64,000 nucleotides of DNA from Gammaproteobacteria bacterium (GTDB lineage Bacteria > Pseudomonadota > Gammaproteobacteria > Ga0077536), in NCBI GenBank assembly GCA_009692265.1, contig SHZM01000013.1, positions 1-64,000 of the forward strand. The letters are read 5' to 3'. A model generated the notes under the pieces. It was not told the DNA's origin, searched no databases, and worked only from the letters and a program-made list of their open reading frames with translations. The position numbers and the translations under genes were made by a program. Positions 1 to 64,000 of the stretch are shown piece after piece (the first letter of the stretch is position 1; every line of letters starts with the position of its first letter).

Positions 1-205
1 AACTGTGGTCCGTCTCCCAGCCCGTCGCGAGGATGACGACGTCGACTTCGCGGTGACCACCTTCCTTCAATGCGACACCACGGGCCGTGAATTCCGCGAT
101 TTCGGTCTTTAGTGGCTCTATCTCACCATTACGCAGGCTGCGATAGAACTCCACTACCGAGAGCCAAGGCCTCGCTTTGCTGAGGAAAAAAAGGGGACGG
201 AGGAA
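1..205 (-). pseudogene. Flavin-containing (Baeyer-Villiger-type) monooxygenase, 5'-truncated fragment running off the left edge
   Basis: The minus-strand frame is open from 205 to 1 and continues beyond the window. It encodes a stretch ending in VDVVILATGWETDH, the 'ATG(F/W)' segment found late in flavoprotein monooxygenases, preceded by RPWLSVVEFYRSL. In the same frame a TAA at 206-208 lies inside the palindromic repeat, and no ATG is found between it and the conserved part. The N-terminal FAD domain therefore cannot be encoded to the right. The break coincides with the repeat at 188-234, so I infer a gene truncated by insertion or deletion at that element. The length of the remainder outside the window is unknown. 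Confidence 0.6.
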
Positions 206-234
206 TTAAAAGATATTCCCTCCGTCCCCTTTTT
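188..234. repeat. Palindromic repeat family A, copy 1
   Basis: An inverted repeat with a left arm AAAAAGGGGACGGAGG (one G shorter than the other copies), a short A/T-rich centre and a right arm CCCTCCGTCCCCTTTTT. The same element recurs at 1407-1452 and 36544-36590. It sits exactly where the truncated monooxygenase frame stops. It could form a strong hairpin in RNA from either strand. The sequence style resembles palindromes mobilised by Y1/RAYT-type transposases; that link is inference. Confidence 0.85.
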
Positions 235-353
235 CTCTTCTGGGCTGAGACACGGCGACCTGCAACGTCATGCAGACCGCATTCAACCGGCTGGAACGAC
301 ATCACGTGCAAGGCGGCGATCGGTAAACTGTTCCCGAGTGAGAGGGGGGTCCT

Positions 354-1349
354 ATGGATTACGGTATCGCGTTGACGCCAACCGCGGCGTCAGGTGACCT
401 CGCCGCGCGCGCCGAGGCGCTCGGCTTTTCGCATTGCTGGTTCTACGACACCCAACTCCTGTGCCACGACATCCTGGTCGCGATGACGGCCGCCGCGTTG
501 AAAACATCACGCATCAAGCTTGGCGCGGGCGTGCTGGTGCCCTCGAACCGTCTGGCCGCGGTGGCGGCGAACGCAATGGCGTCGCTGAATGCGCTCGCGC
601 CGGGGCGCGTGATCGCGGGTCTCGGCTCCGGCAACACAGCACGCCGCACCATGGGCCTGCCGGCACACACGTTGCGCGAGATCCGTGAGTACGCGCGCGT
701 CATGCGGGCCTTGTGGCGTGGTGAGATGGTCGAAACGGTAATTGAAGGGGCGCCGCACAAGATGCGGTTCATGCACCCGCCGCACCTGGCGCGCGCGTTC
801 GTCAACACCGAGGACGCGATCCCGGTGCACGTGTCGGCATTCGGACCCAGGGGCCGCCAGTTGACCGTCGACATTGCGGACGGTTTCATCAACGCCTGGA
901 CCGGTCCGGCCGCGCTGTACGCGACCTGCTTGAATCTTGGCTGCGTGCTCGCTCCCGGTGAGGCCTATGATTCCCCGCGCGCACGGGCGCAGGCCGGGCC
1001 CTGGCCGGCGGTCTACTGGCACGCGCTGATCGAAGCGGGGGATAAGGCCGAGGTGCCGCCGCCGCTCAAACCCATGCTCGACGCTTATCGTGAAATCTAT
1101 GTGCGCTATCAACCGGCGGACGCCCGGTACGCCACCTTGCACAGCGGTCATCTCATGTACCTGCGGCCCGAGGAGGCGCAGTTCCTGACGGGCGAAGCAT
1201 TGCGCAGCTCGTCGCTGACCGGCACGGCCGACGAAATCCGGGCGCGCGTGCAGCAGATCGAAGCCGCCGGGTACCATCAGGTCGCGATACAGCTCGTGCC
1301 CGGCCAGGAAGCGGCAATCGAGGACTGGGCGCGCGTGCTGATGCATTAA
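354..1349 (+). CDS. LLM-class (luciferase-like) flavin/F420-dependent oxidoreductase
   Basis: 331 aa, about the usual length for luciferase-like monooxygenases. The start MDYGIALTPTAASGDLAARAEALGF gives the first beta strand and helix of the TIM barrel, followed by the family-typical 'RIKLGAGVLVPSNR' and the 'GLGSGNTARRTMG' substrate/cofactor loop region. The ATG at 354 is preceded by a purine-rich GAGAGGGGGG, a good ribosome binding site. The substrate and cofactor (FMN versus F420) cannot be read from the sequence. The gene stands alone between two copies of palindromic repeat A, which makes it look like an isolated insertion rather than part of an operon. Two more LLM genes occur at 6641 and 29366. 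Confidence 0.85.
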   Translation: MDYGIALTPTAASGDLAARAEALGFSHCWFYDTQLLCHDILVAMTAAALKTSRIKLGAGVLVPSNRLAAVAANAMASLNALAPGRVIAGLGSGNTARRTMGLPAHTLREIREYARVMRALWRGEMVETVIEGAPHKMRFMHPPHLARAFVNTEDAIPVHVSAFGPRGRQLTVDIADGFINAWTGPAALYATCLNLGCVLAPGEAYDSPRARAQAGPWPAVYWHALIEAGDKAEVPPPLKPMLDAYREIYVRYQPADARYATLHSGHLMYLRPEEAQFLTGEALRSSSLTGTADEIRARVQQIEAAGYHQVAIQLVPGQEAAIEDWARVLMH

Positions 1350-1406
1350 GAATCAGGGGAGCGCGGGTGCCAGCATGCGGGCGCCCGTACGCTCGATGTG
1401 AGGAAT

Positions 1407-1452
1407 AAAAGGGGACGGAGGGATTAAAAGATATTCCCTCCGTCCCCTTTTT
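1407..1452. repeat. Palindromic repeat family A, copy 2
   Basis: A perfect 17-bp inverted repeat, AAAAGGGGACGGAGGGA and its complement, around an 11-nt A/T-rich loop. It lies just downstream of the LLM gene and just 3' of dps, so it may also serve as a bidirectional terminator for these convergent genes. Together with copy 1 it flanks the LLM gene in the same orientation. Confidence 0.9.
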
Positions 1453-1463
1453 CTCGGAAGAAA

Positions 1464-1961
1464 TCACTCCTCAAGCAAACTGCGCAACATCCATGCGGTT
1501 TTTTCGTGAACTTCCAGACGTCGGGTCAACAGATCGGCGGTCGGTTGATCGTTGGCCGTATTCACGACCGGAAACAGACGACGTGCCGTGCGCGCCGTGG
1601 CCTCCTGCGCCGCCACCAATTGAGCAACCATTTCCAGCGCCTTAGGGACGCCGGCGATTTCGCGGATTGACGCGCGTTTCTTGAATTCGGTGTAGGTCCC
1701 TGGGGCGGGATAGCCCAACGCACGGATGCGCTCGGCGATCAGATCGAGGGCATTCCATTGTTCGGTATATTGCGCCATGAACATCAAGTGCAGGGTATTG
1801 AACATCGGACCGGTGACATTCCAGTGGAAGTTATGTGTCATGAGGTACAGCGCATAGCTGTCCGCCAACAAATTGGCCAGCCCCTCGGCGACTTTCGACC
1901 GATCATTTTCAGAGAGTCCGATATCAATCTTGCTACGTTTCTTGGGTTTCTTATCCTTCAT
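1464..1961 (-). CDS. dps: Dps family ferritin-like DNA-protection protein
   Basis: 165 aa. The core shows the Dps signature: LMTHNFHWNVTGPMF, then HLMFMAQYTEQWNALDLIAERIRALGYP written across residues of about 45-85. These hold the His and Asp/Glu ligands of the inter-subunit ferroxidase site. A lysine-rich N-terminus (MKDKKPKKRSK) fits the DNA-binding tail of some Dps proteins. Dps dodecamers bind DNA and oxidise iron with peroxide in stationary phase or oxidative stress. The ATG at 1961 follows a good AGGAG at about 1966-1970. The 3' end of the truncated DUF1428 frame overlaps its first codons. Confidence 0.92.
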   Translation of the reverse strand: MKDKKPKKRSKIDIGLSENDRSKVAEGLANLLADSYALYLMTHNFHWNVTGPMFNTLHLMFMAQYTEQWNALDLIAERIRALGYPAPGTYTEFKKRASIREIAGVPKALEMVAQLVAAQEATARTARRLFPVVNTANDQPTADLLTRRLEVHEKTAWMLRSLLEE

Positions 1962-2211
1962 AATGAACTCCTAACAGTGTGTATCTACTAAAGCCAAGCC
2001 TGCGCCAGATCACCCGCTTGCCATTAAACGGCATGGATTTGATGTCCATCATTTTGGCGAGGCGCGAATCTTTCATGACCTTGGCCAGCACGCGATCACG
2101 ATGGGCGCGTGACTTGTACACGATCCAGGAGAAAATTACGGTTTCTCCGCGCTTGAGTTTCACGCTCTGCGGGAACGATGTGAGCTTGCCAAGCTTGACA
2201 TTGTCTGCCAC
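1951..2211 (-). pseudogene. DUF1428 family protein, N-terminal half missing
   Basis: 86 aa from a GTG at 2211. The segment KLTSFPQSVKLKRGETVIFSW, followed by a stretch ending MPFNGKRVIW, matches the second half of DUF1428 proteins, which are small ferredoxin-fold-like proteins of unknown role. The same frame continues upstream as NYFECVADNVKLG, also family-like, but no recognisable first half or good start exists before the divergent oxidoreductase gene. The C-terminus after RVIW (RRLGFSRYTLLGVHYEG) does not look family-typical either. It overlaps the start of dps by 11 nt. I infer a 5'-truncated remnant; a short expressed protein is possible. Confidence 0.5.
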
Positions 2212-2360
2212 GCACTCGAAGTAATTCGAGCGCGCCGCGTCGGGGGCTATTCCTTCCCAGCGCAGGCCTGTCCACCCCCGCCGTCCAGCGCAACGCGCAA
2301 TTGCTGGTATTGCGGCACTGTGTTTACATGGTTCGGACTGGATACCTGGAGAAACCGAGC

Positions 2361-4379
2361 ATGGCGCAGCTTATCAAGACCAATTGCCCACGGGATTGCT
2401 ACGACGGCTGCGGCATCGTGATCGAGACCCGCGACCATGGCCCTCACCGCGTACTGGGCGACCCCGACCATCCGGTCTCGCGCGGCAAGCTGTGCAGCAA
2501 ATGTGCGGTGGCCTACAACGGCGTCTGGCAAGATGCCAACGCACGCCTGCAATTCCCGCTTAAGCGTATAGGCCGAAAAGGCGGCAACGATTTCGTGCGG
2601 ATTTCCTGGGACGAGGCCCTTAGTACCGTCGCCGGGCGCATGCAGGCCGCGATTACAAGCCACGGACCGCAGTCCATCCTGCACACCCATTACTCGGGTA
2701 CCTTGTCCCTGCTCGGCTATATGTTTCCGAATCGGCTGTTCAACTACCTCGGCGCTTCCGAGGTGGACCCTGACAGCATCTGCAACGCCGCTGGTCACGT
2801 CGCCTGGAGTCTGCTCTACGGCAGTTCGATCCAGGGTTTCGACCCACGCACGGCACGCGACGCGACCTGCATTCTGGTGTGGGGTGCGAATCCGTCCCAC
2901 TCGGCGCCCCATGCCCACGAGCACTGGCTCGCCGAAGCGCCGGGCAAAGTCATCGTGGTCGATCCGCTACGTACCGAAACTGCGGCGGCGGCCGATTTAC
3001 ACCTGCAACCCCGACCCGGCACCGATGCCGCACTGGCGTTCAGCCTATTGCACTGTCTGAAACAGACCGGCCGCTTCGACGAGGCCTATATCGCCGCCCA
3101 CACCGTCGGCTACGACGAGCTTGAGGCAGATATCGATCGCGCTACGCCGGCCTGGGGCGAAGCCCAAACCGGTGTGCCGGCCGACGACATTCGCACCGCC
3201 GCCACACTCTATGGTGCAGGCCCCGCGCTGCTGTGGTGTGGCCAGGGTCTGCAACGCCAGACCACCGGCGGTAACATCATGCGCGCGATAGGCCTGTTGC
3301 CAGCGCTGACCGGCAATATCGGCAAGCCCGGCGCCGGCTTCTACTACCTGAATGTCACGCCACTGTTCGCTGGTGTCGATCTCGGTTGGTTGAGTGGTGC
3401 GGCGCTCGCCACGCGCGAGATCACCAAGGTCAGCCATATGGAACTCGCGGCGCGCCTCGCGGCTGTCGACGAATTTAAGATGTTCTTCTCGTGGAATACC
3501 AATCCGCTCGCCTCGGCGCCCGATCAGGCCCGCCTGCGCGCGGCCTTAAACCGCCCCGATCTCTTCATGGTGGTGTCGGATCTATTCATGACCGACAGCG
3601 CGCGTTACGCCGACATCGTGCTGCCGGCCGCAAGCTTCCTGGAATACGACGATCTAACCTTCAGCTATTTCCATTTGATCATCGGCGCGCAAGCCAGGAT
3701 CAGCGGGCCGCTGGGCGAATCACTGCCCAATGCGGAGATATTCCGTCGTCTGGCTCACGCGCTGGGTCTGCGCGAGCCGGCCCTATTGGAAGCCGACCGC
3801 GCGATGCTCGACACGATGATGACGCAGATGAATACCGGCTACGATTTCGACGAGTTAAAACGGCGCGGTCATTTCACCCTCGGCGAGACTGCGGCACGCT
3901 GGTACGCTGATCAGAAATTCGAAACCCCGAGTGGTCGCATCGAAATAGCCTCGGAACAGGCGGTGGCGATGGGCCTGCCGCGCACGCCGCAACCATGGGC
4001 CGACGCGCCGCCTGCCGACGGTCTGTTCCGCTTGCTGACGCCGGCCTCGAAGTGGCGCATGAACGACTCCTATTCCAACGACCCTAATATCATTGAGCGC
4101 AGTGGTCCGGCTGCCTTGCATCTTAATCCCTCGGACGCGGCGCGCATCGGCGTAAGAGAAGGCACAATGGTGGCGGTCGTCAATGACACCGGCAGCCTGA
4201 GGCTAGTCGCGCGTCTGAATGAAGATGTATTGCCAGGTACGGTGCTGTCCTACAAGGGCCGCTGGCCTAGCCTCGAAGGCAGCCACATGAATGTTAATTT
4301 CATCCACAACCCGCAGCGCGCCGACATGGGTGCCAGCACCAGCGTCCATTCCACGCAGGTGAGCGTGGCGCCGGCTTGA
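2361..4379 (+). CDS. Molybdopterin-dependent (bis-MGD) oxidoreductase, DMSO reductase superfamily
   Basis: 672 aa from ATG 2361. That start is preceded by GGAG, whereas an upstream TTG at 2301 has no such support. The N-terminus CPRDCYDGC with LCSKC about 40 residues later supplies four Cys for a [4Fe-4S] cluster. The segment VDPDSICNAAGHVAW is where these enzymes carry the Mo/W ligand, here probably Cys. Molybdopterin domains and a C-terminal dinucleotide-binding domain (GTMVAVVNDTGSLRL) follow. No Tat signal is visible, suggesting a cytoplasmic enzyme. No electron-transfer, membrane-anchor or chaperone subunit lies nearby, so the partner is unknown. Formate dehydrogenase-like or hydroxylase/dehydrogenase roles are all possible. 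Confidence 0.85.
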   Translation: MAQLIKTNCPRDCYDGCGIVIETRDHGPHRVLGDPDHPVSRGKLCSKCAVAYNGVWQDANARLQFPLKRIGRKGGNDFVRISWDEALSTVAGRMQAAITSHGPQSILHTHYSGTLSLLGYMFPNRLFNYLGASEVDPDSICNAAGHVAWSLLYGSSIQGFDPRTARDATCILVWGANPSHSAPHAHEHWLAEAPGKVIVVDPLRTETAAAADLHLQPRPGTDAALAFSLLHCLKQTGRFDEAYIAAHTVGYDELEADIDRATPAWGEAQTGVPADDIRTAATLYGAGPALLWCGQGLQRQTTGGNIMRAIGLLPALTGNIGKPGAGFYYLNVTPLFAGVDLGWLSGAALATREITKVSHMELAARLAAVDEFKMFFSWNTNPLASAPDQARLRAALNRPDLFMVVSDLFMTDSARYADIVLPAASFLEYDDLTFSYFHLIIGAQARISGPLGESLPNAEIFRRLAHALGLREPALLEADRAMLDTMMTQMNTGYDFDELKRRGHFTLGETAARWYADQKFETPSGRIEIASEQAVAMGLPRTPQPWADAPPADGLFRLLTPASKWRMNDSYSNDPNIIERSGPAALHLNPSDAARIGVREGTMVAVVNDTGSLRLVARLNEDVLPGTVLSYKGRWPSLEGSHMNVNFIHNPQRADMGASTSVHSTQVSVAPA

Positions 4380-4484
4380 ACTTAAGCTTGCAGAGGCGTA
4401 GCGGCAAGATCGCGCGGCCTGCCACTACTCTCCCGCAATGGCACCCACGCTTACGCAAACGACCGCACCATAAGGAATGACTCC

Positions 4485-5666
4485 ATGATCGATTTTGAGC
4501 TCCCCGCTGAGTTGGAAGAACTGCGCGCGCGCGTGGACGCCTTCATCAAGGCGAAAGTGGTGCCGTTTGAGCACGATTCTCGACAGCGGCCACACATCCA
4601 TGAATCACTGCGCAAGGAACTCGTGGCCCTTGGGCGCGAAGCTGGCTTGCTGTCGCCGCATGCGCCGAAAGAATATGGCGGCATGGGGCTCGATCATCGC
4701 GGCATTGCCGTCGTTTTCGAAGCGGCGATGTGGAGCCCATTGGGCCACCTCGCGTTGAACATCCAGGCGCCCGATGAAGGTAATGTGAACCTGCTAATGC
4801 GGGTTGCGTCGCCTGCGCAGAAAGCGCGCCTGCTGCCGCCGCTTGTAAGCGGTCATCTGCGTACGGTGTTCACCATGACGGAGACCGCGACCGATGGCGC
4901 GGGTGCCGATCCTTCGCTCCTGCAGACCGTGGCCCAGCAGGATGCCGACGGTTACCTCATTTCCGGACGCAAATACATGATCTCGGGCGTGGAAGGGGCC
5001 GGGATCAACATTGTCATGGCACGCACGCTCGATGTGCTGGGTCAGGATCTTGGCGCGTCGATGTTCCTGGTCGACATCGATGCGCCGGGCTTCACACTTG
5101 ATCGCGAGCTCGACACCATAGACTCGAACACGCCCGGTGGCCATTGGGAGGTGTCATTCGATCGGGTGCGGGTAACACCCGATCAGGTGCTCGGCGAAGT
5201 TGGTCGCGGCTTCGCGCAGGCACAGGTGCGGCTGGCACCGGCGCGACTGACGCACTGCATGCGCTGGCTGGGCCTCGCGCGGCGCTGCCATGCGATCGCC
5301 GTCGAACATGCCGGCCAGCGTCATTCGTTCGGCAAAACCTTAGGCGAACATCAAGGCGTCGGTTTCATGCTCGCCGATAACGAAATTGATCTGCACATGT
5401 GCCGTCTCGCGATCTGGCATTGCGCGTGGCTGCTCGATCAGCACCAGCAGGCTCGCAATGAAACCAGCATGTGCAAGGTGTTCTGCTCCGAGGCGCTCGG
5501 TCGCGTGGTGGATCGCTGCATGCAAATCCTGGGCGCCATCGGCATCACCAGCGACACCGTGATCGAGCGTTGTTATCGTGACATTCGCTGTTTCCGCATC
5601 TACGACGGTCCATCCGAGGTGCATCGCCACGCGCTGGCGCGGCGCATCCTTTCGCGACGCATGTGA
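4485..5666 (+). CDS. Acyl-CoA dehydrogenase
   Basis: 393 aa, the normal length for the family. It carries the FAD/substrate signature VFTMTETATDGAGADPS, the mid-domain beta barrel and the C-terminal helical domain ending RCFRIYDGPSEVHRHALARRIL. It resembles the ACAD10/11-like and long-chain branches more than short-chain enzymes. It would introduce an alpha-beta double bond into an acyl-CoA, passing electrons to ETF. The ATG at 4485 follows AAGGAATG. It lies 105 nt after the molybdopterin oxidoreductase on the same strand, but co-transcription is uncertain. It could partner the hydroxyacyl-CoA kinase-like genes near 44 kb; that is speculation. Confidence 0.9.
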   Translation: MIDFELPAELEELRARVDAFIKAKVVPFEHDSRQRPHIHESLRKELVALGREAGLLSPHAPKEYGGMGLDHRGIAVVFEAAMWSPLGHLALNIQAPDEGNVNLLMRVASPAQKARLLPPLVSGHLRTVFTMTETATDGAGADPSLLQTVAQQDADGYLISGRKYMISGVEGAGINIVMARTLDVLGQDLGASMFLVDIDAPGFTLDRELDTIDSNTPGGHWEVSFDRVRVTPDQVLGEVGRGFAQAQVRLAPARLTHCMRWLGLARRCHAIAVEHAGQRHSFGKTLGEHQGVGFMLADNEIDLHMCRLAIWHCAWLLDQHQQARNETSMCKVFCSEALGRVVDRCMQILGAIGITSDTVIERCYRDIRCFRIYDGPSEVHRHALARRILSRRM

Positions 5667-5868
5667 AGGCGCGGCATTCGGATGATTGACGTTAGCGAAA
5701 CCGGGGCGCAGAACCAAGCCGCGCTATCTTGCAGTGATGCGCCCGGACGAGGAAAAGTTCATCGACCTCGCGGGTTGCCTGTCGTTCGTCGCCGAAGAAT
5801 GTGTGATGTATGACGAGGCCGTAAAATCCTGAGTGCAGGCTCCTTAGAAACGTCAGAAAAAGGGACTG
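5667..5868 (+). other. Gap with a possible 31-codon ORF (5737-5832)
   Basis: About 200 nt without a clear gene. A short frame, ATG at 5737 to TGA at 5830, encodes MRPDEEKFIDLAGCLSFVAE and a further 11 residues. The same frame continues upstream without a stop for some codons, so this could be the tail of a decayed gene. I do not recognise it and it has no convincing ribosome binding site. Confidence 0.2.
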
Positions 5869-6597
5869 GTGAAACCGATGAGCACTTTCGTGATCGTGCA
5901 TGGCGCTTGGCACACTGGCGCGGAATTCGAGTCGACCGCCGCCCCGCTGCGTGCAGCCGGCCACATCGTCCATCTCCCAACGCTTGCGGGTAATCGTGCG
6001 GGTGATCCACGTAGCGTAGGTCTCGCGGAGGCGATCGATTCATTGGTCGCGTTTCTAGGCGAAGCGGACTTGCACGACGTGGTGCTCGTCGGCCACAGCT
6101 ATGGAGGAATGGTAATCACGGGTGCCGCGGATCGCGAGCTAGCACGAATCAGGCGGCTGGTGTACTGGAATGCCTTCGTGCCGAATGACGGCGAGGCCTT
6201 GATCGACATGGTGCCGCCACAGTACCTGGAGATGTTCGAATCCCTTGTCGCGACCGATGGCAGTCTCTTGCTGCCGTTTTCGATCTGGCGTGAGGCCTTC
6301 ATCAACGATGCCGATCTCGCGCTCGCCGAGTCATCGTATCGAAAGTTGAATCCCCATCCGTGGCGCACCTTTAGCGACAAAATCCGTCTCACCCGAAATC
6401 CGGCCGCGTTCACCGTTGGTAAGTCCTACATCAATTGCACCGAAGACACCTCGTTACCGCATACGCTGCCGTGGCATCCGCGTTTATCACAGAAACTCGG
6501 GTTGTTTCGGCTCGTCCAGGTGCCGGGAAGTCACGAATTATGTTTTACCGCGCCAGCGCGACTGGCGCAGGCCATTCTCGATGCGGGGCGGGATTAG
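5869..6597 (+). CDS. Alpha/beta hydrolase
   Basis: 242 aa. FVIVHGAWHTGAEF forms the first strand and oxyanion loop, VGHSYGGM carries the nucleophile Ser, and VPGSHELCF near the C-terminus supplies the catalytic His. This matches the esterase/lactonase-like 'alpha/beta fold hydrolase' group (RutD/EstC-like, about 230-240 aa). The start is either GTG 5869 or ATG 5878 (MSTFVIVHG). A nearby AGGGA is slightly close to the first and slightly far from the second. The substrate is unknown; an ester or lactone would fit a region rich in Baeyer-Villiger enzymes. Confidence 0.85.
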   Translation: MKPMSTFVIVHGAWHTGAEFESTAAPLRAAGHIVHLPTLAGNRAGDPRSVGLAEAIDSLVAFLGEADLHDVVLVGHSYGGMVITGAADRELARIRRLVYWNAFVPNDGEALIDMVPPQYLEMFESLVATDGSLLLPFSIWREAFINDADLALAESSYRKLNPHPWRTFSDKIRLTRNPAAFTVGKSYINCTEDTSLPHTLPWHPRLSQKLGLFRLVQVPGSHELCFTAPARLAQAILDAGRD

Positions 6598-6640
6598 TCG
6601 CGATAACCCCGTGATGACGCGCTTCGAACCTCGAGTTTCG

Positions 6641-7681
6641 TCAAGCGTTCCTACGGGCAGCTTCAGCCATCACCTCGACAGCTTCCGCTTGCTCGGAACG
6701 CACGCCGATGATCGTCGCGCCGCTATCCGCCCAGGCGCGGAAGCGTTCGATGATTCGGGCGCGCGGCCCCACCAGGCTTTTCTGATCGATCCATTCATCG
6801 GGCACAGCTGCCGCTGCCTCGTCCTTGCGACCAGCCAGATACAACTCCTGGACACGCTCGGCGGCCTCGCCGAATCCGCGTCTGATCATCAAGGTCTTAT
6901 GAAAGTTCTTCGATCGCGCACCCATGCCGCCGACATAGAGCGCCGTCTCGGGTTTCAGCGCGGTAAGCGCCGCCTTCACTTTTGAGTCCACGCGCACATG
7001 GCAGGCGGCCATGATCTCGAGATCGCGAATAGATTTACCCTGCCCCGCACGCGCGGAACCCTGTTCGAGCCACGGCAGGTATTCGGGCAACGAGCCTGGG
7101 ACAAAGCCGAGTGGTAACCAGCCGTCGGCAATCTCGCCGGTCAGACGAACGGTGGCTTGCGTGCCTGTCCCGAGATAGATCGGAATTTTCGCATTCATGT
7201 GAAGAATTGATTTCAGTGGCTTGGCCAACCCCACGGAGCCAGAACCGGTATAGGGCAACGAAATTTCGCTACCCGCATGGGTTACTGGTTCCGTACGCGC
7301 CCAAATTTTACGAATAATTGCAACATAGTCCTTGAGGCGGTGATACGGACGCCCCCACGGTTGGCCATACCAGCCTTCGACGATCTGCGGACCCGAGACT
7401 CCAATGCCAAGCAGCATGCGATCATCACCGGCCATGGCATCGATGGTCGCGGCGGTCATTGCTGCGTTCGCGGCGGTACGCGCCGCGAGTTGAATGATGC
7501 CGGCACCGAGCTTAATCCGGTTCGTGACCGCGGCAAGGTAGGCTAGGGGCGAAAGTGCGTCCGAGCCATAAGCTTCGGCGGTCCACACCGAGTGATAGCC
7601 AAGTTCCTCGGCGCGCTGCACCAGCGCGACAGGCAACGCCATCCGGGCACCCGAATAGCCGATCGAAAGCGCGAGCTTCAC
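6641..7681 (-). CDS. LLM-class F420-dependent oxidoreductase
   Basis: 346 aa from a GTG start at 7681 with AGAAG upstream. It begins KLALSIGYSGARMALPVALV, followed by VWTAEAYGSDALSPLAY and RIKLGAGIIQLAARTAANAA. These are typical of the F420-dependent LLM branch (the MSMEG_2256-like/mer group), where the loop holds a deazaflavin or flavin. The C-terminal part ends with the hinge region common to 340-350 aa members. It lies 28 nt downstream of the MFS transporter on the same strand, so both may be co-transcribed. The substrate is unknown. Confidence 0.85.
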   Translation of the reverse strand: MKLALSIGYSGARMALPVALVQRAEELGYHSVWTAEAYGSDALSPLAYLAAVTNRIKLGAGIIQLAARTAANAAMTAATIDAMAGDDRMLLGIGVSGPQIVEGWYGQPWGRPYHRLKDYVAIIRKIWARTEPVTHAGSEISLPYTGSGSVGLAKPLKSILHMNAKIPIYLGTGTQATVRLTGEIADGWLPLGFVPGSLPEYLPWLEQGSARAGQGKSIRDLEIMAACHVRVDSKVKAALTALKPETALYVGGMGARSKNFHKTLMIRRGFGEAAERVQELYLAGRKDEAAAAVPDEWIDQKSLVGPRARIIERFRAWADSGATIIGVRSEQAEAVEVMAEAARRNA

Positions 7682-7709
7682 ACGATTGTCTTCTCAATAA
7701 GCCAGCTGT

Positions 7710-9008
7710 TTAATCCGCGAACTCGATCTCGCGCGCCGGATGCACACCGAGCCACAGCAGCGCACCGAGCAGGCTCAATCCGCTCATGACATACAGCGCG
7801 CTGCTCCACCCATAGTGCTGCGCGAGATACGGCGTGAGCGAGGGCGAGACAGTACCCGCCAGATTGCCGCCCATGTTCATGACCCCGGCGGCGGTTCCGG
7901 CATAGCGCGACGCTAAATCGATAGTCGTTGCCCAGCATGCCGCGATCCCGAGCATCATCGTCCCGGTACTCGCCGACAAAAACACCACCGCCAGGATCGC
8001 GTTGTCGGTCGCCGCACCGAAAAAAACGAACACGGAAGTCAGCAGCATCGAGATGCAGCCGACACCGCTGCGGCCCCAGCGCTTGCCGTAACGTTTACCG
8101 ACGGCGTCGCTCAGCCAGCCGCCAAGCGGACTCGCGATGGCCATCGTGAGGAACGGTGCCATCGTATAGAAGCCGCCGCTTTCGAGCGAAAAACCGAGTT
8201 CGTTGACGAGATAGAGATAGAACCACGCGAAATAGAAATAGAGGTTGTAACCTAGTACACAATAGGCACCGGTTAGAAACCACAGGTCAGCACTGCCGAA
8301 TAAACGCCGCCACTGTACGTTGTCGGTGGACGCTGGATTTCTCAGCGTACCACCTGCAGCTTGAATGAGCGCTAGTTCCGCGGCGTTGATGCCGGCGTGT
8401 TTGGCCGGGGTGTCGGTGGTCAACCAGTACCACAGGCAGGCCACAACGATGCCTGCGGCTCCAGCCACATAAAAAGCTTCCCGCCAACCCCATTGGATCA
8501 TGATCCAGACGATCAGCGGAGGCGTCAGGGCGGCACCGATCGAACTGCCACTAAGCACGGCGCCGGCGGCGGTCCCGCGTTCCGCCGGCCCCACCCAGTT
8601 CGCGACCATGCGATTGCCATTCGGCGGCGCTGCAGCCTCGCCCAACCCGATGAGCGCGCGCACCAGTGCGAACGAGCCGACCACTCCGAGTGTTGAAGCC
8701 AGCGCCAACTCGCCCGCTAGCGCGGTAAGCGCGGTGAATGCCGACCACCACAGAATGGCCCAAGTCATCACGCGGCGCGGACCGTATCGATCGCCAAGCC
8801 ACCCACCTGGGATCTGGGCAAGCGCGTAGGTCAGGACGAACGCGCTGAAAATCATGCCGAACTCGACTTGGCTCAGCCCGTACTCTGGGATGATGTATTT
8901 CCCCGCTATCGAAATGTTGATGCGATCGACGATCATCAACACATAGACCAGGAAGATCAGCGCGATGATGCGCCAACGGACGTGGGTCGGTTGCTCAGTC
9001 GCGCTCAT
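7710..9008 (-). CDS. MFS transporter, anion:cation symporter-like
   Basis: 432 aa from ATG 9008 (a TTG two codons upstream is less likely). About 12 hydrophobic segments are visible, with the MFS loop 2-3 motif GGWLGDRYGPRRVMTW and a second-half counterpart GGWLSDAVGKRYGKRW. The opening VDRINISIAGKYI is typical of the anion:cation symporter (ACS) family, which moves organic acids such as hexuronates, galactonate or phthalate. It is an inner-membrane importer, probably supplying a carboxylic acid to the flanking LLM and enoyl-CoA hydratase genes on the same strand. The ligand cannot be predicted. Confidence 0.88.
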   Translation of the reverse strand: MSATEQPTHVRWRIIALIFLVYVLMIVDRINISIAGKYIIPEYGLSQVEFGMIFSAFVLTYALAQIPGGWLGDRYGPRRVMTWAILWWSAFTALTALAGELALASTLGVVGSFALVRALIGLGEAAAPPNGNRMVANWVGPAERGTAAGAVLSGSSIGAALTPPLIVWIMIQWGWREAFYVAGAAGIVVACLWYWLTTDTPAKHAGINAAELALIQAAGGTLRNPASTDNVQWRRLFGSADLWFLTGAYCVLGYNLYFYFAWFYLYLVNELGFSLESGGFYTMAPFLTMAIASPLGGWLSDAVGKRYGKRWGRSGVGCISMLLTSVFVFFGAATDNAILAVVFLSASTGTMMLGIAACWATTIDLASRYAGTAAGVMNMGGNLAGTVSPSLTPYLAQHYGWSSALYVMSGLSLLGALLWLGVHPAREIEFAD

Positions 9009-9046
9009 CGTCAAGGCCCGCTGGAAAACTATCGTACGAGACTACG

Positions 9047-9847
9047 CTAAATATCGCCGAAATCACCATGCCGACCCTTACCGCTGCTGAAACGCGAAGC
9101 ACCGGCAAGCCCTTCGCTCGCGACCATGCCTGCACTGTTTCGCCACTCCGCACGCAAGGCTTCATGGAGCGGTAAACCGTGCTGCAAATACACCGCCCGA
9201 CGATCCGCGCGCACGCAGCCCTGAGGATAACGGGCGATCTCGGCCGCCAGGGCTTCGGCGGCCTGGCGTGACTGACCGTCGGGAACGACTTTCTCGCAGG
9301 CACCAATGCGCAGGCATTCGTCGGCCGGTACCTTGCGCCCGGTCATGATGATCTCTAACGCGCGCCCCTCCCCTACTAGTCGCGGTAGGCGCACCGTACC
9401 GCCGTCGATCAGAGGTACACCCCAGCGGCGGCAATAGACTCCGAAGTACGCGCTTTGTTCCATCACCCGCAAGTCGCACCACAACGCGAGTTCGAAGCCA
9501 CCGGCGACCGCCGGACCCGCCACGGCCGCAATCACAGGTTTCGATAATTGCATCCGACTCGGGCCCATGGGACCACGCGGTACCGTACTTCCATCGGTTG
9601 GGAAATCAAATCTGCCGAGCAGGTTCGAAGCACCAACGAGCGTACTGGCAAACTTGAGATCCCAGCCCGCACAAAAGGCGCCACCCTCGCCCCAAAATAC
9701 CGCTACCGAAGCGTCGGGGTCGGCGTCAAAATTCGCAAAGGCCGCGACCAGTGCCTCGGCGCTTGCCGGGTCCATTGCATTGCGGGCTTCTGGGCGATGG
9801 TGGATAACGGTGGTGACCGCACCGTTCTTTTCAACTCTTACGGTCAT
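9047..9847 (-). CDS. Enoyl-CoA hydratase/isomerase (crotonase) family
   Basis: 266 aa from ATG 9847, which has GAGGGA eight bases upstream. The frame extends further but without crotonase similarity. The core shows HHRPEARNAMDPASAEAL, the oxyanion segment FCAGWDLK and AGPAVAGGFELALWCDLRV, which carries a catalytic-position Glu. It hydrates or isomerises enoyl-CoA thioesters in beta-oxidation or a related catabolic branch. It is upstream of the MFS gene by 38 nt on the same strand, suggesting one transcription unit of hydratase, transporter and LLM. The acyl substrate is unknown. Confidence 0.9.
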   Translation of the reverse strand: MTVRVEKNGAVTTVIHHRPEARNAMDPASAEALVAAFANFDADPDASVAVFWGEGGAFCAGWDLKFASTLVGASNLLGRFDFPTDGSTVPRGPMGPSRMQLSKPVIAAVAGPAVAGGFELALWCDLRVMEQSAYFGVYCRRWGVPLIDGGTVRLPRLVGEGRALEIIMTGRKVPADECLRIGACEKVVPDGQSRQAAEALAAEIARYPQGCVRADRRAVYLQHGLPLHEALRAEWRNSAGMVASEGLAGASRFSSGKGRHGDFGDI

Positions 9848-10088
9848 GGCGTGTTCCCTCTTCATATTTGCTGAAACTACATGACTGTAGGTCGCGCTGG
9901 CAAAGGGCGCGTCGGTATAGGCAGCGATGGGCGCACCGCACAGGACCGACGCAGGTTTCTGTTGATCGATGCCTGTCCCCGCGTTGCTTTCGGCTCCTGT
10001 GTTGGTAGGAAGCACAAGGGCCCGGGCAAGCCGATTGCCCGCTGTAGCCGCGCGCTATCGCATTCAAGTTCCCCTCGAACTCCGCTGC

Positions 10089-10122
10089 AAAACAGAAAGG
10101 CCGCGAGAGCGGCCTTTCTGTT
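10089..10122 (-). terminator. Rho-independent terminator after the PEP-CTERM remnant
   Basis: A perfect 14-bp stem, AACAGAAAGGCCGC, with a 4-nt loop and a short U tract on the minus-strand transcript. It starts 22 nt after the PEP-CTERM stop codon, the position expected for that gene's terminator. Confidence 0.75.
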
Positions 10123-10143
10123 GCGCGGACAAAGGGCTGAAGT

Positions 10144-10221
10144 TCAGCTGCGGAGGCGGAGGCGGCGGCCGAGACCTAGAAGTCCAATGCTAAGCAGTGC
10201 CAAGGTTCCAGGTTCCGGCAC
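10144..10221 (-). pseudogene. PEP-CTERM sorting signal without a body: 25-codon remnant or minimal ORF
   Basis: From a GTG at 10221 the frame reads VPEPGTLALLSIGLLGLG, then RRLRLRS and a stop. That is a complete PEP-CTERM tripartite signal (PEP motif, hydrophobic helix, Arg-rich tail) recognised by exosortase/EpsH systems. Upstream in frame there is no signal peptide or mature domain within the roughly 240 nt before the amidase gene. Unusually, a near-perfect AAAGGAGG lies nine bases before the GTG, and an overlapping out-of-frame ATG is also at a good spacing. A strong terminator follows. The most likely reading is the 3' end of a deleted PEP-CTERM gene; a genuinely tiny gene is less likely. 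It implies the host has, or had, an exosortase. Confidence 0.6.
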
Positions 10222-10460
10222 ATTTATTGGCCTCCTTTCCAGAAACCGGAAATGTCCCGGTGACTGCGACACTTCGATCGAGTCCCGGCGCCGCGATTGG
10301 TTTCATCGAAGCACGCAATAAGGCTGAATGAGGTGGGTAGTCAACAGCATAACCTCGTTTCTTCGCACCAAACCTCGCAGCCCGAGCGCAGAAATCCAGC
10401 TGTTTAAACTGTAAAAAATCTTGACTGAGGCTGTCGAGGCCTAGGCGAGAACAGTTGAGC

Positions 10461-11867
10461 TCACAGCGGGGGTCGCCGCTTATGCCAATCCGTCGCGCGC
10501 TCGTAGGCCGCTGCCGCTCGAATGATCGTCGCCTCATCGCCATGCCGTCCGATGAACTGCATCGCCGTGGGTAGACCCTCGACATTGAAACCGTTTGGCA
10601 GAGTAATCGACGGATGGCCGCTCAGGTTGGTCGGACCGGTGTAACGCACGAGGGCGGGCATCGCTTCCGGCGGCACCACGCCCTGTGGATGAAACTGCTC
10701 CTGCGGCATCGCAGGGGACGCCGTCGCGGGGCAGAGAATGCAGTCCACTTCGGCAAGCGCCTTGTCGAACGTTGCGATCGTTGCCTGACGCAGCCGCTGA
10801 CCGCGCGCGTAATCCTCAGCCGTCGCCACTGCGCCGTAGTCGAGCATCGCGCGAAACACCGGCCCGTACTCCGCCGCGCGTGCGGGATAGAACGCGCGAT
10901 GCCGCAGCAACGCATCTACGGCGCAGATCGTGTACCAGTAGGCGAGACCATCGAGAATTCCGGTTAGATCGATCTCGTGGATCTCCAGGCCCTGACTTTT
11001 CAGCATGAAGCACGCGCGGAAAGTCGCATCCGCCTGCGCCGGATCGGTGTCGGCCGTGCAATAGGCGCGATCAATGCCGACTTTCAAACCACGTGCTCCA
11101 CGCGCAATCTCGCTCACATAGTCGACAGTGGGATCGCTGCGCGTCGACGGGTCGCGTTCGTCCCGGCCTTGCAAGACCTGCAGCATCAATGCCGCATCGG
11201 TGACACTGCGAGTCATCGGGCCGATGTGGTCGAGTGTGTCGGCGAGGGGGAAAACGCCGTGGCGTGACACCTTGCCGAAGGTCGGCTTGATGCCGACGAT
11301 GCCGCACATCGAAGACGGAAAGCGGATCGACCCGCCGGTATCCGTGCCAATTGCGCCGAAGCAGAGCGAAGCCGCCGTGGCAGCACCAGAACCGCTGGAG
11401 GACACCCCGGCCGAATAGCCGAGATTCCACGGATTGTGTGGCAGCGGCATATCAGGGTGATAACCGTACAGCGCGAACTCGGTGAGATTCAGTTTGCCGA
11501 TGCAGATAGCGCCCGCAGTCGTCAACTTCTCGATGATCGTCGCATCAAAGTCGGGGCGATCGTCGCGCAGCATCGGTGACGCGCAGGTTCGCGGCAACCC
11601 TTTCATCGCGACCAGATCCTTGATGCCAAGCGGGATCCCGTGCAGCTTGCCGCGATAGCGACCGGCTGCGATTTCGCGGTCCGCGGCGCGTGCCTGTTCG
11701 CGTGCGAGATCCGCAGTCACCAGCAGAAAGCTTTGCAGCTTGTCGTCGAGCGCCGCGATCCGCGCGAGTTGGGCGTCGACGAGATCGACCGCAGTGAGTT
11801 CTCCGCGTTCAATCAGCGGCGCGATGTCGCTGATGGTGCGCTTAAGCAGTTCGGGGTCACAGGTCAT
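10461..11867 (-). CDS. Amidase (amidase signature family)
   Basis: 468 aa. The signature region includes SSGSGAATAASLCFGAIGTD followed by TGGSIRFPSSMCGIVGIKP, and GIKDLVAMKG lies upstream. The Ser-cisSer-Lys triad is therefore complete (Lys in GIKD, cis-Ser in SSGSG, nucleophile Ser in TGGSIR). Relatives include amidases, 6-aminohexanoate-type hydrolases and GatA. The absence of gatB/gatC nearby favours a catabolic amidase acting on an organic amide. It is cytoplasmic with no signal peptide. It lies about 120 nt downstream of the mxaL-like gene on the same strand but is probably a separate unit. Confidence 0.9.
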   Translation of the reverse strand: MTCDPELLKRTISDIAPLIERGELTAVDLVDAQLARIAALDDKLQSFLLVTADLAREQARAADREIAAGRYRGKLHGIPLGIKDLVAMKGLPRTCASPMLRDDRPDFDATIIEKLTTAGAICIGKLNLTEFALYGYHPDMPLPHNPWNLGYSAGVSSSGSGAATAASLCFGAIGTDTGGSIRFPSSMCGIVGIKPTFGKVSRHGVFPLADTLDHIGPMTRSVTDAALMLQVLQGRDERDPSTRSDPTVDYVSEIARGARGLKVGIDRAYCTADTDPAQADATFRACFMLKSQGLEIHEIDLTGILDGLAYWYTICAVDALLRHRAFYPARAAEYGPVFRAMLDYGAVATAEDYARGQRLRQATIATFDKALAEVDCILCPATASPAMPQEQFHPQGVVPPEAMPALVRYTGPTNLSGHPSITLPNGFNVEGLPTAMQFIGRHGDEATIIRAAAAYERATDWHKRRPPL

Positions 11868-11990
11868 GGAATGCCTCGCGAGTGTTTCGGGGTTGAGGGA
11901 CGTTCATCGATACGCCCGATGAACGATAAACCACCTGCACGTAAATGCAAACTCGGGAATACACTCTCGTCATCCTTATTTTACGCGCCG

Positions 11991-12950
11991 CTATTTGCCT
12001 GATAGCGGCGGGAATGCTTGCGACCCTCCGGCAAGCGGTAACCTGCCGCGCGTGAGTGGCCCCTTCACTAGCGAGGCCACCAGGGCGAGCAGCGCCGCGA
12101 GCGCCAACATCCCACGCACGTCCGTCGTGGTGATTTTTGGGATAGCCAGAGCTGCGCTTTTCAGTTCCCGCGAAAGCCCCGCTGTTTCCGTGAGACGATG
12201 ATAAGTGAGTCCGGTGTTGTCCGCTAACCCTTGCAGATAGGTTTCGCGCAACGACGACAGATGCTCCGTGCCTGAATTCAGCGCTAGCTTACCTTCGCGG
12301 GCGTTTTTTTCCGCGCGGAACGAATCGATATGCATTACTTCATCCGACTTCCAAACTCCCTGCACAGCTCCTTCCTCATCGAGTTTTGGTATCGGTACTG
12401 GTAGAGCGCCGCCGACGCCTACTAGCAAGCCGCGAATTGCGCCTTTGTCGCCGGCGAACTGCGGCGGGACGTCCGGATTAAGTGGTGGCGCCTCGTGCCC
12501 GTCGGTCAGGAATACGAGCCGGGTCTGCCCCGGCAAGGCCTTCAGTAGTTCGAGACTCTTGTATAAGCCCTTCGCAACTTCACTACGGGCTTCCCACGTC
12601 ATGCGCCAATCGATGCTGCTTAACATCGTGGACAGTTCACGGTAGTTGGCACAGATCTCGATTGGCGTGATCAGCAGAAACGCCCGATGACCGGTAAACA
12701 GGGCGAGACCAAATTCGGTGCCGCAGGGCATCTCCGACAAGGCATCCAAGGCGGTTTTTTTGGCGTACTCCAAGCGCGTGGAACCCGCCGCTGACACGTC
12801 CATGACATTCATGCTCTGCGTGATATCAAACACCATCACATAGCGGAAAGTTTGTCGCGGCAGTTGCAGGGTTGGTCGCGCAAACGTCGCCGCCAACAAG
12901 GCCGCCGCGAGCAACAGCAACGCTATTTGCACGTTGCGCCGGCCGCTCAC
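11991..12950 (-). CDS. mxaL: MxaL-like von Willebrand factor A protein
   Basis: 319 aa. There is an N-terminal membrane segment (about residues 8-22), then a VWA domain with VMVFDITQSMNVMD (metal-site D42-x-T-x-S46), and a C-terminal hydrophobic segment LALAALLALVASLV before a short tail. In methylotrophs MxaL is needed, with MxaA and MxaK, for calcium insertion into methanol dehydrogenase. Assignment rests on position as the last of six overlapping genes in the order mxaR-S-A-C-K-L, and on the VWA fold. The start overlaps the end of mxaK by 4 nt. It could be a BatA-like protein in another context. Confidence 0.75.
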   Translation of the reverse strand: MSGRRNVQIALLLLAAALLAATFARPTLQLPRQTFRYVMVFDITQSMNVMDVSAAGSTRLEYAKKTALDALSEMPCGTEFGLALFTGHRAFLLITPIEICANYRELSTMLSSIDWRMTWEARSEVAKGLYKSLELLKALPGQTRLVFLTDGHEAPPLNPDVPPQFAGDKGAIRGLLVGVGGALPVPIPKLDEEGAVQGVWKSDEVMHIDSFRAEKNAREGKLALNSGTEHLSSLRETYLQGLADNTGLTYHRLTETAGLSRELKSAALAIPKITTTDVRGMLALAALLALVASLVKGPLTRGRLPLAGGSQAFPPLSGK

Positions 12951-13492
12951 GGTAGAGCGCCTTCCGGATCGGCGGAAATAACCGTGCGCACGGTACTTCT
13001 CCGACCTTCAATCTCGAGCAAAGGCTGGTCTCCAACATCCGGCGACAATTGCAGCACACGTTCAAGATTGTATTTCGCACCCCAATGCCGAGGGTCGATC
13101 CGTAGCAGGTCGCGATAGCTGACTTTCGCAAGTTCGAGGAGTGGCAACGCAAGATCGGGATCTTTTTTTAGATCAATTAACGACGCTTGTTGGAGATAAG
13201 TATTGCCCAGATTGAAGAGCGCGGCCGTACCCAGCGATTTCGCGGGCGTGTCCTCCACTTTACTGTAGAGAATGCGTGCTTGCTGAAAACGGCCTTCCTG
13301 TTGCTTGGCGTAGGCTTCTGCAAACAAACCGTAGTCACCGCCGTACGGTCCGGCGTCTGCGAAATTTCCTTGCTCAATCGCGTGGTTGTAATGTCTCACC
13401 TGCGTCCATCGCCAACCCTCGTGCGCGAGCCCTACCCCGCCAACTAACGCGATACCCAATAAGATAATTGTCAGTCGATACCTTAGTGCCAT
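12947..13492 (-). CDS. mxaK: MxaK-like membrane-anchored protein
   Basis: 181 aa from ATG 13492. One N-terminal membrane helix (RLTIILLGIALVGGVGLAHEG) is followed by TPR-like helical repeats, including GLFAEAYAKQQEGRFQQARILYSKVED written as two adjacent helices, and FNLGNTYLQQASL. It probably faces the periplasm. The size and location between the two VWA genes match mxaK. It overlaps mxaC by 10 nt and mxaL by 4 nt, indicating translational coupling. In methylotrophs mxaK mutants make methanol dehydrogenase lacking calcium. The assignment is from gene order and architecture rather than residue-level motifs. Confidence 0.7.
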   Translation of the reverse strand: MALRYRLTIILLGIALVGGVGLAHEGWRWTQVRHYNHAIEQGNFADAGPYGGDYGLFAEAYAKQQEGRFQQARILYSKVEDTPAKSLGTAALFNLGNTYLQQASLIDLKKDPDLALPLLELAKVSYRDLLRIDPRHWGAKYNLERVLQLSPDVGDQPLLEIEGRRSTVRTVISADPEGALP

Positions 13493-14487
13493 TCTTGCAG
13501 CTCGCAGAATTTTGTCGACGCCAACATCAAGAGCAGCGACAACGCGATGCCGAAGCACCATGGCGATAAATCGCGCTTGGGAACAATGTCCGTATACCGG
13601 ATAGGCAGATTCTGTAACTTGTTCACTTCCGCGATCGCCTGTTGCAGCGCTTGTGGGTTCTCCGCGGGGAAGGCGCGGTAAGGCAGTTCCATCTCCGAAA
13701 AAAACTTGTGCACTAATTGTTCCGGCGCAATCTGTTGTGCGGTCGCGGTTGCCATTTCAGTGTCCAAACCAGGACTACTCTCGGTTCGCAGGTAAAACCA
13801 GTAGAGCGTTACTCGGTGTTTTTTTAATAGGCGCTTGATCTGGTCCTGCACCGGGATGGTCAATGTCGCTGCCCCATCGGAAACCAGCATTACGATCCGC
13901 GATCCCGTGAAGGCCTTGCCGTCGAAAAATTCCAGTGAGCGAATTAGGCCCGTGCCCAGATCGGTCGAGGCCAAACTGCGCTCAATGCTGCCGGCCGCAA
14001 TGGCGGCCTGGACCACGACTTGCTTTTCCGTGAGCGACAGTACCGGTATCGGGTTTCCGCTGAACAGGAACAGCGCGAACATGTCCTGGGTTCGTTGCGC
14101 GGCATACTGAGCCAGCAGCCGACGTGCAATCTGCCCCTTTGAGGTATAGGTCCCCCACTTCGGAACCCGCGAGTTCTTTTCGTTGCCGATGACAAACGGC
14201 GTGTCCATGCTGCCGCTACTGTCGAGCAGAATCACCGTCTGCGCACCCTGACCGATCCGCGCAACAGACTCTTCCGAGCGAAACAAACCGCTAATCCCGA
14301 GCACGATGGCGATCACGCTGATCGCCGCGAGCAGGCGCAGGATCCAATTGAGGGCGTCGGATAATCGATCGACCGGTAGCAACGCGATCGACGAATACGC
14401 TACCGCGCTTTGACCATGTACAACTAGCGGCAGCAGTGCCAACGGCAGGAGGATTAACCCCAAGGGATCCGCAAACCCGAACATCAC
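13483..14487 (-). CDS. mxaC: MxaC-like von Willebrand factor A membrane protein
   Basis: 334 aa. Two N-terminal hydrophobic segments (about 8-24 and 45-67) are followed by a VWA domain with TVILLDSSGSMDTPF (D89-S-S-G-S93) and a C-terminal membrane helix CFGIALSLLLMLAST. This BatA/MxaC layout places the VWA domain between membrane helices. The metal-site residues are intact. It overlaps mxaA by 4 nt (ATGA) and mxaK by 10 nt. MxaC is part of the set required for active, calcium-loaded methanol dehydrogenase in methylotrophs. Here its client protein is not encoded in the window. Confidence 0.78.
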   Translation of the reverse strand: MMFGFADPLGLILLPLALLPLVVHGQSAVAYSSIALLPVDRLSDALNWILRLLAAISVIAIVLGISGLFRSEESVARIGQGAQTVILLDSSGSMDTPFVIGNEKNSRVPKWGTYTSKGQIARRLLAQYAAQRTQDMFALFLFSGNPIPVLSLTEKQVVVQAAIAAGSIERSLASTDLGTGLIRSLEFFDGKAFTGSRIVMLVSDGAATLTIPVQDQIKRLLKKHRVTLYWFYLRTESSPGLDTEMATATAQQIAPEQLVHKFFSEMELPYRAFPAENPQALQQAIAEVNKLQNLPIRYTDIVPKRDLSPWCFGIALSLLLMLASTKFCELQEWH

Positions 14488-15401
14488 GCGAGACCGCGTT
14501 CAATGTCGCTGCACCGCCGCGCGAACGCCACCAATTCCTCGTGAGAGTACTGCTCGCCGTGATGTTCCACGGGCTCTTCGTAAAAAGCCGTTCGTGAGCG
14601 CTGATAAAAATCGTTGATCGGCTCCCGTAACGACACAAATTGCGCATGCTTGTTAAAAAACTCGGTAAGCGCATCAGCGAACACGGTTTTGCCAGCCGTC
14701 GCATTGAACGCGTGATGGACGGACAGCAGGGCTTCACGATAACTGTCTTCGCCCGAGAAGCAGTGCCGAGAGTTGCGCAGACGCCGATAAGCCTCCATGA
14801 AGGGGGGTCGTTGCTTGGTCGGTAAACCCCAGTGGAGAGTGACCACACCAAGCAGCGCACTTAACAGCAACGCCGCATAGAAAGTCGCTTTGAAATAGCG
14901 AAAGCGTAACGATCGTGGCTCGCGGTCTGGATGTAAATCGTCGTCGCCGGTCCGCAAGACTGAAACACCAACCCGTGTTGCGGGAACGAGCGCCTTGAGA
15001 GTCTCCTGCCCATCGGTATAGCGCACAAAGTGATGCGGTACAGGGATGTCGTTTCGATTGGGGTCTACGTTGATAACTTGATAGGTCAGGCGAATTTTGT
15101 AGAGCACAGAGCCACCGAGATCTTTCTCGATAATCTCTGGCGCTTCAAGGACCAGCCAATCGCTGACTCTGCCGTGAGTGGGTAGCGCGTCTGGCGCGAG
15201 GTGGTACGGATCCCGCAATTGCAACGACAAGGTTCGCTCGAATTTATCGCCGATTTGATACCCATACGAGCGTGGCTGACGAAGATCTAGTTGCTCTACC
15301 ACGGTGTCGGCCACTGCGCAGGTGAAAAATGTGAGACCTACGACTATGAAGATCGCAAAGACGCGATTGCTGCGCGCGGCAGGTGGTCTAACCGAAAAAA
15401 T
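14484..15401 (-). CDS. mxaA: MxaA-like periplasmic protein, apparently starting at a non-canonical AUU
   Basis: About 305 aa. A GTG at 15314 is the only standard start and gives 276 aa beginning VADTVVEQLDLRQPRSYGYQ. However, the frame upstream of it encodes a clear signal peptide: a basic RSNR, a hydrophobic VFAIFIVVGLTFF and a TCAVA cleavage box directly before DTVVE. No ATG, GTG or TTG precedes it. The candidate is ATT 15399-15401 (or 15402-15404), preceded by GAGGTG at a suitable distance inside the end of mxaS. The body has 'DLRQPRSYGYQIGD' near the N-terminus and one membrane helix (FYAALLLSALLGVVTL), as in MxaA. It is needed for calcium insertion into methanol dehydrogenase in methylotrophs. 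Confidence 0.7.
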   Translation of the reverse strand: MFSVRPPAARSNRVFAIFIVVGLTFFTCAVADTVVEQLDLRQPRSYGYQIGDKFERTLSLQLRDPYHLAPDALPTHGRVSDWLVLEAPEIIEKDLGGSVLYKIRLTYQVINVDPNRNDIPVPHHFVRYTDGQETLKALVPATRVGVSVLRTGDDDLHPDREPRSLRFRYFKATFYAALLLSALLGVVTLHWGLPTKQRPPFMEAYRRLRNSRHCFSGEDSYREALLSVHHAFNATAGKTVFADALTEFFNKHAQFVSLREPINDFYQRSRTAFYEEPVEHHGEQYSHEELVAFARRCSDIERGLA

Positions 15402-16230
15402 AATGTGTCACCTCATCGGCATCAAACCCATCCTCCAGCACCAACGGCAGGCGGCCGTGCTGGCGAAAGATTTCGGCCAAGCGCTCGCGTCGTGAGTCGA
15501 ACTCCCGTTCAATACGTTGCCGCAAGCTTGGGCGCATCAACAACAGGCGGTTACGCCCGGTTTCGTGGTCCATAACTCGAACAATGCCAAAGCGCGGTAA
15601 TTGCGCGTACTCGTGACGGTCCCACACCATCACTGGCACCACGTCGTAATAAGCCAACGAGACAAGAATTTCATCGAGCAAGGTGGGATCGAAATGGAAG
15701 TCGGAAACCAGAAAGACGAGTGCGCGGCGAGTCCCGAGCAGCTCCGCTGCCTTGAGCAACCCCTCCGAATTACTTCCCTGTGGCGGCCTCGTCCGTAACT
15801 GCCTCGCGAGATCAATTCCCGCGGCGCGATTCATTGTCGACTCTAACCATACCGGTTCCGAGTGCGGATCGGCACAGCCGATGAAACCAAACCGATCGCC
15901 CGTGCGGTAGGCCGAGTAGCTCATACAGGCAACTAGGTCCGCGACGACACTCATCTTGGCGTTGGCGCCCACAAAATTCATCGACGCGGATAAATCGGCA
16001 ACGACGTAAATCGGGATCGCGCTGGTCTGCCGATACACTCGGAATTGGAGTTGTTCAAAGGGATCGCGCAGGCTCGCGTGTACGTCGAATCGCCTCGGAT
16101 CTGGTGCGTCCAGCAACGGCGCGTGATTGCGAAACTGCGCACCACCGCCTTTTTGTCGACTCGCGTGATGACCCGGGAAATTGCCAGCGGCGCGCCACGG
16201 GACTTTGTAATGAACTTCGGTCAATTTCAT
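15388..16230 (-). CDS. mxaS: MxaS-like DUF58 protein
   Basis: 280 aa. The DUF58 core FEQLQFRVYRQTSAIPIYVV leads into ADLSASMNFVG, a VWA-like metal site (D79-L-S-A-S83). LVFLVSDFHFDPTLL and a conserved C-terminal VMVWDRHEYAQLP follow. The protein is soluble. DUF58 proteins act with MoxR ATPases, and mxaS always follows mxaR in methanol-dehydrogenase clusters. It starts 2 nt from the mxaR stop, and its 3' end overlaps the presumed mxaA start. It probably links the ATPase to its membrane VWA partners. Confidence 0.82.
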   Translation of the reverse strand: MKLTEVHYKVPWRAAGNFPGHHASRQKGGGAQFRNHAPLLDAPDPRRFDVHASLRDPFEQLQFRVYRQTSAIPIYVVADLSASMNFVGANAKMSVVADLVACMSYSAYRTGDRFGFIGCADPHSEPVWLESTMNRAAGIDLARQLRTRPPQGSNSEGLLKAAELLGTRRALVFLVSDFHFDPTLLDEILVSLAYYDVVPVMVWDRHEYAQLPRFGIVRVMDHETGRNRLLLMRPSLRQRIEREFDSRRERLAEIFRQHGRLPLVLEDGFDADEVTHYFFG

Positions 16231-16231
16231 T

Positions 16232-17257
16232 TTAGGGCGAGGCGACTTTGTTCACGATTTGTTGCATCAGAGGCCCGACCAGCTCAGCACGACGTAATTC
16301 ATAGACCGGGCTGAAAAAAATCCGATGGGCGATGGTTTCGTGTAACACCGCGTGGAGATCCTCGGGCACGAGCGAATCGCGATCGTGCAACCAAGCCGCG
16401 ACCTTGGCGGCCCGCATCAGCATGCTCATGCCGCGTGGACTCACGCCGGATAGGATCAATTTCGTCATATCTACGCCTTCAATAGCAACGTTGAAATCTT
16501 TCGGCGCACGCGTTGCACTGCACAGGTCTAATGCATATCGTTCGAGGGTGGGCGAGGTCTTGATGCGTTGCTGGATGACCCCCGCGATGCCGTTCAATTC
16601 AGTGAACGGCAAAATTCCGCTTCTGAGTCCTCCGATCAATGCATCCACATCAAAAAAGCGCGAGTCGAACATCAGTTGATGCTGGAGCTCGCGTTCGCGC
16701 GGCATCGTGATATTCAGTTCCATCAAAAAACGATCACGCGCGGCGGCCGGTAGCTCGAACGTTTCCTCTTTTTCGACCCGATTACGATCCGCGAAAACTT
16801 GCAAGTGGGGGAAACAATACTCGCGGTTGAAGGCGGTGGCGGTGCGTTCCGCCATCACCCGCAACAATAACGAATGGACTTGCGGTCGCGCACGGTTCAC
16901 TTCGTTGAAAAAGAAAGTGGCGAGATTTTCTCCGTATTTCAGCAGTGGGCCCGGGTCGACCGCCGGACGGCCCTGCGCATTGATGTACGTGTGATAAAGA
17001 AGATCGTTGGGCATTAAATCGACAGTGCCCTCGATGCGCTCGAAATCACCTCCCAACACCCGCGCGATAGCGCGCAGCAGGGTGGTTTTCCCGACCCCCA
17101 CATCGCCTTCGAGCAGGGCATGCCCGCGCGCGAAAATGGCGATAATCAGGAGTCTGATCGCATGATCCTGGCCAATGACGGCTTTCTTGATTTCCGCCTC
17201 GAATTCGAGCGCGCGAGCGCGCCAGTCGCCCAAGCTGGAATCTACTTTTGTCAGCAT
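16232..17257 (-). CDS. mxaR: MxaR-like MoxR-family AAA+ ATPase
   Basis: 341 aa. The P-loop LLEGDVGVGKTTLLRA lies at about 49-64. The Walker B region reads TFFFNEVNRARPQVH (118-122 NEVNR), so the usual Asp of the DE pair is Asn. I believe this variant is shared by methanol-dehydrogenase MoxR proteins, but I cannot check. FELPAAARDRFLMEL is the conserved segment before the AAA lid, and a C-terminal lid domain follows. MoxR ATPases with DUF58/VWA partners act as chaperones for metalloenzyme maturation. It is the first gene of the six-gene set, with a GC-rich hairpin upstream at 17281-17315. Confidence 0.85.
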   Translation of the reverse strand: MLTKVDSSLGDWRARALEFEAEIKKAVIGQDHAIRLLIIAIFARGHALLEGDVGVGKTTLLRAIARVLGGDFERIEGTVDLMPNDLLYHTYINAQGRPAVDPGPLLKYGENLATFFFNEVNRARPQVHSLLLRVMAERTATAFNREYCFPHLQVFADRNRVEKEETFELPAAARDRFLMELNITMPRERELQHQLMFDSRFFDVDALIGGLRSGILPFTELNGIAGVIQQRIKTSPTLERYALDLCSATRAPKDFNVAIEGVDMTKLILSGVSPRGMSMLMRAAKVAAWLHDRDSLVPEDLHAVLHETIAHRIFFSPVYELRRAELVGPLMQQIVNKVASP

Positions 17258-17280
17258 TATTTTCTCCGGCGAACTCGCCT

Positions 17281-17315
17281 GCGGTGCGGTTGATCTTCGT
17301 GATCAACCGCACCGC
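17281..17315. terminator. Perfect 15-bp hairpin between aqpZ and mxaR
   Basis: Arms GCGGTGCGGTTGATC (17281-17295) and its exact complement (17301-17315) flank a 5-nt loop. It lies after the aquaporin stop and just upstream of mxaR on the same strand. No U run follows, so it may be a weak terminator, an attenuator for the mxa set or an mRNA stabiliser rather than a classic terminator. Confidence 0.5.
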
Positions 17316-17391
17316 GTTACCCACTCGCCTCATGGCTTGTCCCGTTTTGCGATATGCCAGCGACACAGATGCGCCGCGGGCCTCGTATAGG

Positions 17392-18081
17392 TCAGTGCTT
17401 TTCGTCGCCGATAAAGCGGTAAACCAGCGCCCCAATCACCGCCCCGACGATCGGCGCGACCCAGAATAACCACAGCTGGGATAAGGCTGCTCCTCCATCG
17501 GCGAATAATGCCACGCCCGTACTCCGCGCAGGATTCACGGACGTATTGGTGACTGGAATGCTGATTAGGTGAATCAAGGTAAGCCCTAGACCGATTGGAA
17601 TGGGTGCGAAGCCGGCTGGCGCGCGTTTATCGGTGGCACCAAGGATCACGAGCAAGAACATTGCCGTCATCACGACTTCGCAGATCAAGGCCGACATCAT
17701 CGAATAACCACCCGGTGAGTGTTCACCGAAGCCATTCGAGGCAAAGCCACCAGCCGCGAAGTCGGCTTTACCGCTCGCAATTAAATACAGTACCCCGCCC
17801 GCAGCGATAGCGCCTAAGACTTGCGCAATGATGTAGCCTGGTAATTCGCTCGCCGAGAAACGCCCACCCACGCAGAGCCCGACCGACACTGCCGGATTTA
17901 AATGGCAGCCCGAAATGTGACCGATCGCGTAAGCCATTGTCAGAACCGTCAGGCCGAAGGCGAACGATACGCCCACAAAGCCGATGCCGAGCTCTGGAAA
18001 ACCCGCTGCCAAAACAGCACTCCCACAGCCTCCTAATACTAACCAAAACGTTCCGAAGAACTCCGCGCCTAGCTTATTCAT
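17392..18081 (-). CDS. aqpZ: Aquaporin Z-like water channel
   Basis: 229 aa with six membrane helices and both NPA boxes: [12 protein letters not shown] (loop B) and [13 protein letters not shown] (loop E, with the selectivity-filter Arg after NPA). The N-terminus [23 protein letters not shown] is the classic AqpZ opening, and [19 protein letters not shown] also matches AqpZ rather than glycerol facilitators. It allows water flux across the inner membrane. It is upstream of mxaR on the same strand with a hairpin between. A functional link to the mxa-like set is not established. Confidence 0.93.
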
Positions 18082-18118
18082 AAACGACTCGTTGTAATTA
18101 ACGCTAAAAGTGAATTTG

Positions 18119-18212
18119 CCACACCCTCGATGTGGCCCGAGTTTAATACCAATAAGACCTACCTCCTAGGAGGCATGCTTAGCCGCAATTACACCTTCGA
18201 GGTGTGGCCCGA
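18119..18212. promoter_or_regulatory. Cluster of small palindromes in the divergent aqpZ / monooxygenase region
   Basis: Three dyads lie in 94 nt: CCACA-7 nt-TGTGG (18119-18135), the 12-bp perfect palindrome CCTCCTAGGAGG (18162-18173), and ACACC-5 nt-GGTGT (18191-18205). The outer two are related direct repeats, both followed by GTGGCCCGA. The arrangement suggests operator sites for a dimeric regulator controlling one or both divergent genes. No regulator gene is adjacent. Confidence 0.4.
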
Positions 18213-18334
18213 CAGGCAGGACGAAGCAATCCGAAAGCGCGTTCCGGCTAAACCTAAATGCGGCCTTGTCGGGGCTACCCGGTTACCATGGGCATGTTTC
18301 ACCCCTCGCTTCGAAAGCGCCTTTGGAGATTCTC

Positions 18335-19969
18335 ATGTTCGACGATTCGATAACACCCTCGTCCGCGGTCGCGCGCTACGACGCGATTCTCATTGGTACC
18401 GGCGTTAACGGCATGTTTCAGCTGATTCGATTGCGGGAGCTCGGGCTCTCGGTGCGGGCTTTCGAGGCGGCGGGCGATGTGGGCGGGACTTGGTATTGGA
18501 ACCGATACCCAGGGTGTCGCTTTGATTCCGAGAGTTACACCTATATTCACTCGTTCTCCCAGGAGCTGCTCAACGAATGGGATTGGTCCGAACATTTTTC
18601 GGCACAGCCCGATACCTTGCGTTACTGCAATTACGTCGCCGATAAATTTGATCTGCGCAAAGACATTCAATTCAACGCGCGCGTGACTTCGGCGGTGTTT
18701 AATGAAGCCCACAATGAATGGGAGATCACACTCGCCGACGGCAGCCGTGCGCGTAGCCGCTATTTCGTCACGGCGCTCGGCCCGCTCTCGACACCCGTAA
18801 TACCGAGTTTCGAAGGGATTGATAGCTTCAAGGGCGAGTCCCATCACACCGGACTATGGCCGCACACACCCGTCGATTTCGCGGGTAGGCGGGTCGCCGT
18901 GATCGGGACCGGCGCTTCCGGCGTGCAGTTGATCCAAACCATTGCCAAGACCGTCGACCATCTGACGGTATTCCAGCGCCGCCCCAACTGGTGCTCGCCT
19001 TTGAATAACGCGCCCATCGACGCCGAAGAAATGAACCGTATCCGCGCTCGGTATACGGAGATCTTTGCCAAGTGCCGCGATTCCGAGGGCGGATTCATAC
19101 ACGTGGTCGATCCGCGTAAAGCTGGAGAGGTCAGCGCACAAGAGCGAGAAGAAGTGTTCGAGCGCCTCTACCAAACACCCGGCTTCGCGATTTGGTTGGC
19201 GAATTTCTACGATACCTTCACCGATCAAACCGCCAATGATTTCATTACCGAATTCGTTGCGCGCAAGATCCGTGGGCGGGTTAACGATCCGGCAATCGCC
19301 GAGCGGCTAATCCCCAAGGATCATGGTTTCGGCACCCGCCGCGTGCCAATGGAGAGCGGGTATTACGAAGTCTACAATCAGAACAATGTCGAATTGGTCT
19401 CCACGCTAGAGACTCCGATCGAGCGCATCACGCCGACCGGCCTGCGGGTCGGTGGCAAGGACTACGCATTCGACATCATCATCTATGCCACGGGCTTCGA
19501 TGCGATGCTCGGCGCCTATAACCAAATCGATATCCGCGGGTGCGGCGGGCAAAGCCTGAAAGAAAAGTGGGCGGAGGTTCCGCGTACTTTTCTCGGCGTT
19601 CAGGTCGCAGGTTTTCCGAACATGATGATGGTGATCGGCCCACATACCGGCGCCTCTTTCTGCAACATGCCACGCTGCGGTGAAGAGAACGTGGATTTTG
19701 TTACGGATCTGATCCGTTTCACGCAGACGAAGGGCTTCTCCCGCGTGCAGCCATCAGTTGAGTCGGAGATCGCGTGGACCGAGCACGTGCATCAAGTCGC
19801 GGAGAAATTGCTTATCAACAAGACCGACTCCTGGTTCACCGGCATCAATCGCAATATCGAGGGTCGACAAACTCGCCGGGTATTGCTCTATGCCGGCGGC
19901 GCGACGCGTTACCGTCGCAAATGCGACGAGCAAGTCGCCAGTGGGTATGCGGGGTTCGAATTCAGGTAA
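18335..19969 (+). CDS. Baeyer-Villiger-type flavin monooxygenase
   Basis: 544 aa from ATG 18335, with GGAG ten bases upstream; in-frame starts further upstream lack support. Two Rossmann motifs are present, GTGVNG near residue 21 (FAD) and VIGTGASGVQ (NADPH). Between them lies FKGESHHTGLWP, an exact match to the Baeyer-Villiger fingerprint F-x-G-x3-H-T-x2-W. The C-terminal ATGFDAMLGAYNQID is the family's second conserved site. It converts ketones to esters or lactones with O2 and NADPH. It is convergent with a second such gene, the two separated by palindromic element B. Confidence 0.93.
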   Translation: MFDDSITPSSAVARYDAILIGTGVNGMFQLIRLRELGLSVRAFEAAGDVGGTWYWNRYPGCRFDSESYTYIHSFSQELLNEWDWSEHFSAQPDTLRYCNYVADKFDLRKDIQFNARVTSAVFNEAHNEWEITLADGSRARSRYFVTALGPLSTPVIPSFEGIDSFKGESHHTGLWPHTPVDFAGRRVAVIGTGASGVQLIQTIAKTVDHLTVFQRRPNWCSPLNNAPIDAEEMNRIRARYTEIFAKCRDSEGGFIHVVDPRKAGEVSAQEREEVFERLYQTPGFAIWLANFYDTFTDQTANDFITEFVARKIRGRVNDPAIAERLIPKDHGFGTRRVPMESGYYEVYNQNNVELVSTLETPIERITPTGLRVGGKDYAFDIIIYATGFDAMLGAYNQIDIRGCGGQSLKEKWAEVPRTFLGVQVAGFPNMMMVIGPHTGASFCNMPRCGEENVDFVTDLIRFTQTKGFSRVQPSVESEIAWTEHVHQVAEKLLINKTDSWFTGINRNIEGRQTRRVLLYAGGATRYRRKCDEQVASGYAGFEFR

Positions 19970-19988
19970 AAGCAATTTCAAGGGGTCA

Positions 19989-20076
19989 ATTTCAGGGGTC
20001 AGAGTTGCTGAAAAAAAGGAAATCGTGCGAAGCGCGACCCTGGAGTTATTTTTCAGCAACTCTGACCCCCTGAAAT
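19989..20076. repeat. Palindromic element B between convergent monooxygenase genes
   Basis: An 88-nt element with 27-bp terminal inverted repeats. The left arm contains GGGGTCAGAGTTGCTGAAAA and the right arm is its complement with one extra G/C. The interior contains a smaller dyad around CGTGCGAAGCGCG. A partial direct copy, ATTTCAAGGGGTCA, immediately precedes it. It could terminate transcription from both sides. GGGGTCAGAGT-type ends resemble RAYT/Y1-associated repeats; that is inference. Confidence 0.8.
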
Positions 20077-20111
20077 CGCAACCGCGCGCAGCAGGTATCA
20101 GCAACGCGGCC

Positions 20112-21773
20112 TCAGGCCGTCGCCGCGCGCCGTTCGGGCTCGGTGACAAACCCCTCATAGCCATTGTCCGCAGACTCGCGAATTCGCGCGAAATACGCGG
20201 GTCCGCCTAGGTGTACGGCGAACTGGCGATGTTTGCCTGCGATGTTGCTGCCCGTGTACCACGACTCGGTCTGCGGATAGAGAGACTGGTTGGCGATCTC
20301 CTCCACTTCCTTCGCCCACACTAGATCCGCGCCCGGTGCCGGCTCGATGGCGCCGATGCCGTGCTTGCGCATATGCAGAATGCATTCGCGGATCCAGTCG
20401 CTCTGCCGCTCGGCGCCCAGTGGCATGTTGTACAGCACGCAGGGCGACTCGGGGCCGTGGATCATAAAGAGGTTCGGCATGCCCGGAATGGTGAGCCCGA
20501 GCCACGAATTGAAGCGTTCCTTCCAGCGCGTGCTGAGCGGCACGCCGCCACGGCCACGCGGGTTGATGTTCTGCAGCGCGCCGGTTATGGCGTCGAAGCC
20601 GGTGGCGAAGATCAGCATGTCGAGCGAATGATGGCCGCTCTCAGTGCGCACACCATCGGCGGCGATTTCGATGATCGGATCTTCGCGCAGATCGACCAGA
20701 TTCACGTTCTCGCGGTTGAAGGTTTCGTAATAGCCCTCGTCCATCACCTGGCGCTTGGTCGCGATGAGATAGCTGGGCAACAGTTTGCGTGCGGTCTCTG
20801 GATTCTTCACGACGGCGCGAATTTTCTCGCGCACGAATCCCGCCAGCCAGTCGTTCGACTGCCGGTCGGTCAGGATGTCGCAATAAGTCGAGACCAGGAT
20901 CGGGCCGAGACCTCCGATGCGCCAAGCGGCTTCGTAAGTTTCGCGCCGCTGTTCGGGCGTATGGTCGCAGGCGCGGATGGTGGTCGGCATGTCCGGCGCG
21001 CCGATCGGAGTAGTCAACATGATATTGCGGAATTTTGACCAGTCTTTGCGCGCCTCGGCGACCAGCACTTGGTCGGTCGGAGTGTTGCCGGCGGGCACCG
21101 AGTACTGCGGTGTACGCTGGAAGACGGTGAGGTGGCTCGCTTCGCGCGCCACCATCGGTGTCGACTGAATGCCGGACGAGCCCGTGCCGATGATGCCGAC
21201 GCGTTTGCCCTTGAACACCACCTGCCGGTCGTTCGGCCACCGGCCGGTGTGGTAGCACTCGCCTTTGAAACTGGCCACGCCCGGGATGTCCGGCACGTGA
21301 GCCGCCGACAGGGCACCGACCGCGCACACCAGGAATTGGGCGCGCACGCGAGTGCCCTTGCTGGTCTCGATCTCCCAGCGTTGTACACCTTCTTCGAAGG
21401 CCGCGCCGGTGACGCGCGTCGCGAGTTCAATGTCGCGACGCAGGTCGAGGCGATCGGCCACGAAGTTCAGATAGCGCAACACAGTCGGCTGGTCGGGCTG
21501 CTTCTCCGGCCAGTCGAACTCGCGAATTAAATCCTCGGAAAAGGTGTAGCAGTAGAACGGCCCGCCGGGATAGTCGACCCGCGCGCCCGGATAACGATTC
21601 CAATACCAAGTGCCGCCGACGCCGGTGGCCTCGTCAAACAGCCGCACCTTGAGTCCCTGTTCACGCAAGGTATGCAGTGCATACATACCGCCGAAACCGG
21701 CACCGATGACGACGGCATCGTACTCCGGCACGTCGATTGCGGCAGTCTTGAGTTGTATGGCAGTAGCGGACAT
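20112..21773 (-). CDS. Baeyer-Villiger-type flavin monooxygenase (cyclohexanone monooxygenase-like)
   Basis: 553 aa from ATG 21773, preceded by GGGGAGA. An upstream in-frame start would add 27 residues without homology. VIGAGFGGMYALHTL is the FAD-binding motif, FKGECYHTGRWP the Baeyer-Villiger fingerprint, and GIIGTGSSGIQ the NADPH motif. The sequence VGGTWYWNRYPGARVDYPGG is typical of cyclohexanone and cyclododecanone monooxygenases. The product would be an ester or lactone. It is transcribed toward the other monooxygenase gene. The two share architecture but differ in many positions, so they are not a recent duplication. Confidence 0.93.
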   Translation of the reverse strand: MSATAIQLKTAAIDVPEYDAVVIGAGFGGMYALHTLREQGLKVRLFDEATGVGGTWYWNRYPGARVDYPGGPFYCYTFSEDLIREFDWPEKQPDQPTVLRYLNFVADRLDLRRDIELATRVTGAAFEEGVQRWEIETSKGTRVRAQFLVCAVGALSAAHVPDIPGVASFKGECYHTGRWPNDRQVVFKGKRVGIIGTGSSGIQSTPMVAREASHLTVFQRTPQYSVPAGNTPTDQVLVAEARKDWSKFRNIMLTTPIGAPDMPTTIRACDHTPEQRRETYEAAWRIGGLGPILVSTYCDILTDRQSNDWLAGFVREKIRAVVKNPETARKLLPSYLIATKRQVMDEGYYETFNRENVNLVDLREDPIIEIAADGVRTESGHHSLDMLIFATGFDAITGALQNINPRGRGGVPLSTRWKERFNSWLGLTIPGMPNLFMIHGPESPCVLYNMPLGAERQSDWIRECILHMRKHGIGAIEPAPGADLVWAKEVEEIANQSLYPQTESWYTGSNIAGKHRQFAVHLGGPAYFARIRESADNGYEGFVTEPERRAATA

Positions 21774-22061
21774 GGCAAATCTCCCCGTACGGCGGCCCAA
21801 TTGGTTGCGCTTGAGTATAGAGAGCAAGGCCGACGCGGGCAATCCGGGGCGCACGTAGTGCGCCCCGGAGAGGTGGATTCGCCGCTACAGGCATGAGGGT
21901 GTCCCAAATGTTTTACTGGATATCGGCGCAATTGTGGAGGATCGGGATGGCAACGACTTGATGCATGTCCCGGGATCCTCTCCCAAGGGACCGATAGGCC
22001 CGAACCGCTACGTTGAGGAGAAGTAGCCACGCATTACGTGGACCATCGGGCTCGTTCCCAA
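21774..22061. other. Intergenic stretch between the monooxygenase and the decayed oxidase genes
   Basis: No supported gene. On the minus strand, immediately after the subunit III-like gene, a frame starts MIGNEPDGPRNAWLLLLNVA. It could be the very start of a lost subunit IV-like gene, which often follows, but the evidence is too thin to call. The 21774-21900 part should hold the monooxygenase promoter. Confidence 0.3.
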
Positions 22062-22451
22062 TCATCGTGCACCAATGAGGTGGAGCAGCGAAAAAATGAG
22101 GATCCACAACAGATCGACCATGTGCCAAAACAGGCCGCAATTCCCATGCTCATTAGCAGCAGACAATGCGCTTCGCGAAAAGCGCCTTTGGGCCCTGCGA
22201 CATTCGCCCAAGCCACAAGCCACAAGCCAGCTCGACGTAATCAGAATGCAGGCATTGAGAAACCCGAGCCCAGCGTTCAGCTGCTGTGCAGACTGGTCGA
22301 ACAGGGTCGCCTTTCCCAACCTCTCGGCCATGAAGACCAGGAAGAATAGGCCGAAGCTGCTGCAGTCCAGTGCGATGAAAATCCAAATAGCCGGTGCACG
22401 CTCTCGACGGGTGCCCGTCGCGGCGGGCACCGGCAGATCAGTTGGCCGCAT
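22062..22451 (-). pseudogene. Cytochrome c oxidase subunit III-like protein with an internal deletion
   Basis: 129 aa where about 190-200 are expected. The first part (WIFIALDCSSFGLFFLVFM, then LNACILITSSWLVACGL) gives the first two membrane helices of the COX3/NorE family. The end, GLFWHMVDLLWILIFSLLHL, is the last helix with the conserved WHxVDxxW. The helices that should lie between are missing, and the junction passes through the atypical RRFSRSALSAANEHGNC. The frame is open, so a protein could be made, but the fold is unlikely to be intact. Its ATG overlaps the stop of the decayed membrane gene upstream, so the two were probably an operon. Confidence 0.6.
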
Positions 22452-22891
22452 GTGCCGTTAGGTGTTCCCGTTCAAGGCGAGTGATCGCCTTGATGACGAA
22501 AATCCCGACCGCCAGCCACATCAAAAAGAATAGAGAGAATTCGACGAAATAGTTGAGCAGTCCACTACGGGAGAACAGTGGTAAAAATCGCGCCGCCCAA
22601 CTGCAGGATGGAGAGAATTGCGTTGGAACCATTCTCCTTCTCGATGACGCGCATGACGACCCGGAGGGCCACGCTCCAGATGAAAAAAAACACCGAAATC
22701 GGCATCTGCACGATCATTCCAATCCGGATTTGCGCTGCGTGTTCGCGAATCTGAGCGGCGAATTCTTCCGCCCCCAGCGCAGGCGAATACGGCGGAATGT
22801 TGTGTCCCAGGATGCCCTAGAAAATGATCGTGCCGACCAGCATGAACATGCCGGACCAGGCCAGCGCCTTGGCATAGCGATACGGATTCAT
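22438..22891 (-). pseudogene. Conserved multi-helix membrane protein, broken by an amber codon, deletion and frame change
   Basis: From ATG 22891 the frame reads MNPYRYAKALAWSGMFML, then reaches TAG at 22817-22819 (codon 25). It continues as GILGHNIPPYSPALGAEEFA and RIGMIVQMPISVFFFIWSVA up to a second TAG near 22566. Another frame then carries a matching C-terminal helix, YFVEFSLFFLMWLAVGIFVI, ending at 22438. Together these resemble the two ends of a roughly 230-aa membrane protein family of unknown function that I associate with oxygenase clusters. About 100 residues in the middle are gone. The TAG replaces a position where Trp would fit (TGG to TAG). It is upstream of the subunit III-like gene, with overlapping ends. 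Confidence 0.6.
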
Positions 22892-23049
22892 GATTCTCCC
22901 CTTGTTGCTGGGGCGTGAGCCCCGTTTTCTTCCGGGCTCTATTCGAGTCTCAACACGATTCATATATGGCGAATCCAGGAACAGTTTACGCACTTCCAAT
23001 AACGTCCGGCGATTGAGCGTGTCATCAGTAAACCGTCCCGAGATTCGTC

Positions 23050-23460
23050 TTAGCGTCGACTTAGCGCCACCACCGGGATCACACGTGACGTCTTACGTTC
23101 GTAGTCGGCGAATACTGGCATCGCGGCCACTACTCGGGTGAAGGCGTGGGTTCGTTCCGGTTCGCCCAGAACTTCGGGTTTCACTTTAAAGCGCTCTGTT
23201 CCGACTTCGATTTCGGCCTCCGGGTCGGCTAGCAGGTTGTGATACCAGGGTGGATTGTTGGGCGCGCCGGCAAATGACGCAATGATGAGATAACGTTGAC
23301 CATCGGCGAGGTAGGCCAGCGGTTTAGTTCGGCGCAGACCGGATTTCGCGCCGGACGCGGTGAGCAGAAGGATCGGGATATTCGCGAAATTGCCGCCAAC
23401 CTTGCCACCGTTGTCGCGAAATTCTTCGACTACCGCCTTGTTCATCTGTTCGAGATCCAT
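23050..23460 (-). CDS. Deazaflavin (F420)-dependent nitroreductase family protein
   Basis: 136 aa, the family's usual length. The core NIPILLLTASGAKSGLRRTK, followed by PLAYLADGQRYLIIASFAG and NNPPWYHNLLADPEAEIEVG, is the DDN split-barrel signature. The 'GxxSGxxRxxPL' and 'PxWYHNLLAxP' elements bind F420. Known members reduce nitroimidazoles, quinones or enones with F420H2. Some proteobacterial homologues may use flavin instead. Together with three LLM proteins this hints at deazaflavin use in the host, but no F420 biosynthesis gene is in the window. Confidence 0.85.
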   Translation of the reverse strand: MDLEQMNKAVVEEFRDNGGKVGGNFANIPILLLTASGAKSGLRRTKPLAYLADGQRYLIIASFAGAPNNPPWYHNLLADPEAEIEVGTERFKVKPEVLGEPERTHAFTRVVAAMPVFADYERKTSRVIPVVALSRR

Positions 23461-23722
23461 TTACTCCCCCTTTGTTCGTCGATTGTTGAGTCGCCAACAT
23501 ACTATCTTCTGCGCCAAGCTGAAGATAATCCTAGAAACGGTGGTTGACCGCTGAACATGGCAATTTAAGGGGTTATCATGGTTCAGAGAGGGATGCGAGT
23601 TTCTGTGTTGGAGCCGTAGAGGATCGAACCCGCGATCCGTGCCGACAAAAAGCGCATCCGTCATGTCTGCTTCTCAGCAGATCTTAGGTTCAAATACCGG
23701 TTAACATTTCCGCGAGGACATC
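23461..23722. promoter_or_regulatory. Divergent intergenic region with a tRNA-like fragment
   Basis: Holds the promoters of the deazaflavin reductase (minus) and the DUF1330 operon (plus); I cannot place -35/-10 boxes with confidence. On the minus strand, around 23608-23640, GGGTTCGATCC followed by a CGGCTCCA end resembles a T arm and acceptor 3' strand. No matching 5' acceptor strand exists. It may be a decayed tRNA 3' end left by an integration event. Confidence 0.3.
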
Positions 23723-24013
23723 ATGGCTAAAGCGTATTGGGTCAGTGCGTATCACGCGATTCACGATGAAAATAAACTCGCCGCTTATGCCAAGATTGCC
23801 GGCCCGGCGATTTTGGAAGCCGGTGGCAAATTCCTGGCGCGCGGCACGGCGGCCAAGGCTTATGAAGCAGGTTTACTGCAGCGCACGGTGATCGTTGAAT
23901 TCGATTCACTGGCCATGGCGGTAGCCTGTCACGACAGTGCCGGGTACCAGGAGGCGCTTACGGCGCTGGGTGATGGGGCAACTCGTGATCTTCGAATTAT
24001 CGAAGGCGCCTAG
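23723..24013 (+). CDS. DUF1330 family protein
   Basis: 96 aa, full length for DUF1330. KAYWVSAYHAIHDENKLAAY opens the ferredoxin-like dimeric alpha/beta barrel, and RTVIVEFDSLAMAVACHDS holds the conserved 'EFxxxxxAxxxxxSxxYQ' element. ATG 23723 follows GAGGACATC. The biochemical role is unknown; the fold is shared with small dimeric monooxygenases and stress-response barrels. It precedes a conserved small gene and a Rieske oxygenase gene on the same strand, suggesting one operon. Confidence 0.88.
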   Translation: MAKAYWVSAYHAIHDENKLAAYAKIAGPAILEAGGKFLARGTAAKAYEAGLLQRTVIVEFDSLAMAVACHDSAGYQEALTALGDGATRDLRIIEGA

Positions 24014-24093
24014 CGTATCGCGCGATTGTGGTAGAGACTGAAACGCATCCCGGGCCCGGGCGCCTAAGCCGTCAATTGAGTGAGGATGTTCAC

Positions 24094-24432
24094 ATGCTTG
24101 AACACCAGCTTCCTAAAGCTTTTCACGATCTCGCACCGTACCTGGAGTGGGCGCTGCCTTCTGAACGTGAGCGTAGAGCAAAACGCGCGACCAGCACGAT
24201 GACCGAGATCAGCGAATTCTATGATGGCATGCTGCTACGCATGGAGGCAGTGCTGGGCTACCTTGCCGAATTTCCGCCCTAGAATCCACCGGAGGACGTA
24301 CAACGGTTATTCCTTCTCGCTACAGCCTTGGCAGAAATCGCGCCTGCGATCGAAATGTACGGCGAGCAGACGGCAACCGGACTCGATGTATTACGACTCA
24401 CCTCGGTCGACATCTATCCAACTCGAGAATAA
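24094..24432 (+). pseudogene. Small conserved protein of unknown function, interrupted by an in-frame TAG
   Basis: 113 codons from ATG 24094 (GAGGA seven bases upstream) to TAA 24430. A TAG at 24280-24282 (codon 63) splits it. The first part begins MLEHQLPKAFHDLAPYLEWA and contains EISEFYDGMLLRMEA. The second, RLFLLATALAEIAPAIEMYG, continues in the same frame, and the whole matches a helical small-protein family of about 110-120 aa that I associate with oxygenase clusters. No function is known. The downstream part is clearly still gene-like, so the stop is recent, read through, or a consensus error. It lies between DUF1330 and the Rieske gene. Confidence 0.6.
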
Positions 24433-24452
24433 CGGAAGCGAGGAATTAGATC

Positions 24453-25685
24453 ATGCACGCACAGACCAAAGAAGTAGGCGACAAACGTTGGCACGATCGC
24501 TATCCCGAGCTCGGCACGGGCCCGCTCCCGATCGAATCCTATGTCTCGCCCGAGATCTTCGAAAGAGAGCGCGAGAAAATTTTCCGCAAAGTGTGACTTA
24601 ACGTCGGCCGCGTCGAGCAAATACCGGCGCGTGGCGATTACTTCGTCAAGGATCTGGACATCTGTCGCACCTCGCTTCTGATTGTGCGGGGCGAGGACGG
24701 CGCGGTGAACGCCTTTCACAACATGTGCTCACACCGAGGCAATCGTGTGGTGTGGGATAGCAAGGGCAACTGCAAGGTTTTTGCCTGCAAATATCATTGC
24801 TGGACCTATGGATTGGATGGATCTCTCAAGCACGTGACGGACGAGAAGAATTTTTTTGATCTGGATAAGAAAACGCTCGGGTTGACTCCGGTGGCCGTCG
24901 ATGTCTGGGAGGGCTTCATCTTCATCAATGTAGATCCGACACCCACGCAGACGCTCAAAGAATATCTCGGCGAAGTGGGAGCGAGTTTTGATGGTTATCC
25001 ATTCGGCGAGTTGGCGGCCGCGTGTTTTTCGTGGCAAGTGGAAGTGAAGGCAAACTGGAAGGTGGGTAAGGATGCGTTCCAGGAGGTCTATCACATTTTC
25101 AGCCTGCACAGCCGTAGCACTGGGCGCATGTTCGCGACTCCGGCGAACCCGTACCTCAACGTTCACGAGCTTGCGATATTCGACCCGCATGCGCGGATTT
25201 CGGTGCCGGCGAACGTCGACTGGCACCCGACGCCGGTCGAAGCGTTAGCCAAGCGCTTCGGAATTCTGACGCTACAGAAGCAAGGCATTTCGTCCAAAGG
25301 GATGCCACCGGGCGTGAATCCGACCGGCGCTCAAGACTGGTCATTCTCCGGCTTTAACTGTTTCCCCAACTGCGCGATTTTCGTCTCTGAAGGCGGGTTT
25401 CTCACCCACACGTTTTGGCCACTCGCGGCAGATCGAACCCTATGGGAAGCGCGCATTTATTTCCCCAAGGCGAAAACGCTCGCGGAAAAGTTCAGCCAGG
25501 AATACAGCAGATCGACCTTTCTCGACGGCGTGATGGCCGAAGACGGCGGAATTTTCGAGAAAACTCAAACGATGCTGGCGTCGGGAGCGAAGAAGTCGGT
25601 GATGTTGAGTGACGAGGAACTCCTTATTCGGCATCACCATCATGTAATAGCGCGGTACCTCAAAAATTCGATGCCGGTTTCATGA
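24453..25685 (+). pseudogene. Rieske aromatic-ring-hydroxylating dioxygenase alpha subunit with an in-frame TGA
   Basis: 411 codons from ATG 24453 (GAGG upstream). After EREREKIFRKV a TGA (24594-24596, codon 48) stands before LNVGRVEQIPARGDYF, a place where this family normally has Trp ('VWLNVGR'). After it the Rieske motif CSHRGN...CKYHCW is intact. The catalytic domain has the iron-binding EVYHIFSLHSRS (His-x4-His). The rest is full length. Translation could restart at 24684 but would lose conserved N-terminal residues. It would hydroxylate or demethylate an organic substrate with a separate reductase. It ends the DUF1330 operon. Confidence 0.75.
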
Positions 25686-25764
25686 ACCTAAAGACGGCAA
25701 TAAACCGTTAATCGACGGCCCCTGGTTACTTGGCGATCGCGAATATTGGGTTAGCCGACTACGT

Positions 25765-26154
25765 TCACCCCAATAATTCGCGCCTCGCCCACTCGAGTTC
25801 AGGGTAACGCTTAATGCCTTCGGACTCGAAGTCGCCATCAGCATCCAGGCAGAAACAATCGCGGCGGACGATCAACCAGCCACTGCCGCGGCGTTCGAAA
25901 GTGTCGTGATAGGAGCCTCGCACCAGCCATCGATTAATCGAACCGTCGAGGCGACGTTGCAGGTGGGTCGCGGTCACCCGCGCGGTGGCACGCACTCGCG
26001 AACCCACCTCCTCAATCATCGGATGCGCGATGAGATGGTGCGTCCAGTAACAACATTCGAGAAATGCACTGAAGTGCCTTGCAGCCTGTGCACCGCTGCA
26101 GCTCCGAGCGTAGATCGCGTAGTTATGCGTAATCGCGCTTAACGTGTCGTTCAT
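25765..26154 (-). CDS. SnoaL/NTF2-like protein, short at the N-terminus
   Basis: 129 aa. The segment HLIAHPMIEEVGSRVRATAR, followed by RWLVRGSYHDTFERRGSGWL and IVRRDCFCLDADG, is the C-terminal two thirds of a SnoaL-like alpha+beta barrel. Usual members are about 150 aa with an extra N-terminal helix pair that is not recognisable here. These proteins are isomerases, dehydratases or accessory small subunits of ring hydroxylases. It lies just downstream of the Rieske gene but on the opposite strand. It may be a shortened variant or a partly deleted gene. Confidence 0.6.
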   Translation of the reverse strand: MNDTLSAITHNYAIYARSCSGAQAARHFSAFLECCYWTHHLIAHPMIEEVGSRVRATARVTATHLQRRLDGSINRWLVRGSYHDTFERRGSGWLIVRRDCFCLDADGDFESEGIKRYPELEWARRELLG

Positions 26155-26319
26155 TTCGCCTCAAATGCTGGAATAGGTAAGGGGTCGGAAGTATCGCAAA
26201 GCACGCAGCGGTATGCTCGCTGTTACTCTCACGCTGGCTTTGCATGGCACGCCGGAGTTACAGCAATTGCTCTAGGTCAAACAGCCGGCTAACCTACGAT
26301 CCTTTTGCCGCAACCCCTC

Positions 26320-27519
26320 ATGCAGTCCCCTTCTCCCCAGCGCTGGCTGGTGCTCTTTGGCGTGTGGTCGATCTATGGCACTTTCGGACTCATCGCCACC
26401 GGCCTCGCCCCACTAGTCAAACTCGTCGAGCACGATCTCGGGATGAGTCATGCCGAGATGGGCACCGTGATGGGTGCCTGGCAGTTGGTCTATATCGCCG
26501 CAGCGTTACCGTGCGGCATCCTGCTTGATCGTCTCGGCTCGCGCTGGGCGTTGCTGCTTGGCGCGCTGTGCATCGCGGGCTCGGCGTATTGGCGGAGTTG
26601 CGCCGGCTCGTTCGGTGAATTGCTCGCGGCGGTGATGTTGTTCGGGATCGGCGGTCCAATCATCTCCGCCGGCGCGCCGAAGGTGATCGCGACCTGGTTC
26701 CAAGGTCCGAGTCGCGGGTTAGCCATGGGGATTTATATCACTGGCCCAGCAGTCGGCGGGGTGGTGTCGCTCACCCTCACGCATAGCTGGTTGTTACCGC
26801 TCTTCGATCAGGAATGGCGCGAGATCCTTGCGCTGTCGGCGGTGGTTGCGGCGCTCGCCGGCGGGCTCTGGTGGCTGCTCGCCTCGTTACCCGGGATCCG
26901 CCCGTTGGCCGATGAACGCCATAACTCGGCGCATACCCCGCATGGCGAACTGCTGTGGTCTTTGCTGCGGCAACCCGCCGTGCGTTTGCTGCTCGCGATG
27001 GCCATCGGGGTGTTCCTGATCAGTCACGGACTCAGCAATTGGTTACCCGAAATGCTCGTGCACGGCGGCATGAACGACGTGGTGGCAGGCTACTGGTCGG
27101 CGATCCCCATTCTCATCGGCATTGTGGGATCGCTGTGTATTCCACGGCTCGCGATCCCCGCACGGCGCTTTCGCATTCTCGCGATCCTGTGCTGCGCGAT
27201 GTTATTCGCCAGTCTCATGCTGCAGTTTCAAACCCACACCGTCTTGCTGCCTGGTCTCATCCTGCAAGGGATCGCACGCTCAACCTTGACTACGGTGCTG
27301 GTGTTGACGTTGGTCGAATTGCCGAATATCGGCGCGCGCAACGCCGGCGTTGCCTCGGGCCTGTTCTTCGGCGCCGGCGAAATCGGTGGCATGCTTGGAC
27401 CCCTGATCTTAGGTGTGCTCTACGACCTAACCCACGGCTTCGCGCTCGGCCTTGGGTTGTTCACCTTGATCGGGATCGGATTGCTGGCGAGTGTGGGCCG
27501 TCTGCGCGCCATAGCATGA
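26320..27519 (+). CDS. MFS transporter
   Basis: 399 aa from ATG 26320 (a TTG at 26305 is possible). It has twelve predicted helices. PCGILLDRLGSRWALLLGAL is the loop 2-3 MFS motif, and GAPKVIATWFQGPSRGLAMG is the helix 4-5 region. It looks like a CynX/NimT- or YycB-type cyanate/nitroimidazole-related permease or a general MFS importer. The promoter should lie in the roughly 165 nt upstream. It stands alone, so neither substrate nor direction can be inferred from its neighbours. Confidence 0.85.
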   Translation: MQSPSPQRWLVLFGVWSIYGTFGLIATGLAPLVKLVEHDLGMSHAEMGTVMGAWQLVYIAAALPCGILLDRLGSRWALLLGALCIAGSAYWRSCAGSFGELLAAVMLFGIGGPIISAGAPKVIATWFQGPSRGLAMGIYITGPAVGGVVSLTLTHSWLLPLFDQEWREILALSAVVAALAGGLWWLLASLPGIRPLADERHNSAHTPHGELLWSLLRQPAVRLLLAMAIGVFLISHGLSNWLPEMLVHGGMNDVVAGYWSAIPILIGIVGSLCIPRLAIPARRFRILAILCCAMLFASLMLQFQTHTVLLPGLILQGIARSTLTTVLVLTLVELPNIGARNAGVASGLFFGAGEIGGMLGPLILGVLYDLTHGFALGLGLFTLIGIGLLASVGRLRAIA

Positions 27520-27566
27520 TCCTGGCGGCATCATGCAGAGACTGTCTCTGCCGTTCGTTAGAGCCG

Positions 27567-28643
27567 TTAGGCAGTCGCGTGCAGCGCCGGAGCTTGTTGC
27601 GCTGCTAACGCATCCAGCGTCTCGGGCACAAGCACCGGGAGTGCCGTTTCATCGCTACCCGGTGCAAGCGTGCCCACCACTAACATCGATTGAAAGATTT
27701 TGAGTTTAAGTGATATATCGAGGTGACTTTGCGCGGGCGCATCACCGGATTGTGCTGGGGTTCCGAGTCGCTCGATCAATGAACTCAGGAAATTCTTAAT
27801 CGATCCGAGCACCTCGCCGATCTGCGGCGCACGCTCACCGAGCCCATTGGTGGAAGGTGCCACCGGTGCCGCGGTCGGTATAACCGATGGCTGCAGATCC
27901 TCAGTCACAGGCACCACCGGCTCGGCCACCGCACCTAGAGAGCTCGCGGCCGGTAATGACGGTGCTGCTGGAGTTGTGGGGAGTGCCGCAAGCGGTCGTG
28001 GGGTTCCGCTTTGTGTATAGGTTAGCTGCTCACGCGAACTCATGCGAAACCCGACGATTGCGAGCTGGGTCGCATCGATATTGAAGTCGGCTGCCGCCGC
28101 GAACGCGCTTTGAAGATCGCCGGCGAAGAATTCCTGGGCGATCGCTCCCGCTTGTTCAACGACGCTGCGGATCGCCCCCAACTCATCGGCACTCAGATCA
28201 CCGTTCACGACGAACGACACCTTGGTGCTGCTTTGAGCCTGGAGCGTAAATTCCGTGAGTAACCTATCTCCCGCCTCCTGTTCGTTGGTATCGAGCGATA
28301 TGGACTCGCGAGTTTTGATCTTCAGGCGCACCGTATCGCCGTCTTGGGTAGTAATGAACAGCGTTGTGCGATCCGAATGACTGAAGCTCAGCGCTGCAAA
28401 ACCCTGCGGTTCCGTCGCCGGTTGCGCGGGTTGCGAGCCGTTCGGGACACACTCGGTGACCGAGCGCGCCTGGTGGTGGGCCGCATGTTCGCCTCGACGC
28501 GCACCCCTCCCGGCTTCGGCGCGGTCCATCCCCGTGCGCCTGTGTTCGCCCATAGAAGATTCGAAACCACCGGTGTCTGCCGGCATCCGAAAAAAAGCGA
28601 GCGCGCTTAAACCCGAAAATGCGAGGCTGTTGAGAGATTCCAT
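27567..28643 (-). CDS. Hypothetical protein with low-complexity linkers
   Basis: 358 aa from ATG 28643 (a GTG at 28703 would add 20 residues). A folded central part, about 100-230, contains SDRTTLFITTQDGDTVRLKI and SADELGAIRSVVEQAGAIAQ, followed by EFFAGDLQSAFAAAADFNID. It is followed by an Ala/Pro/Thr/Val-rich linker and a C-terminal helical part around GSIKNFLSSLIERLG. I do not recognise it firmly; similar proteins occur as uncharacterised proteins in gammaproteobacteria. No signal peptide or membrane helix is evident. It is flanked by unrelated genes. Confidence 0.65.
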   Translation of the reverse strand: MESLNSLAFSGLSALAFFRMPADTGGFESSMGEHRRTGMDRAEAGRGARRGEHAAHHQARSVTECVPNGSQPAQPATEPQGFAALSFSHSDRTTLFITTQDGDTVRLKIKTRESISLDTNEQEAGDRLLTEFTLQAQSSTKVSFVVNGDLSADELGAIRSVVEQAGAIAQEFFAGDLQSAFAAAADFNIDATQLAIVGFRMSSREQLTYTQSGTPRPLAALPTTPAAPSLPAASSLGAVAEPVVPVTEDLQPSVIPTAAPVAPSTNGLGERAPQIGEVLGSIKNFLSSLIERLGTPAQSGDAPAQSHLDISLKLKIFQSMLVVGTLAPGSDETALPVLVPETLDALAAQQAPALHATA

Positions 28644-28799
28644 ATCGGATCCCGCCGAGTTGACTAGCGCGGTTGTCGGCCAGCGACGGGGAAAATTGAG
28701 CACCCCGCGATTAGGGGCCTCCCGAGCGCTGAAAACATCTCGTTTCGGTGGAGTGGAGGGCGCGCATGGGAACGCTCCCGTACGCGGTTGTTGCTAAGG

Positions 28800-29288
28800 T
28801 TATGCCGCGTCCTTCTTATCATCGGGGACAAACACAGCCTCCGCATCCGCGCCATTGGTCCAGATGAACTCCAGGAAGGCCTCGGCGATCTTCCAACCGT
28901 CCTTCGTTCGCGCGAACACCCAGCGGTAGCGCCCACCGGACATGTAAAACTCAGTGGGCTTTTGCGGATCGCTGATACCAACGAAGATTAAGTTACCGGT
29001 ACCTGTGGCGCGGCTTCCTGCGACCTCGAAATCGAGATTAACCATGATGTGTTGCATCACATTGTAGACATGATCCATTGAGCCCTTGCACTTGTCATGG
29101 ATGTCCTGCCGCCCGCGCATCACGCCGAAGCCGCCCGCGAATTCGAATACGGCATCCTCCGTAAAGGTTTCGGCCCACCTACCCCAGTCAAATGCATCTG
29201 CGCGTTTGTGATAGGTGTTGATTAATTTCTCAAGCGCCCGTTCGTCTTCGAACCGTTGCAGGCGACTTTCAAGGGTTTCATTGCTCAC
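28800..29288 (-). CDS. NTF2/SnoaL-like family protein
   Basis: 162 aa, full length for the SnoaL_4 branch. A predicted N-terminal helix (ERALEKLINTYHKRADAFDW) is followed by AETFTEDAVFEFAGGFGVMR, FYMSGGRYRWVFARTKDGWK and a C-terminal strand. These small barrels serve as dehydratases, isomerases or ring-hydroxylase small subunits. It lies 77 nt upstream of the LLM gene's stop region on the same strand only by neighbourhood: the LLM gene at 29366 is upstream in transcription, so the two may be co-transcribed. The substrate is unknown. Confidence 0.85.
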   Translation of the reverse strand: MSNETLESRLQRFEDERALEKLINTYHKRADAFDWGRWAETFTEDAVFEFAGGFGVMRGRQDIHDKCKGSMDHVYNVMQHIMVNLDFEVAGSRATGTGNLIFVGISDPQKPTEFYMSGGRYRWVFARTKDGWKIAEAFLEFIWTNGADAEAVFVPDDKKDAA

Positions 29289-29365
29289 GAGATATCTCCG
29301 TTCGAATGCTTATCAAATTCATGCTTTTGTAAGTGATGATCCACACACTCGAGGCGGAAACGCGA

Positions 29366-30247
29366 TTACTGAATGTTTCGTGCGTATTCGTCCAGGGCTT
29401 TTAAGACCACAACTTCATCACCGACAGGCAGGCGCAGAATGGCGCGCGCGACACCGGTATCGCGCGCCTTCGCCAAGGTCGTCGTGGACTGGATCTCGTC
29501 GGCTAGAAAGAAGAGTGACACCTCAAGTTTATCGGGGTTCCGTCCTAGCGTTTTCATCTGCGCGTGGATATCCGCGATGCTGCGCTTGGTTTCGTCCACA
29601 TCGAACGTCAACGGCAGCCAACCGTCGCCATGCTGCGCGACCTGACTGCGTCCAAACGGCGTGTCGAGGGTACCCAAGACTACTGGCGGGCCCGCGCTGT
29701 GCAACGGCTTGGGGTATTGCCAGCTTTCGGTAAATTCGACGTACTTGCCGTTGAAACTCGCACGCTCGTTCGCCCAGAGAGTGCGCAACGCGCTAAGCCG
29801 CTCGCGCAGCTGTGGCCAGCGGTGATCGAATTTAACGCCGTGGTGGCCCATTTCCACGACATTCCATCCGGCACCGATGCCGAAAATAAAACGACCGTCG
29901 CTTAACCGATCGAGCGTGGCGACCTGCTTGGCGAGGCTAATCGGGTGGTATTGATTGATCAGGCACACACACGTCCCAAGCCGCAAGCGAGCCGTGACCG
30001 CGGCGGCCGCAGCCAAGGTCGTAAACGGATCGGACATGTGCCGGTATTCTTCCGGTAAGAAAAACTTGCCGTTGCCGGCTAGCGGCATTCCAGTGTGCGG
30101 ATCCGCCGGCTCACCCGCCTGCGGCACTGGAATATGGGTGTGCTCAGGGACCCATAACGATTCAAAGCCACGTTCTTCGGCGGCGCGCGCGAGTCGATCG
30201 GCACGCATCGCGTATTCGGTATTGAACGAGAAAACGCCAACGTGCAT
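29366..30247 (-). CDS. LLM-class F420-dependent oxidoreductase
   Basis: 293 aa. The opening MHVGVFSFNTEYAMRADRLA leads to ERGFESLWVPEHTHIPV and TARLRLGTCVCLINQYHPIS, then FIFGIGAGWNVVEMGHHGVK. This is the 'TIGR03619-like' F420-dependent branch, in which the GxGxGWNxxE motif is diagnostic. It probably uses a deazaflavin or FMN for hydride transfer on an unknown substrate. It heads a short minus-strand unit with the NTF2-like gene. It differs clearly from the LLM proteins at 354 and 6641, so the three are not recent duplicates. Confidence 0.88.
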   Translation of the reverse strand: MHVGVFSFNTEYAMRADRLARAAEERGFESLWVPEHTHIPVPQAGEPADPHTGMPLAGNGKFFLPEEYRHMSDPFTTLAAAAAVTARLRLGTCVCLINQYHPISLAKQVATLDRLSDGRFIFGIGAGWNVVEMGHHGVKFDHRWPQLRERLSALRTLWANERASFNGKYVEFTESWQYPKPLHSAGPPVVLGTLDTPFGRSQVAQHGDGWLPLTFDVDETKRSIADIHAQMKTLGRNPDKLEVSLFFLADEIQSTTTLAKARDTGVARAILRLPVGDEVVVLKALDEYARNIQ

Positions 30248-30291
30248 TGCATTGATCCTGTCTGATTCTAGTAAGGCCTTCCTGTCCGCGA

Positions 30292-32271
30292 CTAACGCGA
30301 AATTTTTCCGATCGATACCGCCCGCAATGCTCGAGTTGCCGCCTCGTCGAGCACCAGCCCTTCCGGATCAAACTCCGGATCGCCGGTAATCGCGACGCCG
30401 TACAGCGCTTGCGCGCCTGCGATACTTACATAGCCATCGCGTACATCGGCGAGGACGCGGCTAGGCTCTCGCGTTTTCGGATCGCCCCATCCGCCACCCC
30501 CATTGGTGATATAGCGCGAGACTGCTCCGGCGCGCGTATGCCACACCTGCTGTCGCGCGAAGTAGAAATAATCGCCATTGGGATCGAGTGCCATGGTGCT
30601 CGGATTCAGCACTCCCGCGATCGGGGTGGATTTCGCATAGACCGATCCGTCGACAGGCACTAATTTACCTGGGGCTGTTAGTACTTCGTCTTCTGGATCG
30701 AATAACCAGCACGCACCCGCTATACCCGTGCTGCCACCTTGCACCCCATTCCCGGTCCCCTTCTTCAACCGCAGGGGGCTACTGTAATGTTCGCCGCTGG
30801 TTTCCCAGAACGCATCCTTCAACACCCCGGCGCCCCCGCGGTTGTAACCAGCGCCACCCGAATCGGTCACATACTCCTTGCGTATTAAAAGTACCGGGGC
30901 ATCTTGTTCCATCGCCTCGGTGGCGGGATCGAGGCCGTTGATCATGTACGGCACCGTGTAGGATTCGCCGTCGTGGTGTTTGTCGGCACCCCACGGTCCA
31001 TGTTCACCGCCAACGATCCCGATGTTCTGCCAGGGCGTGCCGTCGGCGCGCACGCCATGCGCGTTGTGTACCGCGACACTGCCATAGTCGCCTCCGAAGG
31101 CGTCCGCGCCGATCACTTCACCAAGTTCGCGTAAGATGGCCGTGAGTAACGCTTGCGAGACTTCCCAGTACAGCATGATTGCGCCGTACGGCGGCAGCGC
31201 CGACATCACCGTGCCCGGTGGCACAACGATGTCGATCGGGCGATACGCGCCCGAGCTGAAGGGCGTGTGGCGATCAAGCAATAATTTAAACGCCGCGCCG
31301 ACCGCGGTCTTCGCGTCCAGCGGACCCGCATTGATGCAGGTTCGTGCCTGCCGCGACGAGCCGCTGAGATCGACTTCGACACGGCCGCCGCGCTTGTTGA
31401 TCGTGGCACGGACCATAATCGGTTCGTCGTCGCCGGCACCGTCCGCATCGAGCGGCTCTTCGGCGTGATAGATCCCGTCCGGCAGGCGCGCGATCGCGTC
31501 TGACATCGCTTCCGCCGAGGCATCGCAGCAATACCGCAGGGTGCCGCGGAACGCCGCCTCGCCATAGCGCTCGATACTTTCAAGGAGTAATTTTTCACCG
31601 AGCTTGAGCTGCTCGGCCATCGTCATGAAATCGGGCTGCAGGAAGCCCGCGAAGCGGGTGTTGTCGAACACCAGGCTAAATGTTGAGCGTACCGGCTTGT
31701 CGTTTTGGAACAGGAGCATTGGGCCGAGCACGAGACCGTTCTCGTAAACATTCGTCTTGATCCCGCTAAAGCCGCCTGGAGTGACTCCGCCCATATCGAG
31801 TTGATGCGCGCGCGCGTTGACGAACGCGATCGGTTTTCCTTGATAGAACACCGGGCGGATAAAGCAAGTGTCGTTCACATGCGTGCCGACACGATACGGA
31901 TCGTTACACAGAAGCACATCGCCCGGTTTTAGATTTTCGACGCCGTATTCTTCAATCGTATTACGCACGGCGTCTTCCATGGTGCCCAGGAATACCAGCA
32001 GTGAGCTCGACACCGCCGGCATCGGGTAGTCCATATCCCGGGGGCCGGAGATCGTGATCGCAAAATCGTACCAGTCGCGAATGATCGGCGAGAACGCGCT
32101 AAACATCAGTCCGGTGCTCATGTGCGCGACCGTATAGCGCAGGCGATTCGACAACACCATCGCCGTGAAGCGATCGCACTGATAGATCTCCTCGAATTGC
32201 GCGGCAGTCGCGTCGCGCAGGCGTGCGGGCCGTGGTTCGAGTTTACCGGCTGAGTTTGGTTGTGTGCTCAT
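30292..32271 (-). CDS. hyuB: Hydantoinase B/oxoprolinase family protein (N-methylhydantoinase beta-like)
   Basis: 659 aa from ATG 32271. RYTVAHMSTGLMFSAFSPII opens the domain. YPMPAVSSSLLVFLGTMEDA and GDVLLCNDPYRVGTHVNDTC are the conserved metal-site region of HyuB/AcxA-type subunits, and GVTPGGFSGIKTNVYENGLV follows. It works with HyuA in ATP-dependent hydantoin or oxoproline hydrolysis, or acetone/acetophenone carboxylation. It starts 11 nt after hyuA, so they are co-translated. The family covers several reactions, and the present substrate is not determined. Confidence 0.9.
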   Translation of the reverse strand: MSTQPNSAGKLEPRPARLRDATAAQFEEIYQCDRFTAMVLSNRLRYTVAHMSTGLMFSAFSPIIRDWYDFAITISGPRDMDYPMPAVSSSLLVFLGTMEDAVRNTIEEYGVENLKPGDVLLCNDPYRVGTHVNDTCFIRPVFYQGKPIAFVNARAHQLDMGGVTPGGFSGIKTNVYENGLVLGPMLLFQNDKPVRSTFSLVFDNTRFAGFLQPDFMTMAEQLKLGEKLLLESIERYGEAAFRGTLRYCCDASAEAMSDAIARLPDGIYHAEEPLDADGAGDDEPIMVRATINKRGGRVEVDLSGSSRQARTCINAGPLDAKTAVGAAFKLLLDRHTPFSSGAYRPIDIVVPPGTVMSALPPYGAIMLYWEVSQALLTAILRELGEVIGADAFGGDYGSVAVHNAHGVRADGTPWQNIGIVGGEHGPWGADKHHDGESYTVPYMINGLDPATEAMEQDAPVLLIRKEYVTDSGGAGYNRGGAGVLKDAFWETSGEHYSSPLRLKKGTGNGVQGGSTGIAGACWLFDPEDEVLTAPGKLVPVDGSVYAKSTPIAGVLNPSTMALDPNGDYFYFARQQVWHTRAGAVSRYITNGGGGWGDPKTREPSRVLADVRDGYVSIAGAQALYGVAITGDPEFDPEGLVLDEAATRALRAVSIGKISR

Positions 32272-32282
32272 CAAGGGATCCC

Positions 32283-34307
32283 TTAAGAGTTGCGCTGAAT
32301 AATGATTTCGCCGAAGCGACCGACCCGCCCGATCTGATGCTGCGTGATATAGGTGGTCGATAATGCTTCGCGCACAATCGCCGGTCCTTTGATCTCGTCA
32401 CCCGCGCGCAGATCGTCACGCCGATAAATTTGTGCGAGTTCTTCCGCGTCCGAGACGAACCGCAGTACGCTGGTACCGATCGATCGCAGCGGAGTCCCTT
32501 CACGCGCCGGCAGCACCGGGTAGGTTACCTTCTCCGTTTTAACAACCGCGCGTAAACGATAAGTCACCCCTTGCACCGGAATGGTGTCGAAGCGATTACC
32601 GTTGCGGGCGGCATACGCCGCGTGGAAGTTCGCGATCATCTCCTTGATGGTGGCTGCGGTAATCTCGCCGGAAGGCACCGGGACGAATGGCGTTTCCCAG
32701 GTCTGCCCCATCAACTGGCCGTCGAACGCGCGCAGGATCTCAACGTCTTGATGGGCACCTAACCGCAGCCGCAGCTTCGCTTCCATCGCGTCGTACATCC
32801 GCGCGATCTTCTCCACGCTGTCGGGGGTCAGGATCTGATACGCGCTCTGGCTGATCGCATAAGCCTGGTCCGCGCTTAACAATCCGAGCGCCGAGAACAG
32901 TCCCGGATGTGGCGGCACGATGACACTCTTCACATGCACCAGATCCGCCAAGGCCGGCAACACGAGCGGTCCCGCCGCCCCGAACGCCATCAAGGAATAA
33001 TCGCGGGGATCGATTCCCTGCTTGATTGCGATATTGAAAATACCCTCAGCAATGTTATTGAGGCCGATGTCGTAGGCGTAACGCACTCGGCTCTCGAACG
33101 ACAGCGGGGTGTCGAGATTTTCGAATGCCTTGCGCGAAAGTTTAACGTCGAGCTTCATTTTTCCGCCCGCGAAGCCGTCGGGATCGAGGATCCCCGCGAG
33201 CAGACAGATGTCGGTCATGGTCGGTTGTGTACCGCCCCGCCCGTAGCACGCCGGGCCGGGCGAGGCACCCGCGCTTTCGGGGCCAACCTTGATATCGCCG
33301 CTCGGGGTGATTGCAACGATGCTCCCGCCGCCCGCGCCGATGCTGGAGATGTCGTTCGACAGTGCGTTGACGATGAGATCGTGTTCGAGTTCAAACGTGG
33401 TGTTAACGAAAGGCTTGCCGTTCGTGACGAGACTGATGTCGCAGGACGTGCCACCGACATCCGCACACAGCAGATTTTGTTCAGCGATGGTCGCGCCGAA
33501 ATGCGCACTGCCGACGGTGCCAGCCGCGGGGCCCGCGAACACGACTCGAAAGGGGGCTTCCATCGCATCCTTTGCCGGGATCAAATTCGCGGTGCAGTCA
33601 GCGAAATTCAACTGACCAGTAAAACCGATCCCTCGCAAACCGTAATCGAGACGCTGGGTGTAGGCCTCGTAGATAATTTTCATGAACACATCGACAAGCG
33701 TGGTCGAGGCGCGTGCATATTCTTTCGCGAGCGGCGAAATGTCACTCGACACCGAACAAGGGATCTCGCCCAGCTCTTCGCGCACCAGTTCGCGCAGCCG
33801 TAATTCGTGCACATTGTTGGTATACGCGTGCAACAGACAGATCGCGATCCCTTCCACATTGCAACGTTTGAGTACCTGCAATTGGCCGCGGGCTTGAGCC
33901 TCATCTAGATCGGTAAAGATACTGCCATCGGCCTTCAGCCGTTCGACCACCCCGCGACGCAGATAGCGCGGCACCAGCGGTCGCGCCGCGTCACCAAAGG
34001 TACGGCGCCAACTCGGATCGGTCAGCGCGGCGACCGGCCGCCAGGTGCGTCCGATATCCAAAATATCGCGGTGTCCCGCAGTGGTGAGAAATCCAATCTT
34101 CGGCAGCGAGCGCGTAATAATGGCATTAATTCCGTGGGTGCTCGCGTGGTTAAACACGGGCGACTCCTCGGCACCGAGTTCGGCGGCACCTTCGATCACG
34201 CTTTCTTCCACTTGCCCTACATTGGTTGAGACTTTGGCGGTGAGAATCCTGCCGTTCTTGACCGCGACAACATCCGTGAAGGTGCCGCCTACATCCACTG
34301 CCATCAT
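32283..34307 (-). CDS. hyuA: Hydantoinase/oxoprolinase A family protein (ATP-binding subunit)
   Basis: 674 aa from ATG 34307; the longer frame upstream overlaps the zinc-ribbon gene and lacks homology. MAVDVGGTFTDVVAVKNGRI is the ATPase phosphate-binding motif. LLCADVGGTSCDISLVTNGK is the second, and FNHASTHGINAIITRSLPKI lies between. It forms a complex with HyuB, coupling ATP to ring opening or carboxylation. AAGGA lies 12 nt before the start. The gene order zinc ribbon, hyuA, hyuB recalls acetone carboxylase, but the small subunit here is shorter than its gamma chain. Confidence 0.9.
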   Translation of the reverse strand: MMAVDVGGTFTDVVAVKNGRILTAKVSTNVGQVEESVIEGAAELGAEESPVFNHASTHGINAIITRSLPKIGFLTTAGHRDILDIGRTWRPVAALTDPSWRRTFGDAARPLVPRYLRRGVVERLKADGSIFTDLDEAQARGQLQVLKRCNVEGIAICLLHAYTNNVHELRLRELVREELGEIPCSVSSDISPLAKEYARASTTLVDVFMKIIYEAYTQRLDYGLRGIGFTGQLNFADCTANLIPAKDAMEAPFRVVFAGPAAGTVGSAHFGATIAEQNLLCADVGGTSCDISLVTNGKPFVNTTFELEHDLIVNALSNDISSIGAGGGSIVAITPSGDIKVGPESAGASPGPACYGRGGTQPTMTDICLLAGILDPDGFAGGKMKLDVKLSRKAFENLDTPLSFESRVRYAYDIGLNNIAEGIFNIAIKQGIDPRDYSLMAFGAAGPLVLPALADLVHVKSVIVPPHPGLFSALGLLSADQAYAISQSAYQILTPDSVEKIARMYDAMEAKLRLRLGAHQDVEILRAFDGQLMGQTWETPFVPVPSGEITAATIKEMIANFHAAYAARNGNRFDTIPVQGVTYRLRAVVKTEKVTYPVLPAREGTPLRSIGTSVLRFVSDAEELAQIYRRDDLRAGDEIKGPAIVREALSTTYITQHQIGRVGRFGEIIIQRNS

Positions 34308-34327
34308 GAGATTAGATCCTTGAATCT

Positions 34328-34558
34328 TTAGCCGAGTGAATCGGTGAGTAGGGTGACATAGCCGAGCCGAGTCCATTTTTCGCGGCTGTGTGAATGCAGG
34401 CAGGCCTGGCATTTAACCGCCGTGTACCAGCCACCTTCGGAAAGCACCGGGTAGCGCATCAATGCTTCGGCACCACAGGCATCACAATTTCCCGTGATAG
34501 GTTCGCGGGTCTGTACCGGTGCGACGTCAGTAGGGCGTGGGAACGAAAAATTGCTCAT
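34328..34558 (-). CDS. Zinc-ribbon protein, acetone-carboxylase-gamma-like partner of HyuAB
   Basis: 76 aa. Two CxxC pairs, NCDACGAEAL and VKCQACLHS, about 25 residues apart, form a zinc ribbon around RYPVLSEGGWYTA. Such small proteins are often encoded beside hyuAB-type genes and resemble the metal-binding part of the acetone carboxylase gamma subunit. It is the first gene of the minus-strand hydantoinase unit, 20 nt before hyuA. It may be a structural subunit or a metal chaperone for the complex. Confidence 0.7.
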   Translation of the reverse strand: MSNFSFPRPTDVAPVQTREPITGNCDACGAEALMRYPVLSEGGWYTAVKCQACLHSHSREKWTRLGYVTLLTDSLG

Positions 34559-34773
34559 AAAATACTCTGGATTGGAACGGCTTGTAGCGCCAAGGGTTCC
34601 GTTCGAACACCACCTAGTCGTTCGGGACCTTAAATTCAGCTACGCGAGCTTCATCGTATGCCGCCCTCACTCGTTTGCCTAGGCATAGGATATTCGGTTT
34701 GCCCAACCCGTTTGACCCTGCGGCGAGATCTGCACTAAGGTGCTCCGAATACGGCAAATAGAGGCTTACGTCC
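34559..34773. promoter_or_regulatory. Divergent promoter region, hydantoinase operon / D-aminoacylase
   Basis: 215 nt separating two divergent units whose products both cleave amide-like bonds. I see no clear palindrome or riboswitch. A shared promoter region would let one regulator control both. Confidence 0.4.
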
Positions 34774-36507
34774 ATGGCGGAATTCGATACAGTTATTAAA
34801 GGCGGCATGGTGGTCGATGGCACGCGGACCCCACGCTATCGGGCGGATATCGGGATCAAAAACGGGCTGATCACCGAAATTGGCCACATCGATGAATACC
34901 GAGCACGCAAAGTTCTCGCCGCCGATGGCATGGTGGTCGCGCCTGGCTTCGTCGACTTGCACACACATTACGACGCGCAAGTATTCTGGGATCCCTACTG
35001 TTCGATTTCAAGCTGGCACGGCATCACCACTGTCGTGATCGGCAACTGCGGCTTTGGGTTTGCGCCCGTCGCGCCAGAAGCACGCGAACGCGCGATGCTA
35101 TCGATGACCCGAGTCGAAGCGATACCGCTCGCTTCGATGAAAGCGGGGATGCCGTGGGATTGGGAATCGTTTCCCGAATATCTCGACAGCGTGGACCGCA
35201 CTCCGAAAGCGATGAACATCGTGCCGTACGTGCCGATCAGCCCCATCCTCATCTCCGTACTCGGACTTGAAGATGCGAAGGCGGGACGGATGCCGACTGC
35301 GGCTGAACACACGGAGATGTGTCGAATCCTCAATGAGTCGCTCGATGCCGGTGGCTGCGGATGGTCAGCTCAACGCATGCCGCCCTCGGGGCCGGCCGGC
35401 GCCCAGCTTGATTTTGACGGCACTGCGATGCCAACCGATGTCATGCATAACGAGACTGCCATTGAGTTTGCGAAGGTGCTCCGTCGACGCAACGCCGGCC
35501 ACATGCAAACGACTATGTTCTCGGGCAATCCCAAGGCCGATCAGGCCCATCTCGCCGAACTTTCCGAAATCAGCGGCCGTCCCCTGGTCTTCAATGTAAT
35601 TCAACCGCAAGACAACGCACCGCACATCCATCGCAAGGTCATCGAATGGTTAGAGCGCTGCCGCGCCCGCGGTATCCGTGTCTATGGCCAGGGCCTGACC
35701 ACCGACGCCGGCTATTCGTTCACGTTCGAAGACTGGAATCTGTTCGATGAATGTCCGGCCTGGCGCGAAGCCACTGTCGGCACCCGCGAAGAACGCCTCG
35801 CGAAGCTCGGTGATCCCGCCCGCCGACCGGCGCTGCGCGCGAAGGTCCCGGCCTTCGTGCTCGGGCCCTTCGAGGATATCGCGGTTACTGGACCAAAGAC
35901 CCCGGAAACGCAGCAATGGTTGGACTACACGGTAGGACATGTCGCCGAGAAAACCGGTAAGCATCCGGTGGATGCGATGCTCGACATCGTCGTCGCCGAT
36001 AAACTTGAAACGGAATTCTTTTCGATGCCACCCAACCAGCGGCTCGATCTGCTGAAGGAGGTCATCGACAACCCTTACATCTTATTTGGCGTGTCTGATG
36101 GTGGTGCACATACAAAGTTCCTCACTGCAGGACGGTACCCCACCGAAACGTTGATCAAGATCGTGCGCCAGCAAGGCTGGCTGACTCTTGAAGAAGCGCA
36201 TTGGCGACTGTCCGCGTTACCTGCGCAACTCGCGGGCTGCGAAGATCGCGGAACCCTCAAAGTCGGTGCGCCCGCCGATATTGTGGTCTATGACTACGAG
36301 AATCTGGAAATACTGCCGGCCGAAGTCGCGCACGATTTGCCAGGCGGAGAATGGCGGCGAATCCAACGTGCGAAAGGCTATCGCTACGTGCTTATTAATG
36401 GGGTTGTGACGATCGAGAACGACGAACAGACCAACGTCTACCCCGGCGAGTTGCTGCGGCACGGCGTCGCGCAACGGCGAGTTGTTCCTAGCGCGGTTGC
36501 AGCCTAA
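34774..36507 (+). CDS. N-acyl-D-amino-acid deacylase family amidohydrolase
   Basis: 577 aa. FDTVIKGGMVVDGTRTPRYR is the small beta-sandwich domain. VVAPGFVDLHTHYDAQVFWD carries the HxH metal ligands, and VVIGNCGFGFAP carries the Cys typical of D-aminoacylases. FGVSDGGAHTKFL carries the catalytic Asp. It hydrolyses N-acyl-D-amino acids or related amides in the cytoplasm. D-aminoacylase next to hydantoinase genes recalls D-carbamoylase pathways: a hydantoinase opens the ring and an amidohydrolase releases the D-amino acid. That link is inference. Confidence 0.9.
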   Translation: MAEFDTVIKGGMVVDGTRTPRYRADIGIKNGLITEIGHIDEYRARKVLAADGMVVAPGFVDLHTHYDAQVFWDPYCSISSWHGITTVVIGNCGFGFAPVAPEARERAMLSMTRVEAIPLASMKAGMPWDWESFPEYLDSVDRTPKAMNIVPYVPISPILISVLGLEDAKAGRMPTAAEHTEMCRILNESLDAGGCGWSAQRMPPSGPAGAQLDFDGTAMPTDVMHNETAIEFAKVLRRRNAGHMQTTMFSGNPKADQAHLAELSEISGRPLVFNVIQPQDNAPHIHRKVIEWLERCRARGIRVYGQGLTTDAGYSFTFEDWNLFDECPAWREATVGTREERLAKLGDPARRPALRAKVPAFVLGPFEDIAVTGPKTPETQQWLDYTVGHVAEKTGKHPVDAMLDIVVADKLETEFFSMPPNQRLDLLKEVIDNPYILFGVSDGGAHTKFLTAGRYPTETLIKIVRQQGWLTLEEAHWRLSALPAQLAGCEDRGTLKVGAPADIVVYDYENLEILPAEVAHDLPGGEWRRIQRAKGYRYVLINGVVTIENDEQTNVYPGELLRHGVAQRRVVPSAVAA

Positions 36508-36543
36508 AGCTCCGCTCCAGCCTTTAGTATCGAAGCGCCCGCG

Positions 36544-36590
36544 AAAAAGGGGACGGAGGGATTAAACTTTAATCCCTCCGTCCCCTTTTT
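36544..36590. repeat. Palindromic repeat family A, copy 3 (longest palindrome)
   Basis: Two perfectly complementary 23-nt arms (36544-36566 and 36568-36590) around a single C. The arms begin AAAAAGGGGACGGAGGGA. The centre differs from copies 1 and 2. It sits downstream of the D-aminoacylase and of the convergent lipoprotein gene. Confidence 0.92.
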
Positions 36591-36668
36591 CCTTTTGCAT
36601 CGGCGCAGACGGGAATTGAAGGCGGCGGGCCTCGCACAAGCGACATCACGTACGCTCGGAGTCCCGCA

Positions 36669-37196
36669 TTAATTTGGTTCAATCCGAGTTGAACCCTCGC
36701 TTGGGATCAACTCGAGGTCCAACCAGGGTCGCAACACTCCTGGCCATTGCGGTATCACTTTCTGCACTTCGTCATTGGCGGACGTGATAACTGCCTGCTT
36801 GGCGGCATCCACGAACACTTCGGCGACGTTCCCCTTCCGCAGTAGCGCTGCCATTTGGTTCGTTTCGGAATTCCAGACCAGACCAGCAGCTTCGGCAATT
36901 TCCGGGAGCGGCGTGAAGTGCGAGACAACGAAGAATAACGGACCTTCCTGCTGTAATTGATTAGCCGTGCGAAGCAACCGCATGGCCGTGTCGTAACGCT
37001 CGCCAAGCAGCGCCGTCATGCGCTGTTTCACCACCGGTTGTTCGAATAAATTCACTTCGTTGGGATCAAACCCGACCAGTGGTTTGAGCACTGCCCACAT
37101 GAGTTGGCTTGACGAGGGCATGAGTACACTTGCCACACAACCGGTAAGTAGCGCGGCGACGATAAGGCAGTAAATTCGGAGGAGGGTTTTCGGCAT
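36669..37196 (-). CDS. Predicted lipoprotein of unknown function
   Basis: 175 aa. The N-terminus KTLLRIYCLIVAALLTGCVA is a lipoprotein signal peptide with lipobox LLTGC, so the mature protein is lipid-anchored at Cys20. The body is helical (VVKQRMTALLGERYDTAMRL) with no domain I recognise. It was probably acquired or retained as a single gene; it is divergent from DUF485/actP, and the gap holds both promoters. Its role is unknown. Confidence 0.7.
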   Translation of the reverse strand: MPKTLLRIYCLIVAALLTGCVASVLMPSSSQLMWAVLKPLVGFDPNEVNLFEQPVVKQRMTALLGERYDTAMRLLRTANQLQQEGPLFFVVSHFTPLPEIAEAAGLVWNSETNQMAALLRKGNVAEVFVDAAKQAVITSANDEVQKVIPQWPGVLRPWLDLELIPSEGSTRIEPN

Positions 37197-37302
37197 CAGT
37201 GTAATGAGATTCTTGGAGCGAGAAACCCCGGCAGTCTACGCTAATTGCTCGCAGTGCTTTATGCTCGGTGCCCCGGACACTCGTCGAGTCAAGAAAAAAA
37301 TA

Positions 37303-37626
37303 ATGACGTTAAGATCTTTCGATTGGGTCGCGATCCACGCGACCCCCGCCTTTCGCGATTTGCATCGGCGCAAAGCACGCTTTCTCTGGGGCTTGATGGC
37401 GCTCGCAATTAGTTATTACTTTCTGTTGCCAATCGGCGCTGCGTATTTTAGTGCGTGGTATCGAATTAAAGTCTGGGGGCCGATAAACGTCGGCCTCGTG
37501 TTCGCGCTCTCACAATTCTTAATGGCCTGGGGTATCGCGTTATGGTATGCGCACGCGGCCAGTCGCTTTGATGTCATCGCCGCCGAAATCGCGCGTCAGA
37601 CCCACGCGCCTGGGACCGAGGAATGA
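37303..37626 (+). CDS. DUF485 inner-membrane protein
   Basis: 107 aa from ATG 37303; a longer in-frame start at 37204 adds residues without family likeness. It has FRDLHRRKARFLWGLMALAI, then two membrane helices separated by a short charged turn, ending in a cytoplasmic tail. DUF485 (YjcH-like) proteins nearly always precede acetate/cation symporters and are thought to support them. The stop overlaps the actP start (ATGA), so translation is coupled. Confidence 0.88.
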   Translation: MTLRSFDWVAIHATPAFRDLHRRKARFLWGLMALAISYYFLLPIGAAYFSAWYRIKVWGPINVGLVFALSQFLMAWGIALWYAHAASRFDVIAAEIARQTHAPGTEE

Positions 37627-39527
37627 GCGCGTGGTCGGGTTTGCGCTGGTTACCGGCGACAGGTGCGCTGCTGTTGGTTGCACCACCGGTTGCGGCACAG
37701 ACAGTGGCGCCGGAATGGCAGTTCCTGTCTTTCGCGGTGTTTGCCGCGATCATTGGGGTGACGATGATCGTGACCTATGTCGCCGCTAAACGAGTCAAGA
37801 CCAGCGCCGATTTCTACGCCGCGAGTGGGGGCATAAAAGGCTTACAGAACGGCTGGGCGATCGCCGGTGATTATTTATCCGCCGCGTCGTTCCTTGGCAT
37901 TGCCGGATTAATTTCGCTTTATGGCTACGACGGTTTTATGTACTCGGTCGGTTGGTTAGTGGCCTATATCACCGTGCTACTCGTGATCGCCGAGCCTTGT
38001 CGCAATATCGGCAAGTACACCATGGGCGATATTCTCGCGTTCCGTCACAACCCGCGGATCGTGCGTGTGTTCATGGCAGTGTCAACCATCACGGTCGCAA
38101 CATTTTATTTAACCGCACAGATGGTCGGCGGCGGTGTTTTGGTAAAGACTTTGATTGGTATCGATTACGAATACTCAGTGATCGCGGTTGGCGTCTTGAT
38201 GCTGTCGTATGTGCTATTCGGCGGGATGGTTGCGACAACGTACGTTCAAATCATTAAAGCGGTCTTGTTGGTGGTTGCCTCGCTGGTGATGGTGTGCCTG
38301 GTGTGGACGCAATATGGCTTCGCGGGACCAGACTATTTCCAGCGAGTGATCGAGGATCCGAAGATTCAAGCCCGGGTCGCCGCCCTGCTCGGCAACGCAG
38401 CGACGAACCTGACCGGCACCGAACTCGGACAACGCTTTCTGGAACCGGGGTTGTATCTCAAGAGCCCGATCGATCAGATCTCACTCGGAATGGCGCTCGT
38501 GCTGGGAACTGCGGGAATGCCCCACATTTTGATGCGTTTTTTCACGGTGCCCAGCGCGCAGGCCGCGCGCACGTCGGTGATCTGGGCGATGGGGATTATT
38601 GGGGGCTTCTATTTGCTCACCTTATTCCTGGGCACTGGCGCGGCGATGCTAGTCGGTCCGAGCGAGATTATTGCCGCCGATCGCGGCGGTAATATGGCAG
38701 CGCCCCTGCTCGCGCAGTACCTGGGTGGCGGTCCGGATTCCATGCTCGGGAATTTGTTGTTGTCGTTTGTCGCGGCGGTTGCGTTCGCCACCATCGTCGC
38801 CGTGGTCGCCGGGCTGGTACTCGCCGCCGCGTCCGCGATGAGCCATGACCTGTGGGTCGGCGTGATCAAGGGTGAGCAAGCGACCGATGCGGAAGAAACG
38901 CGCGCCGCGCGAATTTGTTCACTGATCGTCGGCGCGCTCGCAATCGCAATCGGGATCCTGGCCCAAGGCCAGAATGTGGCCCACCTGGTCGCGCTCGCCT
39001 TCGCGGTCGCGGCTTCCGCTAACTTTCCGGTGATTTTACTCACGCTGTATTGGAAGCGTTGCAACACCGCCGGTGTCGTCACCGGTCTTGTGGTGGGGAC
39101 TTTTACCTCGATTGGCTTGGTGCTGGTGTCACCGAACATGCTTTATCCGGTGCAGCATAAAGCGACCCAACAAGCCATCATCGACACCAATACCCTTAAA
39201 ACTTCACAGCTCATTACTGAGCTCGCCACGGTGCACGATCCACGCGAGCAAGACAGCCTGCGCCAGCAAATAACAGCCACCGACAAAGCGACAGCGGTAG
39301 CAGCCTTAGAGCTTGCGAAGGTGGGTGCTAAGACCGCCAGCCTCGTGGGACTGAAAGAACCGCTGTTCGAACTTCGCAATCCGGGCTTAATCTCCATCCC
39401 GCTCGGCTTTTTGGCGGTAATCCTAGGCTCGCTGTGTTATCGCGATCGGCGCTCTGAGGCGATGTGGGAGGAACTCTACGTGCGGTCCAATACAGGCATC
39501 GGTCGCACTATGGCGCGGCAGCATTGA
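37623..39527 (+). CDS. actP: Sodium:solute symporter, acetate permease ActP-like
   Basis: 634 aa. Thirteen or so membrane helices, beginning with a signal-like first segment (VAPPVAAQTVAPEWQFLSFA). SADFYAASGGIKGLQNGWAI and DYLSAASFLGIAGLISLYGY are the SSS hallmark. It is longer than E. coli ActP (about 550 aa) through a hydrophilic insert near 510-570 (a stretch containing ITELATVHDPREQDSLRQQI). It imports short-chain monocarboxylates such as acetate with sodium. It is co-transcribed with the DUF485 gene. Confidence 0.9.
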   Translation: MSAWSGLRWLPATGALLLVAPPVAAQTVAPEWQFLSFAVFAAIIGVTMIVTYVAAKRVKTSADFYAASGGIKGLQNGWAIAGDYLSAASFLGIAGLISLYGYDGFMYSVGWLVAYITVLLVIAEPCRNIGKYTMGDILAFRHNPRIVRVFMAVSTITVATFYLTAQMVGGGVLVKTLIGIDYEYSVIAVGVLMLSYVLFGGMVATTYVQIIKAVLLVVASLVMVCLVWTQYGFAGPDYFQRVIEDPKIQARVAALLGNAATNLTGTELGQRFLEPGLYLKSPIDQISLGMALVLGTAGMPHILMRFFTVPSAQAARTSVIWAMGIIGGFYLLTLFLGTGAAMLVGPSEIIAADRGGNMAAPLLAQYLGGGPDSMLGNLLLSFVAAVAFATIVAVVAGLVLAAASAMSHDLWVGVIKGEQATDAEETRAARICSLIVGALAIAIGILAQGQNVAHLVALAFAVAASANFPVILLTLYWKRCNTAGVVTGLVVGTFTSIGLVLVSPNMLYPVQHKATQQAIIDTNTLKTSQLITELATVHDPREQDSLRQQITATDKATAVAALELAKVGAKTASLVGLKEPLFELRNPGLISIPLGFLAVILGSLCYRDRRSEAMWEELYVRSNTGIGRTMARQH

Positions 39528-39627
39528 TCGCTGATTAGACACTACGCTTTGCGGTTTATGTCTACGGTCACCCACTACCTATCGAGGTGTGTGCCAATTT
39601 AAGCACTCAGGACTGTCCGAGCTCGAT

Positions 39628-40071
39628 TTATTGGTAGGTGTGCCCATTGCGTTTTATCCATGCCGGGCGGTGCTGATTTTCTGGATCGTGATGCGTCCAA
39701 TGAACAACACCGCCCTGCGGGTTCCATTCGTATTCACCGTTGAACTCAATCTGATCGCCAGCCTTGAGCGACGCAACGCGCGAAGCTAAGTCAATGTTGT
39801 GGGCGATCAAAACTGTATGCCCGGACGCAATTTCGACTATGAAGCGCTGGTGCCGGCTCCCTTGGTTGTCGTCGGGTAACAGTTTCACCACGTGGCCCTG
39901 GCTGTGAACCTGAACATTACTTTGCTGCTTTCTAAACGCCGACAGCAATGCGTTATCGACATTACTGGGGGCGCCGGCGGAGTCGTTGTTCGGCGCTGGA
40001 TCTAGGCTACTTTCACCGCCCCCGAAATACCAGGCGAGTACGACGATTCCGATCAGAAGTAGTTTCTTCAT
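39628..40071 (-). CDS. DUF3465 secreted protein
   Basis: 147 aa. A signal peptide (MKKLLLIGIVVLAWYFGGGE) is followed by a short linker and the DUF3465 domain: VEIASGHTVLIAHNIDLASR and GGVVHWTHHDPENQHRPAWI. The 'VHWTHHDPxxxHxxAWI' end is diagnostic. The domain looks like an OB-fold-type beta barrel. It is probably periplasmic. No role is known. It is convergent with actP. Confidence 0.85.
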   Translation of the reverse strand: MKKLLLIGIVVLAWYFGGGESSLDPAPNNDSAGAPSNVDNALLSAFRKQQSNVQVHSQGHVVKLLPDDNQGSRHQRFIVEIASGHTVLIAHNIDLASRVASLKAGDQIEFNGEYEWNPQGGVVHWTHHDPENQHRPAWIKRNGHTYQ

Positions 40072-40145
40072 GGGTTGAACTATTAGAAATCACTCAGCTG
40101 AGAGCGCTAGGGCGCGGTATCGCCCCGCGCCTCCGAATGAATTGC

Positions 40146-40862
40146 TCAAGCTGGGGGCAACCAAAACTTCTGTTGCGGTTCCAGCACGCCAAGCTGAACT
40201 GCGACATGCCGAAAATTCCAGAACGTGAATTCACGAACGATTTTGCGATCCTTATACGAATGGAATGTGATTCCGCGTGCGTGGGTGACTTTGCCCTTCG
40301 CCGGCAAGCCTAGGAAATCCGTGTTGTGCTTGGCCTTCCAAACCCAGTTCATCACCGCCCATTCGTCATAATCGTATTCCGCGCCGGCCAGCGCATCGGT
40401 ACTCCAAGTCGCCCATAGCTCCGGGGAATAATTCGCTGGGATCTCGGTGCGGCGCACCCGGCGATGATCGGAGGCTAGGCCGCCGTCATAACGGATGATG
40501 TCAAATTGATGTACGCCGGCCGGAGAATCCGGGCCCGCGTCGACGAACGGCAAGAACGCCCGGTAGAGGTCTTCCTTGTTGTTGATGGTTTGAAACAAAG
40601 TCACGTCTTCGAACAAGAAGTCATCGGCGTAATAATGGACAATCTGTTCGGCGCCGCCGGTAAAAAACGTGTCGATCCAATCTTCACCGGTCGCCATATT
40701 CATGCGCCCCGTGCCTCTAAAACCACGAGTAACCGGTTCTTCCGCGAACGCGCTCGTGCCCAAACCTGCAAGCAACAGGGACGCGCCGGCCTTTTTCAAA
40801 AACTCGCGTCGATACGTCGATAGATCCGTATTGCGCATCTGTTCTAAATAACCTAAGTGCAT
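40146..40862 (-). CDS. Tat-exported NTF2/SnoaL-like protein
   Basis: 238 aa from ATG 40862 (ATG 40838 also possible). TYRREFLKKAGASLLLAGLG is a twin-arginine signal (RRxFLK) followed by an AFA cleavage site. The body has WIDTFFTGGAEQIVHYYADD and FEDVTLFQTINNKEDLYRAF, like ester-cyclase/SnoaL barrels, ending in FHSYKDRKIVREFTFWNFRH. Export folded by Tat suggests a bound cofactor or pre-assembly. The function is unknown. Confidence 0.75.
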   Translation of the reverse strand: MHLGYLEQMRNTDLSTYRREFLKKAGASLLLAGLGTSAFAEEPVTRGFRGTGRMNMATGEDWIDTFFTGGAEQIVHYYADDFLFEDVTLFQTINNKEDLYRAFLPFVDAGPDSPAGVHQFDIIRYDGGLASDHRRVRRTEIPANYSPELWATWSTDALAGAEYDYDEWAVMNWVWKAKHNTDFLGLPAKGKVTHARGITFHSYKDRKIVREFTFWNFRHVAVQLGVLEPQQKFWLPPA

Positions 40863-41075
40863 ACTATGTTCCAAAGTTTAGAATTGTTCGTTTTCGTCGC
40901 GACGTAGTGAAAGTCGGAGACGCGATTCAAGTTCTTCGGTCAGTACCAATCGCCACCACGGTATCGACCTTCCAGCAGCCCAGTACTACCATGCGCCGCT
41001 CCCGTAATTAAGCCCGGACAGCGACTCGGGCTTGATTCGGATTCAAGCACATCCGCCGCTCATCAGGTTAATTCT

Positions 41076-43154
41076 ATGAATGTCAGTGACAACCCCCTCC
41101 TTATTACCGCGGGCTTCCCCGCCTACGATCGGATTGAGCCTGGACAGATTGAACCTGCGGTGACGGAGATCCTGCAACGCGCGCGTGAACTTCTGCAGGA
41201 GAGTGAGAACGCCGCGTCGGCGACCTGGCCGGCACTGATGGACCCATTGGAGAAAATCGACTTATTGCTCGAATATGGCTGGTCACCGATTGGCCACCTG
41301 CTGAGTGTCGCGAACTCCGACGAGCTACGCACCGCGCATGAAGCAAGCATGCCAAAAATAGTCGAATTCGGTTTGCAACTACGCCAGAGCGAGAAGATCT
41401 ATCGAAAACTGCGGGAACTTCGCGATTCGCCGCAATGGCGACGGTTTTCCACGGCGCAGCAACGCATTGTGAAACGCCTGATGCAGGAGGCCGAGCTTTC
41501 GGGGATTACTCTGCAAGGGGACCCTCGCCTTCGCTTCAACCAGATTGAACAAACGTTGTCGCAACAGGCAACAAGTTTCTCCAATAACTTATTGGATGCG
41601 ACCAAGGCGTACTTTCTCGATATCACCGACCCTGCGGCATCGGCAGGATTTCCGCCGAGTTTGAAACGTATCGCGGCTAGCTCGTGGTCGTTGGCGAATG
41701 CCGACCAGGTAGCCGCAAGCGATGAGCTAGGCCCCTGGCGGATTACCCTGGATGCGCCGTGCTTCGGTCCCTTCATGGAGCATTGCCGAGATCGCGAATT
41801 GCGCGAGACAGTCTACCGTGCGTACATCACGCGTGCTTCCGATGGCGCTACCGACAACACGCCGCTGCTCGTCGAAATTCTTAAACTAAGGCACGAGAAA
41901 GCGACGCTACTGGGCTTCAAAAGCTACGCCGAACTCAGCCTGTCGCAGAAAATGGCCGGCACTGTGAACGCGGTCGATCAACTGCACTCGCGACTCCTCG
42001 GTGCGGCGTTTACATCAGCCCAGGAAGAACTCGACGATCTCACGCACTACGCTCAGCAACAAGGCCAAGTCGGTGCGCTTGCCCATTGGGATATCGCGTA
42101 CTGGGCTGAGCGCTTACGCGAACAGCGCTTTTCGATGACCGATGAAGAACTGCGTCCGTACTTTTCACTGGACCGCGTGCTGAACGGACTTTTCGAACTG
42201 TGTTTTCGCCTGTTCAGCGTGTTGGTTCGTCCCGCCACTGGCAAAGCGCCGGTATGGCACGCCGATGTACGCTTCTACGAAATTTACGACGACAGCGGCC
42301 GCCAGATCGCGAGCTTCTATTTGGATCCGTACTCACGCCCGTTGAACAAACGCGGCGGTGCGTGGATGAATGATTGCATCGCACGCTCGGTCGGACCTCA
42401 GGGCGTTCGCTTGCCGGTCGCGCATCTCGTGTGCAACAGCACACCACCGACCGGTGACACGCCGTCGTTAATGACGTTCCGCGAAGTCGAAACCCTCTTC
42501 CATGAATTTGGCCATGGGCTCCAGCACATGCTGACCACGGTGGAGTTCCGCGACGCCGCGGGGATCGCCGGGATCGAATGGGACGCTGTTGAGCTCCCAA
42601 GTCAGTTTATGGAAAATTGGTGCCTGCATCGGCCCACGTTGACGAGCATGGCGATCCACTACCAAACCAGTGAACCCCTGCCCGAAGCGTACTATCGCAA
42701 GTTATGCGAAGCGAAAAACTATCGCGCGGCGTCCAACATGGTCAGGCAGCTGCAATTCGGAATGACCGACTTGGCGCTACACCAATCCTACGATCCGAAT
42801 GGTGGCGAAACACCTTTTGAAATTGAACGACGGATCGCGGCGCGTACGAGCCCGCTACCACCGCTGCCCGAAAGCCGCTTTCTATGTGCTTTCGCGCACA
42901 TCTTCGCGGGCGGCTACGCCGCGGGTTACTACAGCTATAAGTGGGCCGAAGTACTCAGCGCGGACGCGTATGCCGCGTTCGAGGACGTCGGCTTTGACAA
43001 CGAAGACGGGATCGCGGCGATGGGCCGGCGCTTCCGCGACACGATCCTTGCGCAAGGCGGGAGTCGCCACCCGATGGAAATTTTCCAAGACTTTCGCGGG
43101 CGTGCCCCGAATCCGCAGGCGCTGTTGCGGCATAGTGGGCTGGTTCGGACCTAG
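41076..43154 (+). CDS. prlC: M3 family oligopeptidase A
   Basis: 692 aa, normal for oligopeptidase A. The zinc site FHEFGHGLQHML (HExxH as HEFGH) lies near residue 470, with the third ligand Glu in GIEWDAVELPSQFMENW. The C-terminal FAHIFAGGYAAGYYSYKWAE holds the conserved Tyr/His substrate loop. It degrades short peptides in the cytoplasm. It is a housekeeping gene with no signal peptide, standing alone on the plus strand with about 210 nt upstream. Confidence 0.93.
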   Translation: MNVSDNPLLITAGFPAYDRIEPGQIEPAVTEILQRARELLQESENAASATWPALMDPLEKIDLLLEYGWSPIGHLLSVANSDELRTAHEASMPKIVEFGLQLRQSEKIYRKLRELRDSPQWRRFSTAQQRIVKRLMQEAELSGITLQGDPRLRFNQIEQTLSQQATSFSNNLLDATKAYFLDITDPAASAGFPPSLKRIAASSWSLANADQVAASDELGPWRITLDAPCFGPFMEHCRDRELRETVYRAYITRASDGATDNTPLLVEILKLRHEKATLLGFKSYAELSLSQKMAGTVNAVDQLHSRLLGAAFTSAQEELDDLTHYAQQQGQVGALAHWDIAYWAERLREQRFSMTDEELRPYFSLDRVLNGLFELCFRLFSVLVRPATGKAPVWHADVRFYEIYDDSGRQIASFYLDPYSRPLNKRGGAWMNDCIARSVGPQGVRLPVAHLVCNSTPPTGDTPSLMTFREVETLFHEFGHGLQHMLTTVEFRDAAGIAGIEWDAVELPSQFMENWCLHRPTLTSMAIHYQTSEPLPEAYYRKLCEAKNYRAASNMVRQLQFGMTDLALHQSYDPNGGETPFEIERRIAARTSPLPPLPESRFLCAFAHIFAGGYAAGYYSYKWAEVLSADAYAAFEDVGFDNEDGIAAMGRRFRDTILAQGGSRHPMEIFQDFRGRAPNPQALLRHSGLVRT

Positions 43155-43164
43155 CTGGTAGAGG

Positions 43165-44208
43165 CTAATAACCTAAATCGCGTGCTGCGCGTTCGAGGAC
43201 AACCGGTACCGACCACGCCGTGCGCGCGAGCCGAATGTCGTTGCTGCGCCCGGCGGCGTACAACCCGGAAGCACTCATCCAAAACGCAACCGAGCGCATT
43301 GCATAGAGCGCGTTGTAGTAGCGGCAGGCCGCTTCGTCGATCACGAAACCGGTGGCGGCTTCATAGTCACGGAAAAATGCCTCGCGTTCGACGAGGTTCG
43401 AAAGCAGCGGCGTACCTTCCCGATTGAGATCGCTCAACACGTACGCGACGTCATACATCGGATCGCCCAATACCTGCAGCTCCCAGTCGAGCACAGCCGA
43501 GATCTGATCGTCATGGATCAGAAAATTGCCGGTACGGTAGGCACCGTGGACAAGGGTGACCCGATCCGTCGCCGGAATATTATCTTCGAGCCAGCAAATC
43601 AGATCGGTCAGGATGGGTTCCGGTGAATGCTCGGACAGCGCGATTAATTCGCGCCATTTCGAGATTTCGCGGCGCGCGAAGTCGGTTCCGGCAGCCGGCA
43701 CACCGAGGAAATCGAGGCCGGCCGCGCGCCAATCCAAGGTGTGCATCGTCGCCAAGGTGGTCGTGAAACTTTTCGGTAAGGCACCGCGCTCGGCGGCGGC
43801 TTGGTAGTACGCGCGGCCATCCCGCCCCCAGGGATTCGGGCAGCTGCCGCGAACTTTCTCCATCACCAGAAAGGGCGCATCCAAAATCGCGGTATCGCGC
43901 TCAAACCAATACGGCTTCGGTGTTGGCAACGCCGTGTGCTCAAGGCACTGGAGTACACAAAACTGCTGCTCAAGATCCGACAGATGACGCAGCAAGGCGT
44001 TGCCTGGGTCGCGACGCAAGCAAAGCCCAAGATGCCGCGCCTCCCCCGCCGTACGATAGTCAAGATCAAATAACCAGGTTTCATGCGACCAGCCGACCGC
44101 GATCCGCTGCACATTCTGTAAGGTGAGGTCAGTCGCGTCCGGCAGGCGACTGCGCAGATACTCGATAATTCTCCCTTGCAGGATCGTCGAGTCGTCACGA
44201 TCACTCAC
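43165..44208 (-). CDS. APH-fold phosphotransferase, LvaA/ACAD10-11-like hydroxyacyl-CoA kinase, lacking the catalytic Asp
   Basis: 347 aa from GTG 44208, overlapping the DUF6285 stop by 4 nt. The family segment reads LVHGAYRTGNFLIH where kinases have HGDxxxxN. The catalytic-base Asp is Ala223 (codon GCC at 43540-43542, one base from GAC). The DWE metal motif (AVLDWELQVLGDP) is intact. Active relatives phosphorylate 4-hydroxyacyl-CoA before dehydration, as LvaA does for levulinate. Here the kinase step is probably lost or altered. It is the last gene of the monooxygenase/lactonase/ligase unit. Confidence 0.8.
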   Translation of the reverse strand: MSDRDDSTILQGRIIEYLRSRLPDATDLTLQNVQRIAVGWSHETWLFDLDYRTAGEARHLGLCLRRDPGNALLRHLSDLEQQFCVLQCLEHTALPTPKPYWFERDTAILDAPFLVMEKVRGSCPNPWGRDGRAYYQAAAERGALPKSFTTTLATMHTLDWRAAGLDFLGVPAAGTDFARREISKWRELIALSEHSPEPILTDLICWLEDNIPATDRVTLVHGAYRTGNFLIHDDQISAVLDWELQVLGDPMYDVAYVLSDLNREGTPLLSNLVEREAFFRDYEAATGFVIDEAACRYYNALYAMRSVAFWMSASGLYAAGRSNDIRLARTAWSVPVVLERAARDLGY

Positions 44209-44618
44209 GCCGCATACTCCACTTGGCGATCGATGTTCGCGCGCAGGGTTTGGCGCACTCGAGCAAGTAACACTGTGAAGTGTTCAGCGCCCAGCGCGTT
44301 GCGACTAGAATAGAGTGCCTCGATTAGCCCACACACTGCCGCTTTATTTCGATCGCGGGTTAATCTCTCAAGCGAAGTTTGCATTTCCGCCGGGAGTGGC
44401 AAGTCGCGCGCTGTATGGTTCAAATCCGCGAGTAAGGCGTCTAGATCGGCGCGCTCCGCGGCTTGGTGTCGCGCCGCGACGCCGAGTTGTCGGCTGAGCT
44501 TCTGTAATACTACGCCGGCCATGAAGGCTTGGGTCTTCGGATACTCAGCGTCGATGGCGGGGCCGATCTCCTGTTTCAACGTTTGCGCGATTCGTTGCAA
44601 CAATTCATCTTCGGTCAT
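44205..44618 (-). CDS. DUF6285-like small partner of the hydroxyacyl-CoA kinase
   Basis: 137 aa, helical, no signal peptide. The conserved opening LLQRIAQTLKQEIGPAIDAE, followed by YPKTQAFMAGVVLQKLSRQL, matches small proteins encoded beside, or fused to, ACAD10/11-type phosphotransferases (DUF6285). In Pseudomonas putida LvaB, a similarly placed small protein, is needed for LvaA kinase activity. Equivalence to LvaB is inference from position and size. It overlaps the kinase gene by 4 nt. Confidence 0.65.
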   Translation of the reverse strand: MTEDELLQRIAQTLKQEIGPAIDAEYPKTQAFMAGVVLQKLSRQLGVAARHQAAERADLDALLADLNHTARDLPLPAEMQTSLERLTRDRNKAAVCGLIEALYSSRNALGAEHFTVLLARVRQTLRANIDRQVEYAA

Positions 44619-44636
44619 CGTTATGCTTCTCTCTAG

Positions 44637-46295
44637 TCAGGTCGCGTGTGGCTTCAAGCTTTTAGCCCACTCGCGCAGTTTGAATTTCTGAATCTTGCCA
44701 CTTGGGGTACGCGGGAATTCGTCGAGCACCTCGAGGCGTTCGGGGAGATATTGTTTGATGAGCTTGGCATCGAGCAAGTAGTCGACCATGGTCTGGAAAG
44801 CAAAGATGCCGCCAGCGCGCAACGTAACGAAGGCGCAGCCACGTTCTCCTAGGCGATCGTCAGGCATTGCGACGATTGCCGCGTCGGCGATCGCGGGATG
44901 ACGATAGAGCAGCTCCTCCACTTCGACGATTGGAATATTCTCGCCGCCGCGAATGATCAGATCCTTCGAGCGCCCGGTGATCCGAATGTAACCCTCGGCG
45001 TCCATGCGGGCGTTGTCACCGGTTTCCAGCCATTGCTCGGCATCGAGCCCGTACGCGTCTGGACGCTTAAGGTAACCCACGAACGTCGTCGCGCACCGCG
45101 ACTGAAGCCGACCCTCAACACCGGGCGGTACCGGCACACCATGCTCGTCGACCACCCGAACTGCTTGATGCGGCAGCGCGCGTCCATCGGTGTCGATAAT
45201 CTTCTCCGGTGGATCGCCGGGATACGTCGCGGTGACAATGCCGATCTCGGTCATCCCCCATGCACTCATGACGTGCAGGTTCGGATAGGTCGCGTGGGCT
45301 TCATGGACCAGCACGCGCGGGATTGGCGCGCCGGCGCACAGGAACAAACGAAGGCACGAGAAATCGTGCTTGCGTGCGGACGGTAGCTGCACGAGATCAC
45401 GCAGAAACGGCGTTGAACCAAGAGTAATCGTGCAGCGCTCGTCCGCGATCAGCCGTGCGGCCGTCGCGGGCTCCCAGATATCCTGCAATACGCATTTGCA
45501 GCGGTGGTAAAGCGCCAAAATCACCGCATACATGAAGCCGGTTTGATGCGCGAGCGGCGAGCCCATGTAGATCTGATCATCGGCATTGAAGCTGAACAGT
45601 TCACTGGCGAGCAACGCTTTGCAGAGCAAGGTGTTCGCGGTGTGCATCACACCCTTCGGTTCACCCGTGGTTCCCGAGGTATACATGATTTCGGTCACGT
45701 CATTCGGGTCTGGACGGCGGGCGCGAAATGCGGCCACGTGATTAACGTGAGTTTCCCACATTGGATCTAACAAGCGTGCTTCGAACGCACTCTTCGGATC
45801 ATCGCCGCCGATCACGAACACGTGTTTGAGACTCGGCAGTTCATGCTGTAACTGACTCGCCATCCGAGGGTAATCGAAGCCGCGAAATTCGCGCGGCACA
45901 ATGAGCACCCGTGCTTCGGTCAGTCCGAGCATGAAACTTAGCTCGCGCTCGCGGAAGATCGGCATCAACGGATTGATCACCGCGCCAATCCGCACACACG
46001 CCGTATACACCGCGGCGTAATGCCACCAGTTCGGCAGTTGCACAGCGATCACGTCACCCGGCTTGATCCCGAGTTCGATGAACGCGCAGGCAATACGGAT
46101 CGAGGTGTTCTGCAGTTCGCGATAGCTGAGACGAGTGGAGATCCCGGTCATGCTGTTGTGATCGACCACGGCCGTTACCGCAGGTGCTACCACGGCTGCT
46201 TCGTCCAACAAATCCGACACCAAACGATTCGGCCACAGGCCGCGGGTGGTGAGATCGGCAATCCTCGCAGCAGACAGGATGGGGGAGAAGTTCAT
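44637..46295 (-). CDS. AMP-dependent acyl-CoA synthetase
   Basis: 552 aa. IMYTSGTTGEPKGVMHTAN is the AMP/ATP signature (A3). WLETGDNARMDAEGYIRITG and SKDLIIRGGENIPIVEVEE are A7/A8, and RTPSGKIQKFKLREW carries the catalytic Lys (A10). It is closest in style to cyclohexanecarboxylate- and medium-chain-CoA ligases. In this operon it would activate the hydroxy acid released from the lactone by the SMP-30 protein. It lies 19 nt before the DUF6285 gene. Confidence 0.92.
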   Translation of the reverse strand: MNFSPILSAARIADLTTRGLWPNRLVSDLLDEAAVVAPAVTAVVDHNSMTGISTRLSYRELQNTSIRIACAFIELGIKPGDVIAVQLPNWWHYAAVYTACVRIGAVINPLMPIFRERELSFMLGLTEARVLIVPREFRGFDYPRMASQLQHELPSLKHVFVIGGDDPKSAFEARLLDPMWETHVNHVAAFRARRPDPNDVTEIMYTSGTTGEPKGVMHTANTLLCKALLASELFSFNADDQIYMGSPLAHQTGFMYAVILALYHRCKCVLQDIWEPATAARLIADERCTITLGSTPFLRDLVQLPSARKHDFSCLRLFLCAGAPIPRVLVHEAHATYPNLHVMSAWGMTEIGIVTATYPGDPPEKIIDTDGRALPHQAVRVVDEHGVPVPPGVEGRLQSRCATTFVGYLKRPDAYGLDAEQWLETGDNARMDAEGYIRITGRSKDLIIRGGENIPIVEVEELLYRHPAIADAAIVAMPDDRLGERGCAFVTLRAGGIFAFQTMVDYLLDAKLIKQYLPERLEVLDEFPRTPSGKIQKFKLREWAKSLKPHAT

Positions 46296-46376
46296 CGGCG
46301 AAGAATCGACCGCATTTTGCTGGTCCAGTGTTTAGCCATTGTTGTAACTTTCAGAGCACGGTCCTTACTCGTCGGA

Positions 46377-47321
46377 TCATCGCCCCTTCGAAGCTTCCCG
46401 CTGCCGCCGCGCCCAGCGGTGTATCGGCCACATGTCCTGGTCTTCGCCCCATGCGACCACACCACCGATATCCCAGCGAATGAGGCTGTTGATATCGATG
46501 AAGGTATGTCGGTTCAGAATAATTTTGCTCACTGGAACGCCCACTGCGTGAAGCTCACGACCCGCGGAATCGCGCGCCGTTAATTCGATCCGCGTAATCC
46601 AGCCGTGAACAGGGTCGCGTTCGACTCGGCGTTCACCACTGACCAAACTGATGGTCTTGCCGTCGCGTCGTAAGAACCCATAGGAGATAAAATCACCTTC
46701 GGGCCGCACGTTCGTCACGGCCAGGAAGCCGTTCGCGGCGTCGGCGGCGCCGGTCACATAGGCCGCTTGGCGGGGCCGATCTTCCGGTCGGAGACCCCAG
46801 GTGCGATCGCGCATGCCGATGCAATCGATGGCGATCTTCTCGCCGTGCAGGATTAGTTCACCCGTGACCCGACCGAACTGATCGAAATGATGCGCACTGC
46901 CGAAAGTCGACTCCACCGCAGTCAGCGATTCCGGCGGCATAACGCCTTCGAACGTTAATGTAGCCTTTAGTCGCTCGCCATCCTCAAAACCGAGCGCATA
47001 GCGCATACAGGGTTCGAGCACTCGGATAGACACCCCGGTCGGCAGACGGCAATCGGCAAGATCAAGGTCACGCGGTAATTGCTGCGCCGTGTAGTTCGCC
47101 GAGTAGAGCGCCTCCCACGGCAGATGCGCCTTGTCGTCCCACACCCAGGCTCCACCGGAAACTGTCCCGATGTTCGGTCGCACCAGGGTATAAAACCAGC
47201 CACCGAGTCGGCGCTCCGGGTGATGGAACGAAAACCACGACGTCTCCGTGGCCCACCAATCCTTGTCCATTACGTCGAAATGGCAGTGATCGTCGTTAGC
47301 GGTGAATTTTCGCTCGCTCAT
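46377..47321 (-). CDS. CrtC/hydroxyneurosporene-synthase-like (DUF7064/7065-type) protein
   Basis: 314 aa. VMDKDWWATETSWFSFHHPE opens a lipocalin-like two-barrel protein. GEKIAIDCIGMRDRTWGLRP and GFISYGFLRR-type strands (IDCxGxRDxxWGxR) are the diagnostic segment. These proteins occur widely in catabolic gene clusters of actinobacteria and proteobacteria; some are hydratases of terpenes or carotenoids (CrtC), others are uncharacterised. It lies between the lactonase and ligase genes, so it may act on the same cyclic, isoprenoid-like substrate. The reaction is unknown. Confidence 0.7.
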   Translation of the reverse strand: MSERKFTANDDHCHFDVMDKDWWATETSWFSFHHPERRLGGWFYTLVRPNIGTVSGGAWVWDDKAHLPWEALYSANYTAQQLPRDLDLADCRLPTGVSIRVLEPCMRYALGFEDGERLKATLTFEGVMPPESLTAVESTFGSAHHFDQFGRVTGELILHGEKIAIDCIGMRDRTWGLRPEDRPRQAAYVTGAADAANGFLAVTNVRPEGDFISYGFLRRDGKTISLVSGERRVERDPVHGWITRIELTARDSAGRELHAVGVPVSKIILNRHTFIDINSLIRWDIGGVVAWGEDQDMWPIHRWARRQREASKGR

Positions 47322-47337
47322 AATAGACCTGCGAAGA

Positions 47338-48279
47338 TCAGCGTTGGTGGGTTAAGGGCATGCCCGGGACCGGGCTGCGCGCGTGGAGAACATAATTACT
47401 GGTAACGCTGCCGACGTAGACATCGCGCAAATCGCTGCCCCCGAAGCTCACGTTGGTGGGATTTCGCATCAGGCTCCCCGCGGGATCGGACAACACTGTC
47501 ACGACTTCTCCGTTCGGGGTAATGGCAACGATCTTATTCGCCATCACCAGGGTCACCCACAGATTGCCGTCTTGATCAAAGGCACAACCATCGGTCGCGC
47601 CAAGCTGGCTGCGCAGATCGAGCGACAGCGGCCTACGGTCTTGCACCTCAAGGTTACTTAAGCCCAGTGACGGGCCGTAACGAGTAGGCGTGCCTAGCGA
47701 GCCGTCGGCGGCGATCGGGTACCTAATCACGTCGCAACCAGCCGTTTCGCACACAAAAAGATTTCTTTCGTCGAAATCCATCGCCAGACCATTCGCGAAT
47801 TTGATCCCTTCGGCTAGCACGGTGACGGTGCTGTCTGGGTCAACGCGAAACACCAAACCGTCGTGCTGCCCCTGATAGGCGGCGTCGAGCGGTCCCCAGG
47901 TTGAATGCGAACACCAGATCCGACCACGGGTATCGATCAACGGATAGTTAGCGCCCCACATTTTTCGCCCTTGCAGCTCATCGCACAGAAGTTCGACGTT
48001 GCCCGTGGTGGGGTCCAGTCGTTGCAACGGGCCGTAACCGTCTTCAGGACCACCAAAATTCGCGATGAGGAGTCGGCCTGCGAGATCTAAAGTAATCCCG
48101 TTGGGGGCACCTGCGACCTTGCCGACATGGACGAGGCCATCAGGCTCGATCCGCGCGCAGGCACTGGCCTGGTCGGAGGCCCAGATCGCCCCGTCGCGAC
48201 TGATCACCACATCTTCCGGGCGTTTTAGGCCAACCCCGATTTTTCGGCACGCGGCTAAATCAATTGCTGGCGAACTCAT
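47338..48279 (-). CDS. SMP-30/gluconolactonase family lactonase
   Basis: 313 aa, six-bladed beta propeller. The metal-binding Glu is in GLKRPEDVVISRDG, the Asn in VAGAPNGITLDLAGRLLI, and a further Asn/Asp pair in EGIKFANGLAMDFDERNLF. These are the family's Ca/Zn ligands. It hydrolyses lactones. It lies directly after a Baeyer-Villiger monooxygenase gene on the same strand (17 nt), which strongly suggests opening of that enzyme's lactone product. No signal peptide. Confidence 0.88.
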   Translation of the reverse strand: MSSPAIDLAACRKIGVGLKRPEDVVISRDGAIWASDQASACARIEPDGLVHVGKVAGAPNGITLDLAGRLLIANFGGPEDGYGPLQRLDPTTGNVELLCDELQGRKMWGANYPLIDTRGRIWCSHSTWGPLDAAYQGQHDGLVFRVDPDSTVTVLAEGIKFANGLAMDFDERNLFVCETAGCDVIRYPIAADGSLGTPTRYGPSLGLSNLEVQDRRPLSLDLRSQLGATDGCAFDQDGNLWVTLVMANKIVAITPNGEVVTVLSDPAGSLMRNPTNVSFGGSDLRDVYVGSVTSNYVLHARSPVPGMPLTHQR

Positions 48280-48296
48280 AAAATAAGACTCGATGT

Positions 48297-49760
48297 CTAA
48301 TGAATTAGGTCATATTCCTCAAAGCGCGGCCGCGACATGTCATCGCGAAAGCGCTCAAAGGTAAAGGGCCACATTTCGGGGCTACCGGTTTTATCGAGAT
48401 ACCAACTTTTGCAGCCCGTGGCCCACACGGTATTGCCCATGGCACCGCGCAGCTCGGAAAGGAACGCATTAGTCGCCTCAAAGGTCGGTGCAATCGCGCG
48501 ACAATCGCCACGCTGCAGGGGTGCCAGCAGCTGCTGGAGATAGTTTAGCTGCAGCTCGGAAATCAGGATTACCGAGAAATTGCCGATCGGGCTATACGGA
48601 CCAACGAGCATGAAGAAGTTTGGAAATCCAGGTACCGACATTGAGCGATGAGTCAGATTGCTCTGCGCCCAGGTGTCATCCAGACGTTTCCCTTCAACGC
48701 CGAGCACCTGCATGGGTCGCATAAAGGCGTGGCCGTTAAAACCAGTCGCGTACACCAGCACATCGAGTTCGTGCAAATTGCCTTCGCGATCGCGCACGCC
48801 ATGCGGCTCAATCCGTTCGATACCGCTCGTCACCAGTTCGGCATTCGGTCGCTGGATCGCCGGATAAAAAATGTCGGACATGATGAGACGCTTGCACCCG
48901 ACCTTGTAGTCAGGGGTCAACTTCGCGCGGAGGACGGGATCATGGACATTATGTTCCAAGTTCTCGCGACATCCCGCTTCGAGCCGACTCATTTCCAGCG
49001 CATCACCGACCACCGCGCGTGAGATCGTGTTCTGGAAACGCTCGAGCCAAGTCGCGTAGAGCTTGGTCATTGAGTCCGGTTCCGCCCGGAACTGGGCTTT
49101 TTCTTCTTCGGTATAGGCGACGTTCGGCAACGGCAACACCCACTGCGCCGTGCGTTGGAACATGGTGACCTTGGCCGCGGTGTCGACAATCGCCGGTACG
49201 ATCTGCATCGCGGTCGAGCCCGTGCCGATAATGCCGACTCGGCGACCCGCGAGCATTACGGATTCGTCCCAGCGTGCGCTGTGGAACGCGTCGCCAGTGA
49301 ACTTATCGCGCCCTGGAATGTTCGGCAACACCGGGTGATGTAGAAAGCCGGTCGCGCAGAGCACGATATCGACCGTCTCCTCGTGCCCTCTTGCGGTTTT
49401 AATTCGCCATTCCCCGCCGCCATACACGGCACTGACGACTTCTTCGTTGAAACGAATCCTCGAATCTATTTCGTGCGTTACGGCGACCTGCTCGAAATAG
49501 GCGAGGATCTCTGGCCCCGGAGAGAAGCGCTGTGACCATTCGGGATTCGGCGCGAAGGAATAGCAGTAGTGGTGCGACGGTACATCGCAAGCGATGCCGG
49601 GGTAGCGATTTTCGCGCCAAGTCCCACCCGCCCGCGCGGCCTTTTCGTAGATGGTAAAAGCGATGCCGGCTTCGCGTAGCTTGATACCGGCGAGGATGCC
49701 GGACATACCCGCGCCAATGATTGCAGCGCGCAAGGGTCGTTTAGCCAACGTCGACGCCAT
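48297..49760 (-). CDS. Flavin-containing/Baeyer-Villiger-type monooxygenase
   Basis: 487 aa, slightly shorter than the two at 18-22 kb. FAD motif IIGAGMSGILAGIKLREA, NADPH motif GIIGTGSTAMQIVPA. The fingerprint reads FTGDAFHSARWD, i.e. F-x-G-x3-H-S-x2-W, with Ser where the classic motif has Thr. The C-terminal ATGFNGHAFMRPMQV is conserved. It starts a tight six-gene minus-strand unit and faces the AraC regulator. The product is probably an ester or lactone that the next gene (SMP-30) hydrolyses. Confidence 0.92.
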   Translation of the reverse strand: MASTLAKRPLRAAIIGAGMSGILAGIKLREAGIAFTIYEKAARAGGTWRENRYPGIACDVPSHHYCYSFAPNPEWSQRFSPGPEILAYFEQVAVTHEIDSRIRFNEEVVSAVYGGGEWRIKTARGHEETVDIVLCATGFLHHPVLPNIPGRDKFTGDAFHSARWDESVMLAGRRVGIIGTGSTAMQIVPAIVDTAAKVTMFQRTAQWVLPLPNVAYTEEEKAQFRAEPDSMTKLYATWLERFQNTISRAVVGDALEMSRLEAGCRENLEHNVHDPVLRAKLTPDYKVGCKRLIMSDIFYPAIQRPNAELVTSGIERIEPHGVRDREGNLHELDVLVYATGFNGHAFMRPMQVLGVEGKRLDDTWAQSNLTHRSMSVPGFPNFFMLVGPYSPIGNFSVILISELQLNYLQQLLAPLQRGDCRAIAPTFEATNAFLSELRGAMGNTVWATGCKSWYLDKTGSPEMWPFTFERFRDDMSRPRFEEYDLIH

Positions 49761-49901
49761 GTTCGGGGGATCTCCTGGGTCGTTAAGGCGAAGAACACCA
49801 CACAGCGTCTCGCTCGCGACCGGCTAGTGTCGGGAGACGCGGAGAAAATGCTCGATTGCGTAAATTGGCCGACATTTAGCGACAGGCTAAAGTAGATTCC
49901 G
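49761..49901. promoter_or_regulatory. Divergent promoter region, monooxygenase operon / AraC regulator
   Basis: 141 nt. A divergent arrangement of an AraC-type activator and a catabolic operon is usually autoregulatory, with the activator responding to the pathway substrate. I cannot identify direct repeats of an AraC site with certainty. Confidence 0.45.
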
Positions 49902-50966
49902 ATGTCCCGATCGCAGAAGCTGAAGGTTCCTCCTTCCAGCAAACTCCCCGAATTCTTATTCGGCCGGGAGATGTCGACACCCGTGCGTTTGGCCTATGGA
50001 CTGGCGCCGATGATCCAGTTCTTAGAGAACACCGGGCACGCCGTTGAGCCGCTCTTAGCCGCGACCGAGATCCCGCGGTTTGCACTCGAAGAGCCGAGTT
50101 ATCGCATTTCATTAGAGCAGAAACTGAAATTCACTCGTCTGGTCTTGGCGCGGGTGAAGAGCGCGAGCGCGGCGCTCGAAATCGGTCGGCGATTCCATTT
50201 ATCGATGTTCAGCGTGCTCGGCTTGACCGCGTCGTGCGCGCCGACCATCCGCGACTCCTTGCAGCTCTTGCTGACCTACCCCGAACTCGCGTGGGGACTC
50301 ATTGAACTCGTGGTCTGGCGCGAAGGGGAGCACAAATACATCGCCTTTGAGCCAGGTCCAGTCGTCCGCGAACTAGGACCGTTTTTCGTCGAGCGCGATT
50401 CGATCGCGATTCTGAATCTGTTCCGAAATCTAGTCGGCACGCACTTAGTCGCCCATGCCGTAGCGTTCCGCCACCGAGCGCCTAAAGACAGCAGGCTTTA
50501 TGACGCATTTTTTGGCTGTCCGGTCGAGTTTGGAGCAAAGATCAACGAGATGTCGTTCGAAAGTCGCGTGTGGGACACCCCGCCCCTGCAAGCTAACGCG
50601 ATGTCGCGACGGTTTTTTGAAAATCAATGCCGCCGGCTGAGTGAGATGATGCAGGAGCCGTTTAAGTTTTCAGACATCGTCCGCAGCCGCCTGCGCTCGG
50701 CCACACCGATCCCTGCCTTACCGATGCTGGCGCGTGCGCTGCACATGACCGCGCGCACCCTACAACGTCGACTCGCGCTGGAGACAACCGATTTCTCCTC
50801 AGTCTTGCGCGAAGTTCGGATCCAACGCGCTACCGAGCTGATGCACCGTAGCCATCTGCATTTAGAGGAAGTCGCGTACCGCCTTGGCTTCCACGATCCG
50901 GACGCGTTCTCACGCGCATTCCGCACGTGGACCGGTTTGTCACCGACGGAGTTTCGGCGGCGCTGA
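49902..50966 (+). CDS. AraC family transcriptional regulator
   Basis: 354 aa. The N-terminal Arabinose_bd/OruR-like domain is about 30-220. The C-terminal double helix-turn-helix has MLARALHMTARTLQRRLALE in the first helix-turn-helix, and VAYRLGFHDPDAFSRAFRTW followed by TGLSPTEFRR in the second, the AraC signature. It is divergent from the monooxygenase-lactonase operon and probably activates it in response to a ketone, lactone or acid. ATG at 49902. Confidence 0.92.
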   Translation: MSRSQKLKVPPSSKLPEFLFGREMSTPVRLAYGLAPMIQFLENTGHAVEPLLAATEIPRFALEEPSYRISLEQKLKFTRLVLARVKSASAALEIGRRFHLSMFSVLGLTASCAPTIRDSLQLLLTYPELAWGLIELVVWREGEHKYIAFEPGPVVRELGPFFVERDSIAILNLFRNLVGTHLVAHAVAFRHRAPKDSRLYDAFFGCPVEFGAKINEMSFESRVWDTPPLQANAMSRRFFENQCRRLSEMMQEPFKFSDIVRSRLRSATPIPALPMLARALHMTARTLQRRLALETTDFSSVLREVRIQRATELMHRSHLHLEEVAYRLGFHDPDAFSRAFRTWTGLSPTEFRRR

Positions 50967-51006
50967 GGGGGGGGCGCAATCGAATCTGTAGGTCGGTAAT
51001 TCCAGT

Positions 51007-52251
51007 TCAGGTGTTAGGCTTCGCTGGCTGCAGGGTGAGCCACAACGCGCGCGCGATGATGCGTGGGTTTAAGAACTCCGCGAGACTGGAGATCCGTTTC
51101 GCAAAGAGAAACAGATGCCGTGCCGCCGCGACATCCCGCGTCGCGGCCTTGAACATCAGGCGTTCAATTAAATTAAACGCGTAGCGCTTAGAAAAATCCG
51201 CCACGATAAACGCATGCCCGCCGAGTTTCTGCTGATGGACCTTGGCGTAATCGCGCAACGCCGCTTCAACACCCGTGCCAGCTTTCAAGGCCGGTGCCGT
51301 CACGTCGACCAGCCATTCCGCCGACTGTAACGCCCAGCCGCAGCCGACCCCGAACAGCGGGTCCATCGATAGCGCCGCGTCGCCGATCAGTGCCATGCCG
51401 AGGGCGACCGGCGCGCGCGTCTGGTTTGGATAGTCCTTGACCTGGATGAACTCGCTGATCCGCACTGCTTTTTGCAGATCTGGCGAGTCCGGAAACGCTT
51501 GCATATAGCGTTCGAAATGGCCGGCTGGGTCTGCCTTGAAATTCGCAAAGTCAGCTTGCGGAGGCATCGCGGCGACGACGGTCACGCCATCATCGTTCGG
51601 AAAAATGTAGCCAACTTTGGCACCATCGATCCACATCTGCGACGTCGCGCCGTGGACCAGTGGGACCTCGCGATATTGCGCCATGATCAGGCTGCGCCGA
51701 TTGGGTGACGATTTAATCCGAATCTTGGCGAGTTCGGCGAGGCGTGAATTGCGTCCGTCAGCCGCCACGACCAGGCGACTACGCAAGGTTCGGTCGCCCG
51801 CGGCGGCGTGGGTGACGATCCCGGTGACTCGCCCGTTTTCCACGATCAAGTCTTTCACCGAATGCCCCAGACACAGTTCAACTCCCGGGGTTGCGGCGGC
51901 GGTTTGGCAGAGCAATGGATCAAGTACCTGCCGTCTGAGGTTGAACCCGTGCTGCGAGGCACCATTGGCATCGTGCATTTCGGGCTCGAAAATCCAGCCC
52001 CAACGAGTCCAGATATTGGCGCTATTGCGCAGCCCACCGCGCGCCTCGAGTTGCTCAAGGACACCGAGCCTGGCGAGAGTAGGCGTCGCGGAGCCTTGGA
52101 TAAAGTGGGTACAGAGCTGTTTATAGGCGTAGCTATCCGGGTTGCGCTCGACCAGGGCGACCCGAAGCCCGGCGCGCGCGAACAGCGTAGCGGCAGTGGT
52201 CCCCGCGAGCGCCGCGCCTACCACGATCACATCGAACACCTGGTTGTTCAT
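51007..52251 (-). CDS. FAD-dependent oxidoreductase (geranylgeranyl-reductase/PHBH-like)
   Basis: 414 aa from ATG 52251. DVIVVGAALAGTTAATLFAR is the FAD motif, with Ala at the second Gly position as in some class A flavoprotein monooxygenases. RLVVAADGRNSRLAEL is the DG motif. GMALIGDAALSMDPLFGVGC is the GD motif that contacts the flavin ribityl. Class A hydroxylases and tryptophan halogenase-like proteins share this layout. It stands alone; its substrate is unknown. Its promoter region faces the cNMP-domain pseudogene. Confidence 0.88.
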   Translation of the reverse strand: MNNQVFDVIVVGAALAGTTAATLFARAGLRVALVERNPDSYAYKQLCTHFIQGSATPTLARLGVLEQLEARGGLRNSANIWTRWGWIFEPEMHDANGASQHGFNLRRQVLDPLLCQTAAATPGVELCLGHSVKDLIVENGRVTGIVTHAAAGDRTLRSRLVVAADGRNSRLAELAKIRIKSSPNRRSLIMAQYREVPLVHGATSQMWIDGAKVGYIFPNDDGVTVVAAMPPQADFANFKADPAGHFERYMQAFPDSPDLQKAVRISEFIQVKDYPNQTRAPVALGMALIGDAALSMDPLFGVGCGWALQSAEWLVDVTAPALKAGTGVEAALRDYAKVHQQKLGGHAFIVADFSKRYAFNLIERLMFKAATRDVAAARHLFLFAKRISSLAEFLNPRIIARALWLTLQPAKPNT

Positions 52252-52349
52252 CGCTGCCCCCTTTTGCCCCTTATACGCTCCTTCAAATACCGACGACAAG
52301 TCGCTAGGATTCGGTACGATCCACCCGCCGACGGAAGCCCGACCTTCAT

Positions 52350-52629
52350 ATGAATCTTATTGATCTGTTCCAAAACGAAACCGAGATCGTCACCGCCGAG
52401 GCCGAGGAATGCCTCTTCGAAGAAGGGGACCCCGGCGACATGTTCGGCGAAATGGCCTTGATCGATGACGCGCCGCGCAGCGCGACGGCGAGGGCGATAA
52501 CCGCCGTCCGACTCATCCCCATCGACGAACGCCGCTTCAACTATCTAGCACAACAAACGCCCTACTGCCCTGCATGTCATGCGCGTGCTGGTACAACGGC
52601 TACGCGCGATGGACGATACGATTCAGTGA
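52350..52629 (+). pseudogene. Cyclic-nucleotide-binding (CRP-like) domain protein, deleted and frameshifted
   Basis: NETEIVTAEAEECLFEEGDP is followed directly by GDMFGEMALIDDAPRSATA. In intact relatives about 30 residues (the 'VLEGEVEV...GPGGI' strands) lie between. The C-terminal helix is in another frame: after QQTPY the continuation ALHVMRVLVQRLRAMDDTIQ ends at TGA 52627, one base out of register. So there are two lesions in an originally roughly 120-aa single-domain sensor protein. It lies directly upstream of the CoA-transferase operon. Confidence 0.75.
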
Positions 52630-52654
52630 TGAACGGGCAGACGAGGAGCTTGTA

Positions 52655-53863
52655 ATGGCAATGCTGTTAGACGGTGTCCGCGTGCTCGATTTCACGCAGT
52701 ACGTGGCGGGTTCAGGGATCACGCGATTGATGGCCGAACTGGGCGCCGAGATCATCAAAGTCGAAATCGCGCCTGTCGGCGATCCCGCGCGACTTATTCC
52801 GTTTATTCGAGATGGCCGCAGCGGGTATTTCGTGCAACAGAATCGGGGAAAACAGAGTCTGTGCGTCGACTTTAAGCATCCCGAGACATTAGAACTCCTG
52901 CGCGAACTGGTTCCGCACTGCGATGTGGTGGTGGAAAACTTCGGTCCCGGCGTGCTGGAGAAGCGTGGCCTCGATTATCCGCATCTGCGCGAATTGAATC
53001 CCAAAATCATCATGGCGTCGGTCTCGGCTTACGGTCGTGAGAGCCTGTTATCACACAAGACCGGCTATGACTGGATCATCCAAGCGTTCGCCGGCTTCAT
53101 GCACATGACGGGTCCGGTAGACGGGCCCCCGCATCCGATCGGCCTCGCGCTGCTCGACGTGAATGCGTCGGTGCATGGCTTCGCCGCCGTCGGGTACGCG
53201 CTGTACCACCGCCTGCGGACCGGCGAAGGGCAGTACATGGATCTCTCCATGGTCGACACTGCCTTCCACATGCACGATTTGAACGTACACGGCCCGTCGG
53301 TCACGAACGGTGAATTCAAACCCCACCGCATGGGCATCCACCACCAACAGATTTTTCCGTTCGGCGTATTCAAGGGGCCAACGGGGTATCTCTGCGTAGC
53401 GGCGTTGCAGTTGCAGTGGAAAAATGTTTGCGAGTGCATTGGCCGGCTAGATCTTGTCAATGATGAACGCTACGACGACGGGCTGAAGCGCGCGACACGG
53501 CGCGACGAATTAATTCCGATCATAGAAGGCTGGATGGCCAGCCTGCCGACCAACGAAGCCGTCCTCGACGCCCTCGACCGGCATCGCGTGCCGGCCACCG
53601 CGGTGTTGAGCCCGGCCGACGCCAAGACTCATCCGTACTTTAGAGATCGTGGCACCCTGCGCACCGTGCCGGACCCTATCCTCGGTGAGATCGATATCCC
53701 CGGATTCCCGTTCCGTTTCTCCGCGCAACCCCAGCTGCCCGCCCTCCAAGCGCCGCTGCTCGGCGAACATAACGAAGAGATTTTGACTCGCGTGCTCGGT
53801 TACAGCATGGAACAGACCGCGGACTTGACACGACGTGGGGTGTTATTGCAGCGCCCGTGTTAA
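52655..53863 (+). CDS. CaiB/BaiF (family III) CoA-transferase
   Basis: 402 aa from ATG 52655 (GAGGA upstream); longer in-frame starts overlap the cNMP pseudogene. VRVLDFTQYVAGSGITRLMA, GAEIIKVEIAPVGDPARLIP and NRGKQSLCVDFKHPE are the family N-terminus. The catalytic Asp is expected in YMDLSMVDTAFHM. The C-terminus FRDRGTLRTVPDPILGEIDI is typical. It transfers CoA between carboxylic acids, activating a pathway acid. It is the first gene of the long plus-strand catabolic run. Confidence 0.92.
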   Translation: MAMLLDGVRVLDFTQYVAGSGITRLMAELGAEIIKVEIAPVGDPARLIPFIRDGRSGYFVQQNRGKQSLCVDFKHPETLELLRELVPHCDVVVENFGPGVLEKRGLDYPHLRELNPKIIMASVSAYGRESLLSHKTGYDWIIQAFAGFMHMTGPVDGPPHPIGLALLDVNASVHGFAAVGYALYHRLRTGEGQYMDLSMVDTAFHMHDLNVHGPSVTNGEFKPHRMGIHHQQIFPFGVFKGPTGYLCVAALQLQWKNVCECIGRLDLVNDERYDDGLKRATRRDELIPIIEGWMASLPTNEAVLDALDRHRVPATAVLSPADAKTHPYFRDRGTLRTVPDPILGEIDIPGFPFRFSAQPQLPALQAPLLGEHNEEILTRVLGYSMEQTADLTRRGVLLQRPC

Positions 53864-53912
53864 ACGGTGCCGGTAATTCGCTTATGGGGCAACACCGTCG
53901 GCTGAGTTTCAA

Positions 53913-54416
53913 GTGAGTAAAGACCCTGCACCGATCGTGACCAGTGGTTATGTGCCCGGGTGCATCGGCCGTATTGCCGAACTTCACGCTCACTACTACT
54001 GCGCGCATGCTGGCTTCGGGGTGTACTTCGAAAGCAAGGTCGCGCGCGAACTCGGTGCATTTTGTGAGAACTACCTGCCGCAGAGAGATGGCTTGTGGCT
54101 GGTGATGCGCGACGGATCTATTGAGGGGTCACTCGCCATTGATGGCACCCACGCCGAAACCCAAGGCGCGCACCTACGCTGGTTTATCCTCTCTGATAGG
54201 TTGCGTGGAACCGGTTTTGGGAATCAGCTGCTTGCGCGTGCCCTCGAGTTCGCGCGCGACCAGGACTATCACCGGATCACTCTGTGGACCCTCCGTCGGC
54301 TGGAAGCTGCCCGACACCTGTATCTCAAGTTTGGTTTCACCCTCGTCGAGGAGATCATAGGACATCAGTGGGGTCACGAGGTGGTGGAACAGCGGTATGA
54401 ATTGGTTAATCGATGA
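53913..54416 (+). CDS. GNAT family acetyltransferase
   Basis: 167 aa from GTG 53913. GLWLVMRDGSIEGSLAIDG, followed by LRWFILSDRLRGTGFGNQLL with RGTGFGNQ as the acetyl-CoA motif A, then ITLWTLRRLEAARHLYLKFGF (motif B). This branch is often encoded as a MarR/GNAT fusion; here only the GNAT domain is present. It N-acetylates an unknown amine or protein. Same strand as its neighbours with about 50-nt gaps. Confidence 0.85.
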   Translation: MSKDPAPIVTSGYVPGCIGRIAELHAHYYCAHAGFGVYFESKVARELGAFCENYLPQRDGLWLVMRDGSIEGSLAIDGTHAETQGAHLRWFILSDRLRGTGFGNQLLARALEFARDQDYHRITLWTLRRLEAARHLYLKFGFTLVEEIIGHQWGHEVVEQRYELVNR

Positions 54417-54463
54417 TCCTTTTCATACGCTATCATCCGCGTCCCAGTAAGGGCTAAACCCCC

Positions 54464-55651
54464 ATGCCCGCGATCGAATTCGACCCCACTAAGCGCGAGG
54501 TTCAGCAGAACCCCTATCCGCGCTACCAACAGCTGCGGGATCACGCTCCGGTCTACCGGATTGAGTCGTTAAACGCCTATGCGTTGACTCGTTACGACGA
54601 TTGCAAGAATACCTTCCTGCATCCCGAACTGTATTCTGCGAAGGATTTCATTACCCAGGCTTTCGGTGATTTAGATCCGGTGCCCGAGGTGCCATCCCTG
54701 ATCGCGATGGACCCGCCCGCGCACACGCCGCTACGCAAACTCGCGGGCCAGGGCTTTTTACCATCGGTGACGCGCGGGGTTGAACCGAAGATTCATTCCA
54801 TCGTCAATGGCTTGCTCGATGAGATCGAGGCACGCGGTCGTGAATTCGATTTCGTCGGCGACTTCGCCGGGTTTGTACCCGTGAGCGTGACCGCCGAACT
54901 TATTGGCGTCGACCGCAGCCAGCGCGAGAATTTTAAAATTTGGACGTCCGATCTACTTAACGCGGCCAATCGCGCGAGCTTATCCGAGGCCGATGTCAGC
55001 CGAATTCGTGGCAGCGTCGCGCAACTGCGTGCGTATCTCGAAGGGGTGATCGCCGAGCGCACGCGGGCGCCGACTGATGATTTCATTTCGCAGCTGGTAA
55101 AGGCCGAAATCGACGGTGATATGTTGTCGACGATTCAAGTGTTGAGCGTCGCGATCCTCACCCACTTCGGTGGTTCGGAAACGCCGTCGCATCTAATTAG
55201 CAGCGCGTTGCTCGCGCTGTTCGAGAATCCGACGGCGCACGAGGAAGTTCGCGGCAATCCGTCACTCACCACGGAGCTGGTTGAGGAGACGTTGCGGTAT
55301 TGGTCCCCGGTGAATCTCGTGTTTCAAACCGCGACCCAGGGCATCGAACTGCACGATTGCGTGATTCCAGGAGGCGCTTATGTGATGTCGTACATCAGCT
55401 CCGCCAATCGCGACGAGCGGCGCTTCGAAGATCCAGACCGCTTTGATCTTCACCGCGATGCCCATGGCCATCTGTCGTTTGCGCATGGGCCACACTACTG
55501 CCCCGGTGCCGCGCTCGGTAAGCGCATGGCGGCGATTGCGATCGGTGCTGTCCTCGCGCGCATGCCCAACCTTCAGCGCTTGGAACCTACGACGGAATGG
55601 TTGCCGTCGTTGTGGGTGCGTGGCGCGAAAACCCTGCGCGTGGCGTTTTAG
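54464..55651 (+). CDS. Cytochrome P450
   Basis: 395 aa, soluble bacterial type with no membrane anchor. The heme ligand Cys346 is in SFAHGPHYCPGAALG. The ExxR is in ELVEETLRYWSPV. The I-helix oxygen-activating region reads ILTHFGGSETPSHL, with the usual acidic-Thr pair as Glu-Thr. It would hydroxylate a small hydrophobic substrate and needs a ferredoxin and reductase, which are not encoded nearby. Its stop codon TAG directly abuts the ATG of the next gene, indicating translational coupling. Confidence 0.93.
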   Translation: MPAIEFDPTKREVQQNPYPRYQQLRDHAPVYRIESLNAYALTRYDDCKNTFLHPELYSAKDFITQAFGDLDPVPEVPSLIAMDPPAHTPLRKLAGQGFLPSVTRGVEPKIHSIVNGLLDEIEARGREFDFVGDFAGFVPVSVTAELIGVDRSQRENFKIWTSDLLNAANRASLSEADVSRIRGSVAQLRAYLEGVIAERTRAPTDDFISQLVKAEIDGDMLSTIQVLSVAILTHFGGSETPSHLISSALLALFENPTAHEEVRGNPSLTTELVEETLRYWSPVNLVFQTATQGIELHDCVIPGGAYVMSYISSANRDERRFEDPDRFDLHRDAHGHLSFAHGPHYCPGAALGKRMAAIAIGAVLARMPNLQRLEPTTEWLPSLWVRGAKTLRVAF

Positions 55652-57010
55652 ATGTCAGCTGCGCCTATCTTGATTGTGCATGGCGGTAAGGTGCTCGACG
55701 GCCTGGGCGCACCAGCGCTGGCGGCCGATGTGGTGATCACCGGCGATCGGATTACCGAGGTGCGAGCTGGCGCTGCAGACCAGTACGATGCCGCGATCCG
55801 CCGCATCGATGCCACGGGACTGACTGTCATGCCAGGCCTTATCGATGCGCACTGCCACATCAGCTTCGATGAGCCGAACTCCAACGACGAGTTGTTCTTT
55901 CATCGCCGCGAAGGGCTTGCCGCGATCATCGCGGCGGTGAACGTGCAGAAGGTGCTCGCCGCCGGGGTTACCGGTTTCTTCGATGCGGATTGTCTGTTTG
56001 AGATCGGAGTCGATCTGCGCGACGCCATCGAAGCCGGGATCGTACGTGGTCCGCGCATGAGCACTGGCGGCAACGCGCTGCTCACGTCGGTCGGTGGCAC
56101 CGCGGGGCGACTTATCCCGGACGAGGGTCGCCGCGGCTACGGCAAGGTCGTCAACTCGCGCGACGAAATCGTCCAGGAGATCCGACGCCAGATCAAACTC
56201 GGGGTCGATTGGATCAAGGTTCACGTTACTGGCCTCACCCTGCGTCAACGCGGCAAGGGCGAGGTTCAGGTCTGGAGTTACGACGAACTGCGCTAGGTGG
56301 TCGATACCGCGCACGAACTCGGAACGCCGGTCGTAGGCCATTGCCGCGGCGCGAGCAGTACGCGTGATGCCGCGCTCGCCGGCTTCGACATGATCTTGCA
56401 TGCGACGTACATGGACGAGGCGGCACTTGCAGCGGTGATCGAACGAAAAGTGCCAATTGTTCCGACTTTCACCTTCCAGGCGAATCTCGCCGATTACGGC
56501 GAGACAATCGGCGCCTCACCCGAACTCCGCGCGTTGTTTCAAAAAGAAATCGCCGAGAGCGCGGTGATGCTACGCCGTGCCTACGACGCGGGTGTGCCGT
56601 TGTTGTGCGGCACTGAAAGCGGCTTTTGTTTGACCCCGTATGGTGATTGGCATTACCGCGAGCTCGAAGTTTTCGTACGCGATCTCGGCATGACGCCACT
56701 GCAGGCGATCACCTGCGCAACCAGCGAGAACGCCTTTGCGCTTCGCCTGCATGGTGACACCGGGACCATACAGGCGGGCAAGCTTGCTGATCTGATCGTG
56801 GTCGCTGGCGAGGTTGAACGCGACGTGACCGTGCTCGGCGAGCGCGGCGATATCCGACATGTGGTACGGGGTGGTGAAGTGATTCCGCCGCTCATCGAGA
56901 CCATACGCCGGGATCCACCTGGCTGGCGTGTTTCACATTACGGAAAGCAGATCTTGAAGCGCGCGATGCTCGGCAATGAATTGTCTCCGCCAAGCGTCAT
57001 TCATTCTTAA
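55652..57010 (+). pseudogene. Metal-dependent amidohydrolase with an in-frame TAG
   Basis: 453 codons. VHGGKVLDGLGAPALAADVV is the urease-like sandwich domain, and PGLIDAHCHISFDEPN carries the HxH site. After SYDELR a TAG (56294-56296, codon 215) interrupts. The frame continues VVDTAHELGTPVVGHCRGAS, with a further metal His, and ends with the expected C-terminal sandwich. Without read-through only half of the TIM barrel is made. A downstream start at 56297 is itself a GTG, but the half protein would lack the N-terminal metal ligands. It abuts the P450 stop. Confidence 0.8.
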
Positions 57011-57018
57011 ACACGCGA

Positions 57019-58005
57019 ATGGACCTCCGCCACGCCGAGACTATCGATGTTCATGCCCACGCGGTGCTCGAAGAAACCATGGGCGCGGCCGGCGAGTACG
57101 GACCGGAACCTGGCCATGAAGCGGCGCCGCGCTTTCGAGTCGGTAGCTATGAGCTGCACGGTGTACGTTACCGCGGTAGCGCGTTCATGGATCCGCTGCT
57201 GCGACTCAAGGCGATGGACGCCGCGGGGCTCGACTATCAAGTGTTGTCGCCGAATCCGCTGACCTATTTTCATTTCATCGAGCCTGCGTCCGCGCGTACC
57301 TTTTGTCGCATTCATAATGATGCGCTAGCCGCGCAAATTCGACCGCATGGAGATCGCCTCAGCGCCTTCGCCGCAGTGCCGGTGCAGGATATTGGCTTTG
57401 CGGTCGAAGAGACTCAGCGCGCGGTCCAGGATCTCGGCATGTTGGGGCCGTATATCGGCAGTGACTTTGGTCGGCGACTGAACGATCCCGCGCTCGATCC
57501 GTTCTACTGTGCGCTGACCAGGTTGAATGTGCCGCTGTTCATCCACCCGGCACCGGTTGGGATCGATGGACCGTTGGGCGATCCGAATTTAAAACAATTT
57601 GATCTCGACATCATTATCGGTTTTGCCGCGCAGGAAACGATCGCGGTCGCGACGTTGATCTACGGCGGGGTGCTGGAACGCCATCCCGATCTCGATGTCT
57701 GTGTAAGTCATGGTGGCGGTGCCACGAGCTATGTGTTTGGGCGAATGGCGAGTGCCGCGAAAAAGCGGCCGTGGGCGAGCGCGAGCCTGCGGCAGGACGG
57801 CGCGTTCGAAACCCTCCTGCACCGTCTTTGGTTCGATATTCATGTGCACGCCGAGGATTCCTTGGAATTGCTGCGCGGTCGCGTGAATCAGCAGCGGCTG
57901 GTGTTCGGGACAAATTTCGCGGGCTGGGATCAACAAGCCGGCGATCTCCGCGCTCAAGCCCGACCGTATACCGACAATGCTAAGCGCCTGCTGCGGGCTG
58001 AATAA
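57019..58005 (+). CDS. Amidohydrolase (ACMSD/decarboxylase-like family)
   Basis: 328 aa. TIDVHAHAVLEETM holds the first two metal His. PLFIHPAPVGIDGP holds the third, and VCVSHGGGATSYVFGRM the fourth. The final metal Asp, usually in FGSDYP, is in a variant segment LVFGTNFAGWDQ, where the matching position is Asn and an Asp lies four residues on. Family members decarboxylate or hydrolyse ring-cleavage products (aminocarboxymuconate semialdehyde decarboxylase type). It follows the broken amidohydrolase by 8 nt. Confidence 0.88.
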   Translation: MDLRHAETIDVHAHAVLEETMGAAGEYGPEPGHEAAPRFRVGSYELHGVRYRGSAFMDPLLRLKAMDAAGLDYQVLSPNPLTYFHFIEPASARTFCRIHNDALAAQIRPHGDRLSAFAAVPVQDIGFAVEETQRAVQDLGMLGPYIGSDFGRRLNDPALDPFYCALTRLNVPLFIHPAPVGIDGPLGDPNLKQFDLDIIIGFAAQETIAVATLIYGGVLERHPDLDVCVSHGGGATSYVFGRMASAAKKRPWASASLRQDGAFETLLHRLWFDIHVHAEDSLELLRGRVNQQRLVFGTNFAGWDQQAGDLRAQARPYTDNAKRLLRAE

Positions 58006-58021
58006 TTTGGGAGAACACACC

Positions 58022-58597
58022 ATGAACAACACCGAACTCGAATCCTTAACCGCCCGCGTGGATCGCCTCGAATCGCGCCAGGCAATCGCCGAATTAGTCA
58101 CGGCGTACGCGATCGCCTGCGATGAGCACGACATGCCGACCTTGACCAGCCTGTTTACCGAAGACGCCTGCTTCGACTCACCGAGCGGTGCGATGGTCGC
58201 CAACGGGCGCGCGGCGATCACCGCGATGTTTGTCGAGGTCTTCAAGATCCGCGGCCCGGCTTTTCACTGGACCCACGACGTGGTCGCCAAGATCGATCCG
58301 CTGGATCCAAACCGCGCAACCGGTCGGGTACTCAGTCACGCCGAGACCACGCCCTCGAACGTGGTGAGCCTGGCCGCGATGCGTTACGACGACCAGTATC
58401 GTCGCGAGCAGGGAATCTGGCGCTTTAATAAGCGTGTCATCAACTTCCTTTATTACGTGCCGGTGACGGACTATGCCACTGCGTTGAGCCAACCGGAGCG
58501 CCTGACCATCCGCGGCGTCCGCATGCGAGCGGATTACCCGGAGTCGCTGCCCAGCTGGCAGCAGTTCGAGCGCGAACAGCTGAAGTCGGGAACGTAA
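58022..58597 (+). CDS. NTF2/SnoaL-like family protein
   Basis: 191 aa from ATG 58022 with GGGAGA upstream. RVDRLESRQAIAELVTAYAI starts the alpha+beta barrel, LTSLFTEDACFDSPSGAMVA follows, and FHWTHDVVAKIDPLDPN and FNKRVINFLYYVP complete it. These proteins often sit beside ring-hydroxylating oxygenases and may act as small subunits, dehydratases or isomerases. Its stop abuts the start of the Rieske gene (TAAATG), suggesting co-translation with it. Confidence 0.87.
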   Translation: MNNTELESLTARVDRLESRQAIAELVTAYAIACDEHDMPTLTSLFTEDACFDSPSGAMVANGRAAITAMFVEVFKIRGPAFHWTHDVVAKIDPLDPNRATGRVLSHAETTPSNVVSLAAMRYDDQYRREQGIWRFNKRVINFLYYVPVTDYATALSQPERLTIRGVRMRADYPESLPSWQQFEREQLKSGT

Positions 58598-59771
58598 ATG
58601 AGCATCGACATGCGCGACGAAATGCGGAGTTTGACCAAGCGCGCTACAACACTTTCGTCAGGGCACCACCGATCAAGCCGACAGCGTGATGTCGATCCCA
58701 ATCGAAGCGTACATTGATCCCGCGCGCTATCGCGCCGAAGTCGAGCGACTTTTTAAGCATCTACCGCTGGCGCTCGCGCTCAGCCTGGAGCTACCAGGGC
58801 CCGGAAGTTATCGCACGATGACCGTGCTCGGTGTGCCGGTGCTGCTGGTGCGCGGGCAGGACGGTGACGCGCGCGCTTTTCTCAATACCTGCCGGCATCG
58901 CGGTGCCCTGGTCTGCGCTTCCGAACGCGGCAGTGCGAAGGCCTTCACTTGCCCTTATCACGCATGGACTTACGATGTGTCGGGAAAACTCCTCAGTCGC
59001 TACTCGGCTGATACCTTCGGCGAAGTCGATCACGCCACACATGGGCTCGTCGCCTTGGCCTGTGTGGAGCGCGCAGGCTTGGTCTGGGTCTGTCTCACCC
59101 CAGGCGAGAACTTCGATATCGACCTCTGGTTAGGCGATTTCGCGGTCCAGCTTGGACCCTTAAAACTCGACCAATGGCACTTGTTCGAACAGCGCGAACT
59201 CACCGGTCCCGGCTGGAAAGTCGCGCTCGATGGTTATCTTGAGGCGTACCATCACAATTCACTGCACGGCAAAACGGTCGGCAAGTTCACAGTCGGTAAT
59301 TTATTGGTGCTCGATACCTACGGCCCACACCAGCGTCTCACGTTTGGCAGGAAGTCACTCGGCGAGTTGCTGGAAGCCCCTGAAACCGACTGGGATCACA
59401 GCAAGCACATTCGCTTGATCCACAACTGCTTCCCGAATCTCTCCATCTCCGGCATCCTTGGCGACCACTGCCTCGTCAGTCAGATCTTCCCCGGCACCAC
59501 GCCGGATGTCACAGTCACCCGTCAAACTGTGTTGGTGCATCAGAATCCGACTACCCCCGAGGCGCGGGCGGCATCCGAGATGTTTAGCGCAATGGTGTTA
59601 CAAGCTGTACGAGACGAAGACTATGCGGTCGGACAAACGATACAATCGGGCCTGCTCGCCGGGGCGAACAAGGAATTTTTGTTCGGACGTAACGAACCTG
59701 CGGTCCAGAATTATCATCGCACCGTGGCGCGTTTCATGGCGCCCTCGAACTGCGACCCACAGACCAAATAA
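58598..59771 (+). pseudogene. Rieske oxygenase alpha subunit with an N-terminal frameshift
   Basis: The family N-terminus, MSIDMRDEMRSLTKRA, starts at 58598, directly after the NTF2 gene. It then goes out of frame at about 58646. The conserved continuation QHFRQGTTDQADSVM is one base away, so the net change is +1 or -2. From 58686 the frame is intact: Rieske CRHRGALVC...CPYHAW, then the mononuclear iron site EAYHHNSLHGKT. Starting at 58689 would give 360 aa and may still be active, since the lost part is a short N-terminal helix. It hydroxylates or demethylates an unknown substrate. Confidence 0.75.
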
Positions 59772-59802
59772 TCCATGAGTAGAAAAATAGCGGAGGTAGA
59801 TT

Positions 59803-60666
59803 TTGTTGACCTTTAACAGTCCAAGCACGATCGAGGAGGCAGTGGCATCGCTCAAAAGCGCGCCGCGCCTGCGCGTGCTCGCCGGCGGCACCGATCTGCT
59901 CGTGCAACTGCGAGTAGGCCGCTTGCAGGCCGATGGCATCGTCGATCTTAAAAAGATCCCGGAACTTCGAAAAATCACTTCCGAACGTGGCGGGTTTCGA
60001 ATCGGTGCGGCGGTGAGTGGGGCTGAACTCGGTGAACACGCTGAACTTAAAAAAGCTTGGCCTGGTGTGGTCGAAGCCGCGCGGTTAATTGGTTCGACCC
60101 AAATCCAAGGTCGCGCCAGTCTCGGCGGCAATCTATGCAACGCCTCGCCTGCGGCGGATAGCGTGCCCGCGATGATTGCCGCTGGCGCTATCTGCACGAT
60201 CGCCGGCCCCAACGGACGCCGTGAAGCAACGGTCGAATCCTTTATAACCGCGCCAGGCAAAACGATTCTGCAAGCCGGCGAGTTCGTCGTCGATTTCTTT
60301 CTCCCGGCAGTGGCGAAACAGGGTGGGGACGCCTACCTGCGTTTCATCCCGCGCACTGAAATGGATATCGCGGTAGTCGGCGCCGCGGTCAACCTTGAGG
60401 TTAATGCAGCGGGTGCAATCACCGCAGCTAGCGTGGCCCTAGGCGCGGTCGCGCCGCGACCCTTGTTAGTTGAAGCCGCGGGTAAAGCGCTCGTCGGTAC
60501 CAAGCTCGAGGCGTCCGCGCTCGCCGCCTTGGCGGCAGCCGCCAGTGCGGCGTGTGCGCCAATCGATGATAAGCGCGGCACGATCGAATTCAGGACCCAG
60601 GTGGCAGGCGTGCTAGCGCGACGCGCAGCCGCAATTGCCTACGAGCGCGCGAGGAGCCGAGCATGA
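59803..60666 (+). CDS. Molybdenum hydroxylase medium (FAD-binding) subunit
   Basis: 287 aa from a TTG at 59803, which has GGAGGT upstream and a suitable gap; no ATG or GTG fits. VLAGGTDLLVQLRVGRL and GRASLGGNLCNASPAADSVP are the two FAD-binding motifs of the CoxM/XdhB-like family. FIPRTEMDIAVVGAAVNLEV is the C-terminal domain. It transfers electrons from the Fe-S subunit to an acceptor. It is first in the medium-small-large order. There is no extra [4Fe-4S] insertion as in 4-hydroxybenzoyl-CoA reductase. Confidence 0.9.
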   Translation: MLTFNSPSTIEEAVASLKSAPRLRVLAGGTDLLVQLRVGRLQADGIVDLKKIPELRKITSERGGFRIGAAVSGAELGEHAELKKAWPGVVEAARLIGSTQIQGRASLGGNLCNASPAADSVPAMIAAGAICTIAGPNGRREATVESFITAPGKTILQAGEFVVDFFLPAVAKQGGDAYLRFIPRTEMDIAVVGAAVNLEVNAAGAITAASVALGAVAPRPLLVEAAGKALVGTKLEASALAALAAAASAACAPIDDKRGTIEFRTQVAGVLARRAAAIAYERARSRA

Positions 60667-61139
60667 GCAAACATCATATTTCTACCACCATCAACGGCGA
60701 AGCAGTCGAGTTATTGTGCGAGACCGGGCAAACGCTCTTAGATGTGTTGCGCGATGAGCTAGGCCTCACCGGCACCAAGGAAGGCTGCGGCACCGGCGAC
60801 TGCGGTGCCTGCAGTGTGCGGCTCGACGGACGCTTGGTGTGCTCGTGCCTCGTGCTAGGCGCCGAGCTCAACGGCCGAAGAGTAGACACGATCGAAGGCG
60901 TCGCACAGCAAAATCAATTACACCCGGTGCAGCAGGCGTTCTTGAACGAGGCCGCCCTGCAATGCGGGATCTGCACGCCAGGCTTGATCGTCGCGACCAA
61001 GGCGTTGCTGGAAAAAAATCCCGATCCCAGCGAACACGAGATCCGTTTTTGGTTGGCCGGCAATCTATGCCGGTGCACGGGTTACGACAAAATTGTACGC
61101 GCGGTCCAACAGGCCGCCATCGACATGAGGAATGCATAA
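60663..61139 (+). CDS. Molybdenum hydroxylase small ([2Fe-2S]) subunit
   Basis: 158 aa, overlapping the FAD gene by 4 nt (ATGA). EGCGTGDCGACSVRLDGR with VCSC is the plant-type ferredoxin cluster. LQCGICTPGLI and GNLCRCTGYDKIV form the second cluster domain. All eight Cys are present. It relays electrons from molybdopterin to FAD. Its length and motifs match CoxS/XdhC-type subunits. Confidence 0.94.
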   Translation: MSKHHISTTINGEAVELLCETGQTLLDVLRDELGLTGTKEGCGTGDCGACSVRLDGRLVCSCLVLGAELNGRRVDTIEGVAQQNQLHPVQQAFLNEAALQCGICTPGLIVATKALLEKNPDPSEHEIRFWLAGNLCRCTGYDKIVRAVQQAAIDMRNA

Positions 61140-61142
61140 GCC

Positions 61143-63410
61143 ATGGGTAACGAAGGCAAACAAGAATTCAAATGGGTTGGCACACGACCGGTACGCCCGG
61201 ATGGTGTCGACAAAGTCACCGGCGCGGCGGCCTATGGCGCGGACTACGCGCTGCCCGGCATGCTGGTCGGTCGCGTGCTGCGCAGCGTGCATGCCCACGC
61301 CCGCATCAAGTCGATCAACACCGTCCGTGCCATGGCGCTGCCTGGGGTGCTCGCTATCGTCACCGGGGCTGAGTTCCCCGATCTCCCCTCCGAAATCTCG
61401 CCGGGAGGCGAGGCCCCGATCAACTTCCGACACGTGTCGCAGAATGCGATCGCGCGCGGCAAGGCGCTGTACGAAGGCCATGCGCTTGGCGCGGTCGCGG
61501 CGACCACCGCCGAAATCGCGGAACAGGCACTCGCGCTGATCGATGTCGACTACGAAGTGCTACCGCACGTGATCGATGTGCGCGAGGCGATGAAGCCCGA
61601 CGCGCCGTGTCTGCATGACGATCTTTTCACTGGCGGGATCCAGCCCAAACCCACGACGCCTTCGAATATCGCGGCACGTGTCGAGTTCGCCATCGGCAAT
61701 ATCGAAGAAGGATTCGCCGAGGCCGAAGTCGTCCTTGAGCGCGAATACACGACCCAACCTGTACACCAGGGTTATATCGAACCTCATGCCTGCGTGGCGA
61801 GCGTTGCTCCCGATGGCATGACCACGATTTGGTGCAGTAGCCAGGGCCAATTCATGATTCGCGAGTTCTGCGCCAAGCTGCTCAAACTCGAAAACTCGCA
61901 AATTCGTGTGATCCCGGCTGAGATCGGCGGCGGCTTCGGTGGCAAGACCACGGTGTATCTGGAACCGCTCGCAGTCGCGCTGTCGCGCAAAGCCGGGCGC
62001 CCCGTGAAGATGGTCATGAATCGCGAAGAAGTTTTCCGCGCCAGCGGCCCGACCTCGGGATCCCATCTACGGGTGAAACTCGGCGCGAAACGTGATGGCA
62101 CTTTAACTGCGGGTGATATGACCCTCGCCTACCAAGCTGGCGCGTTCCCCGGCTCACCGGCGACGCCGGGCTGCATGGCGGGATTCGCGCCGTATAAATT
62201 CAAGCACGCGAAAGCGGTCGGCTACGACGTGGTTTCGAATCGCCCGAAGTGTGCTGCGTATCGTGCCCCCGGTGCCCCAATGGCGTCCTTCGCCGTCGAG
62301 TCCGCGTTGGATGAATTAGCGCTGACCTTGGGAATGGACCCGCTTGAACTGCGCTTAAAAAATGCCACGCATGAAGGCATCAACGTCATTTACGGACCGA
62401 AGTTTCCGGTGATCGGCTTTATCGATACCCTGGAAGCCGCGAAGGCCCATCCGCATTACAACGCGCCGTTGAAGCCGAATCAGGGTCGCGGTGTCGCGTG
62501 CGGCTTCTGGTTCAACCACGGCGGCCAATCGAGCGCCTCGATCCATCTCAATGCGGACGGTACCGCGGAAGTTATCACTGGCAACCCGGATATCGGCGGC
62601 TCCCGTGCCTCGATGGCAATGATGGCAGCGGAAGTACTCGGCATCGATCTCGCGAAAGTGAAACCATTGATCGGCGACACCGCCTCCGCTGGCTACTGTT
62701 TTCTCACCGGCGGTAGTCGGGTGACCTTTGCGACCGGCAAGGCCGTGTGCGAAGCCGCCAACGACACCGTCCGACAATTGCGCGAACGCGCCGCCAAGTT
62801 ATGGAAGTGCACGCCGGAAGAAGTCATCTGGAAGGACGGCGTGGCGTTCCCAAGCCAGGGACAGACTGATACGCGAACCCAACTTTCACTCGCTGAGCTG
62901 GCGAAGTCCGCGGCCAAGACTGGCGGCCCGATCAACGGTAACGCTGCGCTGAACGTCAGCGGTGCCGGAGCGGGTTTCGGCGTCCATATCTGCGATGTCG
63001 AAGTCGATCCTGAAACCGGACGGGTCACGATTATTCGCTACACCGCGATCCAGGATGTCGGCCGTGCGATTCATCCGAGTTATGTCGAAGGGCAAATGCA
63101 GGGTGGTGCGGTACAGGGCATAGGCTGGGCGTTGAACGAAGAGTATGTCTACGACCTGCAAGGTCGTCTGCAGAATCCAGGCTTTCTGGATTACCGCATG
63201 CCGGTGGCGTCCGATCTGCCGATGATCGATACGGTGATGGTCGAAGTGCCGAACCCTTCGCATCCGTTCGGGGTGCGCGGCGTGGGTGAAGTCCCGATCG
63301 TGCCGCCCCTTGGCGCGGTCGCCAATGCGGTTGCGCGTGCCAGTGGCGTGCGCATGAACGACCTGCCGATCTCACCGCCGCGACTACTCGCCGCACTCAC
63401 CAAGCGCTAA
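61143..63410 (+). CDS. Molybdenum hydroxylase large (molybdopterin) subunit
   Basis: 755 aa. KVTGAAAYGADYALPGMLVG starts the first domain. IPAEIGGGFGGKTTVYLEP and PKCAAYRAPGAPMASFAVES are cofactor-contact segments, and GVRGVGEVPIVPPLGA carries the catalytic Glu of xanthine-dehydrogenase-type enzymes. It lacks the AYxCSFR active loop of CO dehydrogenase, so it is an aldehyde, purine or aromatic (N-heterocycle or acyl-CoA) hydroxylase. It starts 3 nt after the small subunit. The final member of a three-subunit complex. Confidence 0.93.
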   Translation: MGNEGKQEFKWVGTRPVRPDGVDKVTGAAAYGADYALPGMLVGRVLRSVHAHARIKSINTVRAMALPGVLAIVTGAEFPDLPSEISPGGEAPINFRHVSQNAIARGKALYEGHALGAVAATTAEIAEQALALIDVDYEVLPHVIDVREAMKPDAPCLHDDLFTGGIQPKPTTPSNIAARVEFAIGNIEEGFAEAEVVLEREYTTQPVHQGYIEPHACVASVAPDGMTTIWCSSQGQFMIREFCAKLLKLENSQIRVIPAEIGGGFGGKTTVYLEPLAVALSRKAGRPVKMVMNREEVFRASGPTSGSHLRVKLGAKRDGTLTAGDMTLAYQAGAFPGSPATPGCMAGFAPYKFKHAKAVGYDVVSNRPKCAAYRAPGAPMASFAVESALDELALTLGMDPLELRLKNATHEGINVIYGPKFPVIGFIDTLEAAKAHPHYNAPLKPNQGRGVACGFWFNHGGQSSASIHLNADGTAEVITGNPDIGGSRASMAMMAAEVLGIDLAKVKPLIGDTASAGYCFLTGGSRVTFATGKAVCEAANDTVRQLRERAAKLWKCTPEEVIWKDGVAFPSQGQTDTRTQLSLAELAKSAAKTGGPINGNAALNVSGAGAGFGVHICDVEVDPETGRVTIIRYTAIQDVGRAIHPSYVEGQMQGGAVQGIGWALNEEYVYDLQGRLQNPGFLDYRMPVASDLPMIDTVMVEVPNPSHPFGVRGVGEVPIVPPLGAVANAVARASGVRMNDLPISPPRLLAALTKR

Positions 63411-63420
63411 GGGAAACGTA

Positions 63421-63669
63421 ATGGCGACGGTCGTGTTACAGCCAGCGTTTGCGCGGCGTTACACGGCCGGTGTCACCCGCCTGGAAGTCACTGCGCTAAC
63501 CTACCAAGCGCTCGTCGATGAACTCGACGAGCGTTATCCTGGATTCGCCGACGCGGTGAATATCCCCATCGCTATCGCAATCGATGGCGAGATCCACAAC
63601 GAACCATTACTGCAAACGATTGAACCAAGCAGCGAAGTGTTTTTCCTGCCGCCGCTGGAAGGGGGTTAA
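63421..63669 (+). CDS. MoaD/ThiS-like beta-grasp sulfur carrier protein
   Basis: 82 aa ending in LPPLEGG, the C-terminal Gly-Gly that is adenylated and thiocarboxylated in MoaD/ThiS proteins. The body fits the beta-grasp fold (VTALTYQALVDELDERYPGF, then IAIDGEIHNEPLLQTIEPSS). It lies 10 nt after the large subunit gene. MoaD supplies sulfur for molybdopterin, so a dedicated copy could support this molybdenum hydroxylase. It may have another sulfur-carrier role. Confidence 0.85.
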   Translation: MATVVLQPAFARRYTAGVTRLEVTALTYQALVDELDERYPGFADAVNIPIAIAIDGEIHNEPLLQTIEPSSEVFFLPPLEGG

Positions 63670-63676
63670 GAACGGT

Positions 63677-63717
63677 CGCCGCACCGGTGTCTCCGGCGGA
63701 TGATGCATGCCGCATCA
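63677..63717. terminator. Hairpins between the molybdenum operon and the RTX gene
   Basis: Two adjacent dyads, CGCCG-12 nt-CGGCG (63677-63698) and TGATGC-5 nt-GCATCA (63701-63717), between convergent genes. Neither has a clear U run. They could end both transcripts. Confidence 0.35.
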
Positions 63718-63720
63718 CCC

Positions 63721-64000
63721 CTAGACCACGAAGAAATCCACCCCCGCCAGTCCATCGACCGCCGAGGCAAGCGTGGCAAACTGCACCGCTGCAACACCGC
63801 CTGAGCCGTCCCTGTCGTAGTACACGCCGCCCGAGGTGGTGTCGTAGACAATCCGGCCGTTGCCAGTGGCCGCGGCGGTCAAGCCAGCGCCGGCTTCAAA
63901 CGAGGATGCCGCCAGCGCACCCACGGGTAAGGCCGTGAAGATGGCGTTATCCAGGTGGATAATATCCATCACCGTCACCCCAGCCCCACCAAAGTCCATG
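63721..64000 (-). CDS. RTX-type/calcium-binding protein, C-terminal part (gene continues past the right edge)
   Basis: The minus-strand frame is open to the window end. MDIIHLDNAIFTALPVGALA, then RIVYDTTSGGVYYDRDGSGG and VQFATLASAVDGLAGVDFFV are the C-terminal secretion region of RTX/hemolysin-type calcium-binding proteins, which follows the nonapeptide repeats. It is expected to be exported by a type I system. The repeats and N-terminus lie outside. Convergent with the molybdenum operon. Confidence 0.8.
   Translation of the reverse strand, partial: MDFGGAGVTVMDIIHLDNAIFTALPVGALAASSFEAGAGLTAAATGNGRIVYDTTSGGVYYDRDGSGGVAAVQFATLASAVDGLAGVDFFVV

Follow-up and report, generated by a model that had tools for sequence, protein, structure and literature searches.

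Can one operon open a cyclic ketone and also dispose of the hydroxyl group that ring opening leaves behind? The question is raised by six genes on the minus strand at positions 43165–49760 of the window, i.e. the whole stretch of 64,000 nucleotides analyzed, which is almost the entire contig C24 of a 3.4-Mb draft genome from a gammaproteobacterium. The known fates of a hydroxyl left by lactone hydrolysis are oxidation of the alcohol, or phosphorylation followed by elimination. The initial annotation had read the six genes as a Baeyer-Villiger monooxygenase (BVMO), an SMP-30 lactonase, a CrtC-like protein, a CoA ligase, and an LvaA/LvaB-like phosphorylation pair, with an AraC regulator opposite, and all of these genes are present (Table 1). 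The open reading frames are spaced by 17, 16, 81, and 18 bp plus one 4-bp overlap, and the AraC gene is divergent from the operon across a gap of 141 bp. Pfam searches of the operon gave FMO-like (E-value = 2.6e-20), SGL/SMP-30 (1e-29), DUF7065 (4.5e-9), AMP-binding (2e-78), and APH (1e-28), and the regulator displays the domains given in Table 1. A promoter/terminator scan showed no excess above shuffled sequences, and no match to the regulator adjoins any of the 80 related loci described below. Elsewhere in the window, at 55652–57010, a single amidohydrolase gene is interrupted by an in-frame TAG at 56294–56296.

Table 1. Positions and motifs of the operon genes and the divergent regulator.
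Feature	Position in window	Strand	Motifs, residues, or domains
Type I Baeyer-Villiger monooxygenase (487 aa)	48297..49760	-	GAGMSG, GGTWRENRYPGIACD (45-59), FTGDAFHSARWD (154-165), GTGSTA, GCKR (288-291)
SMP-30/gluconolactonase-type beta-propeller, putative lactonase	47338..48279	-	predicted metal ligands E22, N111, N163, D230
DUF7065/Rv3169-family protein, candidate phosphate (leaving-group)-eliminating lyase	46377..47321	-	RDRxWGxRP at 171-179
Acyl-CoA ligase	44637..46295	-	YTSGTTGEPKG at 205, GKIQK at 533
LvaB-like small all-helical protein (137 aa)	44205..44618	-	Q30, H51, R126 invariant in 44 relatives
LvaA-like APH-fold protein	43165..44208	-	HGAYRTGN (221-228), N228 and D241 kept
AraC-family regulator, divergent	49902..50966	+	Arabinose_bd and HTH_18

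An ortholog of the SMP-30 gene is found in 15 of the 35 other genomes of the same order that were searched, with 61–71% identity. Twelve of the 15 carry SMP30-DUF7065-ligase-LvaB-LvaA in identical order, a count that includes two loci with a broken ligase gene, one cut by a contig end at LvaA, and one at SMP30. Of the remaining three loci, two are truncated by contig ends, and the other (L048) is without the last three genes. The fragmented ligase genes (L042 4440–5047 and L043 12189–12482) belong to two members of a single genus, and the unit is otherwise intact. Because the gene order recurs in other genomes of the same order, it is not a product of chance. Searching 84,980 genomes with an alignment of DUF7065 sequences yielded 80 loci distributed over Gamma- and Alphaproteobacteria, Binatota, and Acidimicrobiia, with several Klebsiella-labelled records among them taken as mislabelled metagenome-assembled genomes. 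A kinase-like gene is situated less than 5 kb from DUF7065 in 75 of these.

The genes predicted to act in ring opening and CoA activation all display intact motifs. The BVMO shows FxGxxxHxxxW[P/D], [A/G]GxWxxxx[F/Y]P[G/M]xxxD, and two Rossmann motifs, as in type I enzymes, and its nearest solved relative is the steroid monooxygenase 4ap3 (245 bits). The SMP-30 protein has the SGL domain with the Glu, Asn, and Asp metal ligands of the SMP-30/gluconolactonase family; the four predicted ligands align with ligand positions of the lactonase 8djf/7ris and are unchanged in 14 orthologs, in keeping with the annotation as a putative lactonase. The ligase, likewise as annotated, keeps its two motifs, and the nearest curated family is cyclohexanecarboxylate-CoA ligase, with a score of 651.8 bits that falls under the 792 cut-off.

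Among the same-order genomes compared, the window BVMO heads the unit in the source genome only, and its nearest homologs in relatives (58–61% identity) are situated away from the DUF7065, LvaB-like, and LvaA-like genes. At the head of the operon it is a local recruit. A different BVMO, related to that at 18266–19969 of the window, adjoins the LvaA-like gene in L037, L039, L040, L042, L043, and L046; in Binatota a BVMO is found upstream of DUF7065, in Vineibacter one adjoins DUF7065, and L084 carries homologs with 56% and 32% identity to the window BVMO. The 54 loci having both DUF7065 and LvaB contain 18 open reading frames with both BVMO fingerprints versus approximately 4.8 expected, the expectation being based on how densely FMO-like genes occur across the genomes of 15 members of the order only and the 54 loci being related, so that the probability is merely indicative. 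Together with the intact fingerprints, this enrichment agrees with the initial annotation of a Baeyer-Villiger type enzyme. A both-fingerprint BVMO is absent from the stretch read in 39 of the 54 loci. In the window itself, 18266–21854 contains two more BVMO genes, convergent and with full fingerprints, and relatives of the first of these adjoin the three genes in other genomes.

The operon would not be a ketone pathway if the BVMO-family enzyme were a lineage-specific passenger and the three genes served some other hydroxyacyl-CoA. Such a role would account for the restriction of the window BVMO to the operon of the source genome and for the many loci without any BVMO, but it fits poorly with a 17-bp spacing inside one transcription unit and with the different BVMOs found beside these genes in gammaproteobacteria, Binatota, Vineibacter, and L084; we regard it as rather unlikely. 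A ring-opening role for the BVMO is the reading followed here.

The LvaA-like protein departs from what the initial annotation proposed. The sequence has homology to the APH fold and aligns with ACAD11 (E-value = 1e-26), 3dxp, Rv3168 (3ats), and 9fsg. However, it reads HGAYRTGN against the kinase HGDxxxxN, with Ala at the position of the catalytic Asp. HGA is present in all 54 readable relatives from the 80 named loci (Gamma- and Alphaproteobacteria, Binatota, and Acidimicrobiia), and these form with the window protein a single clade of 55 rows with 99/99 support, long branches outside it making the outgroup placement unsure. Five paralogs in the source genome retain HGD. An alignment slip was considered and rejected, as the Asn stands at exactly the right distance and both wild-type and mutant ACAD11 align there without any shift; a sequencing error was rejected as well, since 54 relatives concur. 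Two deposited ACAD11 sequences differ at this same position, with HGD in 8v3v and HGA in 8v3u. In ACAD10/11, Asp to Ala at the catalytic position eliminates kinase activity, and structures were made of the kinase-dead mutant (PMC12440821). At the sequence level, the replacement in the operon protein is the same change as the engineered kinase-dead mutation of ACAD11. Since the APH-fold protein does not carry the residue essential in ACAD10/11, phosphorylation may not occur in the operon at all, and with the Asp absent from every readable member of the clade, the proposal of a phosphorylation pair is unsupported.

Canonical LvaA/LvaB phosphorylation would need a kinase that is active despite the missing Asp and would leave DUF7065 with no special role. 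The family similarity to ACAD11 and 3dxp and the presence of an LvaB-like partner speak for it, as does Pseudomonas putida, where LvaB binds LvaA and both are required for growth on levulinate (PMC6692424). However, the identical change abolishes activity in ACAD10/11, HGD is kept in the five paralogs, and no gene for an LvaC-type acyl-CoA dehydrogenase is found in the operon, and this explanation is considered improbable.

An LvaB-like gene adjoins the HGA protein in 51 of 51 cases with sequence past the gene (three more at contig ends were not judgeable) versus 0 of 21 HGD proteins, a perfect coupling that counts as one evolutionary split and not as 72 independent ones. In Pfam the LvaB-like protein shows a marginal hit to DUF6285 only (best E-value = 0.017, 4 of 12 sequences); the Foldseek search with its model gave no significant match, and none was found in a plasmid search. 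The Mg/ATP residues N228 and D241 of the HGA protein, and many others, remain invariant. SelO demonstrates that a kinase fold without the Asp can catalyze AMP transfer instead (PMC12409994). By analogy, the pair in the operon may transfer AMP as SelO does, or the missing residue may come in trans from the LvaB-like partner, e.g. the invariant His51.

The protein annotated as CrtC-like had been left without a role. The CrtC-like label holds for the fold in the broad sense, but a narrower prediction, that of a lyase, can be made. An AlphaFold2 model of the DUF7065 protein built from 62 sequences has a pLDDT of 91, and Foldseek against the PDB gave 25-phosphosteroid lyase as the top match (E-value = 1.2e-13, probability 1.00, TM 0.66–0.70), with AttH, kievitone hydratase, and Diels-Alderases ranking below it. 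When PDB sequences were searched with a DUF7065 profile, the same lyase was the sole match (E-value = 0.006), with an alignment spanning RDRxWGxRP. The RDRxWG core is unchanged in the 62 sequences, and the Asp of RDRxWGxRP is Asn in the product-bound lyase entry 9g4c. Thus the protein shares both the fold and the RDRxWG motif of the 25-phosphosteroid lyase family, with a sequence identity of only ~14%. Removal of phosphate from a phosphorylated tertiary alcohol, in the two-step dehydration by 25-OH steroid kinase and lyase, is established (PMC8449060). On the structural and sequence matches, DUF7065 is the strongest candidate to catalyze elimination, by which a leaving group would be lost from an activated alcohol. 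A literature search for DUF7064 or DUF7065 by name found no paper.

Dehydration might also proceed free of ATP, with DUF7065 itself catalyzing hydration or dehydration directly, as kievitone hydratase or CrtC does, and the HGA protein as a true pseudokinase that, together with LvaB, serves DUF7065 as a scaffold or allosteric partner. Fixation of Asp to Ala in a 55-row clade (99/99) over several phyla is expected of a retained non-catalytic role, and one fold match, kievitone hydratase, acts on a tertiary alcohol (PMC5805349); against this, N228, D241, and many other residues are still invariant and the top fold match is a phospholyase, not a hydratase. We consider it rather unlikely. Elimination from an activated alcohol remains the favored role for DUF7065.

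In L149 of the source genome (G000:C98, 7204–10443), two tandem DUF7064/7065 genes precede a kinase that retains HGDFRNGN, after which come enoyl-CoA hydratase-like and acyl-CoA dehydrogenase-like genes. A second conserved context for DUF7065 is found in approximately 17 alphaproteobacterial loci (L096–L131), where it adjoins an HGDAGPGN kinase and, in most cases, genes for CaiB and hydantoinase A/B. DUF7065 beside an intact HGD kinase is the pairing that would be expected of a kinase-lyase tandem. On plasmids, L154 of Mycobacterium branderi (4723–9164) carries SMP-30, a phosphotransferase (QGDTGPGN), DUF7065, and a P450 in a single run, a second case in which SMP-30 and DUF7065 occur together. 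In L155 of Methylibium petroleiphilum PM1 (7013–10804), a DUF7064/7065 gene lies upstream of one for a protein with a PEP-utiliser domain, which may be a further set for phosphorylation and elimination. For the loci related to the operon, the missing kinase Asp, the coupling to LvaB, and the match of DUF7065 to 25-phosphosteroid lyase point to the triad of DUF7065, LvaB-like protein, and Asp-less kinase-like protein as the conserved unit.

As proposed, the BVMO would insert oxygen next to the carbonyl of a cyclic ketone, forming a lactone that the SMP-30 protein would hydrolyze to a hydroxy acid, and the ligase would form the hydroxyacyl-CoA. The triad would then remove the hydroxyl, which would be unusable by beta-oxidation where it is located: the APH-fold protein and its LvaB-like partner would activate or present the hydroxyl without the usual kinase aspartate, and DUF7065 would eliminate the leaving group to form an alkene, in the manner of 25-phosphosteroid lyase. 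The operon contains no gene for an alcohol or aldehyde dehydrogenase, in agreement with dehydration of a secondary or tertiary alcohol and not with oxidation of a primary one. By gene content, the operon appears to hold the parts of the phosphorylation/elimination solution minus the kinase residue. That it is an aerobic catabolic operon opening a cyclic ketone and readying the product for beta-oxidation by way of the triad stands, in our estimation, at an even chance. The intact BVMO, SMP-30, and ligase motifs, the core kept across the order, the proximity of kinase-like and DUF7065 genes, the lyase fold match, and the BVMO enrichment in varied arrangements favor it, and there may be set against it the missing kinase residue, the low identity to the lyase, a fold shared with hydratases and Diels-Alderases, the triad loci without BVMO, and the BVMO homologs situated off the triad. 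ATP-dependent dehydration of an alcohol by an Asp-less APH-fold protein with an obligate LvaB-like partner, followed by DUF7065 elimination, in several phyla, is a more tentative proposal, possible but doubtful.

In Sterolibacterium denitrificans, 25-hydroxysteroid kinase and 25-phosphosteroid lyase (PMC8449060; PDB 9fzn, 9g2i, 9g4c) likewise combine an APH-fold protein with a lyase of the DUF7065 fold and RDRxWGxRP, and by analogy the triad would convert an alcohol to an alkene. The solved entry 9fsg, probably the S. denitrificans kinase, retains the Asp (wGDaRpGN) where the operon protein has Ala, and the operon adds the LvaB-like partner and the CoA ligase. In S. denitrificans no lyase candidate gene was found near the kinase gene (PMC8449060). 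The P. putida lva operon for levulinate and mammalian ACAD10/11 share with the operon a CoA ligase, an APH-fold LvaA-like protein, and a small LvaB-like partner, which in the operon would likewise act on hydroxyacyl-CoA, and LvaA-LvaC provides a two-step analog of phosphorylation and elimination (PMC11342911, PMC12440821). Unlike the lva operon, the catalytic Asp is missing here, DUF7065 replaces the LvaC-type acyl-CoA dehydrogenase, and the small partner is a putative LvaB homolog. Clusters of kinase and acyl-CoA dehydrogenase genes that are lva-like occur elsewhere in the source genome (L141, L142). In Mycobacterium tuberculosis, Rv3168-Rv3169 is described as one operon (PMC5340868) in which an APH-fold protein (3ats) adjoins the DUF7065/Rv3169 namesake, but Rv3168 retains the Asp (wGDaRvGN) and LvaB is not reported for the pair.

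The claim that no described pathway joins these steps is unsupported as worded, because monocyclic monoterpene catabolism in Rhodococcus erythropolis DCL14 includes a BVMO, the epsilon-lactone hydrolase MlhB, and CoA activation, taking ketone to lactone, hydroxy acid, and CoA ester (PMC4097962, PMC7794910). Unlike the proposed order in the operon, DCL14 oxidizes the hydroxyl before CoA activation (PMC4097962); its lactone hydrolase is not described as an SMP-30 protein, and the kinase-like/DUF7065 triad is not reported. A literature search for a BVMO/SMP-30 cluster found nothing matching, nor was a paper found joining BVMO, lactone hydrolase, and CoA activation to kinase/lyase dehydration. The new part, as proposed from the gene content, would be a variant of kinase-lyase dehydration joined to ring opening.

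The analysis exposes a conserved, apparently kinase-dead clade of APH-fold proteins in one-to-one association with a small partner, and DUF7065/Rv3169, an uncharacterized family, gains a testable function. If the proposal of ATP-dependent dehydration is true, it would provide a first function for gene pairs of the Rv3168-Rv3169 kind. Should the module act as a dehydratase on hydroxyacyl-CoAs from Baeyer-Villiger opening, it would explain how bacteria complete the breakdown of branched cyclic ketones that yield non-oxidizable alcohols.
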